Shown piece after piece: positions 1-50,542 of a stretch of 50,542 nucleotides of DNA. Under the pieces are notes generated by a model. It was not told the origin of the DNA. It saw only the letters and a program-made list of their open reading frames with translations, and made no database searches. The stretch comes from a virus: positions 1 to 50,542 of IMG/VR virus record IMGVR_UViG_3300023184_000180; one strand, given 5' to 3'. Within the stretch, counting starts at the first letter, position 1. Each line of letters begins with the position of its first letter. Position numbers and translations under genes: made by a program.

Positions 1-1
1 T

Positions 2-1408
2 GAACAATCTACACTTGTAACTGAAGACTATAAATCAGGAATGCATCCTCAACAACAATCATTAGAATGGGGATGGATTAATCAATGGTATCAAGGAACT
101 AAGATAGGTCCAGATATCTATCACATTAAACCATTTAAGTTATTAAACTATTGTCCTATTATAGGAACAACATACGAGGTGAAGAATACAGAAGCTAAAA
201 GCTTAGTTGATCTTATGAAACCTTTTCAAGTGTTATATAACGTATGTATGAACCAATTATACAAGCTTCTTGAAAAAGAGGTTGGTAAGGTGCAACTTAT
301 GTCATTAAGACATATACCTATTCCTAAAGATGGAGATGCACAAGATGCTCTTGATATATGGGAAATGGAAGCACGTAATAGAGGAGTGGTATTTATTGAT
401 GACTCTCCAGAGAACTTAAAAGCTCCTAGTTCATTCAATCAGTTTACAGCTCTTGATCTTACACGTACACAGGAGATACAATCTAGATATACATTAGCAC
501 AACAACTTAAAGCTGAGTGTTGGGAACTTGTAGGTATGTCTAAACAACGTATGGGTGCTATTTCTGCATCTGAAAGTGCTACAGGTACTAACACTGCTAT
601 GCAACAGAGTTATTCTCAAACAGAGCCTTTATTTGTGGCTCACGAGTATGTACTTGGACAGTTGTATCAAGCTATAGTAGATGCATCTTTATATGTAGAA
701 AGTTCAAAACCAGAAAGCACTCTATCATATATAACAGATGAAGGAGAAGCTGCATTTGTACAAGTGAATGGAACAGATCTTTCTTTACGTGATTTGAAAG
801 TGTTCCTTACTAACAGACCTGAAGATACTCAGATGTTTAATGAACTTAGACAACTTTCTCAAGCTGTTATTCAAAATGGTGGCACGCTTTATGATGTAAT
901 AGAATTGTATTCTACCAAGTCTATGAGAGAAATGAAGAAAACATTCAAAGATCTTAGAGACCAACAAGTTGCTCAACAACAACAAACTCAGCAATTACAA
1001 CAGCAACAACAACAAGCTCAAGAGCAACAAGCTCAAGCTCAACAACAGTTTGCTATTCAACAACATCAAGAACAACTTGCTCATGATGATTACCAAAAAG
1101 AACTTGATAGATTATCTAAAGAAAAGATTGCTATTATACAAGCTACAGGATTTGGTAGAGTGGAAGGTGAAGATGTTAATTCAAATACTATCCCTGATGT
1201 ATTAGAAGTTAGTAGATTAGCTCATGATCAAGATAAAGCTACTAAAGACTATGGATTAAAAATGGCTGATATTCAATCTAAGAATAAACAAGCTAATGAT
1301 AAAATGTCTATAGAAAAAGAGAAATTACAAGTGGCTAGAGAGAATATGGCAAACGATTTAGCAGTGGCTAAAGAGAATGCTAGAGGACGCAATAACAAAA
1401 AAGATTAA
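2..1408 (+). CDS. Portal protein, crAss-like (5'-truncated by window edge)
   Basis: This is probably the portal, the dodecameric ring at the capsid vertex through which DNA is packaged and ejected. The frame is open from base 2, so the ATG at 41 is internal and the true start lies upstream. Numbering from that Met, the first ~270 residues are a mixed alpha/beta portal-like body. They are followed by a Gln-rich stretch (about 308-350) and a charged coiled-coil-like tail rich in Lys, Glu and Ala, as is usual for crAss-like portals. An EF-hand-like loop (D378, N380, N382, then IPD and LE) sits just after the Gln-rich part. The gene is followed by the scaffold-like and capsid genes, the normal order for the group. 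Assignment rests on position, composition and recalled family similarity. Confidence 0.8.
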   Translation, partial: EQSTLVTEDYKSGMHPQQQSLEWGWINQWYQGTKIGPDIYHIKPFKLLNYCPIIGTTYEVKNTEAKSLVDLMKPFQVLYNVCMNQLYKLLEKEVGKVQLMSLRHIPIPKDGDAQDALDIWEMEARNRGVVFIDDSPENLKAPSSFNQFTALDLTRTQEIQSRYTLAQQLKAECWELVGMSKQRMGAISASESATGTNTAMQQSYSQTEPLFVAHEYVLGQLYQAIVDASLYVESSKPESTLSYITDEGEAAFVQVNGTDLSLRDLKVFLTNRPEDTQMFNELRQLSQAVIQNGGTLYDVIELYSTKSMREMKKTFKDLRDQQVAQQQQTQQLQQQQQQAQEQQAQAQQQFAIQQHQEQLAHDDYQKELDRLSKEKIAIIQATGFGRVEGEDVNSNTIPDVLEVSRLAHDQDKATKDYGLKMADIQSKNKQANDKMSIEKEKLQVARENMANDLAVAKENARGRNNKKD

Positions 1409-1413
1409 AAAAC

Positions 1414-1433
1414 TTCTTTTCTTCGGAGGAGAA
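1414..1433 (+). terminator. UUCG-tetraloop hairpin after portal gene
   Basis: An 8-bp stem (two G-U pairs) is closed by a C-G pair around a TTCG tetraloop, six bases after the portal stop codon. It is followed by A residues instead of a T-run, so it may act as a weak terminator, an mRNA processing site or a 3'-end stabiliser. Confidence 0.4.
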
Positions 1434-1462
1434 AAAAATATTAATGCTATATTATCTGGAAA

Positions 1463-1482
1463 ATTGGACCATATGGACCAAT
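1463..1482 (+). promoter_or_regulatory. 20-nt imperfect palindrome upstream of scaffold-like gene
   Basis: ATTGG and CCAAT arms flank a perfect CCATATGG core, with one A-A mismatch on the axis-symmetric positions. It lies just upstream of a promoter-like sequence and may be a protein-binding site. No function is established. Confidence 0.3.
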
Positions 1483-1487
1483 AACAC

Positions 1488-1518
1488 TTTGATATTATAA
1501 ACTCTTATTATACTTTTA
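1488..1518 (+). promoter_or_regulatory. Putative Bacteroidota-type promoter for scaffold-like/capsid genes
   Basis: TTTG at 1488-1491 is separated by 19 nt from TACTTTTA at 1511-1518. This is close to the Bacteroidota primary-sigma consensus TTTG / TAnnTTTG (last base A instead of G). It lies 32 nt before the ATG at 1551, in the only sizeable gap between portal and scaffold genes. It overlaps a region (ATAAC at 1481, TTATAAA at 1495) that partly resembles the repeated element found near 13183 and 33989. Confidence 0.4.
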
Positions 1519-1550
1519 CATAATAAAACCAAACATAAATACAACTACAT

Positions 1551-2804
1551 ATGGCTGATAATTTAGAAACTATGGGTAATTTTAGTATCCAAGATACTAT
1601 GGAAATGGGAATGGGTAACCAAGAACTGTTAAATGATTTGTTTTCCCCTGAAACATCTACTTCTAATCCAGAAGATGTTCAACCTATCATTAAAGACGCA
1701 GAACCTGCTACACCTCCTGCTAAACCAGCAGTACCAAAAGGTAAAGAGGTAACACCAGTTGATGATGATGCTGATGATAAAGAAAAAGGACAATCTTTAA
1801 TATCAAACTTCTTAGGTGATAACACTGATGAAGATGATGAAGATGATGATGTTCCAGTAGCAAAACCTGCAAAATCTGCAAGTTCTAATGATACTGATGA
1901 TGATGATGAACCACAAGGAACACAATTCACTGCTCTTGCAAATGATCTTTATAAATTAGGAGTGTTTACATCTGATGATGAAGATCAAGAACCAGTAAAC
2001 ACTGCAGAAGATTTCTTAGAAAGATTTAATGAAGAAAAAAAGAAAGGTGCTACTGAATTAGTACAAAACTTTATAGGACAATTTGGAGAAGATTACCAAG
2101 AAGCTTTTGATGCCATATTTGTAAAAGGAGTTAATCCTAAGGAGTATTTTGGTACATATAACCAAGTTGTTAATTTTGCTGAGATGGATCTTTCTGATGA
2201 AAGTAATCAAGTGAAAATAATGAAACAAGCATTAGCTGATCAAGGATTTGATCATGATGATGTTGATTCAGAAATCGAAAGACTTCAGAATTATGGTGAC
2301 TTAGAAAATGTAGCTGCAAAACATCATAAGGTGTTAGTTAAAAAAGAAGCATCTAAGTTACAACAAATGGAAGCTAAAGCTGAACAAGAACAGTTACAAA
2401 AACAAGCTGTTAGAAATCAGTATATAAGTAATGTACAAACCATCTTAGAAGAGAAGGTTAAATCAAAAGAGTTTGATGGTATTCCTATCAATCCAAAATT
2501 AGCAACAGAACTACAAGACTTCTTATTAGTTGACAAGTGGAAAACTCCTACAGGAGAAACACTAACAGACTTTGATCGTGCTATCCTGGATATGAAAAGA
2601 CCAGAGAACCATGCAACGAAAGTTAAGTTAGGACTTCTTATGAAGATGTTAGAGAAAGATCCAACATTATCAACCATACAAAGAACAGGTGTTACGAAAA
2701 AATCTAACGAACTGTTTGGAGAAGTTGCAAGACAAGTAACCAAAGCTAAATCATCTTCAGGTGCTAATAGTTCAGGAGCTAATTCAAAATCATGGTTCTT
2801 ATAA
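1551..2804 (+). CDS. Scaffold-like acidic head protein
   Basis: This is probably the internal scaffold or another head-assembly factor. It sits between the portal and major capsid genes, where scaffolds are usually encoded. The first ~130 residues are very acidic, with several Asp/Glu runs separated by Pro/Ala/Lys-rich segments, so probably disordered. The middle (about 155-265) looks helical and globular. A Lys/Glu/Gln-rich coiled-coil-like helix follows (about 262-290). The last ~20 residues contain a Ser-Ser-Gly-Ala-Asn direct repeat and end in Trp-Phe-Leu, a plausible capsid-contact tail. The leader before the ATG is A-rich with no Shine-Dalgarno site. I see no protease motif. Function is inferred from position and composition only. 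Confidence 0.6.
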   Translation: MADNLETMGNFSIQDTMEMGMGNQELLNDLFSPETSTSNPEDVQPIIKDAEPATPPAKPAVPKGKEVTPVDDDADDKEKGQSLISNFLGDNTDEDDEDDDVPVAKPAKSASSNDTDDDDEPQGTQFTALANDLYKLGVFTSDDEDQEPVNTAEDFLERFNEEKKKGATELVQNFIGQFGEDYQEAFDAIFVKGVNPKEYFGTYNQVVNFAEMDLSDESNQVKIMKQALADQGFDHDDVDSEIERLQNYGDLENVAAKHHKVLVKKEASKLQQMEAKAEQEQLQKQAVRNQYISNVQTILEEKVKSKEFDGIPINPKLATELQDFLLVDKWKTPTGETLTDFDRAILDMKRPENHATKVKLGLLMKMLEKDPTLSTIQRTGVTKKSNELFGEVARQVTKAKSSSGANSSGANSKSWFL

Positions 2805-2842
2805 CAAAAAAATAAATAATAATTAACAAAAACGAATAAACA

Positions 2843-4405
2843 ATGGCAATTCAAACAATCCCTGGGTTAACAGGTTTTACTTACGCTAGAGTAGCTTCTA
2901 TGGACAAGCGTGCAGTAGGTAAACTTACAGACTCCAATCACTTAGAGAGTTTTCACTCGACTGAGCCTGCAGATTATGACAAGAAAATTATTTCTTTATA
3001 TACTCAGAGCTCATTGTACAGTAATGACTTTTTGGACATGATCAACAAAAGCACACCTTATTACATTGATAATAATAGTGATGCTTGGAAATGGCAAATC
3101 GCTGTTCCTTACAAATTCCCAAAAATCATTGACGTCCCTCAATCTACATTAGATTTAATTGATGCTAATAAAACAGGTATTGATGGTCAAGAATTTCTTT
3201 TAGTATTAGATACTAATGAGTTCTCTAAAAATGCTATCATCTCTGTAGGTACACGTCAATATGGTCCTAGATTTTATGTAATCAAAGATCCTATTCCTTA
3301 CAACATGGGGTATTTGTATTCATTTACATTAATAACTGACAATCCAAGAATTGATTTTGTAAACCCTTTATTCTTACAATATGGTATTGAGCTAGAATTA
3401 GTTGATGCTGCTATTGGTGAGTTTGATCAAGACTTATTAGGATTACCAAGATTAGGTGAGCAAATCACAATGTTTGAATCATTAGGTTCTGCATATGGAT
3501 ATGAGCACAAAATCACTGAGTGGGCTGATGACAAAATGATGAGAGATTCTTCTGGAAAACCTCTTGATATTTTAGTGTATGCTCCACAAAGACGTAACCA
3601 ATTACCTTTAACTCGTAATGATGTTAAATGGGAACCGTTTATTGAGTTCTGGATGCGTAAATCAATGATAGAGTTGAAAGTTAAACGTATGATTTGGGCT
3701 AAGCCTGGTACAGTTAAAACTAATGGTTCTAAACAAGAATTGAAACGTACATCTGCTGGTGTATACCACAGAATGCGTAACAATGGAAACTTGGTACAAT
3801 ATAACAGAGGTGAATTCTCTGCTAACTTAATCCGTTCTGTATTTGGAGATTTATTCTACAGAAGAGTGGATGTTAAAGACAGAAGTGTAAAAATGTATAC
3901 TAATGAAGCTGGATTCGATGTATTCCAACAAGCTTTAAAAACAGATGCATTAAACTCTGGTCTTACATTCATGGCTGATTCTGGAAACAGATACATGCAA
4001 GGTGAAGGACAACATATCACTTACAACTTTGCATTTGATGCAATGGTAACTCGTGAGACTGGTAGAGTTGAATTGATTCACTTAAAAGAATTAGATTTAC
4101 CACAAACTAACTTAGAGTTTGGACAAAACAAAAAATCTACTCCAGTATTTATGGTGTTTGATGTTTCTCCAATGTCTGATGGTTCAATGGTAAACAACAT
4201 TAGAGAAGTACGTATGAAAGGTGCTCCTTCTATGACATGGGGTTATATTGATGGTACTCGTCACCACTTAGGTTTTGCTAAGTCTCAAGGTATGAGTTCA
4301 GCTAACAAATTCCCAGGATACGAAATCTGGATGAAAGACAGATGTGATGTATTCATCGAAGATTTATCAAGAACTGTGTTGATCGAGGAAATCCCACAAT
4401 TCTAA
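2843..4405 (+). CDS. Major capsid protein, crAss-like
   Basis: This is the main shell subunit, expected to have an HK97-type fold. The 520-residue length is typical of crAss-like major capsid proteins. The translation agrees with what I recall of the family: an N-terminal arm (GFTYARVASMDKR), an early DMINKSTPYYID segment, and a conserved C-terminal half with FWMRKSMIELKVKRMIWAK and an ending rich in charged/aromatic residues (EIWMKDRC, DLSRTVLIEEIPQF). There is no obvious long propeptide, which fits a separate scaffold gene immediately upstream. The leader is A/T-rich and lacks a Shine-Dalgarno site. It is followed by structured RNA rather than directly by another gene, which may help set its high expression. 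Confidence 0.88.
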   Translation: MAIQTIPGLTGFTYARVASMDKRAVGKLTDSNHLESFHSTEPADYDKKIISLYTQSSLYSNDFLDMINKSTPYYIDNNSDAWKWQIAVPYKFPKIIDVPQSTLDLIDANKTGIDGQEFLLVLDTNEFSKNAIISVGTRQYGPRFYVIKDPIPYNMGYLYSFTLITDNPRIDFVNPLFLQYGIELELVDAAIGEFDQDLLGLPRLGEQITMFESLGSAYGYEHKITEWADDKMMRDSSGKPLDILVYAPQRRNQLPLTRNDVKWEPFIEFWMRKSMIELKVKRMIWAKPGTVKTNGSKQELKRTSAGVYHRMRNNGNLVQYNRGEFSANLIRSVFGDLFYRRVDVKDRSVKMYTNEAGFDVFQQALKTDALNSGLTFMADSGNRYMQGEGQHITYNFAFDAMVTRETGRVELIHLKELDLPQTNLEFGQNKKSTPVFMVFDVSPMSDGSMVNNIREVRMKGAPSMTWGYIDGTRHHLGFAKSQGMSSANKFPGYEIWMKDRCDVFIEDLSRTVLIEEIPQF

Positions 4406-4418
4406 TAATAAAAACAGT

Positions 4419-4465
4419 AGTTACTACGCTACCCATTATAGAACAGCGTCCCAGAGTAACTCTTT
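4419..4465 (+). terminator. Bulged stem-loop with T-tract after capsid gene
   Basis: AGTTACT (4419-4425) pairs with AGTAACT (4455-4461), and nested ACGCT (4426-4430) pairs with AGCGT (4445-4449). That gives 12 bp with a 5-nt bulge (4450-4454) and a 14-nt loop, directly followed by CTTTT. It could be a terminator or attenuator for the capsid mRNA, or part of a structured RNA running into the next hairpin and the tRNA. Confidence 0.45.
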
Positions 4466-4470
4466 TATCC

Positions 4471-4517
4471 GAGAAAAATCCCCTCACCTCCTCTCCCTCC
4501 TAGAGGGGATGATTCTC
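4471..4517 (+). other. Stem-loop exposing an anti-Shine-Dalgarno-like loop
   Basis: Two stacked stems are visible: GAGAA/TTCTC (4471-4475 with 4513-4517) and ATCCCCTC/GAGGGGAT (4478-4485 with 4503-4510), separated by a 2x2 internal loop. The 17-nt apical loop is almost all pyrimidine. Bases 4484-4492 read TCACCTCCT, the conserved anti-Shine-Dalgarno sequence of bacterial 16S rRNA 3' ends. There is no T-run after it, so it is not a typical terminator. Confidence 0.5.
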
Positions 4518-4586
4518 AACCCAGAGTGATGAATACTAGACTTCATGTCTGTATTGCATTCCATTCAATTGGAACACTCTACAAAT

Positions 4587-4660
4587 CGTGTGGTAGAGCA
4601 GTTGGTTAGCTTGCTGGACTCATAATCCAGAGGTCGTAGGTTCGAATCCTACCCACGCAA
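4587..4660 (+). tRNA. tRNA-Met(CAU), initiator-like
   Basis: A full 74-nt cloverleaf can be folded: acceptor 4587-4593/4653-4659, D stem 4596-4599/4609-4612, anticodon stem 4614-4618/4626-4630, T stem 4636-4640/4648-4652, discriminator A4660. The anticodon loop CTCATAA reads CAU (4621-4623). CCA is not encoded. Features typical of bacterial initiator tRNA are an unpaired C1-A72 (C4587/A4659), an A11-U24 pair in the D stem, and an AGGTCG variable/T junction. The anticodon stem has two of the three initiator G-C pairs (the third is A-U). It could instead be elongator Met, or an Ile tRNA modified to read AUA. The gene lies between the capsid gene and the next structural gene. Confidence 0.9.
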
Positions 4661-4693
4661 CAAATTAAACCAAATTATTAAATTAACTACATT

Positions 4694-5662
4694 ATGGGTA
4701 AATCAGGCAAAATTTCTACTATCAAAAGAGAATACAATAGTTCTCAGTTACAAACTATGGATAGTGGATTATCACAAAAAGGTATGACAAGAATTCCTGG
4801 TACAGGAGTTTTTAAATATCCTTACAAAGAATTAGATGGTAAGTATAGAACAGGATTAGATCCAGATGCTACTTACATCAAAAGAATTCAAGATCCAACT
4901 GAAAAAGAACTTGAAATCGAAAGAGTTACAAATCTTAAAAAGAAACTTGAGAATGATATTGGTGATATTGATCTTGGTCCACGTTCTAAATTCTGGAACT
5001 ATGGATTATCAACTTCAACAGATGATCAAACACACGTACAACCAGTTAAGTTATTAGATGATGATAATTATTTTGATCTATCAAATGCTTTTCAAGAAAT
5101 AGCCTTTTCATGGTTGAGAGTACATCCAACAATTGCATCTTCTTACCAAGCATGGGAAAGAGGAGAGTATCCAGCAGATACACAGTTTTATGTTGTTGAT
5201 GATGAGATTGAAACTGCAATTTTATTTAAGAAAAAACAATTGATTAATAAAGCAATTGTTAAGTTTGATCAAATGACTCCTGAGAAGAAACGTAAAGTTG
5301 CAAGACTTTTAGGACTTCCAGTAACAGAAGATTCAAAAGAAGAAGTGGTATACAACTTAGTAGATAATGCATTGAAACAAACAGAATTCAAGAATGGTAA
5401 ATATTCAGGATTGAATCCAGTTGAAGTGTTCAATAGATTTGCTGACATGAAAGAAAGTTTACTCCATATTAAAGATTTAGTAAAACAAGCTGTATTACAT
5501 TCAGTTTATAGAATCAAACCTAATGGTAAGGTTTATGAAGGTGAGTTTGAAATAGCTTCAGATGAAGAAGATTTAATTAAATTCCTTGCAGATGATGATA
5601 ACCAAGATGAGTTATTGACATTAGAAGGTAAATTAAAAACTAAAAAACTAGCTTCTATTTAA
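4694..5662 (+). CDS. crAss-like conserved virion protein, capsid-proximal
   Basis: I do not recognise a specific function. The 322-residue protein starts 33 nt after the tRNA and follows the capsid gene, the usual place for head-associated proteins. The N-terminal ~90 residues are basic and loop-rich. The centre (about 115-175) has aromatic segments (AFSWLRVHPTIASSYQAW). Residues ~175-260 are strongly helical and mixed-charge (KKKQLINKAIVKFDQ; MTPEKKRKVARLLG). The C terminus is acidic and then basic. No signal peptide or membrane segment is seen. The last codons and the stop codon form part of a 13-bp hairpin. It may be an auxiliary capsid or head-completion protein, but that is only a positional guess. 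Confidence 0.6.
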   Translation: MGKSGKISTIKREYNSSQLQTMDSGLSQKGMTRIPGTGVFKYPYKELDGKYRTGLDPDATYIKRIQDPTEKELEIERVTNLKKKLENDIGDIDLGPRSKFWNYGLSTSTDDQTHVQPVKLLDDDNYFDLSNAFQEIAFSWLRVHPTIASSYQAWERGEYPADTQFYVVDDEIETAILFKKKQLINKAIVKFDQMTPEKKRKVARLLGLPVTEDSKEEVVYNLVDNALKQTEFKNGKYSGLNPVEVFNRFADMKESLLHIKDLVKQAVLHSVYRIKPNGKVYEGEFEIASDEEDLIKFLADDDNQDELLTLEGKLKTKKLASI

Positions 5663-5674
5663 GAGGCTAGTTTT
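5644..5674 (+). terminator. 13-bp hairpin overlapping a stop codon
   Basis: AAAACTAGCTTCT pairs with AGAGGCTAGTTTT (one G-U pair) around the 5-nt loop ATTTA, ending in TTTT. The stop codon of the 322-residue gene lies in the loop and stem. It looks like an intrinsic terminator or attenuator built into the end of the gene. The next gene begins only 17 nt later, so readthrough is expected. Confidence 0.55.
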
Positions 5675-5690
5675 AAAAATATAAAAGCAT

Positions 5691-6422
5691 ATGATACCAG
5701 TAGATAGTTTATTATACAAGATTGACCAAAGATTGAATAAGCTATCAACTAATGAGCACCAACAGATTCAATTAGAAGACAAAATCTTAGCTTTGAATGA
5801 AGCTCAGATTAAGTTGATAAAACAAAAAGTTGATGGAATTAGTTCTGCTAATCAATTAGGACTTGATTCATTTAAAAAACGTTACGAAGACTTACAGAGT
5901 CTTGTAATGAACTATAATCATCAACCTTTAGAATTATTCTTAAAAGATGCTGATTTAAACCAATGGGCTGCTAATGTCCATTTACTTGAACCAAGATATA
6001 TGTTCTATGTAGATAGTTACGTATTAGCAGACAAAGGAAGATGTAAAGATAGAAAGATTTGGATTAACCGAGATCTTGCTAAACATGGTGATCTTCAGTT
6101 TATATTAAACAATGATCATTATAAACCTTCATTTGAATATCAAGAAACATTTAATTTCTTAGCATCAGATGAAATCAGTATATTCACAGATGGTACATTC
6201 ACACCTAAGAATATACAGATAATGTACATGAGATACCCAGTGTATATAAATAAAACAGGGTATATTATGATGGATGGAGAGCCCTCATATGATACTGATT
6301 GTGAACTTGAAACATATCTAGAAGATGAACTTTTAGATCTTACAGTTCAAAACTTAGCAATGTATACTGAAAACCAATCTGCTGCACAAAGCGCAGCTTA
6401 CAGAATACAAACAAACGAATAA
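5691..6422 (+). CDS. Putative neck/ring (head-tail connector) protein
   Basis: This is probably one of the ring proteins stacked between portal and tail. The N-terminal ~75 residues form a coiled-coil-like helix rich in Lys/Gln/Leu. The rest looks beta-rich. The C-terminal architecture is an 'IFTDGTF' strand, then an 'IQIMYMRYP' strand, an acidic turn, and a long helix (YLEDELLDLTVQNLAMY). The 242- and 324-residue proteins at 14502 and 15717 have the same arrangement, so the three look like distant paralogues. No catalytic motif is seen. The assignment to the connector family is inferred from this shared pattern and recalled crAss-like homologues. Confidence 0.5.
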   Translation: MIPVDSLLYKIDQRLNKLSTNEHQQIQLEDKILALNEAQIKLIKQKVDGISSANQLGLDSFKKRYEDLQSLVMNYNHQPLELFLKDADLNQWAANVHLLEPRYMFYVDSYVLADKGRCKDRKIWINRDLAKHGDLQFILNNDHYKPSFEYQETFNFLASDEISIFTDGTFTPKNIQIMYMRYPVYINKTGYIMMDGEPSYDTDCELETYLEDELLDLTVQNLAMYTENQSAAQSAAYRIQTNE

Positions 6423-6448
6423 ATTTTTAACTTAATAAATAAAACAAA

Positions 6449-7624
6449 ATGGCTGATTTTTCATTAACCACGCTCTTCGTGGTTCCAGTAGCGCAGGCAA
6501 CTGTCGTTAGTTCTGGCTCAACACAAAACCTGACTGCAGGTACTGTGGGAATCTTTGGTAGCAATTATGCGGCAGTAAATGCTTCTACTATTGTTGCTTC
6601 TACTAATCCTTACTTTTACATTGCACAAGGAAGAGAAAACACTTATCTTGAAGGATCTAAAAGATCTGACAAGATTTCTGGTAAAAACAATGCTGGTACA
6701 GGTCAAAATGTAACTGAATGGTACAAAGTATCAGGATGTGCAACTGCTGCTAACCAAATTACCGATGTAACTAATTTCAGTGTACAATGTGGAGAAACCA
6801 TCACGTTAACTTTACGTGCTCACTCTTCTTATATTGATACATTGTATTTCAATGGATTTACACGTTCAGTAACTATCCAAGCTCCATGTTGTGGTTGTTC
6901 AGACAATCCATGTGATGATGTATCTGATAATACAATCATCAACTTATTGATTGCTAAATTAAGACAAGCTGCTCCAGGTACTAACCCTGACAACATTAGT
7001 TTTAATACATTCTTTACATTTGAGAATATAGGTGGTACAATCTTACGTATTATAGGAAAACCTTTAACTACATATGGACAAACATGTGATATTGCAGCGT
7101 TCCCTTTTGAATATGACAGAATGTATTTCAGAACTTTTGTTTATGCTGGTCCTGCTACTACTGCTGACTTTATTGTTGCTGACAATTGTAATTTTGTTGC
7201 TCAACCAATCATCACTCAACGTTCTTCTTATCCTACTGGACAATCTGCAGAGATTGCTCAATTAGAGAAAAACTTCTATAGCTACCAAGCTGGTTACTTG
7301 AAACATTTATATAGAATGAATGGATATAATCAGAACTTTGAAACTTATGTTAATTCAGGTTCTACTTATACCACATACTATATCAAATTCAATGCGTATG
7401 ATAAATCTACATACCAATGGGGTGATTATATTGAACAAGATTCTACAGTGATTGTTGCTATTCCTGTAAAAACATCTAATGATATTACTTCTGCATTTGA
7501 AGCAATTTTAGTAGCTGCTTTAGGAAGTGTAACAGATCAAGGTATTCCTTGTCTTAGTACAACTACAACTACTTCTACTGCTGCTCCATCAACAACAACT
7601 ACTACTTCTACTCAAATTCCTTAA
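6449..7624 (+). CDS. crAss-like structural protein with Thr-rich C-terminal tail
   Basis: This is a virion protein of unknown exact role. The 391 residues are beta-rich and Ser/Thr/Ala/Tyr-rich. Residues about 146-156 hold a Cys-rich loop (CCGCSDNPCDD). A conserved-looking segment near 260-300 reads QRSSYPTGQSAEIAQLEKN, followed by YLKHLYRMNGYNQ. I recall similar proteins in other Bacteroidota phages near the capsid genes. The last ~22 residues are a Thr/Ser/Ala/Pro tail that ends at the stop codon with no domain after it, unlike the internal Thr linkers in the fibres. It may be a capsid decoration or fibre-base protein; that is a guess. A 13-bp hairpin lies 30 nt downstream. Confidence 0.6.
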   Translation: MADFSLTTLFVVPVAQATVVSSGSTQNLTAGTVGIFGSNYAAVNASTIVASTNPYFYIAQGRENTYLEGSKRSDKISGKNNAGTGQNVTEWYKVSGCATAANQITDVTNFSVQCGETITLTLRAHSSYIDTLYFNGFTRSVTIQAPCCGCSDNPCDDVSDNTIINLLIAKLRQAAPGTNPDNISFNTFFTFENIGGTILRIIGKPLTTYGQTCDIAAFPFEYDRMYFRTFVYAGPATTADFIVADNCNFVAQPIITQRSSYPTGQSAEIAQLEKNFYSYQAGYLKHLYRMNGYNQNFETYVNSGSTYTTYYIKFNAYDKSTYQWGDYIEQDSTVIVAIPVKTSNDITSAFEAILVAALGSVTDQGIPCLSTTTTTSTAAPSTTTTTSTQIP

Positions 7625-7653
7625 GAATAAACAGTAGATAAATATTAATAACC

Positions 7654-7696
7654 TATGCCAGGGGAAAGAGGATAAATCTCATATTCCTCTGGCATA
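7654..7696 (+). terminator. 13-bp stem-loop between structural genes
   Basis: TATGCCAGGGGAA (7654-7666) pairs with TTCCTCTGGCATA (7684-7696), with one G-U pair and a 17-nt loop. It is followed by ATTATTTAAAA, not a clean T-run. It may act as a partial terminator or processing site that raises the level of upstream mRNA. It sits 16 nt before the next ATG. Confidence 0.5.
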
Positions 7697-7712
7697 ATTA
7701 TTTAAAACAAAC

Positions 7713-8276
7713 ATGGCAAACTTACAATTAGATATACTAGTAGTACCTACTTACGATGTTAATACTCTTGGTGTTGCAGATGCTTCTGTATATCCTACTA
7801 ATCCTCCAGTGGTCTCTGCACCATCTATTGAGATTGAAATACCAGGATTCGGAACCAAAATATTACCATTTGTTCCTAACCAATTAAATGTATTTACATC
7901 TTCTAATTTAGAAATTACAGATCCTGGTTGTAACCAACCTCTTCCTGATGGAGTGTATAGATTAAGATATTCTATTGCTCCTGCATATCAGAACTATGTA
8001 GAGAAAACAATATTACGTGTTGATAGACTTCAAGAGAAGTTTGACAATGCGTTTTTACAATTAAATATGATGGAGTGTGATAGAGCACTTAAAACACAAT
8101 CAAGTGTACAATTAAATACAATAAACTTCTTTATACAAGGAGCTATTGCAGCAGCTAATAACTGCGCAGAATATGAGTCTAATACATTATATGCTAAAGC
8201 AGATAGTATGTTAGATGGTTTCTTAAAATCCAACTGTGGTTGTTCTGGTAACAACTACCTAATAAACTTTTATTAA
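7713..8276 (+). CDS. Hypothetical crAss-like virion protein
   Basis: I do not recognise a specific function. The first ~90 residues look beta-stranded (LQLDILVVPTYD; PSIEIEIPGFGTKILPF), then a helical half begins near 97 (VEKTILRVDRLQEKFDNAFLQ). The C terminus carries a CGC motif (KSNCGCSGNN). The two-part design, with a beta platform and a helical tail, fits a small capsid- or neck-attached protein. It is followed after 2 nt by a 31-residue Cys-rich ORF and then by the 120-residue gene, so the three are probably translated together. Confidence 0.6.
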   Translation: MANLQLDILVVPTYDVNTLGVADASVYPTNPPVVSAPSIEIEIPGFGTKILPFVPNQLNVFTSSNLEITDPGCNQPLPDGVYRLRYSIAPAYQNYVEKTILRVDRLQEKFDNAFLQLNMMECDRALKTQSSVQLNTINFFIQGAIAAANNCAEYESNTLYAKADSMLDGFLKSNCGCSGNNYLINFY

Positions 8277-8278
8277 TT

Positions 8279-8374
8279 ATGGCACAATGTAATTCATGTG
8301 GAACTAGTGTAGGATGTGGATGTCAATTAACCAATGGGTTATGTCCAACATGTGCAGCTAAAGTAAACAACTAA
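8279..8374 (+). CDS. 31-residue Cys-rich (zinc-ribbon-like) microprotein
   Basis: This is a very short ORF starting 2 nt after the previous stop codon and ending 11 nt before the next start. Six of its 31 residues are Cys, as CNSC (4-7), CGC (13-15) and CPTC (22-25). Two CxxC knuckles 14 residues apart (Cys7 to Cys22) would suit one Zn ion. The tight fit between two genes in the same direction, and a sequence without low-complexity character, argue that it is a real gene. Its function is unknown; a metal-stabilised structural peptide or regulator is possible. Confidence 0.6.
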   Translation: MAQCNSCGTSVGCGCQLTNGLCPTCAAKVNN

Positions 8375-8385
8375 AAATTTTATCT

Positions 8386-8748
8386 ATGTTATCACCAAGA
8401 TTAACTAATTGTCCAGAATGTGCTAACATTCCTTCTTTACTTAAAAAAATAGATTGCAAGTTAGCAGAGCTTGGTAATAACTTGTACAACAATATTTCAT
8501 ATATGTTGAACAAACCTGTTCCTGCTGATGACATTCTTCAGTTAATAGGATATAGAAGAATATTACAATATAAATACGTAAACCCAAACTATGCTCATAG
8601 ATACTCTGTAAATATGATAGCTAGTAGAGTGATACGTCTTACTGTGGGATGTGTTAGTAGATGTAATACACCAGAACCTTGTATACAAGTTCCTTGTGAT
8701 ATTACAATTGTTCCTAATCCAACCACCACTACAACAACAACAGCTTAA
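8386..8748 (+). CDS. Small virion protein with poly-Thr C-terminal tail
   Basis: The function is not known. The 120-residue protein has a Cys pair near the start (NCPEC), a helical region about 18-60 (LLKKIDCKLAELGNNLYNNISYML), a beta-like part with CVSRCNTPEPC (about 87-97), and a tail of seven Thr and one Ala ending at the stop codon. It directly precedes the fibre genes and resembles a small anchor protein. One possibility is an adaptor between capsid and fibres, inferred only from position. No signal peptide is seen. Confidence 0.55.
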   Translation: MLSPRLTNCPECANIPSLLKKIDCKLAELGNNLYNNISYMLNKPVPADDILQLIGYRRILQYKYVNPNYAHRYSVNMIASRVIRLTVGCVSRCNTPEPCIQVPCDITIVPNPTTTTTTTA

Positions 8749-8766
8749 ACTTTTAAAATAAAAACT

Positions 8767-9873
8767 ATGTCCAATTGCACAAATTGTTTTAACGGATGTA
8801 CAGAGATTGTCTCTGACAGATGTATTAGATATACAGGAATAGATGTTCCTGCTTTAGGAATCACTACAGGAGATACATTATCTCATGTAGAAGAATCAAT
8901 TATAAATTTTCTTGTTCCAGTATTAAATGGTGTAGGAATTAAACCAGTTATAGATAATGCTATTATTTGTAATGTTGTAAAAAAATATCTTCCTGCATGT
9001 ACAACATGTACAGGGTTTACATTGAATGAAGTGTTAACAGCTATTATAAAAGCTGCTTGTGATCTTCAAGTACAAATTGATGCAGTTGTAGCAGAACTTG
9101 CTACATTAAATGCTGATTACACAATAGGATGTTTAACAGGTGTTACAGCTTCTTCAGATACACATGCTATTGTACAAGCTGTAATAACTAAACTTTGTGC
9201 ATTAAATGCTTCTTTTGCACAATTGATAATTGATCTTCCTAATATATATGTAGCTATTGCAGATCTTGATATTTTAATACAAGATTATTTAAATAGTACA
9301 ACAAGTGGAGCATATAGTAATAGAATGGTTCCTTATGCTGTAGTTCCATATTTTGGTCCTATAACAGGGTTCTTTGATTCTTCAGGAGCTGGTGCACTTG
9401 GTACAGTTTGGGAAAAAATATATCTTTGTAATGGTAATCATGGAACTCCTGATTTAAGAGGTAGAGCTTTAACAGGTGCAATCAATGGTGTTCCTGGACC
9501 AATAATGTCTGCTGCAGTTGATCCTGCTGTCAGTCCTGCTAATCCAAATTATAGTCTTTATGATAATGTTGGTGCAAACCAAATCACACTTGGATCTACA
9601 CAAATACCTGCACATACACATCCTAATATAATCAGTGTAACTGCAGTTGATAAAGGACACACACATACAAATACCACTGGTAGTTTAATTTCATCTAATG
9701 GTTTACCAAATTATCCTTCTGGATATAATCATGATGGTACTACTACTGTAGGATATGCAGATATTGAAGTTACTGCAAATATTACAAATAATGCAAATAC
9801 AAATGGAGGACTTCCTCATCCAAATATTCAACCAGTGACAGCTTGTTACTATATTCAATACAGACCAGTTTAA
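8767..9873 (+). CDS. Fibre with C-terminal phage tail-collar domain
   Basis: This is probably a head- or tail-attached fibre. The N-terminal ~50 residues have several Cys and a segment RYTGIDVPALGITTGDTLSHVEESI that resembles the attachment regions of the next two proteins. The middle (about 80-180) is helical and suited to a trimeric stalk. Residues about 190-368 look like a phage tail-collar domain of the type found in short tail fibres and microcystin-dependent-protein-like proteins: IYLCNGNHGTPDLRGRALTG, QIPAHTHP, several HTH motifs, and the terminal PVTACYYIQYRP strand. In that family the terminal beta domain binds surface ligands. The His-rich strands suggest metal ions along the trimer axis. 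Confidence 0.75.
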   Translation: MSNCTNCFNGCTEIVSDRCIRYTGIDVPALGITTGDTLSHVEESIINFLVPVLNGVGIKPVIDNAIICNVVKKYLPACTTCTGFTLNEVLTAIIKAACDLQVQIDAVVAELATLNADYTIGCLTGVTASSDTHAIVQAVITKLCALNASFAQLIIDLPNIYVAIADLDILIQDYLNSTTSGAYSNRMVPYAVVPYFGPITGFFDSSGAGALGTVWEKIYLCNGNHGTPDLRGRALTGAINGVPGPIMSAAVDPAVSPANPNYSLYDNVGANQITLGSTQIPAHTHPNIISVTAVDKGHTHTNTTGSLISSNGLPNYPSGYNHDGTTTVGYADIEVTANITNNANTNGGLPHPNIQPVTACYYIQYRPV

Positions 9874-9885
9874 TAAATTAAAAAG

Positions 9886-11082
9886 ATGGCATATCCTTAT
9901 TTACCAGTAAATCCTTGCTGTACAGACGTAGTTTTAAATAGTCCTTGTGGATGTACATCTACAATTACTAATAGTAGTTGTGGAACTAATGATCCATGTT
10001 CTACATATAATATTGTTTCTAGTAATGTTATTTATGATGGTAATAGATTACCATGTATTATAGCTGAACCATGTGATACACTTAATGTTATATTACAAAA
10101 GATGGATCAAGTTATTTGTACATTACTTGGTCAAATAAGTACACTTAATAATCAAGTTACTAATATCAATAATCAATTAATAGTTGTAACTAATAATATA
10201 AATACTATATATAATACATTAAATTATTGTTGTGTAACTACAACCACTACAAGACGTCCTTGTGAAAACTTTTCATTAAATAATACAGGAGGTACATCAG
10301 TAGCTGTAATTATTACTGATTGTACTACACAAGTACAATCTGCTATTATATTACCAGCAGGATCTACAAATATTTGTGTTGTGACTAATAGTCCTTTAAC
10401 TGTTCCTGGAACTGTTATTGTAACACCAAATGGTCCTTGTTCTCCTGCAACTACTAGTACTACATCAACAAGTTCTACAAGTAGTACAACTACTACAACA
10501 ACTACAGCAATTCCTTGTGAATGTTTAACATTCTACAATAGAGATTCTGTTAGTCGTACTATAACTTATAAAAATTGTAGTGGAGCAACTGTTGCACCAC
10601 AAACAATTACTGTAGGTCAAACTATACAAGTTTGTGGATCTCAAGGATCTTCTAACAGTGCTCTTGTAACTATTTCAGTTGGTGTAAATTGTGTTGGTGG
10701 ATTATGTCCTACAACAACCACTACTAGTACATCAAGTTCAACTACTACTACTACATCTACTACATGTAATCCTTCTTCAACACATCCATATAACTATAAT
10801 GCAATTTTTGGAACTACTATAAATTCAAATTTTACAGGTAGCTTATCTGGTGCATGTACTTCAAGAAATTGTTTAACAGCAAGTTCTTGTTTTCAAACTA
10901 GTGCTTACGGTGCATATTTTAATAATGTAAATCCTCAAATAGGAGATAAAGTTTATGGAACTGCTACAGGATGTGTTCTATCACCTGCAAATAATGGATA
11001 TTATATAATTAAGGTGGGTACAACTTATACAGTTATTCAAGTGGCTAGTGGTATAATAATAGGATTTCCAGCATGTACATAA
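9886..11082 (+). CDS. Modular fibre with Thr-linked beta modules
   Basis: This is probably a virion fibre or adhesin. An N-terminal region (about 1-115) contains many Cys (PCCTDVV, GCTSTI) and a segment 'LPC...CDTLNVIL', then a helical stalk, ending in CC followed by a Thr run. After that come three beta modules divided by Thr/Ser linkers at 10450-10509 and 10711-10764. The first two (about 124-188 and 208-275) resemble each other: each starts with Cys, has a central Cys pair and ends in Cys. The third (about 300-398) resembles a module in the 522-residue protein at 21930. The N-terminal part is shared with the protein at 11100. No catalytic motif is seen. Confidence 0.65.
   Translation: MAYPYLPVNPCCTDVVLNSPCGCTSTITNSSCGTNDPCSTYNIVSSNVIYDGNRLPCIIAEPCDTLNVILQKMDQVICTLLGQISTLNNQVTNINNQLIVVTNNINTIYNTLNYCCVTTTTTRRPCENFSLNNTGGTSVAVIITDCTTQVQSAIILPAGSTNICVVTNSPLTVPGTVIVTPNGPCSPATTSTTSTSSTSSTTTTTTTAIPCECLTFYNRDSVSRTITYKNCSGATVAPQTITVGQTIQVCGSQGSSNSALVTISVGVNCVGGLCPTTTTTSTSSSTTTTTSTTCNPSSTHPYNYNAIFGTTINSNFTGSLSGACTSRNCLTASSCFQTSAYGAYFNNVNPQIGDKVYGTATGCVLSPANNGYYIIKVGTTYTVIQVASGIIIGFPACT
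10450..10509 (+). repeat. ACA/ACT/AGT trinucleotide-rich linker
   Basis: This is low-complexity DNA encoding a Thr/Ser linker between two beta modules of the 398-residue fibre. Confidence 0.8.
10711..10764 (+). repeat. ACA/ACT/AGT trinucleotide-rich linker
   Basis: This low-complexity Thr/Ser linker separates the second and third modules of the 398-residue fibre. Confidence 0.8.
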
Positions 11083-11099
11083 TAAATAAAATATAAAAC

Positions 11100-12395
11100 A
11101 TGGCTAATTGTCCTCAAATAAATAATACTACAATAATAGGAACGAGTGCTATTGGTTACAATAGTGCTCCACTTCCTTGTTCAGGTGTACAACCATGTGA
11201 TGGATTAAATGATATTCTTAGTACATTTGATAGTATTCTATGTAATGCAAAAGATAGTGTTAATGAACTTACAGATGATGTAACAAACATCACTGAAGAG
11301 GTGATGATTATTTCAGAAGAGATAATTAATATTAATAACCAACTTAATATATGTTGTCCTACTACCACTACAACATCATCTTCATCCACTTCTACATCCA
11401 CTTCCACTAGTACATCAACAACCAGTACAAGTACAACAGCTCCACCAACTACTAGCACTACAAGTAGTAGTTCAACTAGCACTTCTACTAGTACATCTAC
11501 TTCCACTTCTACATCAACAAGTACTTCTACAAGTAGTACATCAACAAGTACCAGTACTACAAGTACAAGTAGCACTACTACTACAAGCACTACAGTTTTA
11601 TTTACATATTGTCCAGAAACATCATTTGTGCCAAACTATACATATCCATTATATTTTAAAGGATTAGCTAAAGCACCAAATGGAGATATATGGGTATGTA
11701 CAGATGCTGGAATTTTAAGTTATTCTACAACATTAGGTTGGACTTCTTGGGGAAGTGGTAATGCTGATGTAACTGTAGATTCACAAGGTAATGTATACAC
11801 TGCAATTTACAATGGTACAATATATATAAAAACTCCTACATCACCAATATTTAACTCTTTTATACCATTTGCAGGAAATGCAACTTGGACAGGGTTAGCT
11901 TGTGATGCAAATGATAATATATATGCATTAGATGCTTCTGGTAATATTTACTGGAAACAAGCAACATCTGCAGCATTTACATATTATCCTGTACAATTAC
12001 CTGCTCCTCCTCCTCCAAATGGTGGTGGAAGAAGTATTACAATAGCTCCTAATGGAGATGTATATATTGTTAATTCTGGTGTTGTATGGAAACAAACTGC
12101 AGGAACTGGACCATTTGTTGCACTACCTACATCACCAGGATGCTGGATGTATGCATCAGCAGCTTCTAATGGAGATATTCTACTTGCTGCTGAGAACTGT
12201 GGACCTCCTGGAGGACTTTGGGTAATATATGCAGGTAGACAAACATTCCACCAACTTACATGTGCATCAGGTACTAGTTTAACTAGATGGGGAGCAATTC
12301 TTGCACTTGGTAATGGTCATGCTATTGCAGGACAAAATTATACTAGTGGACAACCACAAGTTGGAGATGGATATTTACATAAACTCGGATATTAA
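11100..12395 (+). CDS. Modular fibre with long Thr/Ser stalk and propeller-like head
   Basis: This is probably a receptor-binding fibre. Residues 1-86 form an attachment region shared with the protein at 9886 ('LPC...CDGLNDIL', helical stretch, terminal CC). Residues ~88-165 are almost pure Thr and Ser, a long flexible or extended stalk. Residues ~170-431 look like a beta-propeller: repeated units with 'APNGDIWV', 'DSQGNVYTAI', 'DANDNIYALD' and 'APNGDVYIV', the blade pattern of two-component-regulator/NHL-like propellers. The propeller is the likely ligand-binding part. The DNA for the stalk is a trinucleotide-rich tract prone to length change. No signal peptide or enzyme motif is seen. Confidence 0.68.
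   Translation: MANCPQINNTTIIGTSAIGYNSAPLPCSGVQPCDGLNDILSTFDSILCNAKDSVNELTDDVTNITEEVMIISEEIININNQLNICCPTTTTTSSSSTSTSTSTSTSTTSTSTTAPPTTSTTSSSSTSTSTSTSTSTSTSTSTSTSSTSTSTSTTSTSSTTTTSTTVLFTYCPETSFVPNYTYPLYFKGLAKAPNGDIWVCTDAGILSYSTTLGWTSWGSGNADVTVDSQGNVYTAIYNGTIYIKTPTSPIFNSFIPFAGNATWTGLACDANDNIYALDASGNIYWKQATSAAFTYYPVQLPAPPPPNGGGRSITIAPNGDVYIVNSGVVWKQTAGTGPFVALPTSPGCWMYASAASNGDILLAAENCGPPGGLWVIYAGRQTFHQLTCASGTSLTRWGAILALGNGHAIAGQNYTSGQPQVGDGYLHKLGY
11361..11595 (+). repeat. Long Thr/Ser trinucleotide-rich tract
   Basis: This is about 235 nt of ACT, ACA, AGT, TCA and TCT codons encoding the Thr/Ser stalk of the 431-residue fibre. It is low-complexity DNA, so replication slippage and recombination with the similar tracts at 10450, 10711, 21236 and 23435 are plausible. 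Confidence 0.85.
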
Positions 12396-12418
12396 AAACC
12401 AACTAAAATAAAAAAGAA

Positions 12419-13108
12419 ATGACAGTATTTATAACATTAACTGTAGCAGGAGCTAATGTAGGTCCATTTAATCTATACTCAAATATTGATGGATATACAA
12501 CAGCATTTGAATCAAATGTTGCTACAGCAGATTTAACAGGTGGTTATGCTTCAGATTTAGTACCTGATGGTACAACAACTATTAGATTACTATCTATTGG
12601 AGAATGCAATAACTATTTTGATATATTTTTAATTCAACAACCAGGTGCTCCTGTTTGTCCTGATCAAAGAGTTGTAATACAAATCTGTAATGACAATGCT
12701 TTAATAGATGATAATTTTGATATATATCTAAATGGTATTTATATTGGTGCTGTTGATTTAAATGCAGATGCTGAGATAGGTTCATTATTTATAGCTGATC
12801 TAGATCCTTCTATTGCAGTTACTTCTTCTGATTTTGTATGTCCTTTAGTAGATATGGTTACATATCATTTTGATCCATTAATACTAAGTACTTCTAATAC
12901 ATTAGAAATGAGAAATACTCAAACTAATTATAATGGTAACCTTGGAAGTATTGGAATTAGAAACTATACATTATCAGGAACAGATCTAACAGATCCTTGT
13001 GTTATAGCTGATTTAACATATGATGGACCTTCAGGAGAGAACTTCACTTTTAATTTTGATTACACAGAATGTTGTCCAACTACTACAACAACAACCACTG
13101 CTCCATAA
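12419..13108 (+). CDS. NVGPF-domain protein with poly-Thr C-terminal tail
   Basis: This is a virion-associated beta protein of unknown function. Residues 1-76 form a domain with 'ANVGPFNLY' near residue 12 and 'SIGECNNYFDIFL' near 60-72. The same domain forms the N terminus of the 288-residue protein at 23500. Residues ~80-220 look like a second beta domain beginning 'VVIQICNDNALIDDNFDIYLNG', a sequence that ends in 'YTECC'. The protein finishes with seven Thr, Ala and Pro at the stop codon. Strong terminators directly follow, so it is the last gene of the fibre unit. It may be a fibre tip or accessory adhesin; that is inferred from neighbours only. Confidence 0.6.
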   Translation: MTVFITLTVAGANVGPFNLYSNIDGYTTAFESNVATADLTGGYASDLVPDGTTTIRLLSIGECNNYFDIFLIQQPGAPVCPDQRVVIQICNDNALIDDNFDIYLNGIYIGAVDLNADAEIGSLFIADLDPSIAVTSSDFVCPLVDMVTYHFDPLILSTSNTLEMRNTQTNYNGNLGSIGIRNYTLSGTDLTDPCVIADLTYDGPSGENFTFNFDYTECCPTTTTTTTAP

Positions 13109-13119
13109 CAAACTTAAAC

Positions 13120-13149
13120 AAACCTTGTTTTGTTGGTTTTACAAGGTTT
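13120..13149 (+). terminator. Hairpin, first of two tandem terminator stems
   Basis: AAACCTTGT (13120-13128) pairs with ACAAGGTTT (13141-13149), a 9-bp perfect stem. It is directly adjacent to the terminator at 13150 and probably part of the same stop signal. Confidence 0.55.
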
Positions 13150-13177
13150 CTCCTCAAGATCTTCTTGGGGAGTTTTT
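13150..13177 (+). terminator. Strong intrinsic terminator of the fibre unit
   Basis: CTCCTCAAGA (13150-13159) pairs with TCTTGGGGAG (13163-13172), 10 bp with one G-U and a 3-nt loop, immediately followed by TTTTTGTTT. This is the clearest rho-independent terminator in the window. It divides the head/fibre unit from the tail/cargo unit. Confidence 0.88.
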
Positions 13178-13182
13178 GTTTC

Positions 13183-13220
13183 ATAACTATTTTAGTTATA
13201 AATAATTACGTGGATAACTA
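13183..13220 (+). promoter_or_regulatory. Repeated operator-like element, copy A
   Basis: ATAACTA (13183-13189) and TAGTTAT (13193-13199) form a perfect inverted repeat around TTT, and ATAACTA recurs at 13214-13220. Bases 13183-13209 match 33989-34015 at 25 of 27 positions. It lies between the terminator and a promoter-like sequence, where a regulator or a phage polymerase could bind. Confidence 0.5.
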
Positions 13221-13226
13221 AAATTA

Positions 13227-13259
13227 TTTGGAATATATAAAAACTATTGTTTATCTTTA
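13227..13259 (+). promoter_or_regulatory. Putative promoter of the tail/cargo unit
   Basis: TTTG at 13227-13230 and TATCTTTA at 13252-13259 are separated by 21 nt, close to the Bacteroidota TTTG / TAnnTTTG pattern. The start codon of the metallophosphoesterase gene follows 28 nt later. With the terminator just upstream, this is the most plausible start of a new transcript in the window. Confidence 0.45.
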
Positions 13260-13287
13260 CGATATTTTTTAACTAATATAAATAAAT

Positions 13288-14499
13288 ATGTCTGAAAATC
13301 AAAGTTTATTACACAGATTAGAAGAATTATTAACGCAAAAGAAAAGTAAAAAGTTCTATGCTGAGAAATTAGGAATAAGTGAATATGAAGTGAATGAGCT
13401 TATGAGAGAGCTTAGAGAAAAAGACAATGAACCTGTAGTAAATTATACAGGAGAACGTAAAGTAAATGTTGAAAAAGGTACAATAGAAAGTACAATTATA
13501 TCAGACTTTGAACCTAAAGATGATATTGAACTAGCCAAGCTACATAAAATAAACCTAGATAAATACATCATTACCAACTATTGGTCTAAGATGTTACCAA
13601 GTGGAAAGTTTACTTCCTCAGTGTTTTCAAAAAGAAAACAACCAAAAGATTATTCTCCTGAAGACTTTGCTAAGTTTTTAGAAAACTACAAACCAAATAA
13701 TATATCAATTAGTAAAGTAGATCTTAACAATACTAAAGATTATGTAGATGTAGAAATATCTATATCTGATTATCATTTAGCTAAAAGAACAATTGATAGA
13801 GATAATGATGTAACTACAAGAGCTTTAAGATATTTAACTGTGGCTCAATCTTTGATTGATAAAGTAGAAGCTTGTTACAACATAAACACTATAGTACTTC
13901 CTATATCAAATGATTTCTTTCACACTGATAACTATCAGAATCAAACTACAAACGGTACTCCACAAGATACTATAATGGATTATTCTGATGAGTATGAAAT
14001 AGGATTTGCTATTCTTGTAGATACAATCAATGTATTAAGAAAACACTCTAGCACTGTAAAGGTGGTATTGGTACAAGGTAATCATGATAGAACTAAATCT
14101 TTTTATCTAGCACATGCATTAGATGTATTCTTTAAAGATGTAGAAGATGTAGAGTTTATAAGAGAACATAGTGTTGTTAAAGGACTAACATTAGGAAATA
14201 CATTTATTGGATGGCACCATGGTAATTGTAAGTTAGAAGACTTACCATTGTTATTTGCAACACATCCAAAATATAGTCATCAATTTGGTGATGCTGTTTA
14301 CAGAGAAGTTCATACAGGTGATAAACATCACTATATGGCTAAAGAGGTTAAAGGAGTAAGAATACAACAAATGCCTAGTTTATCTGGAACAGATAGATGG
14401 CACTTAGATAATAACTTTGTACATTCAGTACGTGCTGCTCTTGCTTTAGTCTATGATCTTAATCTAGGTAAGATAGCAGAATTTGAACAACGAATATAA
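13288..14499 (+). CDS. Metallophosphoesterase with N-terminal HTH-like region
   Basis: This is a calcineurin-like metallophosphoesterase. The binuclear-metal motifs are visible in order: D161-x-H163 (SDYHLAK), D209 with H212 (NDFFH, in place of GD), G264-N-H-D267 followed by R268, H310-H311 (GWHHG) and H342 with D345/H347/H348 (HTGDKHH). The N-terminal ~50 residues look like a small helix-turn-helix (KFYAEKLGISEYEVNELMRELR). The family acts on DNA ends, nucleotides or phosphoproteins, and the nearest recalled relatives are SbcD/Mre11-like exonucleases. No SbcC partner is seen in the window. Placement at the head of the tail-neck genes is unusual for a repair enzyme and suggests a role in DNA packaging, maturation or virion-carried DNA processing. 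Confidence 0.75.
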   Translation: MSENQSLLHRLEELLTQKKSKKFYAEKLGISEYEVNELMRELREKDNEPVVNYTGERKVNVEKGTIESTIISDFEPKDDIELAKLHKINLDKYIITNYWSKMLPSGKFTSSVFSKRKQPKDYSPEDFAKFLENYKPNNISISKVDLNNTKDYVDVEISISDYHLAKRTIDRDNDVTTRALRYLTVAQSLIDKVEACYNINTIVLPISNDFFHTDNYQNQTTNGTPQDTIMDYSDEYEIGFAILVDTINVLRKHSSTVKVVLVQGNHDRTKSFYLAHALDVFFKDVEDVEFIREHSVVKGLTLGNTFIGWHHGNCKLEDLPLLFATHPKYSHQFGDAVYREVHTGDKHHYMAKEVKGVRIQQMPSLSGTDRWHLDNNFVHSVRAALALVYDLNLGKIAEFEQRI

Positions 14500-14501
14500 T
14501 T

Positions 14502-15230
14502 ATGGCAACATTAAGAAAATTAGTATCAGATGTTAGAAGTGTCCACAAGATACTTTCTACAGATTCATTAATAACAGATAGAGCTATTGCTTCTGAAATA
14601 AGAAACAATTCTTTATTACTTATAAAGAGAGAAACCAATCTAAGAAAGCTTTGGGCTACTGATACATTATTCACTACCATTCCTTGTTTAGAAATGTGTG
14701 AGGTGCCTATTTCTGAATGTTGTAATTATGTAGATGAATGTACTATATCTAGAACTAAATTTAAACTTCCACGTATATCAGAAGGTAATTATCAATATGT
14801 AATACAAGGAGTTTATTCTATTAATGCATTAAGTGGTAGAGGAAAGAAGTTAAAAGAAATCACTGTCAATAGATATATTAATCTTTTAAAACTTCCTGTA
14901 ATTAAAAATGAGGAATATTTCTGGATAACTAATGAGTATCTGTATGTAAATAATCCTATGGTTAAATCAATTAGATTAGTAGCATTTTTTGAAGAAGATG
15001 TAGATAATGAAATCATGTACCCAGAATGTGGATGTGGAACTCCAGATTATACAAATGAACAATTATGTATTAATCCATTAGATAAAGAGTTTCCTCTTCC
15101 AGGATATCTAGAACAACAAGTCCTTGAGTTAACATCTAAGAAACTATTACAGACATATTTTAATATCAAAACAGATCAAACTGAACAAGGAATAGATGGT
15201 CAAGCACCTAATTCTGGACCAACCACATAA
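14502..15230 (+). CDS. Putative neck/ring protein with Cys cluster
   Basis: This is probably a head-tail connector ring protein. It starts 2 nt after the metallophosphoesterase stop codon, so translation is likely coupled. The N-terminal ~60 residues are helical. A conserved-looking Cys segment follows (CLEMCEVPISECCNYVDEC, about 64-82). A beta region (about 85-165) ends with strands 'YFWITNEYLYV' and 'VKSIRLVAFFEEDV', another Cys loop (ECGCG), and a C-terminal helix 'YLEQQVLELTSKKLLQTYF'. This last part matches the layout of the proteins at 5691 and 15717. I recall close homologues in other Bacteroidota phages in the same neck cluster. The exact ring cannot be told from sequence. Confidence 0.55.
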   Translation: MATLRKLVSDVRSVHKILSTDSLITDRAIASEIRNNSLLLIKRETNLRKLWATDTLFTTIPCLEMCEVPISECCNYVDECTISRTKFKLPRISEGNYQYVIQGVYSINALSGRGKKLKEITVNRYINLLKLPVIKNEEYFWITNEYLYVNNPMVKSIRLVAFFEEDVDNEIMYPECGCGTPDYTNEQLCINPLDKEFPLPGYLEQQVLELTSKKLLQTYFNIKTDQTEQGIDGQAPNSGPTT

Positions 15231-15233
15231 TCA

Positions 15234-15713
15234 ATGAGTAGAGTTAAGGTAGATTGGAGAAGTTCAAGTAAGGATAATTACAATTTGTTTTGTAAAAAAT
15301 ATCCATCTATAACTCTTACTTATGATGAATGGAGAAACATCACTTACACTTATAATGAATCTTTTAAAGAATATATATTAGAGACAGGTGATAAAGCAAA
15401 ACTACCTTATGGATTTGGAGAGTTCTCTATTAATAAAAAGAAAAGAAGAAAGGTTACACAAGCTGATGGAAAAGAGTTTATTAATCTTCCAATAGATTGG
15501 CAAAAAACTAAAGAGAAGGGAAAGGTTATATATAACTTCAACTATCACACAGAAGGATATTTCTTTGGTTGGATGTGGTTCAAAAACACAGCAAGATTTA
15601 AACATTCTGATCTTTGGTATTTCAAACCTTCAAGACTTACATCAAGACTACTATCACATTACTTAAAAACCAGCGATAAGTATCAACACATTTATAAACA
15701 ATGGAAATCATAA
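15234..15713 (+). CDS. Conserved basic neck-cluster protein
   Basis: This 159-residue protein is strongly basic. It has an aromatic-rich core (GYFFGWMWFKNTARF, about 108-122) and a Lys/Arg patch (KKKRRKV, about 68-74). I recall similar short proteins in crAss-like and other Bacteroidota phages at this place, but no firm function. The charge suggests contact with DNA in the neck channel or with the acidic portal or scaffold tail. It is flanked by two ring-like proteins with 3-nt gaps on both sides, so it is part of the same co-translated neck cluster. Confidence 0.6.
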   Translation: MSRVKVDWRSSSKDNYNLFCKKYPSITLTYDEWRNITYTYNESFKEYILETGDKAKLPYGFGEFSINKKKRRKVTQADGKEFINLPIDWQKTKEKGKVIYNFNYHTEGYFFGWMWFKNTARFKHSDLWYFKPSRLTSRLLSHYLKTSDKYQHIYKQWKS

Positions 15714-15716
15714 ACT

Positions 15717-16691
15717 ATGAGTTACTACTATAAATATAATTTTATATCGCCTGAACCTGTCTATTCAACTGTAAAGGAAGAGCTTAAAAGCTATTTTGAT
15801 ACAGGTGCAATAGATGATCTTTTATTTCCTACTTACTTAGATAAAGCTCTAAAGAAGTTAGGAAGAACTACATTTGTAATAAGTGAAGAGATTTTATATA
15901 TAGAAGACTTTCAAGCTAGACTTCCAGATAATTTTTATGCTGTGAGAGAAGCTTGGATGTGTACAGCAGTGAATGGTTTTCCATATCAAGATGCTAATTC
16001 ATTCTATTCACAAGCAGCTTCTGCTACCACTATACAAGTCTCTCCATTAACTATTGGAGGTACACCTTGTAATAATCCTGGTTGTCAAAATTCACAATGT
16101 GATGGTACATGTATGCCAGAATTAGTACAAGCTGTTTATAAAACAAATAATAGTACAGCTAGGCAATTTACTCATGAGTATCTACTTAGACCTGGAAATA
16201 TATCTGCAAGACAAAACTGTGGTGTAGATTATACAAACAATTGGGAGATGTATGCTCAAGCACCTCCTATTCATCAATTCACTCCAGGTGCTGCTAGTTA
16301 TGATAGTTTTGACATTAGAGATAATAAGTTTGTAACTAATTTCAGAAATGGTGTTGTACACTTATTATTTTATGCTACAGAATATGATGAGATAGGAAAC
16401 CAAATGATTCCTGATAATTATCGTATAAGAGAATATGTAGAAGCATTCATTAAGTTTAAAGTGTTTGAAATGCTTACCAATCAAACTAATGATGAAACTT
16501 TTAATCAGTTACAGCAAAAACTTGTATATCATAAACAAGCTTATGAAGAAGCTTACATCATGGCTGATATTGAAGTGAAGAAGCAAACTCCTTGGGAGAA
16601 GCAAAGAAGAATTAAAAACGATCTTAATAGATTTAACATGTATGAACTTCCTAACCGTACTAATAGATATGGTAGAAGACGTAATAACTAA
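15717..16691 (+). CDS. Putative neck/ring protein next to the muzzle
   Basis: This is probably the connector ring that contacts the tail muzzle. The N-terminal ~80 residues are helical with a beta hairpin (EILYIEDFQARLPDNFYAVREAWM), typical of tail-connector folds. A Cys-rich insertion follows (CNNPGCQNSQCDGTC, about 119-133). The C-terminal part has the strands 'NKFVTNF' and 'GVVHLLFYATEYDE', then a helix 'YRIREYVEAFIKFKVFEML', the same architecture as the proteins at 5691 and 14502. The C terminus is basic (about 295-324). It ends 5 nt before the muzzle gene. Family assignment is by recall and shared layout. Confidence 0.6.
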   Translation: MSYYYKYNFISPEPVYSTVKEELKSYFDTGAIDDLLFPTYLDKALKKLGRTTFVISEEILYIEDFQARLPDNFYAVREAWMCTAVNGFPYQDANSFYSQAASATTIQVSPLTIGGTPCNNPGCQNSQCDGTCMPELVQAVYKTNNSTARQFTHEYLLRPGNISARQNCGVDYTNNWEMYAQAPPIHQFTPGAASYDSFDIRDNKFVTNFRNGVVHLLFYATEYDEIGNQMIPDNYRIREYVEAFIKFKVFEMLTNQTNDETFNQLQQKLVYHKQAYEEAYIMADIEVKKQTPWEKQRRIKNDLNRFNMYELPNRTNRYGRRRNN

Positions 16692-16696
16692 TCACT

Positions 16697-19600
16697 ATGG
16701 CAGACGAATTAGATCAAATTAAAAAAATACTTGATACAGATCAAAGCAATATCAAAATGGAATATGGTGTTGCTGTTTCTGGATTAAACATGGACAATAC
16801 ATTGAACCAAGTTAAGCCAGGAGAACTAACGTATGCATTAAATGCAGCGTTAGAAAACTTTGATTCTAGTTCAGTTAATTATCAGAATGAACAAGGTAAT
16901 GAATTCTGTGTACAATTTCCTTCAGGATATTCTTTAATAGGAACTTATTTCATTAATGAAAAAAATAAACATATATTCTTTTTAGCTAATCCTAGTACAG
17001 GTGATTCTGAAATAGGATATATGGAGAATAATGATTGTATCTATCGTAAGTTAGTTAATGCTACATGTTTAAATTTTAATATACACTATCCTATACACAA
17101 GGTGGTACATAAAATTGGAAATTGTACAACACAGATATATTGGACAGATGGATATAACTCTAGAAGATATTTAGATCTTGAAAATATTCCTTATATAGAA
17201 TCTCCTTATTCAGATCCTTGTGATCCTACATACACAGATCAATTAGATTGTAATCAACTTAAAATACAACCTAATTTTAATATTCCTCAACTTGCTATCA
17301 CTGATATATTTAGTGGTGGTGATATTACTGCTGGTACATATCAGTTTGCTATACAATATTCTGATGCTTCAGGTAATGCTTATACATCATTTTATTCTAT
17401 TACCAATCCTACACCTATAGCTGATACGCAGTTAACCACTGCTATTTTTGACTATAAGGTGGGTAGATCTATTCAGGTAACTATTACTAATTTAGATACA
17501 ACAGGCTTATATACTTATTATAATATAGCTGTTATTAAAACAGTTAATAATATTACATCTGTAGAGTTAGTTGGTACCTATTCAATTGAAAATCAAGTTG
17601 ACACTATAACTTATACAGGACAATATCAAACAGCAATTAAGTTATCACTTGCAGATATATTTGAGAAATATCCTTATTATGATATAGCTCAAGATGTTAC
17701 ATCTGCACAAGATGTTCTTATGTGGGATCAGCTTACATCTATAGATAGAATCAATTATCAAGGTATAGCATCTAAAGTAAAATTGCTATGGGAAACATAT
17801 AAAATCCCTTCTACAGAAAACTATGCTAATGAGTTTAATGCTACAAATCTACGTGGATATTTACGTGATGAGGTGTATGCATTTGAATTAGTATTCCTAT
17901 TGAAGAATGGAAAACAAACAGATGGATTTCATATTCCTGGAAGAGCATTAAGTTATACTGATACACAATTTCCAGATATTCCAGATACTAATGCTGACTT
18001 CATAGGTGAACCTACCACTATAGATCCTATAACAGGTATAGGATATAGTCCTTATTGGAAAATATATAACACAGCCACTGTATTAGGAATTCCTGATGGT
18101 TTACCAATTGGTAATGCTACACCACATGAATATGGTGAATTTGCTTATTGGGAATCAAAAGAAACCTATCCTTGTAATATAGATGTATGGGGAGACTTAG
18201 CTAGTCAACCTATAAGACATCATAAGTTTCCTGATGTATTAGTTAGTCCTATAATTGAAAGTCCTGTGTATTCACTTACTCCAGGATTTCAACCTGATCC
18301 TAATATGCCATCTAATGCTGTATATCCAATTGGTGTTAAAATAGATGCTGCACAAATATATTCATTAATACAAACTTCTGCTCTTACACAAGAGCAAAAA
18401 GATAATGTAGCTGGATTTAAAATTGTAAGAGGAAATAGAAATACAAATAAGTCTATTGTAGCTAAAGGTATGCTGCGTAATGTAGGAACATATGTAAGAG
18501 AAAATCAAACTCTTTACTATCCAAACTATCCATATAATGATCTTAATGAAGATCCTTTTATTAATGTAAGTTCTAATTCATATAGTGTATTAGGACAGTC
18601 AAAGGTATGGATAGTGCAATGTAAAGTGACAGGTACATATGAATATACAGATGCTGATACAGGAAAGGTGGTAAGTTGTGTTCCTATGACAGCTGGTAAA
18701 AACTATGAATTCTGTTCATTAACTAGACCATCAGTTAAAACTGGTAAAGCATGTATAGGTCCTGCTAATTATGATGTTGTTGTATTTGATGCAGGTATTT
18801 GTACAAATGCTTATAAATTAATATCAGAAACAGAATGGACATGTGACAATTCTGCATTACAAACAATGAAATGGGGATATGTTCCATATTGTGAAATTGA
18901 TGGAGGGTATCTTTCATGTCCTGGTAAATATAATCCAGTTTCACAAGTTATTTTTATAGATAAAATGTCTATTGGTACATGGCCATACTATTTAGATAAA
19001 GATGGTAATTATGTTGGAAGTGCAGAAGCTGTATGTTTTACAACAGATGTATGGACAGGTCCACAAGCTCTTGGAGAAATTCCTCCTTATGTTAAACTAA
19101 CTTGTGATCAACGTTATAGTAGAAGATCTAAATTAAATGATTTTTGTGGAATATCAAAACCATTACCTGCAATTGATAAACCTGAGTCTGCATATAGACA
19201 AGTTTTTAATTCTCCTGATACATCATTCTCACAACCTTTCTTAGGAGATATTCTTAAGTTAGAAAATGTAATGTTTGGTGGAGGAAAAGCACATTTTGTT
19301 CCTGTTAGAGGAAATGCTAAATATAGACTTCTTTCTAGAGAAGCTCAAAAAGATGCATTGAAAGCTTCATTTGGTCTTGCAAATAATGGAGATTATACAG
19401 CTGTATTTACAGCATACCAAGCATACCTAACTATTTATATAAATGGTATTACAAGAAAGAATTATGCTAATTCATTTAATTCTATAGCTAGTTATAATTA
19501 TTCTGCACCAATAGATAACAATGTTAAAATAGGAACACTCACTGGAATTAAACAAAGACAGCTTGATTTAAAATCATATTTAATTCCTGGTGTACAAAAT

Positions 19601-21925
19601 GTTGGAGATACTAAAAATATAAATAACTATCAAAGAGAATCATCTATATATACAAGAACAATAGATAAGAGAAATACTCTTACAGTTGAACCTCTTCCAT
19701 TCCCTAATAGAACAGCAAGTCTTTTAGATAGTTCAGGTAAGCCTTTAATATCAGAATACTCAAGATTTATCATTGGAGGATCTAATTTATGTGATGCTGC
19801 ATATTCAACAAGTTCTAAAGAAAGTTATTGTAACACTCCAGAAAAAGAAAGAGATATTAAAGTGGTATCTTACTATGCATCATTAAAGAATTTATTTCCT
19901 GGTCAATGGGGACAAATATATTCTTATGAAACAATTGATACAGGATATCAAAGAATGTTTAACTCAACTGGTTCATCTATAGATGTAGCATTTGGTGGTG
20001 ATACATTTATAAGTAAGTTTGCATATAAAACAAAACTTCCATTCTTCTTAGATAATAGAGTGAATGGATTAGATGATAGTGATATATTCTATGATGAAAT
20101 AGGTAATGTTGGTTATCCAAAGTTCTGGCATTCTGCTAGATCTATTCTATCAAGTTATAGTTCTATGGTAAATATTATATCAATTAAAGCACATAACTTT
20201 GATTGTTATAATGATCCTAGTAAAATAGAAGCTCCAGTAGATCCTATAGCTGGAACATTAAGAACTTTCTATGATGGTAAGTTTTATTTATTTGCTTATG
20301 GAATACCTAGTTTCTATTGTGAATCTAATTATAATGTAGATCTTCGTCAAGCATTTAATGATAGAGAAGGAAACTTCTGGCCACATGTATCTACAGGTAT
20401 TCCTGATGATTGGTTGCAAGAAGAGTTTACATCAATTAGATATGATAATTCATATTATTATAATGTAACATTCTCAAGACAGAATACAGAAAACTATTTT
20501 TCACACCTACCAGCAGATTGGAATAATCAATTATGTTTTACACATTATCCATTTAGAGTGGTGTATTCAGATCCTCAAGTGAATAATGCTGATGTAAGAG
20601 TGAATAACTGGTTAAGCTATGCTCCACTATCTCTATATGACTTTCCTCAAAATTATGGTAATCTTATATCATTAGATGGTATTCAGAATAAAGCTGTACT
20701 TGCTAGATTTGAAAATAAGACATTGATGTACAATAACTTATTGACAATGGAAACAAGTAATCCACAAGCTGCATTTCTTGGAGCTCCTGCATTATTTTCT
20801 ACTACACCAATTGATTTTGCTGAAACAGATCTTGGATATGTAGGAAGTCAAAATAAAATGTTATTAAAAATTCCACAAGGGCAAATAACAGTAGATGCTA
20901 AGAGAGGACAAGTGTTTCTTATACAAGGAACTAAAGTGGAAGAGATAGGAGGATTTGGATCTGGTGTAAACAGATTTATGACAGATCACTTATCATTTGA
21001 AATACAAAGATATTTTCCAACTCATGAAGAAACCATTAATGGTAAAACAGTATTAATACCTGGTGTTGATGTAGATAATAACTTCAATGGTATTGGTTTA
21101 CATGGAGTGTATGATAGTAAATTTGAAAGAGTTATTATTACTAAACTAGATTATATCCCTATTGATAAAGATGTTAAATATGATCCTATAACAAGAGAGT
21201 TTTATATTGAGACAGTTTATGATATCATTCAACCAACAACAACAAGTACAACAAGTATTTTTACATCTACAACAAGCACAACTAGTTCTACATCTACATC
21301 AACAAGTACAACCACTACTAGTACAACATTATATCCAGTATCAAATATATGTGAACTAAACTGGGCAACAGTTAATTTAGATATAACTAAATATAGAAAT
21401 GGAGATGATATTCCTAAAGCAAATAATCAATTAGAATTAAATGCTTATGCATTAGCTGGAACAGGATGTTGGTGCTATCCTAATTTTACTGCTAGTTATG
21501 GTACAACATATGGCAAACTATACAACTGGTATGCTGTTCATGATGTAAGAGGATTAGCTCCAAATGGTTGGAGAGTTGCAACAAATGCTGATTGGACTTC
21601 ATTATATAACTGTCTAGGAGGTGGTAATTTTGCAAGTACAGCAGGAGGTAAAATGAAAGAAATAGGAACAGCTCATTGGCACACTCCTAATACTGGTGCT
21701 ACTGATATAGTTGGATTTACTGCATTACCAGCAGGTATAAACTTACAAACAGGAACAGTTCCATTTCCTCCAGGAAACATATCTTTCTATACATACTTTT
21801 GGTATGCTGAAGAATTTAATGCTTCATTAGGTAAAGTGATGTCAGCTTATTGGAATGATGCTGCTATGCATATTCTTAGTGAACCAAAAGGAAATGCATG
21901 CTCTGTTCGTTTAATTAAAAATTAA
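16697..21925 (+). CDS. Tail muzzle/stabilisation protein, N-terminal part, with FISUMP domain
   Basis: This is the main tail protein, equivalent to the large muzzle (stabilisation) protein of crAss-like phages. Residues 1-1512 are the beta-rich muzzle body: an opening with VAVSGLNMDNTLNQVKPGEL, a sheet region with FPSGYSLIGTYF and IYWTDGYNSRRYL, and later a KRGQVFLIQGTKVEEIGGFG segment. Residues ~1513-1545 are a Thr/Ser linker. Residues ~1550-1742 are a FISUMP domain: 'WATVNLDITKYRNGDDIP', 'GKLYNWYAVHDVRGLAPNGW', 'GGKMKEIGTAHWHTPNTGAT', terminal 'SVRLIKN'. FISUMP domains occur in Bacteroidota surface proteins. The rest of the muzzle seems to continue in the next two ORFs. Confidence 0.8.
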   Translation: MADELDQIKKILDTDQSNIKMEYGVAVSGLNMDNTLNQVKPGELTYALNAALENFDSSSVNYQNEQGNEFCVQFPSGYSLIGTYFINEKNKHIFFLANPSTGDSEIGYMENNDCIYRKLVNATCLNFNIHYPIHKVVHKIGNCTTQIYWTDGYNSRRYLDLENIPYIESPYSDPCDPTYTDQLDCNQLKIQPNFNIPQLAITDIFSGGDITAGTYQFAIQYSDASGNAYTSFYSITNPTPIADTQLTTAIFDYKVGRSIQVTITNLDTTGLYTYYNIAVIKTVNNITSVELVGTYSIENQVDTITYTGQYQTAIKLSLADIFEKYPYYDIAQDVTSAQDVLMWDQLTSIDRINYQGIASKVKLLWETYKIPSTENYANEFNATNLRGYLRDEVYAFELVFLLKNGKQTDGFHIPGRALSYTDTQFPDIPDTNADFIGEPTTIDPITGIGYSPYWKIYNTATVLGIPDGLPIGNATPHEYGEFAYWESKETYPCNIDVWGDLASQPIRHHKFPDVLVSPIIESPVYSLTPGFQPDPNMPSNAVYPIGVKIDAAQIYSLIQTSALTQEQKDNVAGFKIVRGNRNTNKSIVAKGMLRNVGTYVRENQTLYYPNYPYNDLNEDPFINVSSNSYSVLGQSKVWIVQCKVTGTYEYTDADTGKVVSCVPMTAGKNYEFCSLTRPSVKTGKACIGPANYDVVVFDAGICTNAYKLISETEWTCDNSALQTMKWGYVPYCEIDGGYLSCPGKYNPVSQVIFIDKMSIGTWPYYLDKDGNYVGSAEAVCFTTDVWTGPQALGEIPPYVKLTCDQRYSRRSKLNDFCGISKPLPAIDKPESAYRQVFNSPDTSFSQPFLGDILKLENVMFGGGKAHFVPVRGNAKYRLLSREAQKDALKASFGLANNGDYTAVFTAYQAYLTIYINGITRKNYANSFNSIASYNYSAPIDNNVKIGTLTGIKQRQLDLKSYLIPGVQNVGDTKNINNYQRESSIYTRTIDKRNTLTVEPLPFPNRTASLLDSSGKPLISEYSRFIIGGSNLCDAAYSTSSKESYCNTPEKERDIKVVSYYASLKNLFPGQWGQIYSYETIDTGYQRMFNSTGSSIDVAFGGDTFISKFAYKTKLPFFLDNRVNGLDDSDIFYDEIGNVGYPKFWHSARSILSSYSSMVNIISIKAHNFDCYNDPSKIEAPVDPIAGTLRTFYDGKFYLFAYGIPSFYCESNYNVDLRQAFNDREGNFWPHVSTGIPDDWLQEEFTSIRYDNSYYYNVTFSRQNTENYFSHLPADWNNQLCFTHYPFRVVYSDPQVNNADVRVNNWLSYAPLSLYDFPQNYGNLISLDGIQNKAVLARFENKTLMYNNLLTMETSNPQAAFLGAPALFSTTPIDFAETDLGYVGSQNKMLLKIPQGQITVDAKRGQVFLIQGTKVEEIGGFGSGVNRFMTDHLSFEIQRYFPTHEETINGKTVLIPGVDVDNNFNGIGLHGVYDSKFERVIITKLDYIPIDKDVKYDPITREFYIETVYDIIQPTTTSTTSIFTSTTSTTSSTSTSTSTTTTSTTLYPVSNICELNWATVNLDITKYRNGDDIPKANNQLELNAYALAGTGCWCYPNFTASYGTTYGKLYNWYAVHDVRGLAPNGWRVATNADWTSLYNCLGGGNFASTAGGKMKEIGTAHWHTPNTGATDIVGFTALPAGINLQTGTVPFPPGNISFYTYFWYAEEFNASLGKVMSAYWNDAAMHILSEPKGNACSVRLIKN
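21236..21328 (+). repeat. Thr/Ser trinucleotide-rich linker before FISUMP domain
   Basis: This is a low-complexity ACA/ACT/AGT tract encoding the linker that joins the muzzle body to the FISUMP domain. It marks the proposed insertion point of the foreign module. Confidence 0.85.
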
Positions 21926-21929
21926 TGTA

Positions 21930-23498
21930 ATGGCTGAAGAAAATACAAAACCAGTAGTTGTACGTACACAAGTTTATTTAAATGACCCAGACTATTTCTG
22001 TAATAAGAGTTGGACTATGTCATATAATATAAACACTAAGTCATGGATAAGCTTTCATAGCTACATTCCTAATTTCTATATAGGAGAAAATAACTTCTTC
22101 TATTCAGGACTTAATGGATGTTGTGATGTTGATGGTGTTGGGTTTCAAGCTGTTGCTGGAGTGATTGATAAAAATCCTCCATCAACTACTACCACCACTA
22201 CATTCTATCCTTCTCCTACATTTACTACCACTACAACAACATTAAATTGTAATATAACTGCGGTGGGATATGTAACAGATTGTAACATGACTGCTACAGG
22301 AGTAATAGTTATACCTGCTACAACTACAACAACAATATGTCAAAGACCTTCTAATTTATTAACAGAGTTTATATTTGTAGAAGGATATACATTAGGCACA
22401 GATCCAGAAGTAATATTTAGCGGTAGTTTAGAAGAAGCATGTGATTCAATTGTTTCTGTTGAATATATTAGTGGAAGTCCATCTGAAGGTACATTAGATG
22501 AATTTAATTTATATGCTAATACTATCACTACTGAATTGCAAATTGGTAATATAGTTTATTATGGTATTAGTACAGATTGTACACTTGTTCCTGATGGATT
22601 TTATCTTTTAGATCCTACATTAGCTCGTGAGACAAATTCTAATTATATTTATGAAGTTTCAGGAGGAGTAATTTTAGATATAATAACTTGTAATTGTGAA
22701 ACTACAACTACAACAACAACACTAGTACCAACTGTAACAGAGTGTTGTGGAATTCTATTTTCATCAAATGATAATATATATTATTCTAATAGATTAGAAA
22801 TACCTCAATTAAATCAATTAGATGTTCCTGGATATGTATCATCATTAGGAATAGCAATGACTGCTAATTACTTGTGGAGTATAGATGGTGTTGATATAAC
22901 ACAATGGGATATAGCATTGTCTCCATTCAGTGCAACATATAATACAATAATTAATGTACCTGTTGGTTACATTCCAGGATTGGGAATAGTTGCTAAGAAT
23001 AGTGGTATATTGATTTCAACTGATACAGGTGTTTCTCCAAACACAGTAAATGAATTAGATATAACAGCAGTAACAGCAGTGGCTACAGTTATGTTTAATT
23101 TACAAGCTGATAGAACATCAGTAGGTAATATGTTATATACAACAGATGGCAAGCTTATTGTAATTAATCAAGATGGAGTGACATCAGACTATTACATAAC
23201 ACAATATGATTATGCTACAGGAACAGTTGAAGTTGATCTTAATATTGGATCTTTAGCAGTTACATCATTATATGAATGTAATTGTGATATATATGTAACT
23301 GATGCAAATGGAAATCTATATGTAGTTATTAAAATAGCACCATACGTATTATTTGATCTAGGAGTTAATATTGGAATATCATCTATATCTTCTGCAACTC
23401 AAGTTGCTAGCTGTGTAGTTAGTTCAATCACTGATACAACAACAACCACCACTACATCTAGTTCTTCTACAACAACTACCACAACAACTACCCCTTAA
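21930..23498 (+). CDS. Muzzle middle fragment fused to Thr-linked adhesin modules
   Basis: Residues 1-~80 contain 'VVRTQVYLNDPDYFCNKSWT' and 'SWISFHSYIPNFYIGENNFF', which I recall as an internal segment of crAss-like muzzle proteins just after the body. Thr linkers then divide small modules. One (about 160-253) has 'FSGSLEEAC', 'IGNIVYYGISTDCTLVPDGFY' and a terminal Cys, and resembles the last module of the protein at 9886. The next (about 272-500) is beta-rich with repeating strand units, perhaps a propeller (CCGILFSSNDNIYYSN; NCDIYVTDANGNLYVV). The protein ends in Thr/Ser runs and a Pro at the stop codon. It begins 4 nt after the previous gene and ends 1 nt before the next, so all three are probably made together. 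Confidence 0.65.
   Translation: MAEENTKPVVVRTQVYLNDPDYFCNKSWTMSYNINTKSWISFHSYIPNFYIGENNFFYSGLNGCCDVDGVGFQAVAGVIDKNPPSTTTTTTFYPSPTFTTTTTTLNCNITAVGYVTDCNMTATGVIVIPATTTTTICQRPSNLLTEFIFVEGYTLGTDPEVIFSGSLEEACDSIVSVEYISGSPSEGTLDEFNLYANTITTELQIGNIVYYGISTDCTLVPDGFYLLDPTLARETNSNYIYEVSGGVILDIITCNCETTTTTTTLVPTVTECCGILFSSNDNIYYSNRLEIPQLNQLDVPGYVSSLGIAMTANYLWSIDGVDITQWDIALSPFSATYNTIINVPVGYIPGLGIVAKNSGILISTDTGVSPNTVNELDITAVTAVATVMFNLQADRTSVGNMLYTTDGKLIVINQDGVTSDYYITQYDYATGTVEVDLNIGSLAVTSLYECNCDIYVTDANGNLYVVIKIAPYVLFDLGVNIGISSISSATQVASCVVSSITDTTTTTTTSSSSTTTTTTTTP
23435..23495 (+). repeat. Terminal Thr/Ser tract at a muzzle seam
   Basis: This low-complexity tract encodes the C-terminal Thr/Ser tail of the 522-residue protein. 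The next ATG follows the stop codon after one base. Confidence 0.85.
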
Positions 23499-23499
23499 T

Positions 23500-24366
23500 A
23501 TGACAAAAGTTATAACCATAAGATTAATACAGACTGGACCAAATGTTGGACCATTTGACATTACAGATAACTATGGAAACATTATAGCTGAGAATGTTTC
23601 TAAGAAAGCATTAATTCAAGGAAGAAGTTATGTTGTAGACAGTAGTGTATATGCAGTGATTTTAAAATCTATAGGTAAATGTAATGCGTCATTCACTATA
23701 AAATTAGAAGATATTAATATTACAGACTATGCAAATATAAAATATACACAATCTGTTACAGGATGTATATGGAGACATTTAACTAATATAGAAATATACA
23801 ATACCTTCTATGGAAATATAGCACCATACATTATAGAATATCCATTTGCTTATCAGTACAATGATCAGATATTACAGAATGTACAAGACTATACTAAGGC
23901 ATATGAATATCTTCCTATATATGATGGTGTGTTTAACCAGAACACAAGAATAGAAACAAACAACAAATGGTTTAATAAAGCTGTTCTATATAATGGACAA
24001 CAGAGTTCTGGTATACTTGAACTTGTAGCAAAACCAATGCATAATTTGCAAGCTTACAATAATTATCCTATCTTTAACGCTGAAAGTAAAACCATCACTT
24101 ATACTAAGAGTGATAACTTCTATCAGTATAATACATTCTGGGCTGCAGAGATAAGTTCTCAAGTTCCATTGTTTTATACATCATGTGAATCTCTTTCTAT
24201 TGACAAAGTGGTAAATCAAGCTAATATGGATTATGGTCCTAAGAGTTTTAAGAAAGCAACACTAAGAGCAAAAGATTTAAAGGTGAGACACATATTAGAT
24301 AATAGATCTGATATACATTTAGTTAGTCAATTCATAGTAACCCCATCACAAATATCTTACAAATAA
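23500..24366 (+). CDS. Muzzle C-terminal fragment with N-terminal NVGPF domain
   Basis: Residues 1-~75 are an NVGPF domain (PNVGPFDITDNYG; SIGKCNASFTIKL) paralogous to the start of the protein at 12419. Residues ~88-288 match what I recall as the C-terminal end of crAss-like muzzle proteins: 'NTFYGNIAPYIIEYPFAYQY', 'KAVLYNGQQSSGILELVAKP', 'YTKSDNFYQYNTFWAAEI', and 'KVRHILDNRSDIHLVSQFIV'. This is too short to be a stand-alone muzzle and fits the end of the protein at 16697. Its stop codon overlaps the next start by one base (TAATG), so coupling to the cargo gene is likely. Confidence 0.7.
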   Translation: MTKVITIRLIQTGPNVGPFDITDNYGNIIAENVSKKALIQGRSYVVDSSVYAVILKSIGKCNASFTIKLEDINITDYANIKYTQSVTGCIWRHLTNIEIYNTFYGNIAPYIIEYPFAYQYNDQILQNVQDYTKAYEYLPIYDGVFNQNTRIETNNKWFNKAVLYNGQQSSGILELVAKPMHNLQAYNNYPIFNAESKTITYTKSDNFYQYNTFWAAEISSQVPLFYTSCESLSIDKVVNQANMDYGPKSFKKATLRAKDLKVRHILDNRSDIHLVSQFIVTPSQISYK

Positions 24367-27300
24367 TGAAAGGTTGGTTAGACAATTATAACGATTCAAA
24401 AACATCTGCTCCTGAAGGATTTCAAGGAGATGGATATAGCAATGTAGGCAGAAACTATTCTCCTGCATGGGGAGGACAGTTTCAAATGGGTGGTAAATTA
24501 AATTCTTCTATTCCAGTAATAGAGGATGCTGGAGGTTATAATGAAGAAGGTATTTGGGTTCCTGATTGGGAAGCTATGACTGCACAAGCTAAAAAGCTTG
24601 GAGCAAAGAAAGTGAAAACTAAACATGGTAGTTTAATTGTCTTTGATAATAATTGGGAGGTTATAGGAGTTGATGATAATCCTGATGCAATGCAAACAGG
24701 TGGATCTGTCTATCCAGTTAATTATGTTCCTCAAGCACAGGATGGTTATCAAATGGGAACTTACTTTGATGAAGATGCTAGAGAAAGAAACCCTAATATA
24801 ATGGAAGAAACCTATGATGACTATAATACAGGCATGACAGGTATGATGAAATCTAAAATGGCTACACAAGCTGCATTAGGAAATCCTGGAGCAAAACGTA
24901 TGATGTCTAATATGCCTGCTAAATATATATTTACAGGTAATGAAAGATTTTCTGATGGAACTCCAGCTGAAGGTGCAGGAGCTTATGGTTCTCATTATAT
25001 TTCAAATAGAGATAATTATGTTTATCCTAACTTACAAGATAATGGTGAAGGTACATTAAACTTTATACCAAATGCATCTCCTTCTGATAGAGAAGCTATG
25101 AGATTTGAAAATCCTGGTGAAGCTGATTATTTTGCTAATCATTATAAGGAAGTTGCTCCTATGATGAAACATTATTTTAATAAACTTGCAATGGGTGGTT
25201 CTATTCCAGGAGCTGTAGGTTTCTCATATGCACGTACACAAGGTGCTGCTCCTAGTAATGGTCCTTATGCTAAGAAAACAATGGCTAGTGCACAAACTGG
25301 TGTAAGACTAGATATGTATGGAGCACCTATCACTGCTATTGAAGTGAATGATCCTAGTGCAGATAGAACTAGTTATGATCCTAGAACTAATAGAATGATA
25401 TTAGGATCTGATATTAATGCTGAGAATAGAGATAAAGCTATTGCACATGAAAACTATCATGCTTCTAAATATTTAGATAATATGATGAACTATGATATTG
25501 CGCATCATACAGATAATGAACAATGGGCAAGAATGCAAGCACAACCATCTATGGTTTCTACTAATAATGTATGGAGTAGTTACTATGATAGAAAACCTAG
25601 AGAAATAAATGATTTTATAAATAAAGCTATAGATAATTCTGAATTCTTAAAAAGTTACGCTAATACAGTAAGTCAAGGAAGTCCTTCTGCAGCTAGTGGT
25701 CTTGTTGGTGATACAGTATATGACAGAGTAAATGTAGATAAACAATTATACTTAGATCCAGGAACATCAGAAGGAGAAGCTCAACGTTATGAAGACACAG
25801 GAATAAGAAGTTATCAAAATGGTGGAGAAATGCGTTATTACCAAAATGGATTAGATTGGAAACCTAAGAGCATTAGTCAAGGAGGTATAAAACTTCCTTC
25901 TGTAAGAAGTCTTATTAATGATACAATGAATCGTAAGATTCAATCTAAAGGAAAAGGTAAAGAAGTTAAGACTATACAAAAAGATAATACAAAAACTGTT
26001 ACACCTAAAGAAATTAAAAAACTATCTGGTATACAACAAAATAGATTAGCTCAACAACAATCAGAACAACAAGCTGCTAAAGATTATGTACAAGGCAGTA
26101 TGGAAGAAGCTTATAAGTCTCCATTAATGTCTCCAGGATATTTCACACCTGAAGGTGCAGTAATAGGTGCTATGCAAGGTGCAACAAAAATGGGTCCTGA
26201 TTTATATGAAGGTAATTATAAAGGAGTAGCAATAGATGCATTAAGTATGTTACCTGCAGTTGCTGAATTTGCTCCTGAAATAAGAGCTGGATTAAAAAAT
26301 ATAAAAACAAGTTTACCTGCTAAAGATCTAGAAACTTTACATGCTAATGGATTTTTTGATTTCTTCAAAAGAAAACCAAAATCTGATTTTCCTAATTATA
26401 GATTAATTACTGATGAAGATCTTCCAATATCTAGTTTTAATAAAGCATCTAAAGAACAAATTAAATCTATAGGTAAAAAAAATATATACAATGATCTTGC
26501 AAAATCAGAATCACAACGTCATCAAGATTTAGTAAGAGATATAGAAGAACATGGTGAAGCTTGGAAATATACTGATCAAGATATTGCAAGTTCTGCAAAA
26601 AAAGCAAATGATGCTAAAATAGATTGGGAAAACTATTTAGATGCACAAGAAGCTAACATAAAAACTAATCCTGAGTTTTTTGATAATACTACAGATGATC
26701 TTGTTTTTTATAGAGGTAAAGGTTTAGGTAAAGAAGAATTGCAACAACTTGGAGAACAACAACCTGATCAATGGTATGGAATACAAGAATATAAAGGAAC
26801 TAGACCAAATGCTCAAGGATACATCTCAGATGTAGATGATTATATAGGTGATTCCAAATATACACTTCCAGGAAATAGATTTGATAGAGAAGCTATGTTG
26901 AGAGACATGGGACAAGATGCTATTAATAGCTTCAACAAAATGTATAAAAATCAAAACTGGAAAGCAAACATTAGTGACATTCCATTAAATAAACAAGGAG
27001 GAGTTGTTAAAAGTAATAGAGGACAATGGGATTATCCAGGAGAAGTAACAGAGATATCAGGAAACACTATGGCTACTCATGGGTATGGTGATATACCATT
27101 ATATGTAGTTCCAGATAAAGGAGATCCAAGAATGGTTTATCCTAATACAGGAACACATACATTTCCAGGAGCAAGTAAGTTTACAGAATATCCTGTAGCT
27201 GCAAATGGTATGGAAACCACTACAGATGAAACTACCATTCCTATAGATAGATCATTCTTAGATAAGTTGAAAAATGATACTGAAGCTAGAAAGAAAAAAG

Positions 27301-30300
27301 TTAACATACGTGAAACTCCTAATACTATTGCTAATGATGTTATTCCTAATGCTAGTAAAATGGCAACTAAAGGAGATGAAGCAATAGTTAAAGATGTAAA
27401 ATATTCAAATAAGATAGCTACTGAAAAAGCAAAATCTGAAGCTGAAGCACAAAAGAAATTTAATGCTCTTCCTAAAGCAGAGCAAGAACGTATATTGTAT
27501 GATCAATATAATCAACAACATGGAACAATTAGTGAGTATCATCCTGATTCAACATTAAATAAGATTGGTCAATCAATGTTTGCTCCATTCACTGCAATGA
27601 CAGACTTATATCAGAAAGGTGAGGTGAGAGATAACTTATTAAAAAGTGTAATTAATAATCCTGGATCAGCAAATCCATATGATGCAGCTTATCTTGGAAC
27701 ACTTGGATATGCTGCTGCACCTTCTGCTATAGCAACAGCAAGTGCTATTGGAGCAGCTGCTGCACCATATGCTACTATGATAGGTAATTCTTTAGCAACT
27801 GATGCTGTAATAGGTGGAAATACTATTGCTGGATTAAATTTAGGTAATGCTATTAATGCAGGATTTGCTACACATGGTGCTATGAATATTATACCTGATG
27901 CTACAAAATGGCTTGATAGACCATCTTGGGAAAATGTAGAATCTGTAGGAATGGATGCATTAGAATTATTACCTGCTGTAGGTCCTGTTTCAAAAACTAT
28001 AGGAGAAGGACTTAATGCTTCTGGAAAATTTGTTGGTAAAGGATTTGAGTATGCTGCAAATAAAGGTAGTCAAGCTTTAAATAAAGTTGGTGAGTTTGCT
28101 GCCCCTCGTATTGAGAAAACTAAAACTTTACTTAATGATATGGGTGCTGTAATATCAGGTGAAGCAAAAACTATTGGTCCTAAAATTGATGCGCTTAATA
28201 CTGCTGAAGATACTTTATATAGAGGTCCAGAATATGCACAACATAGTGATGAAGTTGCAAAACTTCGTAATAAGAAATGGAATTTAGAAGGAAGGTATAA
28301 TAATTTAAAAAGTACAGCAACTCTTTCTGAAACAAAAGAATTAAGTGATAGAATAAACAAACTTCAAAAAAGAATAGATGTTGCAGAGCAGTTTAAATTA
28401 AATAATGAAGGTCTTGTACAAAGTGGAAAAAGTACAGCTTTAGGATTAAAAACTGGTAGTACAGATATTATGGATTTAGCAACAGGAGAAAAGTTTCCTA
28501 TATCTACATCTGTTCCTAGTGAAAATATTATACATACATTAGAAGGAGATAAAGTTGTAAAAACTATAGATAATACAAATCTTCCTCAAGCTAGTCCTGA
28601 ATATAACTCAACAGTTAAAAAGAATATTGATTTCATAGAAAATCAAATTCCTGGAGCTAAAGTGTTTGGTAGTGCTAAGAATGTTGCTGAAGCAGAAATT
28701 CCTCATATAATTGGTGACTATGATGTTCTTATGAGTCAAACTCAATATGACAAATTTGCTAAAGCTAATCCTTCAGTAGGAAACAATGGGTTTGCTGAAC
28801 TTCATAATATTCCTGGAGCAGCTAAAGGAGTTGATCCAATTGATATAAATATTATTCAAGAAAAAGGTGGCAAAGCTATAGGAACAAGAGCTGAAGAATT
28901 GTTCAAACAAATGGCACCAGATGAATATTATGCAGCAGCTAAGAAAGCCATAAAAAATAAATCTGAAATAAAGATTCCTTATTCATCACAAGAGTTAGTT
29001 GATATGACTAACCCTACTACTAAATCAGTTGTTGATGCTTACGAGTCTTCTAAAGGAAAACATATAAATAAAATAGATGCTTTAATTAATTATGGTAAAC
29101 CAAGTGTTGTAGCAGAAGGGCAACAAAAGTTTGTTAACTCTTTAGTAGGAAGTAAAGGATCTATTGGACATCAGTTTCCATTAGAACAATTATCTAATGC
29201 TGAAACAAATAAAGAGATGTTAGATAAGATTAATTTTATTGGTAATAAAGCATTAGTAGCAGCTGATCCAGAAAGAATGCAAATTGCTATAAATGATTAT
29301 TATATGAATAATTCTATATTAGCTAGACAAGTAGATAAAGGAAAAATTAATAAAATAGAAGCAGCAATTAAAGAATATTATCCTGGTGCTAAAGGTGGAG
29401 CTGTTAATGGTATAGGGCAAAACCATGTAACACTTGGATTTCCAAATCATGGAGACGCAGAGATTTTATCAATGAAACAACTTGGAATGGATTTGAATAC
29501 AACAGATCCATTATCATATATTAATTCTATTGAACATCAAGTCTCTGGAGAAAAACTTTTTAGTCAAGAAGAAAGAACTATATTATCTGATATCTTAAAG
29601 GATATAAAGATGGATGATAGTTATAAATATACTGCTAACCAAAGTGAAAATACATCACAGTTAATTGAAAATCTTCCATATAGTGAAGAAGGTAAACAAG
29701 CTCTTTATGAATTTGGAAAAAGAACCAATAGAACTATGGTAAAGAAAGATCGTAACTATGGTAATTCTTCTTTTGTAGCAACTCTTAGAGATTTTGATGA
29801 AGCTATAGATGCTATGCAATATCAACTGATAGATCAGGAATATATGCACAAGTCAGATAGATGGTTAAAATCTTTTGACCAAAGAACTCAATCAGCTGAA
29901 TATGCAACACGTAACCAAGCAAATATTTCTACTGATTTAGAACTTCTACCAAAACAATTCAAAGCTATTAAAGGATATGTAGAAGGAGGTATAGAAAGAG
30001 CTAATGAACGTCTTATTGAATTAAAAAAACAAAGACAGAATATATATGATGATATAAATGATTTATCTGAAAAGGCTTATAATAAAAAATATAAAGATGA
30101 AATAGAAAGACTTAATCAGTTTAAAGAAAAGATGAATAAGGAAGTAGCTGATATAAATCAGATGAGAAGAGATTTATATGATAGAAAAGTTCATCTAAAT
30201 AAACTTGGAGATAATATGAAAACTGTTACAATTCTTGGTGGAGGTTCTGCTACATTAATTGGTGTTGGTACATATGGGTATAAAAAGGAAATGGAATCTC

Positions 30301-30575
30301 GAAAAGAATTTAATGAAAGATTAAAAAAAATGACAAAGGAGGAAAGAGAACAATTTGATAAAGACCTAAATGAAAGAATAAGAAAAAAAGATAGTTTAGA
30401 ACGCACAGATAAACCTTACACAGCTAAAGCTATGGATTGGTTTATGGGCAGAAATCAAAATGGTGGTAATATCACCAAAGCAAAAAATGGAAATGAGTTG
30501 GTTAAGTTAAACCAATTAACTAATTTTACAAACTATAATACCAAACAACCAGGAGGCTGGTTAGACCAATACTAA
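24366..30575 (+). CDS. Giant virion cargo protein with HExxH and nucleotidyltransferase-like motifs
   Basis: This is probably a cargo/ejection protein injected with the DNA, matching the position of the first cargo gene after the muzzle in crAss-like phages. Features in order: GWLDNY at 3-8; HExxH (H361-E-N-Y-H365), a zinc-metalloprotease-type motif; 'NRGQWDYPGEVTEI' through 'FTEYP' (about 883-945), a domain I recall in other Bacteroidota phage cargo; an Ala/Gly-rich hydrophobic stretch (about 1105-1170) that could insert in membranes; a polymerase-beta-type nucleotidyltransferase motif (G1435-S1436, D1451-Y-D1453, D1493); coiled coils (about 1870-1950); a predicted membrane segment (about 1952-1972); and GWLDQY at the last six residues. 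It resembles multi-domain 'polyvalent' proteins. Activities are inferred from motifs only. Confidence 0.7.
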   Translation: MKGWLDNYNDSKTSAPEGFQGDGYSNVGRNYSPAWGGQFQMGGKLNSSIPVIEDAGGYNEEGIWVPDWEAMTAQAKKLGAKKVKTKHGSLIVFDNNWEVIGVDDNPDAMQTGGSVYPVNYVPQAQDGYQMGTYFDEDARERNPNIMEETYDDYNTGMTGMMKSKMATQAALGNPGAKRMMSNMPAKYIFTGNERFSDGTPAEGAGAYGSHYISNRDNYVYPNLQDNGEGTLNFIPNASPSDREAMRFENPGEADYFANHYKEVAPMMKHYFNKLAMGGSIPGAVGFSYARTQGAAPSNGPYAKKTMASAQTGVRLDMYGAPITAIEVNDPSADRTSYDPRTNRMILGSDINAENRDKAIAHENYHASKYLDNMMNYDIAHHTDNEQWARMQAQPSMVSTNNVWSSYYDRKPREINDFINKAIDNSEFLKSYANTVSQGSPSAASGLVGDTVYDRVNVDKQLYLDPGTSEGEAQRYEDTGIRSYQNGGEMRYYQNGLDWKPKSISQGGIKLPSVRSLINDTMNRKIQSKGKGKEVKTIQKDNTKTVTPKEIKKLSGIQQNRLAQQQSEQQAAKDYVQGSMEEAYKSPLMSPGYFTPEGAVIGAMQGATKMGPDLYEGNYKGVAIDALSMLPAVAEFAPEIRAGLKNIKTSLPAKDLETLHANGFFDFFKRKPKSDFPNYRLITDEDLPISSFNKASKEQIKSIGKKNIYNDLAKSESQRHQDLVRDIEEHGEAWKYTDQDIASSAKKANDAKIDWENYLDAQEANIKTNPEFFDNTTDDLVFYRGKGLGKEELQQLGEQQPDQWYGIQEYKGTRPNAQGYISDVDDYIGDSKYTLPGNRFDREAMLRDMGQDAINSFNKMYKNQNWKANISDIPLNKQGGVVKSNRGQWDYPGEVTEISGNTMATHGYGDIPLYVVPDKGDPRMVYPNTGTHTFPGASKFTEYPVAANGMETTTDETTIPIDRSFLDKLKNDTEARKKKVNIRETPNTIANDVIPNASKMATKGDEAIVKDVKYSNKIATEKAKSEAEAQKKFNALPKAEQERILYDQYNQQHGTISEYHPDSTLNKIGQSMFAPFTAMTDLYQKGEVRDNLLKSVINNPGSANPYDAAYLGTLGYAAAPSAIATASAIGAAAAPYATMIGNSLATDAVIGGNTIAGLNLGNAINAGFATHGAMNIIPDATKWLDRPSWENVESVGMDALELLPAVGPVSKTIGEGLNASGKFVGKGFEYAANKGSQALNKVGEFAAPRIEKTKTLLNDMGAVISGEAKTIGPKIDALNTAEDTLYRGPEYAQHSDEVAKLRNKKWNLEGRYNNLKSTATLSETKELSDRINKLQKRIDVAEQFKLNNEGLVQSGKSTALGLKTGSTDIMDLATGEKFPISTSVPSENIIHTLEGDKVVKTIDNTNLPQASPEYNSTVKKNIDFIENQIPGAKVFGSAKNVAEAEIPHIIGDYDVLMSQTQYDKFAKANPSVGNNGFAELHNIPGAAKGVDPIDINIIQEKGGKAIGTRAEELFKQMAPDEYYAAAKKAIKNKSEIKIPYSSQELVDMTNPTTKSVVDAYESSKGKHINKIDALINYGKPSVVAEGQQKFVNSLVGSKGSIGHQFPLEQLSNAETNKEMLDKINFIGNKALVAADPERMQIAINDYYMNNSILARQVDKGKINKIEAAIKEYYPGAKGGAVNGIGQNHVTLGFPNHGDAEILSMKQLGMDLNTTDPLSYINSIEHQVSGEKLFSQEERTILSDILKDIKMDDSYKYTANQSENTSQLIENLPYSEEGKQALYEFGKRTNRTMVKKDRNYGNSSFVATLRDFDEAIDAMQYQLIDQEYMHKSDRWLKSFDQRTQSAEYATRNQANISTDLELLPKQFKAIKGYVEGGIERANERLIELKKQRQNIYDDINDLSEKAYNKKYKDEIERLNQFKEKMNKEVADINQMRRDLYDRKVHLNKLGDNMKTVTILGGGSATLIGVGTYGYKKEMESRKEFNERLKKMTKEEREQFDKDLNERIRKKDSLERTDKPYTAKAMDWFMGRNQNGGNITKAKNGNELVKLNQLTNFTNYNTKQPGGWLDQY

Positions 30576-30581
30576 TAAATT

Positions 30582-33500
30582 ATGAAATCACAAATTCTAA
30601 AAATTGCAGGCGTTAAATCTGAAAAGGAATTTTATAAAAAGTATCCAACAGAAGCAGCTTTCTTTAAAGCTCATCCTGAAGCTAAGTCTATTAAGAAAGC
30701 TCAAAATAGTGCTTCTTTACAGACTGATGCTAATGCTAATGGTATTCCAGATTATTTGGAAATGAATCCTCCTTCACCAACATATGGTCCACAGAACAAT
30801 TGGAACTTTGGTAATAATTTTACTGCACCATCTCCATCATTTAATGCACCTAGTGTAGGACAAATGGCTGGTAATGCTTTTCAACCTGCAGCAGATCCTT
30901 TTGCTACACCAAACTATGGTCAACAGTGGGCACAACAAAATCCATTACCAGCAAACAATCCAAACTCAAAATTCTCCAATGGTGTATTTGGTTCAGGTTC
31001 ACAAGGTAATAATAGTAGTCAACCATTTAACATGCAAGGTTTTGGAAATGTATTTACTGGTGCAGTTGAAGGATTTCAAGCACTTAAAGCAGAAAAAGAA
31101 TTAACTAATAAATTAGAAACTTGGGCTAATGTTAGTGATGTAGTTAAGAAAGCTGGTATATCAAATGCCTTTGCTGAAAAACCAAAACGTAAATGGTTTA
31201 GTCCAGATGATCCTAGATTTATTCATAATACTGGTGAGCAAACTATTCAACAAGGAAGAGGAACAGATGTATTAGGGTTAGGTCAAAATGGATCTATGAT
31301 AGGAGGTAATCCAACAGAAGTACAAAATACTTTTGGTATAGGAAGTAGTGTATATAAAGATTTAGAAGATCCTGATAATGTTAAAAACTTTCAAGGTGGT
31401 GGTGGTTTTGGAAATTGGTTTGGACAAGCTAATTCTGCATTAAGTGGAAGTGGCAACACAAGCTTTATGGGTAATGTAGGACAAGGTAGTCCTTTTGATT
31501 CTTTGATTGGTGGATCTTTTGGAAATAATGCAGGAAGTAAAATAGGTGGTTCTCTTGGTAGTTTATTTGGACCAGTAGGATCATTAGCTGGTACAGCTAT
31601 TGGTGGTTATTTTGATAAAGAACCAGGTCATCAAGCTTTTCAACAAGGTAGAATAAATGAAAATAATAATTTTCTAGGTAGATTAGATTATGCTAATGGT
31701 ATAACTGGTGGACTAAATAAAATGGGTGTTGCAGAGAATGGTGGATATATGAATCCAGAATATAACCCACAAGTAATAACAATGTTTGGTGATCACACTG
31801 CAGAAGACTTTGCTGACTATGCACACAAGTATAGAGCTGGTGGACATTTAAAAGAATACACTCCTCCTAGTGAAAGAGCTATGCAAACATATGAGAACGG
31901 TGGAGAAATATCTTCTTATGCTTTAGGTGGTAAACTTAAAAGCTATTGGGGTGGAAAAGTTGAAGATATGTCTTACAATCCTTATCTACCAGGTTCTGGT
32001 ATGACAGCAATGATTAAAGGAGCTTCTCATAAAAATGGTGGTGTTGGTATTAGTTATGGTGATGGTGAAAATGAATATCAAGGATATGCTGCTAATGGAG
32101 CAGATATGGGAGCAGATATAGAAGCTGAATTTAATGAGCCTGTAATTGAAATGGCAGAAAATGGAACCAAGGATACTAAAGCTGTTGTATATGGTAATAT
32201 ACCAGCAAGTAAAATAATGGCAGATGAATTTGGTAATGAAACAGTTAATCGATTAGTTGATAAATATCCTGGATGGACAATGAAGAAGATAGTTGCTGAA
32301 CGTACTAAAGATGAAATCAAAGCAAATAAGAATATAGATAAGGCTGCTAAGATATCAAATAATGCAGATACTAATACCAGGTTTGGTAAACTAGATGAAG
32401 CAACAGCAAAAATAATAAAAGAGTCTGGAGATGATACACTTAAAATGATTGCTGATGAGAAAGTAGGACTTGCAGACTTCCAAGATTATTTACAAGATAT
32501 TAAACAAAAACTATCATTTGTTAGAGGAAAGAATGTTAGTGCTGAAGCTGTAGGTAAAGGTACATTAAAAGGAAAACCTCTTACTATAGATGATGTTCTT
32601 GCTGGAAAAATAGATGATCGTGATCCTATTACTAAAGATGCTGAAATAAAAAACCCATATGCTAATTCGGAAGAGGTGGCTAAGTTTGGAACATCATTAC
32701 GTAAAGCTCAGAATAGTACAACTATTACTCCTGCAGATGATAGTATTACAGAAGACCAATACAATAACTTCATAAAGTTATATAATGAAAGTCAATCTAC
32801 AAAAGGTAAAGCAAATAACTCTACTCTTGAATTTCAAAAGTTATATCATCAATTCTTTCCTAAAGAAGCTCTTGCTGCAATTCAAAAGACTACTAAAGAA
32901 AATGGTCTTAGTAATAGAGCAAAAGAATTAGGTCTTACTAAAGATGATATTCTAGCAGGTAAAGACATAGCAAAAATATTACAAAGTAACGAAGATAAAT
33001 ATCATGGTCCTAGAACAGATCAGTATATGGCTAGTGTTAGAAGTCATTTCAAACAAACACCAGATTTAAAATTGAACACTCTAGGTACTACACCAACTAC
33101 CACTGCAACTAATACTACTAAACCAGGAATTGGTGTAGTACCTTATAAAGGTAATAATATTGCAAATATTGCTAATATGATTCTTCCTTTTGTTCAAAAA
33201 GATAATATACCACCTATTGACCCACGTGAGTTTGCAGGAGAGTATATGGCTTTAGCTCAAAATCAATATGAGCCTGTACCATCTCAACAATATACAACAG
33301 AACTAGATCCTTTATATCGTGTAAGCTATCAAGATGTACGAAATGCTAGTACAGCTGATTTTAGAGATGCATTAAAACAAGGTGCATTTAATCCAGCTGT
33401 AGCAGCAGGAGTGTATGCTAAAAAAGCTATGGCAGATCAAGCTTCATATGCTGATGAGTTTAGAACTAATCAAGCTCTTGAACAACAAATATATGGTGGT

Positions 33501-33992
33501 AATAGAGCTAAGATAAATCAAGAACGTATGGCAAACATACAGTTGAATGCTGCTCAAATGGATAAACAAGAGATGGCTAAATCTAAAACAAAAGAAGTAG
33601 GCCAAAAAGCTATTGCTTCTATTGCTGATAAGAATCTTAAGTATGATGCTGATGTTATGAGATATAAAGTTAATCGTAACTTGTTTCCACAATTTGGATA
33701 TGATGCATCAGGTAGAATACAAAATCAAGGTCCTTGGTATCAACCAACTCTTCCACAAATCTATGGAGGTAAATCTACAATAGAAGAAGTTCCTGTATAT
33801 GGTCCTGATGGTAAAATACAATATTACAAAATGCAAGAAACAGGTAAAACAACAACAGATACAACTACTCTTCCTTCTAATGCAACACCACCATTTGTTC
33901 CTGGACAAGGATATGCTTCAAAAAAGAATGGTGGATCAGTTGTTAAAAATGCTAAGAACAGTTCAGTTGTTAGAGGATATAAAAATTTATAA
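30582..33992 (+). CDS. Virion cargo protein with EF-hand-like loop and Gly-rich segment
   Basis: This is probably a second cargo/ejection protein. The start (SQILKIAGVKSEKEFYKKYP) is one I recall from other crAss-like cargo proteins. An AQNS motif at 40-43 is followed by an EF-hand-like loop (D49, N51, N53, G54, D57, E60) like that in the portal. Residues ~60-200 are Asn/Pro/Gln/Phe-rich and probably disordered. A Gly/Ser-rich hydrophobic segment (GSLGSLFGPVGSLAGTAIGG, about 325-345) resembles membrane-active ejection segments. Helical and charged regions follow, then AQNS at 709-712, and an extended C-terminal domain with AKNS 13 residues from the end. No enzyme motif is seen. The stop codon lies inside the repeated regulatory element. 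Confidence 0.68.
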   Translation: MKSQILKIAGVKSEKEFYKKYPTEAAFFKAHPEAKSIKKAQNSASLQTDANANGIPDYLEMNPPSPTYGPQNNWNFGNNFTAPSPSFNAPSVGQMAGNAFQPAADPFATPNYGQQWAQQNPLPANNPNSKFSNGVFGSGSQGNNSSQPFNMQGFGNVFTGAVEGFQALKAEKELTNKLETWANVSDVVKKAGISNAFAEKPKRKWFSPDDPRFIHNTGEQTIQQGRGTDVLGLGQNGSMIGGNPTEVQNTFGIGSSVYKDLEDPDNVKNFQGGGGFGNWFGQANSALSGSGNTSFMGNVGQGSPFDSLIGGSFGNNAGSKIGGSLGSLFGPVGSLAGTAIGGYFDKEPGHQAFQQGRINENNNFLGRLDYANGITGGLNKMGVAENGGYMNPEYNPQVITMFGDHTAEDFADYAHKYRAGGHLKEYTPPSERAMQTYENGGEISSYALGGKLKSYWGGKVEDMSYNPYLPGSGMTAMIKGASHKNGGVGISYGDGENEYQGYAANGADMGADIEAEFNEPVIEMAENGTKDTKAVVYGNIPASKIMADEFGNETVNRLVDKYPGWTMKKIVAERTKDEIKANKNIDKAAKISNNADTNTRFGKLDEATAKIIKESGDDTLKMIADEKVGLADFQDYLQDIKQKLSFVRGKNVSAEAVGKGTLKGKPLTIDDVLAGKIDDRDPITKDAEIKNPYANSEEVAKFGTSLRKAQNSTTITPADDSITEDQYNNFIKLYNESQSTKGKANNSTLEFQKLYHQFFPKEALAAIQKTTKENGLSNRAKELGLTKDDILAGKDIAKILQSNEDKYHGPRTDQYMASVRSHFKQTPDLKLNTLGTTPTTTATNTTKPGIGVVPYKGNNIANIANMILPFVQKDNIPPIDPREFAGEYMALAQNQYEPVPSQQYTTELDPLYRVSYQDVRNASTADFRDALKQGAFNPAVAAGVYAKKAMADQASYADEFRTNQALEQQIYGGNRAKINQERMANIQLNAAQMDKQEMAKSKTKEVGQKAIASIADKNLKYDADVMRYKVNRNLFPQFGYDASGRIQNQGPWYQPTLPQIYGGKSTIEEVPVYGPDGKIQYYKMQETGKTTTDTTTLPSNATPPFVPGQGYASKKNGGSVVKNAKNSSVVRGYKNL

Positions 33993-34028
33993 CTATTTTA
34001 ATTATAAAGAATTACCAAAATTGGTTAT
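33989..34028 (+). promoter_or_regulatory. Repeated operator-like element, copy B
   Basis: Bases 33989-34015 match 13183-13209 at 25 of 27 positions, including ATAACTATTTTA and AATTAC. The inverted repeat is slightly degraded here (TAATTAT in place of TAGTTAT). GGTTAT at 34023-34028 may be a further half site. It begins in the stop codon of the 1136-residue gene. Confidence 0.5.
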
Positions 34029-34036
34029 TACTTTTG
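34029..34036 (+). promoter_or_regulatory. Exact TAnnTTTG -7 element
   Basis: TACTTTTG is an exact match to the Bacteroidota -7 consensus, 36 nt before the ATG at 34072. A -33 TTTG is not present at the right spacing, so activity may depend on a factor bound at the repeat just upstream. Confidence 0.4.
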
Positions 34037-34071
34037 GATAATATAATAATTCATATTACATTTGCTTAATT

Positions 34072-36660
34072 ATGGCTTCATACACAGACTCAATCCCTAC
34101 TTTTAATCCTTATGTGCAAACCTTACCTGTCGATGATATGGTTAAGGTGGGTATGTATAAACAACAAAAGTATGATGAAGGGATACAGAAAATTCAAACT
34201 AACATTGATAACATTGCTGGATTAGATGTTATTAGAGATGTAGATAAAGCATATCTACAATCAAAACTTAATCAGCTAGGTAATAATCTTACTACAGTGG
34301 CTGCTGGAGATTTTTCTAATTTCCAGTTGGTTAATTCTGTTAATGGAATGACCAATCAAATATCTAAAGATCCTAATGTAGTGAATGCTATATCATCTGC
34401 TAAGACTTATAGAAAAGGATTGGAAGATATGGATGCTGCTAATAAAGCTGGTAAGGGAGCTGCTTCTCATGATTGGTTATTTAGAACTGATGCTAATGAT
34501 TGGTTAAATAACCAAGATGTAACCAAAACTTTTAGTGGTGGATATAAACAATATTCTCCATATGCAAAAAATGCAGAAGAAGTTATTAAAGGACTAGTTA
34601 AAAATGAAACTGGTAAGGATGTAGCATTTGAATATGATAAGAATGGTAACATGATTGTGTTAGATGCTATAACACGTACTAGAGTTTCTGGTATCACTCC
34701 TGAGAGAATAAAATCAGCATTGATGGTTGGTCTTAGTCCTAATGATTTTCAATCAATGCAAATTGATGGTAGATATAATTATGCTAACTCTACTCCTGAA
34801 CAGTTTACCGCTGATATAAATAAATCATACACTACAGATTATAATAAGATGAAACAGTTGAAAGAGATAACTCTTAATGCTATTGACTCAACTAAATCTG
34901 CATCTGAGAAATATAAATTACAACAACAAGTTAATTCATTAGATAAATCATTAAAAGATGTACAAGATGAATACAGTAGTGTTACAAAAACATTTGCTCA
35001 AGGTGATACAGAATCTGCTAAGGCAAGATATTATAGCACTAAATGGATGAATAACTTTGCTCAAACATTTTCTAGTTTATCAGATGTTTCAAGTTATGAA
35101 ACTAATGCATATCAACAACCTTTACAGTTTAGAGAAACTAAAGCTATTGAATATAAAAAATGGTTAAATACATTTAATCAAAATGAAAGATTTCATAAAG
35201 ATGATCAATATTTTAAATTAAGAGATGACCAAAGAGCTGAGAATAAAGATAAAAGAGAACAAGATGCTGCAGATGCTGCATCATTTACTTGGGGTGGTCT
35301 TCCTGTAGATGTTCCTCAAGATGAACTTCCTGAAGTTACTGCTGCAAGAGTTGCTGGTCAAATTGATGCAGATCAAAAATCAATTGATTCTACTGATGCT
35401 GCTTTAATGAAACGATTTAATAAAGAAGGAGATACAACTTGGTTGAATCAACAAAAAGCTGCATGGCAAAAAAATCCAGGAAACGTTGATGCTAGATTAG
35501 CTTTATATTTTAATGATACAGAAGAAAAAAGAAGAAATATAGCAGCTAATACATCAATGATTGCTGGAATAACTTCTGAGATGGATAAGAAGTATGGAAC
35601 TATTGATAAATATATTCCAAAAGATTCTAAATCTGTAACAATTAACTTTCCTAGTGGATCTTATACATATACACCTAAAGACTTTGTAGAGTTTAATGAT
35701 AAATTTAAAAAATATATAATTAGATCAGGTAGTTCAGGATCTAGAACAGCTACTCAAGAAGTATCATATGATTATGAAAAAGCAAAAAAAGAACTTTCTG
35801 CTAAAGAATATTACTTACTTCAATCTAGAATAAGACAAACTGGATCTGCACAACAATTACTTACTAAAAATTTAGTGTATTATAATGATAAAGTAAATAA
35901 ACCATATGAAAAAGTTATAAAACAAAGATATAGTGAAGAGAATAAAATGATTCAAGATAGAACAGTAGCTATGCAAGGAGTGCAGTATGGTGTTCAATTA
36001 GATAACGAAGCTCAAAAAACTTCATTTGGAAATGTTCTTCAAAACTTTGCAGATCTTGCAGATAGTCAAGGAGGAGGATTAGCAAATTCTCCAGGTGTTA
36101 AAGCAGAAGATATAAGAGATATAGTACCAGGTCTTCAAAATGCTAACATAAGAGTTGTAGAAGCAACTCAATTTGCTCCAGCAATGTATAGAATTACAGC
36201 TTCAGATAAAGATGGAGCTACAATACACCTAAATATGACTCCTGAACAATATTATGCTGTGACTAAAGGTAAGTTTGATCCTCCTGCTGAAATTGCAGCA
36301 ATTCGTGATTTACAAGCACAACAAGTTAGAACAGGTGGAACAACTACTGCTCTTGATGGTGGTAAAACAAATATAGCAAATGCTTATATGGGTAATGCAC
36401 TAAACTTTGTAAATGTACGTCACTATTCAGTTTCAGGAAATTTAGAAACAGAACAAAATGGTTTATCATCAATAAGACTTAATGTTATAGATCCAATTTC
36501 TGGAGAAGTATTAACAGAAGATCTTGGATATCCAAATGGAGGACTTATGACAGCAGATAAAGTAAATGCTGCAATAAAAGGATTAACAGATGAAAGAATA
36601 TTTGAGATGTTATATAAAAGAAAACCTACAGCTGCAGAATTAAAACAATTACAACAATAA
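34072..36660 (+). CDS. crAss-like virion protein upstream of the RNA polymerase gene
   Basis: This 862-residue protein is mostly alpha-helical and charged. I recall homologues next to the RNA polymerase gene in other crAss-like phages, but no established activity. The start (YTDSIPTFNPYVQTLPVDDM) is a compact, probably conserved N-terminal tag. Residues ~25-110 and ~270-410 look coiled-coil-like. The C-terminal third is more globular, with TPEQYYAVTKGKFDPP and a closing Lys/Leu/Gln helix. Its own promoter-like region separates it from the earlier cargo genes and links it with the 4434-residue gene 20 nt downstream. A chaperone- or scaffold-like partner of the polymerase in the virion is possible but unsupported by motifs. 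Confidence 0.62.
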   Translation: MASYTDSIPTFNPYVQTLPVDDMVKVGMYKQQKYDEGIQKIQTNIDNIAGLDVIRDVDKAYLQSKLNQLGNNLTTVAAGDFSNFQLVNSVNGMTNQISKDPNVVNAISSAKTYRKGLEDMDAANKAGKGAASHDWLFRTDANDWLNNQDVTKTFSGGYKQYSPYAKNAEEVIKGLVKNETGKDVAFEYDKNGNMIVLDAITRTRVSGITPERIKSALMVGLSPNDFQSMQIDGRYNYANSTPEQFTADINKSYTTDYNKMKQLKEITLNAIDSTKSASEKYKLQQQVNSLDKSLKDVQDEYSSVTKTFAQGDTESAKARYYSTKWMNNFAQTFSSLSDVSSYETNAYQQPLQFRETKAIEYKKWLNTFNQNERFHKDDQYFKLRDDQRAENKDKREQDAADAASFTWGGLPVDVPQDELPEVTAARVAGQIDADQKSIDSTDAALMKRFNKEGDTTWLNQQKAAWQKNPGNVDARLALYFNDTEEKRRNIAANTSMIAGITSEMDKKYGTIDKYIPKDSKSVTINFPSGSYTYTPKDFVEFNDKFKKYIIRSGSSGSRTATQEVSYDYEKAKKELSAKEYYLLQSRIRQTGSAQQLLTKNLVYYNDKVNKPYEKVIKQRYSEENKMIQDRTVAMQGVQYGVQLDNEAQKTSFGNVLQNFADLADSQGGGLANSPGVKAEDIRDIVPGLQNANIRVVEATQFAPAMYRITASDKDGATIHLNMTPEQYYAVTKGKFDPPAEIAAIRDLQAQQVRTGGTTTALDGGKTNIANAYMGNALNFVNVRHYSVSGNLETEQNGLSSIRLNVIDPISGEVLTEDLGYPNGGLMTADKVNAAIKGLTDERIFEMLYKRKPTAAELKQLQQ

Positions 36661-36679
36661 GGATTTAAAACCTATTATA

Positions 36680-39600
36680 ATGTCAGAAAAAAATCTAGAA
36701 TCAATTGATATTGCTCAGAATGGTACAGCAGCAGTTAATCCTGTTCCTACACAATTGAATGTGGAAACATCTATGTTAGATAGAATGGATATGGAACGTG
36801 AGTTTGGTGGATATAAAGCACCAACACCTCAAGATCCACTTCCTAACTATGCAGGTAAACCAAATGTGTATGAGGATCCAACTATTCTAGCACCTGTTCG
36901 TGGTGAAGAGAATACAGGTGATTTAAAATCATTAGAAAACTATCTACTTACACCAGGAAAAAGTAAAGATGGAGGAAGTGTAATGAGAACTCTTGCTGAA
37001 GTATCATCTAATAGATATGATAACTTTGTTCCTGGTGATTATAATAATGAAGATGGATATGCTCAAGGGCAAGGATGGCCTTCTAAAATGATTAATGGTG
37101 TAGGTAAAGGACTTTTACTTACAGGTACAACATTTCTACAAGGTACACTTGGTCTTGTTAATGGATTAGCTAGATGGGCTGAAGATGGTAGATTTGCATC
37201 GTTCTATGATAATGAATTCAATAGACAACTAGATGAAATGAATAAAAAGGCAGAAGATGCTCTTCCAAACTATTATACAGATAAAGAAAAAAATGGTAAG
37301 TGGTATTCTCCTGACTATTGGATGACAGGTAACTTCTTATGGGATGGTGTTGTTAAAAATATGGGATTTGCTGCTGGTGCTTATTTAACAGGAGGAGCTT
37401 ATTCTGCTGCATTAAAAGGACTTGCTACACTTCCAGGTGCTGCTAGATTATTTTCTATGGGTAGAGCTGCTGAAGCAATAGCTGCATCAGAAGAAGCTAT
37501 GGTTGGTCTTGATGCATCTTCTACAGCATACCAAGAAATAAAAGGATTAAATGATGCTTTCCTATCTAAATATAATGTTCTTCAAAAAGGACATAGAGCT
37601 GTAGTTGCTGGTTTATCTACAACTGGTGAAGCAGGATTTGAAGCATATACTAATCTAAATGAATTTAGAAATAAAAAAATACAAGAATATAGAAATGATC
37701 ATAATGGATTAGAACCTGTTGGTGCTGATCTTGCTAAGATTAATGCTGATGCTGATGCTGTAGGTAATTCATCATTTGCAGCTAACGTTGCTTTATTAAG
37801 TGCTACTAACTACATTCAGTTTCCTAAGATATTAGGAAGTTCATATACTGCTGAAAAAGGTATAATGAATAATGTTACTAGAGAGATTGGAGCAATTACA
37901 GAAGAAGCTGGTAGATATGCTGTAGCAGTTCCTAAGAATAAAGTGTTATCCACTTTAAATAAAGTGAGACCATATTTATTCTCTACATCTGAAGGATTTG
38001 AAGAGGGTGCTCAGTATGCTATTCAAATGGGTACACAAGACTATTATAATAAAAAATATAATGGTGAAGCTAACTCTTTTTTAGAATCTATGGGTGTTGG
38101 TATAAAAGCAGGATTTGCTTCTGATGAAGGAGCTAAGAATGTTCTTATTGGTGGATTGTCTGGATCTATAATGATGGCTAAGGGTAGATTTAGAGAAGGA
38201 AGAGAAGAAACTGCAAACACAGCTAAAGCTGTTCAATCATTCAATCAATACAGATTCTCAGACTTCACTGCAGAAACAATTGATTCTGTAAACAGAGGAA
38301 CTACTCTTCAACAAGAAAGAGAAAAACTTTTACAACAAGGAAATCTTACTGAGAGTAAAGATAAAGAAACAGACTATATAATTAACTACTTAACACCTCG
38401 TATTAAGTATGGTAGATTTGATCTTGTTAGAGCTGATATTGATGACCAAAGAGCATTAGCTAGAACAGATGCAGGTTTCCAACAATTACAAGCTGAAGGT
38501 AAAGCTCTTGCTACAGATACAAAAGAAGCATACTTAGCTAGGTTAGCTAACTTTGAAGAAACAGCTAACAATGTAAAAACAATGTATCAATCTCTTAGCT
38601 TACGTTATGGAGGTAAAGTTGATGCAGATGGTAATCAAATGTATCCACCTGCAGTGATTGATAAACTAATCTATGCTGGTACTAAACTTGCAGACTATGA
38701 CAATAGAATATCTAGAGTTTCTGAAAAACTTATTGGTAATGTTGATAATTTAGATCAAGTTCTTTCAGATATATCTGAAGGTAAAACAGAAAGTTATGAG
38801 AATGCTTTAGCCACAATTAAAGCAGATAAAAAACTTACTAGTGATCAAAAAGAAGACTTAACTCAAGCTCTTGATGATTCAGCATTGATGACTCTTAAGA
38901 GAGGAATGTTTGTACAAGAATATGATGCTATTAAAAAGAATCCTGAAAACTTCAAAGAACAACCAGTAGATACAGAAACAATTGATGATGTCACTCCTAA
39001 AGAAACCATTACAGTTAAAACTAAAAATGGTGATAGAAAGATTGAAATAGGTACAGAGTATGTACTTGGTAAAGTGACTGAGTATTCTGCAGGTGGTAAA
39101 GAAGTTTATCGTCAACCTAGATTAACTGTATTAGGAGTTAATGAAGATGGTACTATTAAGATTAAAACTTCTAATGGTAAAATTAAAGATGTATCTACTG
39201 AAGAGTTTGAAAGTTATAGCTTAACACCAGCTAGTTTAATGTTGACCAATAAGAAGTTCAACTACTTTGAGAAACATCAGAACACTGTATTCAGAAACTA
39301 TAATATCAAGAAATCAAATGGTGATCCAGTTGAAGGTAGATTAGAATACAATAATAAGAAAGATAAACTTACATTTGTATATGTTGATGAGAATGGTAAG
39401 ATACAAAAAACAGAGGTTTGGAACAAAATGTTTGTTGCTGCAGAAGGATATTCTGGAGCTAGTATCAGACCTATTGGTAATCTAACTGCTGTACAACAAA
39501 AAGCTATGGATGAGTTTGTTACTGCTGAAACCACCATATCACAAAAACTTCAGACAAGAAACAGAATCATTACAGATCTATACGAAAACACTGTTAAACG

Positions 39601-42600
39601 TATTGAGGAGATAAACAAAAAGTTAGAGAATAGTAAAGATGCTGTTCAGAAAGAACAAGAACGTTTAGAAGCTGAGATAGCTAAAGAAACTCTTACTAAA
39701 GCAGGTAAGGTTCGTAAAAGACCTACCACTGTTCTTAAACAATTAACTAATACACTAGCTAACTTACGTAGTGTAGTTGAGAAAGAAAATAATACACTAA
39801 AAGAAGAGAAAGCAGAATTAGAAGCCACACTTCCTTTCTTCAAAGATTTCTTAGATAGTATAGAGACTCTTCCACAGAATAGTGTGACGATGATCAAACA
39901 ATTAAAAGAAGACATCAATACATTAGAAGATCTTATTGAATCAACAAATGATTCTATTAAGTCAAGTGACTCTTTATTGAAACAAATAGATGATATGCTA
40001 CAAAAAGCATTATCTATATTTGATGACTATGTTAAAAGATTAAAACAAGAAAACCCAGATGTTCCATTATTCCTTGAGGATCTACAAGCTAATGTAGAAA
40101 GATTCTTAGGTGAAGAAGGAGCAAGAATGTTTATTGAGAATAGACAAGGATTTACAGAACAAGTTATACAGCTTGAGTCTGATATAAATGATTTTGCAGA
40201 TGAGTTAAAGATTCCTGAGCTTGATAGACAAGCAGAAAGTCTTGTTAAAGAAATAGGAGAGCTTAAGACTAAGCTTGACAATCTTATTGGTGAGCAAATG
40301 GCCAAAGCTAAGATATTGGATACATTCCAACAGTTTGCTGAAGATGAGAAAGCTAAAGAAGCTGAAGAGAAAAAGATGCGTGATAATGAAACGTTGAAAA
40401 AGAATCTTCTTGGTACACTTACTGATGCTATTCAAAACTTCTTTGGTAAAGAGTCTTACGAACCTATGGCTAAGAAAGATAACTTTTCAGTAGTAGGTGG
40501 AACAAAACCAACTGATGATAGAGTTCCTCATCAACAGAGAGTAAACTTCTTTGGTAATAAGTTAGAGACTTTTGAAAACAAAAATCAGCTTAGAGGAATG
40601 ATTGTTACAGCTAAGACTGAGAATGATATTCTTCCTGGGCTTACAGAAGACTTTCTTCAAGATATGGATGAGGGAGAAAGAAAAGAAAGAGCTAAAGCTG
40701 AAATCATCTACATGGTGGTTGTACAAGATAATCTAGATGGATCTTTCTCTGTAGTGGATCAAAATGGTCAACCTATTCTTAATGATGAAGATAAAATCAA
40801 TAATGCTATCTATCAAGTATTTCCAAACACAGACCTTACAGCTACATTTGATGGTGAGACTTATTCTATGTTTAGAAAAGAAACTGAAGATGGTTTATTA
40901 ACTGAAGAACAAGAATCATTAAAACAACAATATAAAGAATGGTCTGCTGATCAATTATCTAAAGTGGAGTTAACTGCAGATGATATGCAAGAGTTTTCTG
41001 CTTCATTTGGTCAACCACAACTTGTTACAACTAAAAATGTTGAAGGAGAAGATGTTACAAATAAAGCAGCAAGAACTTCTGCACAAGCTGCAGGTCTTGT
41101 AACTCAATCAGGATTAAGAAAATCTCCTATAGTTGAGGTGGCTACAACAGGTGAATCTGTATCTGAAGGATCTGTAACTTTTGGAACTCCTACTGGTAGA
41201 GTGTTCTTAAGAATACCTGGAAGAGGACTAGCTAAATTATTCAATAGAAAATTAACTGATCAAGAAGCTAAAACAATATTTGATGTAATGCATCAGATTA
41301 CAAAGAATGCTTTAAGAGATGGTGAGATAAATGAGAGCTCTAAAGATTTATTCAATTGGTTAAAATCTGTAGTTTATTGGGGTATTGCAAAAGATCAAAA
41401 TGGAAAAAGAAAACCTGCAGGATATAATAACATCTGGTTTGAAACAGTTAAAGATGATAATGGTGAACCAGTTGTAAAATTATTTATGTCTGGTCTTGCT
41501 AAAGATTCAAAAGAATATTTTGACTTTACACCTACAGGATTACAAGATAGTAAAGATGCTATCATTGCATTACTTAAAGAGATGTATAATAATACAGACT
41601 CTTTAAAAGTTAATGGTGATGGTTGGAACAATCCATATTATGAAATCACAGGTATTGATAGTGAAGGAAATCCTATAAATAGAGAATGGCCTAACTACCA
41701 AACTTATTTGTTATCAGATAAAGCTCCTGGTGCTGATGGTAAATTAACTGTAACTAGAGAGAATAAAGAACTTCCATTAGCTACACAATTTAGACCTATT
41801 ACAGAAAGTCAACCTACTAATAGAGATGGAATCTATTTCACATTGAATAGTACAGGTAGAACATATGTTAAACCAGAACCAGCTGTAGTTGCTGTTCAAC
41901 CAGTTGTATCACAAGCTAAGTCTACAGCTAAAGAAGAATTTGTATTTGATGGTATTACAACTAATACAATTAACAATCCTGATTTAGGAGATATTGTATT
42001 CACTGTAGATGAAGAAGGTAATGTAGGACTTGATTTAGAAGCTTCTGCAGATGCTATTCTTGAATTAGCAAAGAAAAAGACTGCTGTTGGAAAATCAGAT
42101 GAGGAAGCTCAAAACTGGGCAGTTAGTAACTTAATAAAAGCTGTTGAGAATAAAATTAATAAACCTGCAGCTACACAAACTGCTACAGAACCTGCACCTG
42201 TAGCTAAACCAACTGCTGCAGTGAGTGATCAAGTTGTTAATTTTGATGATGCCACTCCTAATATATTAGAAACTGATTATGGAACAGTTATGTACTTTGC
42301 TAATGAACAAGGTGAAGTGGATATCAATCTAGATGAGTCTGCAGATGCTATTATTAACTTAGCTGAACAAAAGAAAGTAGATCATAACAAAGCAGCTAAC
42401 ATTTTAATTAAAGCTATTGAAAAGAAAATAGCTCCACAACTTGTACAACAACAAGTTCCAAATCTTCCTCCAGTTGCTGATCCAGCTCCTGTAGTAGAAG
42501 CAGAAGTTTCTGATATAGAAGCTAAAGAAGAAATAATTTCTGAACAAACAACAAACGATGATGATGATGTTAGTTGGAATGAACCTGTTAAACCTACATC

Positions 42601-45600
42601 AAGTGGATCTAGAAAACTATATAGATTAGCTATTAGAAACAAAATGCAAGATATTGTTCCAGAGAACTGGAAACAAGTGGAAGCTTTTATTAAGAAAGTG
42701 ATGCCAAATGTTCCTATATACAGAGTTAAGAATATTATTGGTGCTACTAATGGTAGACAAGCTTGGGGTATGTTTCATCAAGGTGCTATCTATATATATG
42801 AGAATGCTGAAATAGGTACTGCTTACCATGAGGTATTTGAAGCTGTATGGAAAATGTTTGCTGGTGCTGAAGAGAAACAAGCTATTTTCAAAGAGTTCAG
42901 AAATAGAAAAGGAAGTTTCTATGATGTATTTCAAGATAGAGAAATAAATTATGCTGATGCTACTAATGAAGAAGTTAAAGAAAAGCTTGCTGAGGAATTC
43001 AGAGATGCTGTTCTTGCTGATAAGTTAGGTAAACCATTAGCATCAAAAGGAATGATTGGTAAATTGTTCTCTGAATTAATTGACTTTATTAAAGGTTTCT
43101 TTACAGGAGAAAAAGCTCAAACAAATACAAAAGAGTTATTTGCTAAGATAGGTAATGGATTCTATTCACAATACAATCCATTTGAAACAAAACTATCTTA
43201 TGCTAATAAAGGAATACAAGAAATAGAATCTGCTGAAGGTGATGAAACATCTGAGTTCAGATTGAAAGTGAAAAATATCCCTGCTACACAATTGCATGAT
43301 ATTATTCAACACATGACATATAGTACATTATCTTATCTATCTCAAACAAATCAAAGTCTTTTTGAAGTGGAGAAACCTAAGAAAAGTGATTTGTATGCTA
43401 GACTTAGAAAAGAGATTTTAAGAAACTGTGTTCTTGAACTTAGAGCTCAATTAGTTAATGATAAAAAAATATCAGAAGAAGAAAGAACTGCACAAGAAAA
43501 TAAATTAAAAGATCTTTTTGATAAGATTAAAGAAGAGTGGCCTGCTATTGTTGAGAAACATGAAGAGCATCTTAAATCTTATGCTATTGAGTTTGATGAG
43601 AACGATGAGCTTAATATAAACGATGAAGATAATTCTGGTAAATCAGATTACATGGATGCTAGAAAGATTGATTCTTTTAGAAAAGCAAATCGTGTAGTAA
43701 AACTTTTATTAGCTACACTTCCTAAAACTAAAATAGTTAGTGGTGAAGTGATTCCTGATATCTCTACAATAGGTGGTGTTGTATTAATGCCTGCAGATCA
43801 AGCATTTGTTACATTAATGAATGCATTGCATGATTCTGTAAATGTTGATGAGATGTTTGATAGACTTAGAACAATGGCTAAAGCTAATCCAAACTTTGAA
43901 GTTTTATACAAACGTTTGACAGGAGGAAGGTCTATTAAAGAAAAAATTAATTGGGATTCATTAAAACAACATGATCTTCAATTGATTACAGCTTTCTGGA
44001 ACTCAATGAAGAAACAGAATGCAGATGTTGTTACAGTGTTTGTTCTTCCTTCAGGTGAAATAGTTATTGGTAATTCTGTATTAAGTGGAGCTGCTAGACA
44101 AGCTAAACGTGAGATGATTAATAACATCATTGAAGCAACTAGAACAGATAACAATGATTATTTATTCTATAACACTAAAACGCAAAAATACAATCCTAAA
44201 ACAATCACTAAAAACATTAAATTTAATTCAGGTCAATTAGATCAATATCTTGCATTCTTACAAGGTATGGGAATAAACTTTACTATAGGAGATTCTAAAA
44301 AACCAATGACAGGAGATCAAATTAAAAATAGTTTAAATTCTGATCAACTTAGAATGTTTAGAAAAGCTGTAGAAGGAATTCAAAAAAGTTTAGCTGGATT
44401 AGAAGATGTTGCTACACTTAGTGCTAAAACATTGGATATAGTTAAACGTCTTACTCAATTAGGAACTATAAAAGCTATTCTTGAAAACCCTGATTTTGAA
44501 AGTACATATTTCAATATCAATGGAGAGCGTACACAATCATTTATTGGAACTAATGCTATTAGTTCTATTCATGATGTACTTTCTAAATTGACTAACATTA
44601 GACAGTTAAGTGATGCAACTAAAGGATTTTCTTCATACAAATATTTATTAACAGACGTATTTACTAAAGATAGTAGTGTGATGTTAAGTAAAATGTTTGA
44701 CTTAGCAGAAGATGGTGATGGTGGACGTATTGCTGGTACAGAAGATCTTATGAAACCTGTATTCATTGATGGAACAGTTAATGAACAAACTGGTGTTAAG
44801 AAAGAGAGTTCTAAGCTTTCTGCTAAACAAAGATTCTTACAAGCAATCAATCTTAATCTAGGAGGTATATATGAAAACCTTGTACCAGGAGATGCTTCTA
44901 TTGAGCATGCTATTAAGATGCATAATGAAGATGATCCATTTGTTACAGAGGAAGCATTTAAAAATGGTAAGCACTTAGAGATTTTTAGAAAATATTTCAT
45001 GGCTGAAGTGGCACTTGCTAGAGATGGAAGAAAAGTTGTTGGTGATAGAAAATCAACAGACTTACGTTTCTTCAAATCTATTCTAGGAGATACATTGCAT
45101 AATCAGATTATGTCTAAATCTAATTCTAAAAAATCTGCAGAGAAGTTATATGAAGATAATAAGAAAGAAATAAACGCTGCTGTTAATAGTTTTATAGCTG
45201 AAGATGCATCAACTACAGATAAAGTACTTAGAGGATTTGGTGCTGTATATACCACTGCTGAGGGAGTAGAAACTGAAGGAGTGGCATTTTCTGAAGATGA
45301 TGTTTTATCAAAAGAAGGATATGAGAACAAGTTGAAATTGTTATCTACTAACTATATGATAGCTAACATTGAGATGCATAAACTTGTTTATTCAGATCCT
45401 TACCAATACAACGATGAGTTGAAACGTATTAAAAACTTTAACTCACCTAGACAAGCATTATTATACGGTTCTAATAAAGTTAATGCTGCATTAAATGAAC
45501 AATACAATAAAGGATTTGATCCTGAAGATATAGGATATACAGATATGAACATAAATCATTTTGTATCTACAGTGATCGATGATGTATTCTCTACTGCAGA

Positions 45601-48600
45601 CTTTGAAGAATACATGAAAGCATATGAAGAAACAGATGGTGGTGGATTGATTTCATTGAAAGCAACTCGTATATTCCTTCTTCGTACAGGTCAATGGAAT
45701 GATTCTAAAGAGAAACAATACAGATATGATGTTGCATATGAGAAAGTTGTTAAAGGTGAAGGCTTAACAGAAGCAGAGAAAAAGGCACAAGGACTTGTTC
45801 TTACAGATGAAGAGAAAGCATTTAACATTAAAAAAACAACTAATTCATCTGGTGAAGTTAGATATGTAGGAAAAAATCCTAATGTAAGAAGTCTTTATAC
45901 TGCTATTAAACCTATTGTATCAGGAAATAAAGTGGATGGACAAAACTACAATGATGTTGTATTAGATAAATTCGCTTTGGTTCCATTATCATTTAGAATA
46001 ATGCATGAATTAAATCCTGATTCAAATGCAATCAAGATGTATAATAAAATGCAAAGAGAGAATACAGATTATGCTGTATATGCATCAGGTAGAAAAGTGG
46101 GAATTGGTGAAGTTACTCCTCTTTATCTTCCTTCAGGAGAATTTAATGAAGCTTCTTTTGCAGAAATAAATAATATTCCATTCTCTATTATGGGATTACA
46201 AACTGAGGTGCCTTCTAAAGATAATCCAATAGTAACTCAAGGATCTCAAATTACAAAACTTGTAACCATGGATTTCATGGATGCTGGTGTACCAATTGAC
46301 TTTGAATTAAAAGATAAAAAAGGAAATATTATTGAAGATATCAATGAACGTTTTGTTGCATGGAATGATCTTACAACAGAAGTAGCAAAAGAAAAAGCTT
46401 CTCCATTATACAAAGAGATAACAAATAATCAAAAACTTCTTGAAGCTAAGATAGAACAAGGATATAAAACTCTATTAAAAAAACTTGGTATTACACAAGG
46501 AGTTGATAAAAATGGTAAAGCTACATTCACTATATTAGATAAAGACAAACTAATCAAAACATTAAGTGATGAGATATTGAAGAGAGAAGTGAATAACAAT
46601 ATCACTGATGCTCTTGAAGGATTTAAATCTGGTGATGTTGTATTAGAAGCTACTCCTGCATACCAACAAATTAGAAACATTCTTTATTCTATTGCTGATA
46701 AGAATGTTGTATCTCCTAAGATATCTGGAGGTATGAAGGTACAGATTCCTTCTACACTTCTTGAGTCTAATCGTGTTAAAGGAAAAGAATTTAAAGACAA
46801 AAAAGGAAATGTTAAATACAGTTATACATCTGACATACTTAAGTTTTATAAAAATGCAGATGGTGAGCGTGTATGTGAGATAATGATATCTAGATGGTTT
46901 GATAATGCTCAAACTAAAAACATGTCAGATAAAGAGCTTCTTGACTATCTAAACACTACAGATGAAGGTAAAGCTATATTAGCTGGTATTGGATATCGTA
47001 TTCCTACACAGAAACAAAACTCTATTGATAGCTTTGTTATCAAACAATTCTTACCAAAAGACTTTGGTGATAACGTTGTTGTTCCTTCAGCTTTAGTTAA
47101 GAAGGTGGGATCGGATTTTGATATTGATAAATTATCAATCTACTTAAAGAATGTATATTCTGATGCTGCAGGAAAATTAAGAATGGTTCCTTTCTTAGGA
47201 TATGGTCAACAAGCTATTGATAAATTCAAAGCTATGGCTATTGAAAATAATAATGCAGAAATCTACAGACAAGCAAAATCTGTAAACTCATCTAAAGGTA
47301 CTTATGAAATATTCCAAAATATTATAGATGGTACAGCTGATGATTACACTAGAAACAAATGGTTACCTATCATTGCTGATTGGTTCCCAGAACAAGTTCA
47401 AGATGGTTCATTAGATGCTGATGAAGTACAAACTCATTTACTAAGAACTATCCAAGAGAAACAAGGAAAATTAGATAAGCTTACAGATGAAGCATTAACT
47501 GAAATTTGGGCACAAGAGCAATCAGAGATATGGTATAAACAATCTCTTGAGAATGCATATATCCAATCATTACAAAACTTGGTTAGTCATGAGTCAAACT
47601 TTGAGAACTTAATCAAACCTAACTCTGCAGATGAGATGAAAGACTTATCTATAGAAATTAATAAAGAGATGGGTAATCCAGAGATTGACTATAGTAATGT
47701 AGGTAACATGTTAAGTAGAACATTTATGTCTTCTTTAAGACAAGCGTTTGTATCTGGTAAATATGCAATTGGTATTGCTGCTACTGGTCAAACTAATAAT
47801 GCTGATAATCAACGTGTTGCAACATATATTGATCTTGATAAACTAAATGAAGTTGATCCTGTAGATAGAGAAGTATTAGGTGGTAATCCTAATTCAAATA
47901 CATTTGCTACTGATCCAAATATTAACTTCGAAGAGTATAATACAATTACAGTTGATGGTAAAATAAGACCTACTCTATCATTAATTAAGAACAAAGCTGG
48001 TAAATATATATCTGATATCATTGGACAATTTATTGATGGATATGTGGATATCTCTAAAGGTCCATGGATCATGAGACTTGGTGCTACACAAAACGTAGCT
48101 TCCACTTGGTTATTTTTAATTAAAGTTGGTGTACCTGCAAATACTGTTGCGTATTTTATGAACCAACCTATCATTAGAGACTACTTAAAATCTTTAGATA
48201 ATAAAGGATACTCATGGTTATTTAATGATGGTATAATGAATTCTACATTAGACTTATATGAACCAAACATCACTGCTTTAAAAAATACTAAAGTGTCTGG
48301 AATTCCATCAGAGACTGAGCTATTTAAAATGCTTAAGTATAATAAAGAAGGAATGAAAGAGAAGATGGATGATGTACAAAAACTACAACAACAATACATG
48401 TTGAAAGAGTTTATCAAGTATTCTAAAATGGGATCTCAATTGTTTGATGTAGTACAAGGATCTAACTTTGATACAGCTACAATCAATGACCCATATTTAG
48501 TATTCAAGAAAAGACTTCAATTAGAGAAAGCTAGAAAATCTATCATCTCTTCTGTAGATAAACTATTAAACAGTTCATTTAAAGGAGTTCTTAAGAACAC

Positions 48601-49984
48601 TATATTTGATGTAAGAGATGCATTTGCTGAAATTCTTATATCTGATAAAGCTAATGTAAGATCTGTAATGGAAGAAGTGCTAACTCCTTATGTAAAACTA
48701 AGTGATAGAGAGTTTGTTAAAGTGAGTCAGAAAGCAGTGAATGATCTTTTTGACTGGGCTGTACAAACTAATAGAAGCATTAATGTTAATGTTGCAAACA
48801 TATTATTAGGAACCAGTACAAAAGAAAGTGCTGCTCAACAGATCATTAACTTTAGAGATTCTATATTAGGAAATAAACATAAAGGAATTGCTCCTAAAAC
48901 TGATCATCCATTATTCAATAACATCATTCTTAACTCTATTAAGATGGAAGCTGGTACTAAAGAAGGTAAAGCTGATAATCTATATATTGCAGGAAGAGAT
49001 AATAAAGTGTATGATCAAAATCTTACTATATATGGATTTGAAGAATTGAAAAAGCATTTAGATAGTGAAGATAAAGATCTTTATGGAAAACTTGTAAGAC
49101 TTGCTGTAATTCAATCAGGACTTACTAATTCTCCTATTGCTTTCACTAACCTTCTTCCTTATAATGATTTCAAAGAAATATACAATCAAACATTGTCTAA
49201 TTTAGAAAATATGCCTAACTTAGCTGACTTCCAAAAGCTACGTGTTTTTGAAAGAAATAACTGGAATAATTATAACATCATTTCATTTATGAGAGCTAAG
49301 ATGCTATTGAATAAATCTAATTATGGAAGAGGTGCTAACTTATATGATCCTAATCAGTATTTTACACCTGGACAATTGAAGAAAGCTATGACTAATGGTA
49401 CTCTTCCAATGGTAATAGGTATTAGTCCTTTTGGTGATGGAAGAAATGATTTCATTACATATAGCTGGGAAGAAGATATTCCTTATGCAGAAAGAATGAA
49501 AAGAAAGAAAAATGGAGATTACTCTCACATACATAAAGTGTTATTACAAAAAGTGTATACAAAAGATGAGAAAGGTAATCCAATTCCATTGGTTGATGTA
49601 AGTGAAAAAAATGGAAAGGTGTATGTAAAACATATATTCAAAGCTATCAACGCATGGGGAGATTCATTCAGAGCTCAAGAGTATTATGATTATGAAAGAT
49701 CATCTGTATTAGATAATGGATATGAGAAGGTAGAAAGAGTGACAGATGCTCAAGGTAAACAAATCAAATCAGGTGAAGTGAGTGATGATGATGTTGTAAA
49801 AATCTATCAAGGTATTTCTGAAGTGGTAGCTAAACCTACAGAAACAGTAAATGAAAAATCTGAAGGAGTAAAACTAAAAGATGGTAATATATACACTGCA
49901 GAACAATTAAACACAAAAATGCTTGTGTCTTTAGGATACACTACACAAGAAGCAGGAAAAATAATTAAAAATAATAAATGTTAA
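36680..49984 (+). CDS. Giant virion RNA polymerase protein, crAss-like
   Basis: This is a 4434-residue virion protein holding the catalytic domain of the crAss-like RNA polymerase, which transcribes early genes after injection. The active-site motif is D3479-F-D3481-I-D3483 in a context typical of the group ('AGIGYRIPTQKQNSIDSF', 'FLPKDFGDNVVVPSALVKKV'). Other landmarks: AQNG at 12-15; hydrophobic segments (about 136-165, 226-257, 490-505); a long coiled coil (about 955-1240); two tandem ~70-residue repeats (about 1753 and 1853) with Pro/Ala-rich linkers; and a HExxH-like motif whose third ligand is Glu (H2050-E-V-F-E2054). The Cellulophaga phi14:2 polymerase is, from memory, about half this length, so this looks like a fusion of cargo and polymerase. 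Proteolytic processing after synthesis is possible. Confidence 0.82.
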   Translation: MSEKNLESIDIAQNGTAAVNPVPTQLNVETSMLDRMDMEREFGGYKAPTPQDPLPNYAGKPNVYEDPTILAPVRGEENTGDLKSLENYLLTPGKSKDGGSVMRTLAEVSSNRYDNFVPGDYNNEDGYAQGQGWPSKMINGVGKGLLLTGTTFLQGTLGLVNGLARWAEDGRFASFYDNEFNRQLDEMNKKAEDALPNYYTDKEKNGKWYSPDYWMTGNFLWDGVVKNMGFAAGAYLTGGAYSAALKGLATLPGAARLFSMGRAAEAIAASEEAMVGLDASSTAYQEIKGLNDAFLSKYNVLQKGHRAVVAGLSTTGEAGFEAYTNLNEFRNKKIQEYRNDHNGLEPVGADLAKINADADAVGNSSFAANVALLSATNYIQFPKILGSSYTAEKGIMNNVTREIGAITEEAGRYAVAVPKNKVLSTLNKVRPYLFSTSEGFEEGAQYAIQMGTQDYYNKKYNGEANSFLESMGVGIKAGFASDEGAKNVLIGGLSGSIMMAKGRFREGREETANTAKAVQSFNQYRFSDFTAETIDSVNRGTTLQQEREKLLQQGNLTESKDKETDYIINYLTPRIKYGRFDLVRADIDDQRALARTDAGFQQLQAEGKALATDTKEAYLARLANFEETANNVKTMYQSLSLRYGGKVDADGNQMYPPAVIDKLIYAGTKLADYDNRISRVSEKLIGNVDNLDQVLSDISEGKTESYENALATIKADKKLTSDQKEDLTQALDDSALMTLKRGMFVQEYDAIKKNPENFKEQPVDTETIDDVTPKETITVKTKNGDRKIEIGTEYVLGKVTEYSAGGKEVYRQPRLTVLGVNEDGTIKIKTSNGKIKDVSTEEFESYSLTPASLMLTNKKFNYFEKHQNTVFRNYNIKKSNGDPVEGRLEYNNKKDKLTFVYVDENGKIQKTEVWNKMFVAAEGYSGASIRPIGNLTAVQQKAMDEFVTAETTISQKLQTRNRIITDLYENTVKRIEEINKKLENSKDAVQKEQERLEAEIAKETLTKAGKVRKRPTTVLKQLTNTLANLRSVVEKENNTLKEEKAELEATLPFFKDFLDSIETLPQNSVTMIKQLKEDINTLEDLIESTNDSIKSSDSLLKQIDDMLQKALSIFDDYVKRLKQENPDVPLFLEDLQANVERFLGEEGARMFIENRQGFTEQVIQLESDINDFADELKIPELDRQAESLVKEIGELKTKLDNLIGEQMAKAKILDTFQQFAEDEKAKEAEEKKMRDNETLKKNLLGTLTDAIQNFFGKESYEPMAKKDNFSVVGGTKPTDDRVPHQQRVNFFGNKLETFENKNQLRGMIVTAKTENDILPGLTEDFLQDMDEGERKERAKAEIIYMVVVQDNLDGSFSVVDQNGQPILNDEDKINNAIYQVFPNTDLTATFDGETYSMFRKETEDGLLTEEQESLKQQYKEWSADQLSKVELTADDMQEFSASFGQPQLVTTKNVEGEDVTNKAARTSAQAAGLVTQSGLRKSPIVEVATTGESVSEGSVTFGTPTGRVFLRIPGRGLAKLFNRKLTDQEAKTIFDVMHQITKNALRDGEINESSKDLFNWLKSVVYWGIAKDQNGKRKPAGYNNIWFETVKDDNGEPVVKLFMSGLAKDSKEYFDFTPTGLQDSKDAIIALLKEMYNNTDSLKVNGDGWNNPYYEITGIDSEGNPINREWPNYQTYLLSDKAPGADGKLTVTRENKELPLATQFRPITESQPTNRDGIYFTLNSTGRTYVKPEPAVVAVQPVVSQAKSTAKEEFVFDGITTNTINNPDLGDIVFTVDEEGNVGLDLEASADAILELAKKKTAVGKSDEEAQNWAVSNLIKAVENKINKPAATQTATEPAPVAKPTAAVSDQVVNFDDATPNILETDYGTVMYFANEQGEVDINLDESADAIINLAEQKKVDHNKAANILIKAIEKKIAPQLVQQQVPNLPPVADPAPVVEAEVSDIEAKEEIISEQTTNDDDDVSWNEPVKPTSSGSRKLYRLAIRNKMQDIVPENWKQVEAFIKKVMPNVPIYRVKNIIGATNGRQAWGMFHQGAIYIYENAEIGTAYHEVFEAVWKMFAGAEEKQAIFKEFRNRKGSFYDVFQDREINYADATNEEVKEKLAEEFRDAVLADKLGKPLASKGMIGKLFSELIDFIKGFFTGEKAQTNTKELFAKIGNGFYSQYNPFETKLSYANKGIQEIESAEGDETSEFRLKVKNIPATQLHDIIQHMTYSTLSYLSQTNQSLFEVEKPKKSDLYARLRKEILRNCVLELRAQLVNDKKISEEERTAQENKLKDLFDKIKEEWPAIVEKHEEHLKSYAIEFDENDELNINDEDNSGKSDYMDARKIDSFRKANRVVKLLLATLPKTKIVSGEVIPDISTIGGVVLMPADQAFVTLMNALHDSVNVDEMFDRLRTMAKANPNFEVLYKRLTGGRSIKEKINWDSLKQHDLQLITAFWNSMKKQNADVVTVFVLPSGEIVIGNSVLSGAARQAKREMINNIIEATRTDNNDYLFYNTKTQKYNPKTITKNIKFNSGQLDQYLAFLQGMGINFTIGDSKKPMTGDQIKNSLNSDQLRMFRKAVEGIQKSLAGLEDVATLSAKTLDIVKRLTQLGTIKAILENPDFESTYFNINGERTQSFIGTNAISSIHDVLSKLTNIRQLSDATKGFSSYKYLLTDVFTKDSSVMLSKMFDLAEDGDGGRIAGTEDLMKPVFIDGTVNEQTGVKKESSKLSAKQRFLQAINLNLGGIYENLVPGDASIEHAIKMHNEDDPFVTEEAFKNGKHLEIFRKYFMAEVALARDGRKVVGDRKSTDLRFFKSILGDTLHNQIMSKSNSKKSAEKLYEDNKKEINAAVNSFIAEDASTTDKVLRGFGAVYTTAEGVETEGVAFSEDDVLSKEGYENKLKLLSTNYMIANIEMHKLVYSDPYQYNDELKRIKNFNSPRQALLYGSNKVNAALNEQYNKGFDPEDIGYTDMNINHFVSTVIDDVFSTADFEEYMKAYEETDGGGLISLKATRIFLLRTGQWNDSKEKQYRYDVAYEKVVKGEGLTEAEKKAQGLVLTDEEKAFNIKKTTNSSGEVRYVGKNPNVRSLYTAIKPIVSGNKVDGQNYNDVVLDKFALVPLSFRIMHELNPDSNAIKMYNKMQRENTDYAVYASGRKVGIGEVTPLYLPSGEFNEASFAEINNIPFSIMGLQTEVPSKDNPIVTQGSQITKLVTMDFMDAGVPIDFELKDKKGNIIEDINERFVAWNDLTTEVAKEKASPLYKEITNNQKLLEAKIEQGYKTLLKKLGITQGVDKNGKATFTILDKDKLIKTLSDEILKREVNNNITDALEGFKSGDVVLEATPAYQQIRNILYSIADKNVVSPKISGGMKVQIPSTLLESNRVKGKEFKDKKGNVKYSYTSDILKFYKNADGERVCEIMISRWFDNAQTKNMSDKELLDYLNTTDEGKAILAGIGYRIPTQKQNSIDSFVIKQFLPKDFGDNVVVPSALVKKVGSDFDIDKLSIYLKNVYSDAAGKLRMVPFLGYGQQAIDKFKAMAIENNNAEIYRQAKSVNSSKGTYEIFQNIIDGTADDYTRNKWLPIIADWFPEQVQDGSLDADEVQTHLLRTIQEKQGKLDKLTDEALTEIWAQEQSEIWYKQSLENAYIQSLQNLVSHESNFENLIKPNSADEMKDLSIEINKEMGNPEIDYSNVGNMLSRTFMSSLRQAFVSGKYAIGIAATGQTNNADNQRVATYIDLDKLNEVDPVDREVLGGNPNSNTFATDPNINFEEYNTITVDGKIRPTLSLIKNKAGKYISDIIGQFIDGYVDISKGPWIMRLGATQNVASTWLFLIKVGVPANTVAYFMNQPIIRDYLKSLDNKGYSWLFNDGIMNSTLDLYEPNITALKNTKVSGIPSETELFKMLKYNKEGMKEKMDDVQKLQQQYMLKEFIKYSKMGSQLFDVVQGSNFDTATINDPYLVFKKRLQLEKARKSIISSVDKLLNSSFKGVLKNTIFDVRDAFAEILISDKANVRSVMEEVLTPYVKLSDREFVKVSQKAVNDLFDWAVQTNRSINVNVANILLGTSTKESAAQQIINFRDSILGNKHKGIAPKTDHPLFNNIILNSIKMEAGTKEGKADNLYIAGRDNKVYDQNLTIYGFEELKKHLDSEDKDLYGKLVRLAVIQSGLTNSPIAFTNLLPYNDFKEIYNQTLSNLENMPNLADFQKLRVFERNNWNNYNIISFMRAKMLLNKSNYGRGANLYDPNQYFTPGQLKKAMTNGTLPMVIGISPFGDGRNDFITYSWEEDIPYAERMKRKKNGDYSHIHKVLLQKVYTKDEKGNPIPLVDVSEKNGKVYVKHIFKAINAWGDSFRAQEYYDYERSSVLDNGYEKVERVTDAQGKQIKSGEVSDDDVVKIYQGISEVVAKPTETVNEKSEGVKLKDGNIYTAEQLNTKMLVSLGYTTQEAGKIIKNNKC

Positions 49985-49985
49985 T

Positions 49986-50542
49986 ATGAGCTGTCCAAAT
50001 ACAAACTTACCAGAATGGAAATTATTAGTAGCATCTAGAGGAGAAGATGTTGCATATGCTTTATGGGATCTTTATGAAGGAAATGTTCCTGAATCAGAAA
50101 GTAAATTAGAAATTGTAAAGAGTGGATTAAAAGCTACAAACATTTTACAATCTCCTAAAGCTGATCAGTTCTTTGGTGCTGTAGCTAAAAACAAAATCTC
50201 TGGTGATTTCTTTTGGAGAAAGATGCAAGCTGATCTTGGTATTCCTAAAGATCAATTAGAGATATTAAAATCATTTGATACACAAGATAGAGGAGAACTT
50301 ATTTCTTCTCTTCTTGCTAATTATAGTTTTGCTATTGAGATTAACACTGCTAAAAAAATACCTTTTAATGGACAAATATCTTTATCAGAATATAGTCCTG
50401 AATTAGATGCTCAATTTGATAATGATAATAAAGGTGAACCTACATCATACTATTCTAATCTAACAGTTCCAGGAGGAACTAATTATACAGAGAATGAAAT
50501 AGCTACACCAGCTATTACACCAAGTATAAAAGGACATGCTCA
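49986..50542 (+). CDS. Start of another large virion protein (3'-truncated by window edge)
   Basis: The frame is open from the ATG, 1 nt after the polymerase stop codon, to the end of the window (about 185 codons). The opening 'SCPNTNLPEWKLLVASRGED' followed by 'AYALWDLYEG', and the later 'TPAITPSIKGHA', resemble the N-terminal region I recall from giant polyvalent proteins of crAss-like phages. It is helical and charged with no visible catalytic motif in the available part. The context predicts a further polymerase subunit or injected multi-domain protein. Confidence 0.7.
   Translation, partial: MSCPNTNLPEWKLLVASRGEDVAYALWDLYEGNVPESESKLEIVKSGLKATNILQSPKADQFFGAVAKNKISGDFFWRKMQADLGIPKDQLEILKSFDTQDRGELISSLLANYSFAIEINTAKKIPFNGQISLSEYSPELDAQFDNDNKGEPTSYYSNLTVPGGTNYTENEIATPAITPSIKGHA

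Follow-up and report, generated by a model that had tools for sequence, protein, structure and literature searches.

We find that the gene at the end of the late structural block of the window (the whole 50,542-nucleotide stretch analysed here, which comes from a 50.5 kb metagenomic virus record) encodes, with a probability that we put at roughly 90%, a fusion of a virion protein resembling gp47 of phage phiCrAss001 with a crAss-like virion RNA polymerase. It occupies positions 36680..49984 of the plus strand as a single ORF of 4434 amino acids, with an ATG start and no internal stop, and bears, 78% along its length, the DFDID motif (residues 3479-3483). Both its extent and the placement of this motif agree with an earlier note on this DNA, and the proposal of that note that a cargo protein is joined here to a polymerase is sustained by the homologies of the two halves to phiCrAss001 gp47 and to crAss-like polymerases, respectively. 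Against its closest relative (locus L006, 90% identical), the ORF has an overall dN/dS of 0.285, indicating purifying selection, with values of 0.226 in the polymerase half, 0.50 in a zincin-like domain and 0.60 in a linker. Whole-ORF scans against PHROGs and Pfam returned nothing useful; in a scan of 33900-50542, promoter-like sites were fewer than in shuffled sequences and the count of terminators was near expectation.

The C-terminal half (residues ~2151-4340, 43130..49699, plus strand) is identified as a crAss-like virion RNA polymerase by several sequence comparisons. With residues 2101-4434 as the query, tblastn recovered phi14:2 g066, phiCrAss001 gp50 and other crAss-like polymerases, and a 15-sequence family profile matched phi14:2 g066 at 3e-17 (profile positions 3155-3582) and maps phiCrAss001 gp50 to positions 3217-3780. 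A PDB search with the ORF as a single sequence gave nothing useful; a 58-sequence profile of residues 3062-3530, the predicted two-barrel polymerase core (45863..47269, plus strand), found one significant chain, namely 6VR4, the solved phi14:2 polymerase (5.7e-21). This alignment spans RIPTQ/RIPNQ to GSDFDIDK in both proteins, is strong across the DxDxD barrel and weak over the region preceding it, and brings the DFDID of the window, its predicted catalytic Mg-binding loop (47114..47128, plus strand), into register with that of 6VR4. The protein of the window therefore carries the DxDxD motif in the GSDFDIDK context of the phi14:2 gp66 family, and the form DFD-I/V-D is present in all seven diverse crAss-like polymerases that were aligned.

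An AlphaFold2 model of the same residues, computed from the 58-sequence alignment, is of modest confidence (pLDDT 70, pTM 0.52, with a pLDDT of about 56-66 in the DFDID loop); an earlier model of residues 2880-3960 from 15 sequences was set aside as poor (pLDDT 41). The only PDB match of the newer model below 1e-3 in Foldseek is again 6VR4 (E 7e-7, probability 1.00, global RMSD 21.9 Å). Since the RMSD is large and the Foldseek score takes in sequence as well, we regard this match as support for, rather than proof of, both barrels, for which the alignment to 6VR4 is the main evidence. In a viral structure library, the significant matches were cr108_1, cr4_1, cr131_1, cr116_1, cr272_1, CrAss-like virus ctXt06, Virus NIOZ-UU157 and two others. 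Thus, the polymerase identity assigned to this half by the earlier note stands, with the alignment and the fold around D3479 both pointing to 6VR4. In passing, we observed that the fused polymerase gene of cr108_1 is interrupted by ~300 bases within its catalytic motif (between GSD and YDIDKM; L002:28380-28720), in a manner consistent with an intron. We also noted that the only bacterial-genome match of the polymerase is a 4.9 kb contig of a Tissierellales MAG (L270:1-4944); as this could be a binning error, the attempt to infer a host from it failed.

The N-terminal half is, as judged by comparable searches, homologous to phiCrAss001 gp47 and phi14:2 g067, both of which are virion proteins. 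The gp47-homologous region (residues ~80-760, 36917..38959, plus strand), a predicted RNAP-associated virion cargo module, is also shared with crAssE-Sib WOZ57301, a bajarodcaudovirus and Leptolyngbya phage Lbo-JY46 XAI97382. By tblastn, residues 162-756 match phiCrAss001 gp47, and the family profile aligns with this protein at 4.8e-38 and 2e-18, over profile positions 86-739 and 1860-2029; hence, both ends of gp47 are represented, including its C-terminal HEAFH domain, and the protein of the window combines homology over the N-terminal region with a zincin-like C-terminus, as in gp47-like proteins. In phiCrAss001, gp47, gp49 and gp50 were established as RNAP-associated virion cargo by mass spectrometry (PMC10172136). 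From the end of gp47 and the start of gp50, we infer that the junction between the two halves lies near residue 2150, after the zincin-like domain. The earlier note had further described hydrophobic, coiled-coil and repeat regions ahead of the polymerase. A Lys/Glu-rich segment (residues ~940-1250, 39497..40429, plus strand) with only weak helical matches makes the coiled coil plausible, and a degenerate tandem repeat is present in a Pro/Ala/Thr-rich linker (residues ~1741-1990, 41900..42649, plus strand) that varies in length across an alignment of 15 relatives. The hydrophobic component fared less well: over residues 1-2300, the Kyte-Doolittle mean of every 19-residue window stays at or below 1.4, leaving membrane anchoring of this half unsupported by hydropathy. 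The linker repeat comprises a unit of ~70 residues present in two degenerate copies, one around 'DGITTNTINNPDLGDIVF...' and the other around 'DDATPNILETDYGTVMYF...'.

The fusion is genuine and conserved, joining two virion cargo proteins. Each of the 14 relatives recovered with the DFDID region has a single ORF of 4125-4585 amino acids that carries the same motif. Among another 160 loci, retrieved with alignments of the zincin-like domain or the polymerase (in two scans that overlap in contigs), those containing both regions have them in a single frame, save for four truncated loci and locus L158. In the latter, two ORFs are joined by TAATG and profile positions ~1902-2096, corresponding to the zincin-like domain, are missing. 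At the other extreme, a single 6405-aa ORF in locus L157 (953-20170) joins gp47-like, polymerase and gp49-like proteins. As a fragment of 50.5 kb that derives from a metagenome, the window might raise the suspicion that two genes were joined by an assembly or frame error; the identical type of fusion in ~80 distinct sequences from independent metagenomes, as well as in named genomes, makes this vanishingly improbable, and the independent contigs carrying it rule out an assembly artefact. In these comparisons, the fusion is conserved throughout a large environmental clade, which includes L157 and L158 and from which we found no isolate. In a tree of the polymerase core, this clade forms one group of 58 rows (SH-aLRT 100) on a long branch, beside the phi14:2-containing group with a support of only 81. 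At least five changes between fused and split states are needed across the 133 classifiable tips of this tree, and we claim no direction for them, given the weakness of many branches and the lack of a root. The interchange of fused, split and triple-fused forms among relatives indicates that gene boundaries within this set of cargo proteins evolve freely.

Contrary to the earlier idea that known crAss-like polymerases are shorter or split over separate genes, a fused crAss-like polymerase is unexceptional. Polymerase fusions and giant sizes have already been published (PMC10770324, PMC10136315), and giant polymerases of up to ~6000 aa have been called a crAss-like hallmark in a review; together with the fused genes in RefSeq and GenBank records, they show the claim of rarity to be wrong. 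The closest architectural parallels are five ICTV-named Suoliviridae (delta crAss-like), in which annotated coordinates give single ORFs of 4551 (cr1_1), 4946 (cr118_1), 4645 (cr53_1), 4491 (cr4_1) and 4494 aa (cr60_1), with domain positions confirmed by profile. Like the ORF of the window, each of these ~4490-4946 aa proteins has the zincin-like motif upstream of the polymerase and DFDxD ~65-78% of the way along, with a separate giant gene downstream; the window thus has the Suoliviridae-type fusion of a zincin-bearing part to the polymerase with a separate downstream RNAP-associated protein. The five differ in retaining an intact HExxH where the window has HExxE, the barrel of cr118_1 is about 25% identical to that of the window, and the ORFs of cr53_1, cr4_1 and cr60_1 are open only when TAG is read as a residue.

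Other families show alternative arrangements of the same parts. In Intestiviridae (crAss002, cr8_1, p-crAssphage), the giant polymerase gene of the same family is likewise a fusion (gp45/gp44 of p-crAssphage, Carjivirus; gp32/gp33 of crAss002), but the polymerase is joined to the downstream part and the upstream zincin-bearing protein is separate. The p-crAssphage record accordingly names gp45 a 'putative RNAP associated protein fused to zincin protease' and gp44 a 'putative RNAP catalytic subunit fused to unknown RNAP subunit'. The split genes of phi14:2 and phiCrAss001 are one state among several. In phi14:2, g066 (6VR4), with g067 and g065, shares the polymerase half, gene order and catalytic motif with the window; it differs in having three separate genes and a g067 without HExxH, and, as the three are adjacent and codirectional, their fusion would need only the loss of a stop and a start. 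In phiCrAss001, gp47, gp49 and gp50 include homologs of both halves, with gp47 ending in the HEAFH zincin-like domain, but the genes are separate, with gp49 and gp50 on the strand opposite gp47. Virion polymerases fused to ejection parts also work alike in Thermus phage P23-45 (gp96) and coliphage N4 (gp50), the latter of which also contains an HExxH subdomain (PMC12633501); these differ in domain order, no sequence match between them and the window was found, and they are not members of the family.

The zincin-like domain (residues ~1991-2150, 42650..43129, plus strand), recognised by its homology to the gp47 C-terminus, lacks the HExxH of catalytic zincin metallopeptidases and has H2050-E-V-F-E2054 in the position where outgroups carry HExxH, followed by LAEEFR (2103-2108). 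An alignment of the domain matched no family in Pfam or PDB, and its name hence derives from the gp47 homology, the HExxH motif and the p-crAssphage annotation. Across all aligned loci, the fifth motif position is E in 143 and H in 55; outside the clade it is H in nearly every sequence, L206 being an exception, and at least nine H/E changes are needed within the 83 distinct sequences of the clade. The loss of the second histidine, which the window shares with most other members of its clade, is a modestly new observation, and we predict that the domain in the protein of the window is probably not a working protease. That it might still be a metallopeptidase, with glutamate as the replaced ligand, is suggested by the near-invariance of HE and the downstream LAEEFR in HExxE members. 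We consider this decidedly unlikely: loss of the second histidine removes a defining metal ligand, the domain evolves with a dN/dS of 0.50 against 0.23 in the polymerase half, and no Pfam or PDB profile matches it. Positions 2058 and 2100 also tend to be Lys where the motif is HExxE, which would fit a salt bridge standing in for the metal; this trend holds in nearly all of four independent pairs (sign test p 0.125), too few for it to reach significance, and such compensation is suggestive only.

These features bear on whether the fusion persists as one chain. By extension from relatives, a chain of ~500 kDa would be made late, packaged in the capsid, and ejected via the tail, either before the DNA or together with it; it would then refold in the host, where the polymerase half, as in phi14:2 and phiCrAss001, is predicted to transcribe early genes, likely partnered by the protein encoded immediately downstream. 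The fusion would fix a 1:1 ratio of the two proteins and ensure that they are delivered together, whereas in other crAss-like phages their delivery is separate. We expect it to work as one chain. Alternatively, it might be a polyprotein that is cut in the linker (1741-1990) or near 2150-2350 during assembly or ejection. The products would be the very gp47-like protein and free polymerase that relatives encode in separate genes, L158 splits between these parts within the clade itself, and the variable linker and zincin-like domain lie between the halves. Nevertheless, the fusion has persisted through a deep clade, we found no cut site reported in any relative, and the polymerases of P23-45 and N4 have been described as single giant chains, so that cutting seems to us rather unlikely. 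Since the window and most clade members carry HExxE, self-cutting by the zincin-like domain is improbable; this loss concerns that domain alone, and another protease may cut the fusion. A bolder and highly doubtful scenario is that the domain was an ancestral processing protease, freeing the polymerase in HExxH lineages, which was repeatedly switched off in the clade of the window to leave an uncut ~500 kDa cargo-polymerase acting as a single machine at the entry channel. The mixture of H and E at this position, along with the split relative that lacks the zincin-like segment, provides natural variants with which to ask if such giant cargo proteins undergo cutting.

The genomic context suggests that the window likely belongs to the order Crassvirales. 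The start of the next gene (49986..50542, plus strand), at which the window ends, encodes a homolog of the third RNAP-associated virion protein (phi14:2 g065, phiCrAss001 gp49); the profile of this gene in the clade matches cr108_1 gp052 (1.4e-39), crAss001 gp49 (7.5e-8) and phi14:2 g065 (1.4e-5). Upstream of the fusion ORF lies a candidate virion cargo gene (34072..36660, plus strand) common to Lbo-JY46 and crAssE-Sib. A Crassvirales structural block, with IHF-like, tail and muzzle genes in addition to the giant polymerase, is present: it includes genes for a portal (41-1408), a major capsid protein (2843-4405), an IHF-like protein (15234-15713; 1.4e-16 against phi14:2) and a muzzle protein (16697-21925; Lbo-JY46 3.2e-172, crAssE-Sib 1.1e-91, crAss001 3.6e-6). 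The placement is likely rather than proven because crAss proteins gave only marginal matches to the major capsid protein; by tblastn, that protein matched Lbo-JY46 alone in the phage collection, at 25%. With structural genes nearest those of Lbo-JY46 and crAssE-Sib, the window represents a lineage of crAss-like phages that has no close named member in that collection, and we assign it to no family; Virus NIOZ-UU157, with 51-56% identity in the structure library, may belong to this lineage.

Several further observations concern these neighbours. The muzzle-like protein appears to be split over three adjacent ORFs in different frames in the window (16697-24366; 1742, 522 and 288 aa) as against one long gene in Lbo-JY46 and crAssE-Sib. 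Lbo-JY46 (L268:7355-20261), whose host is a cyanobacterium, has a gp47-like protein, but a catalytic DxDxD is not recognisable in the neighbouring 2748-aa protein XAI97381, which bears only a faint similarity to the downstream RNAP-associated protein. Finally, the major capsid protein has at least 598 matches in IMG/VR, and identity over the best 80 of these is 94-98%, in contrast to the polymerase core of clade members, which is mostly only 54-67% identical; in contig 3300043466_001519, for example, the capsid protein is 96% and the core 61% identical.
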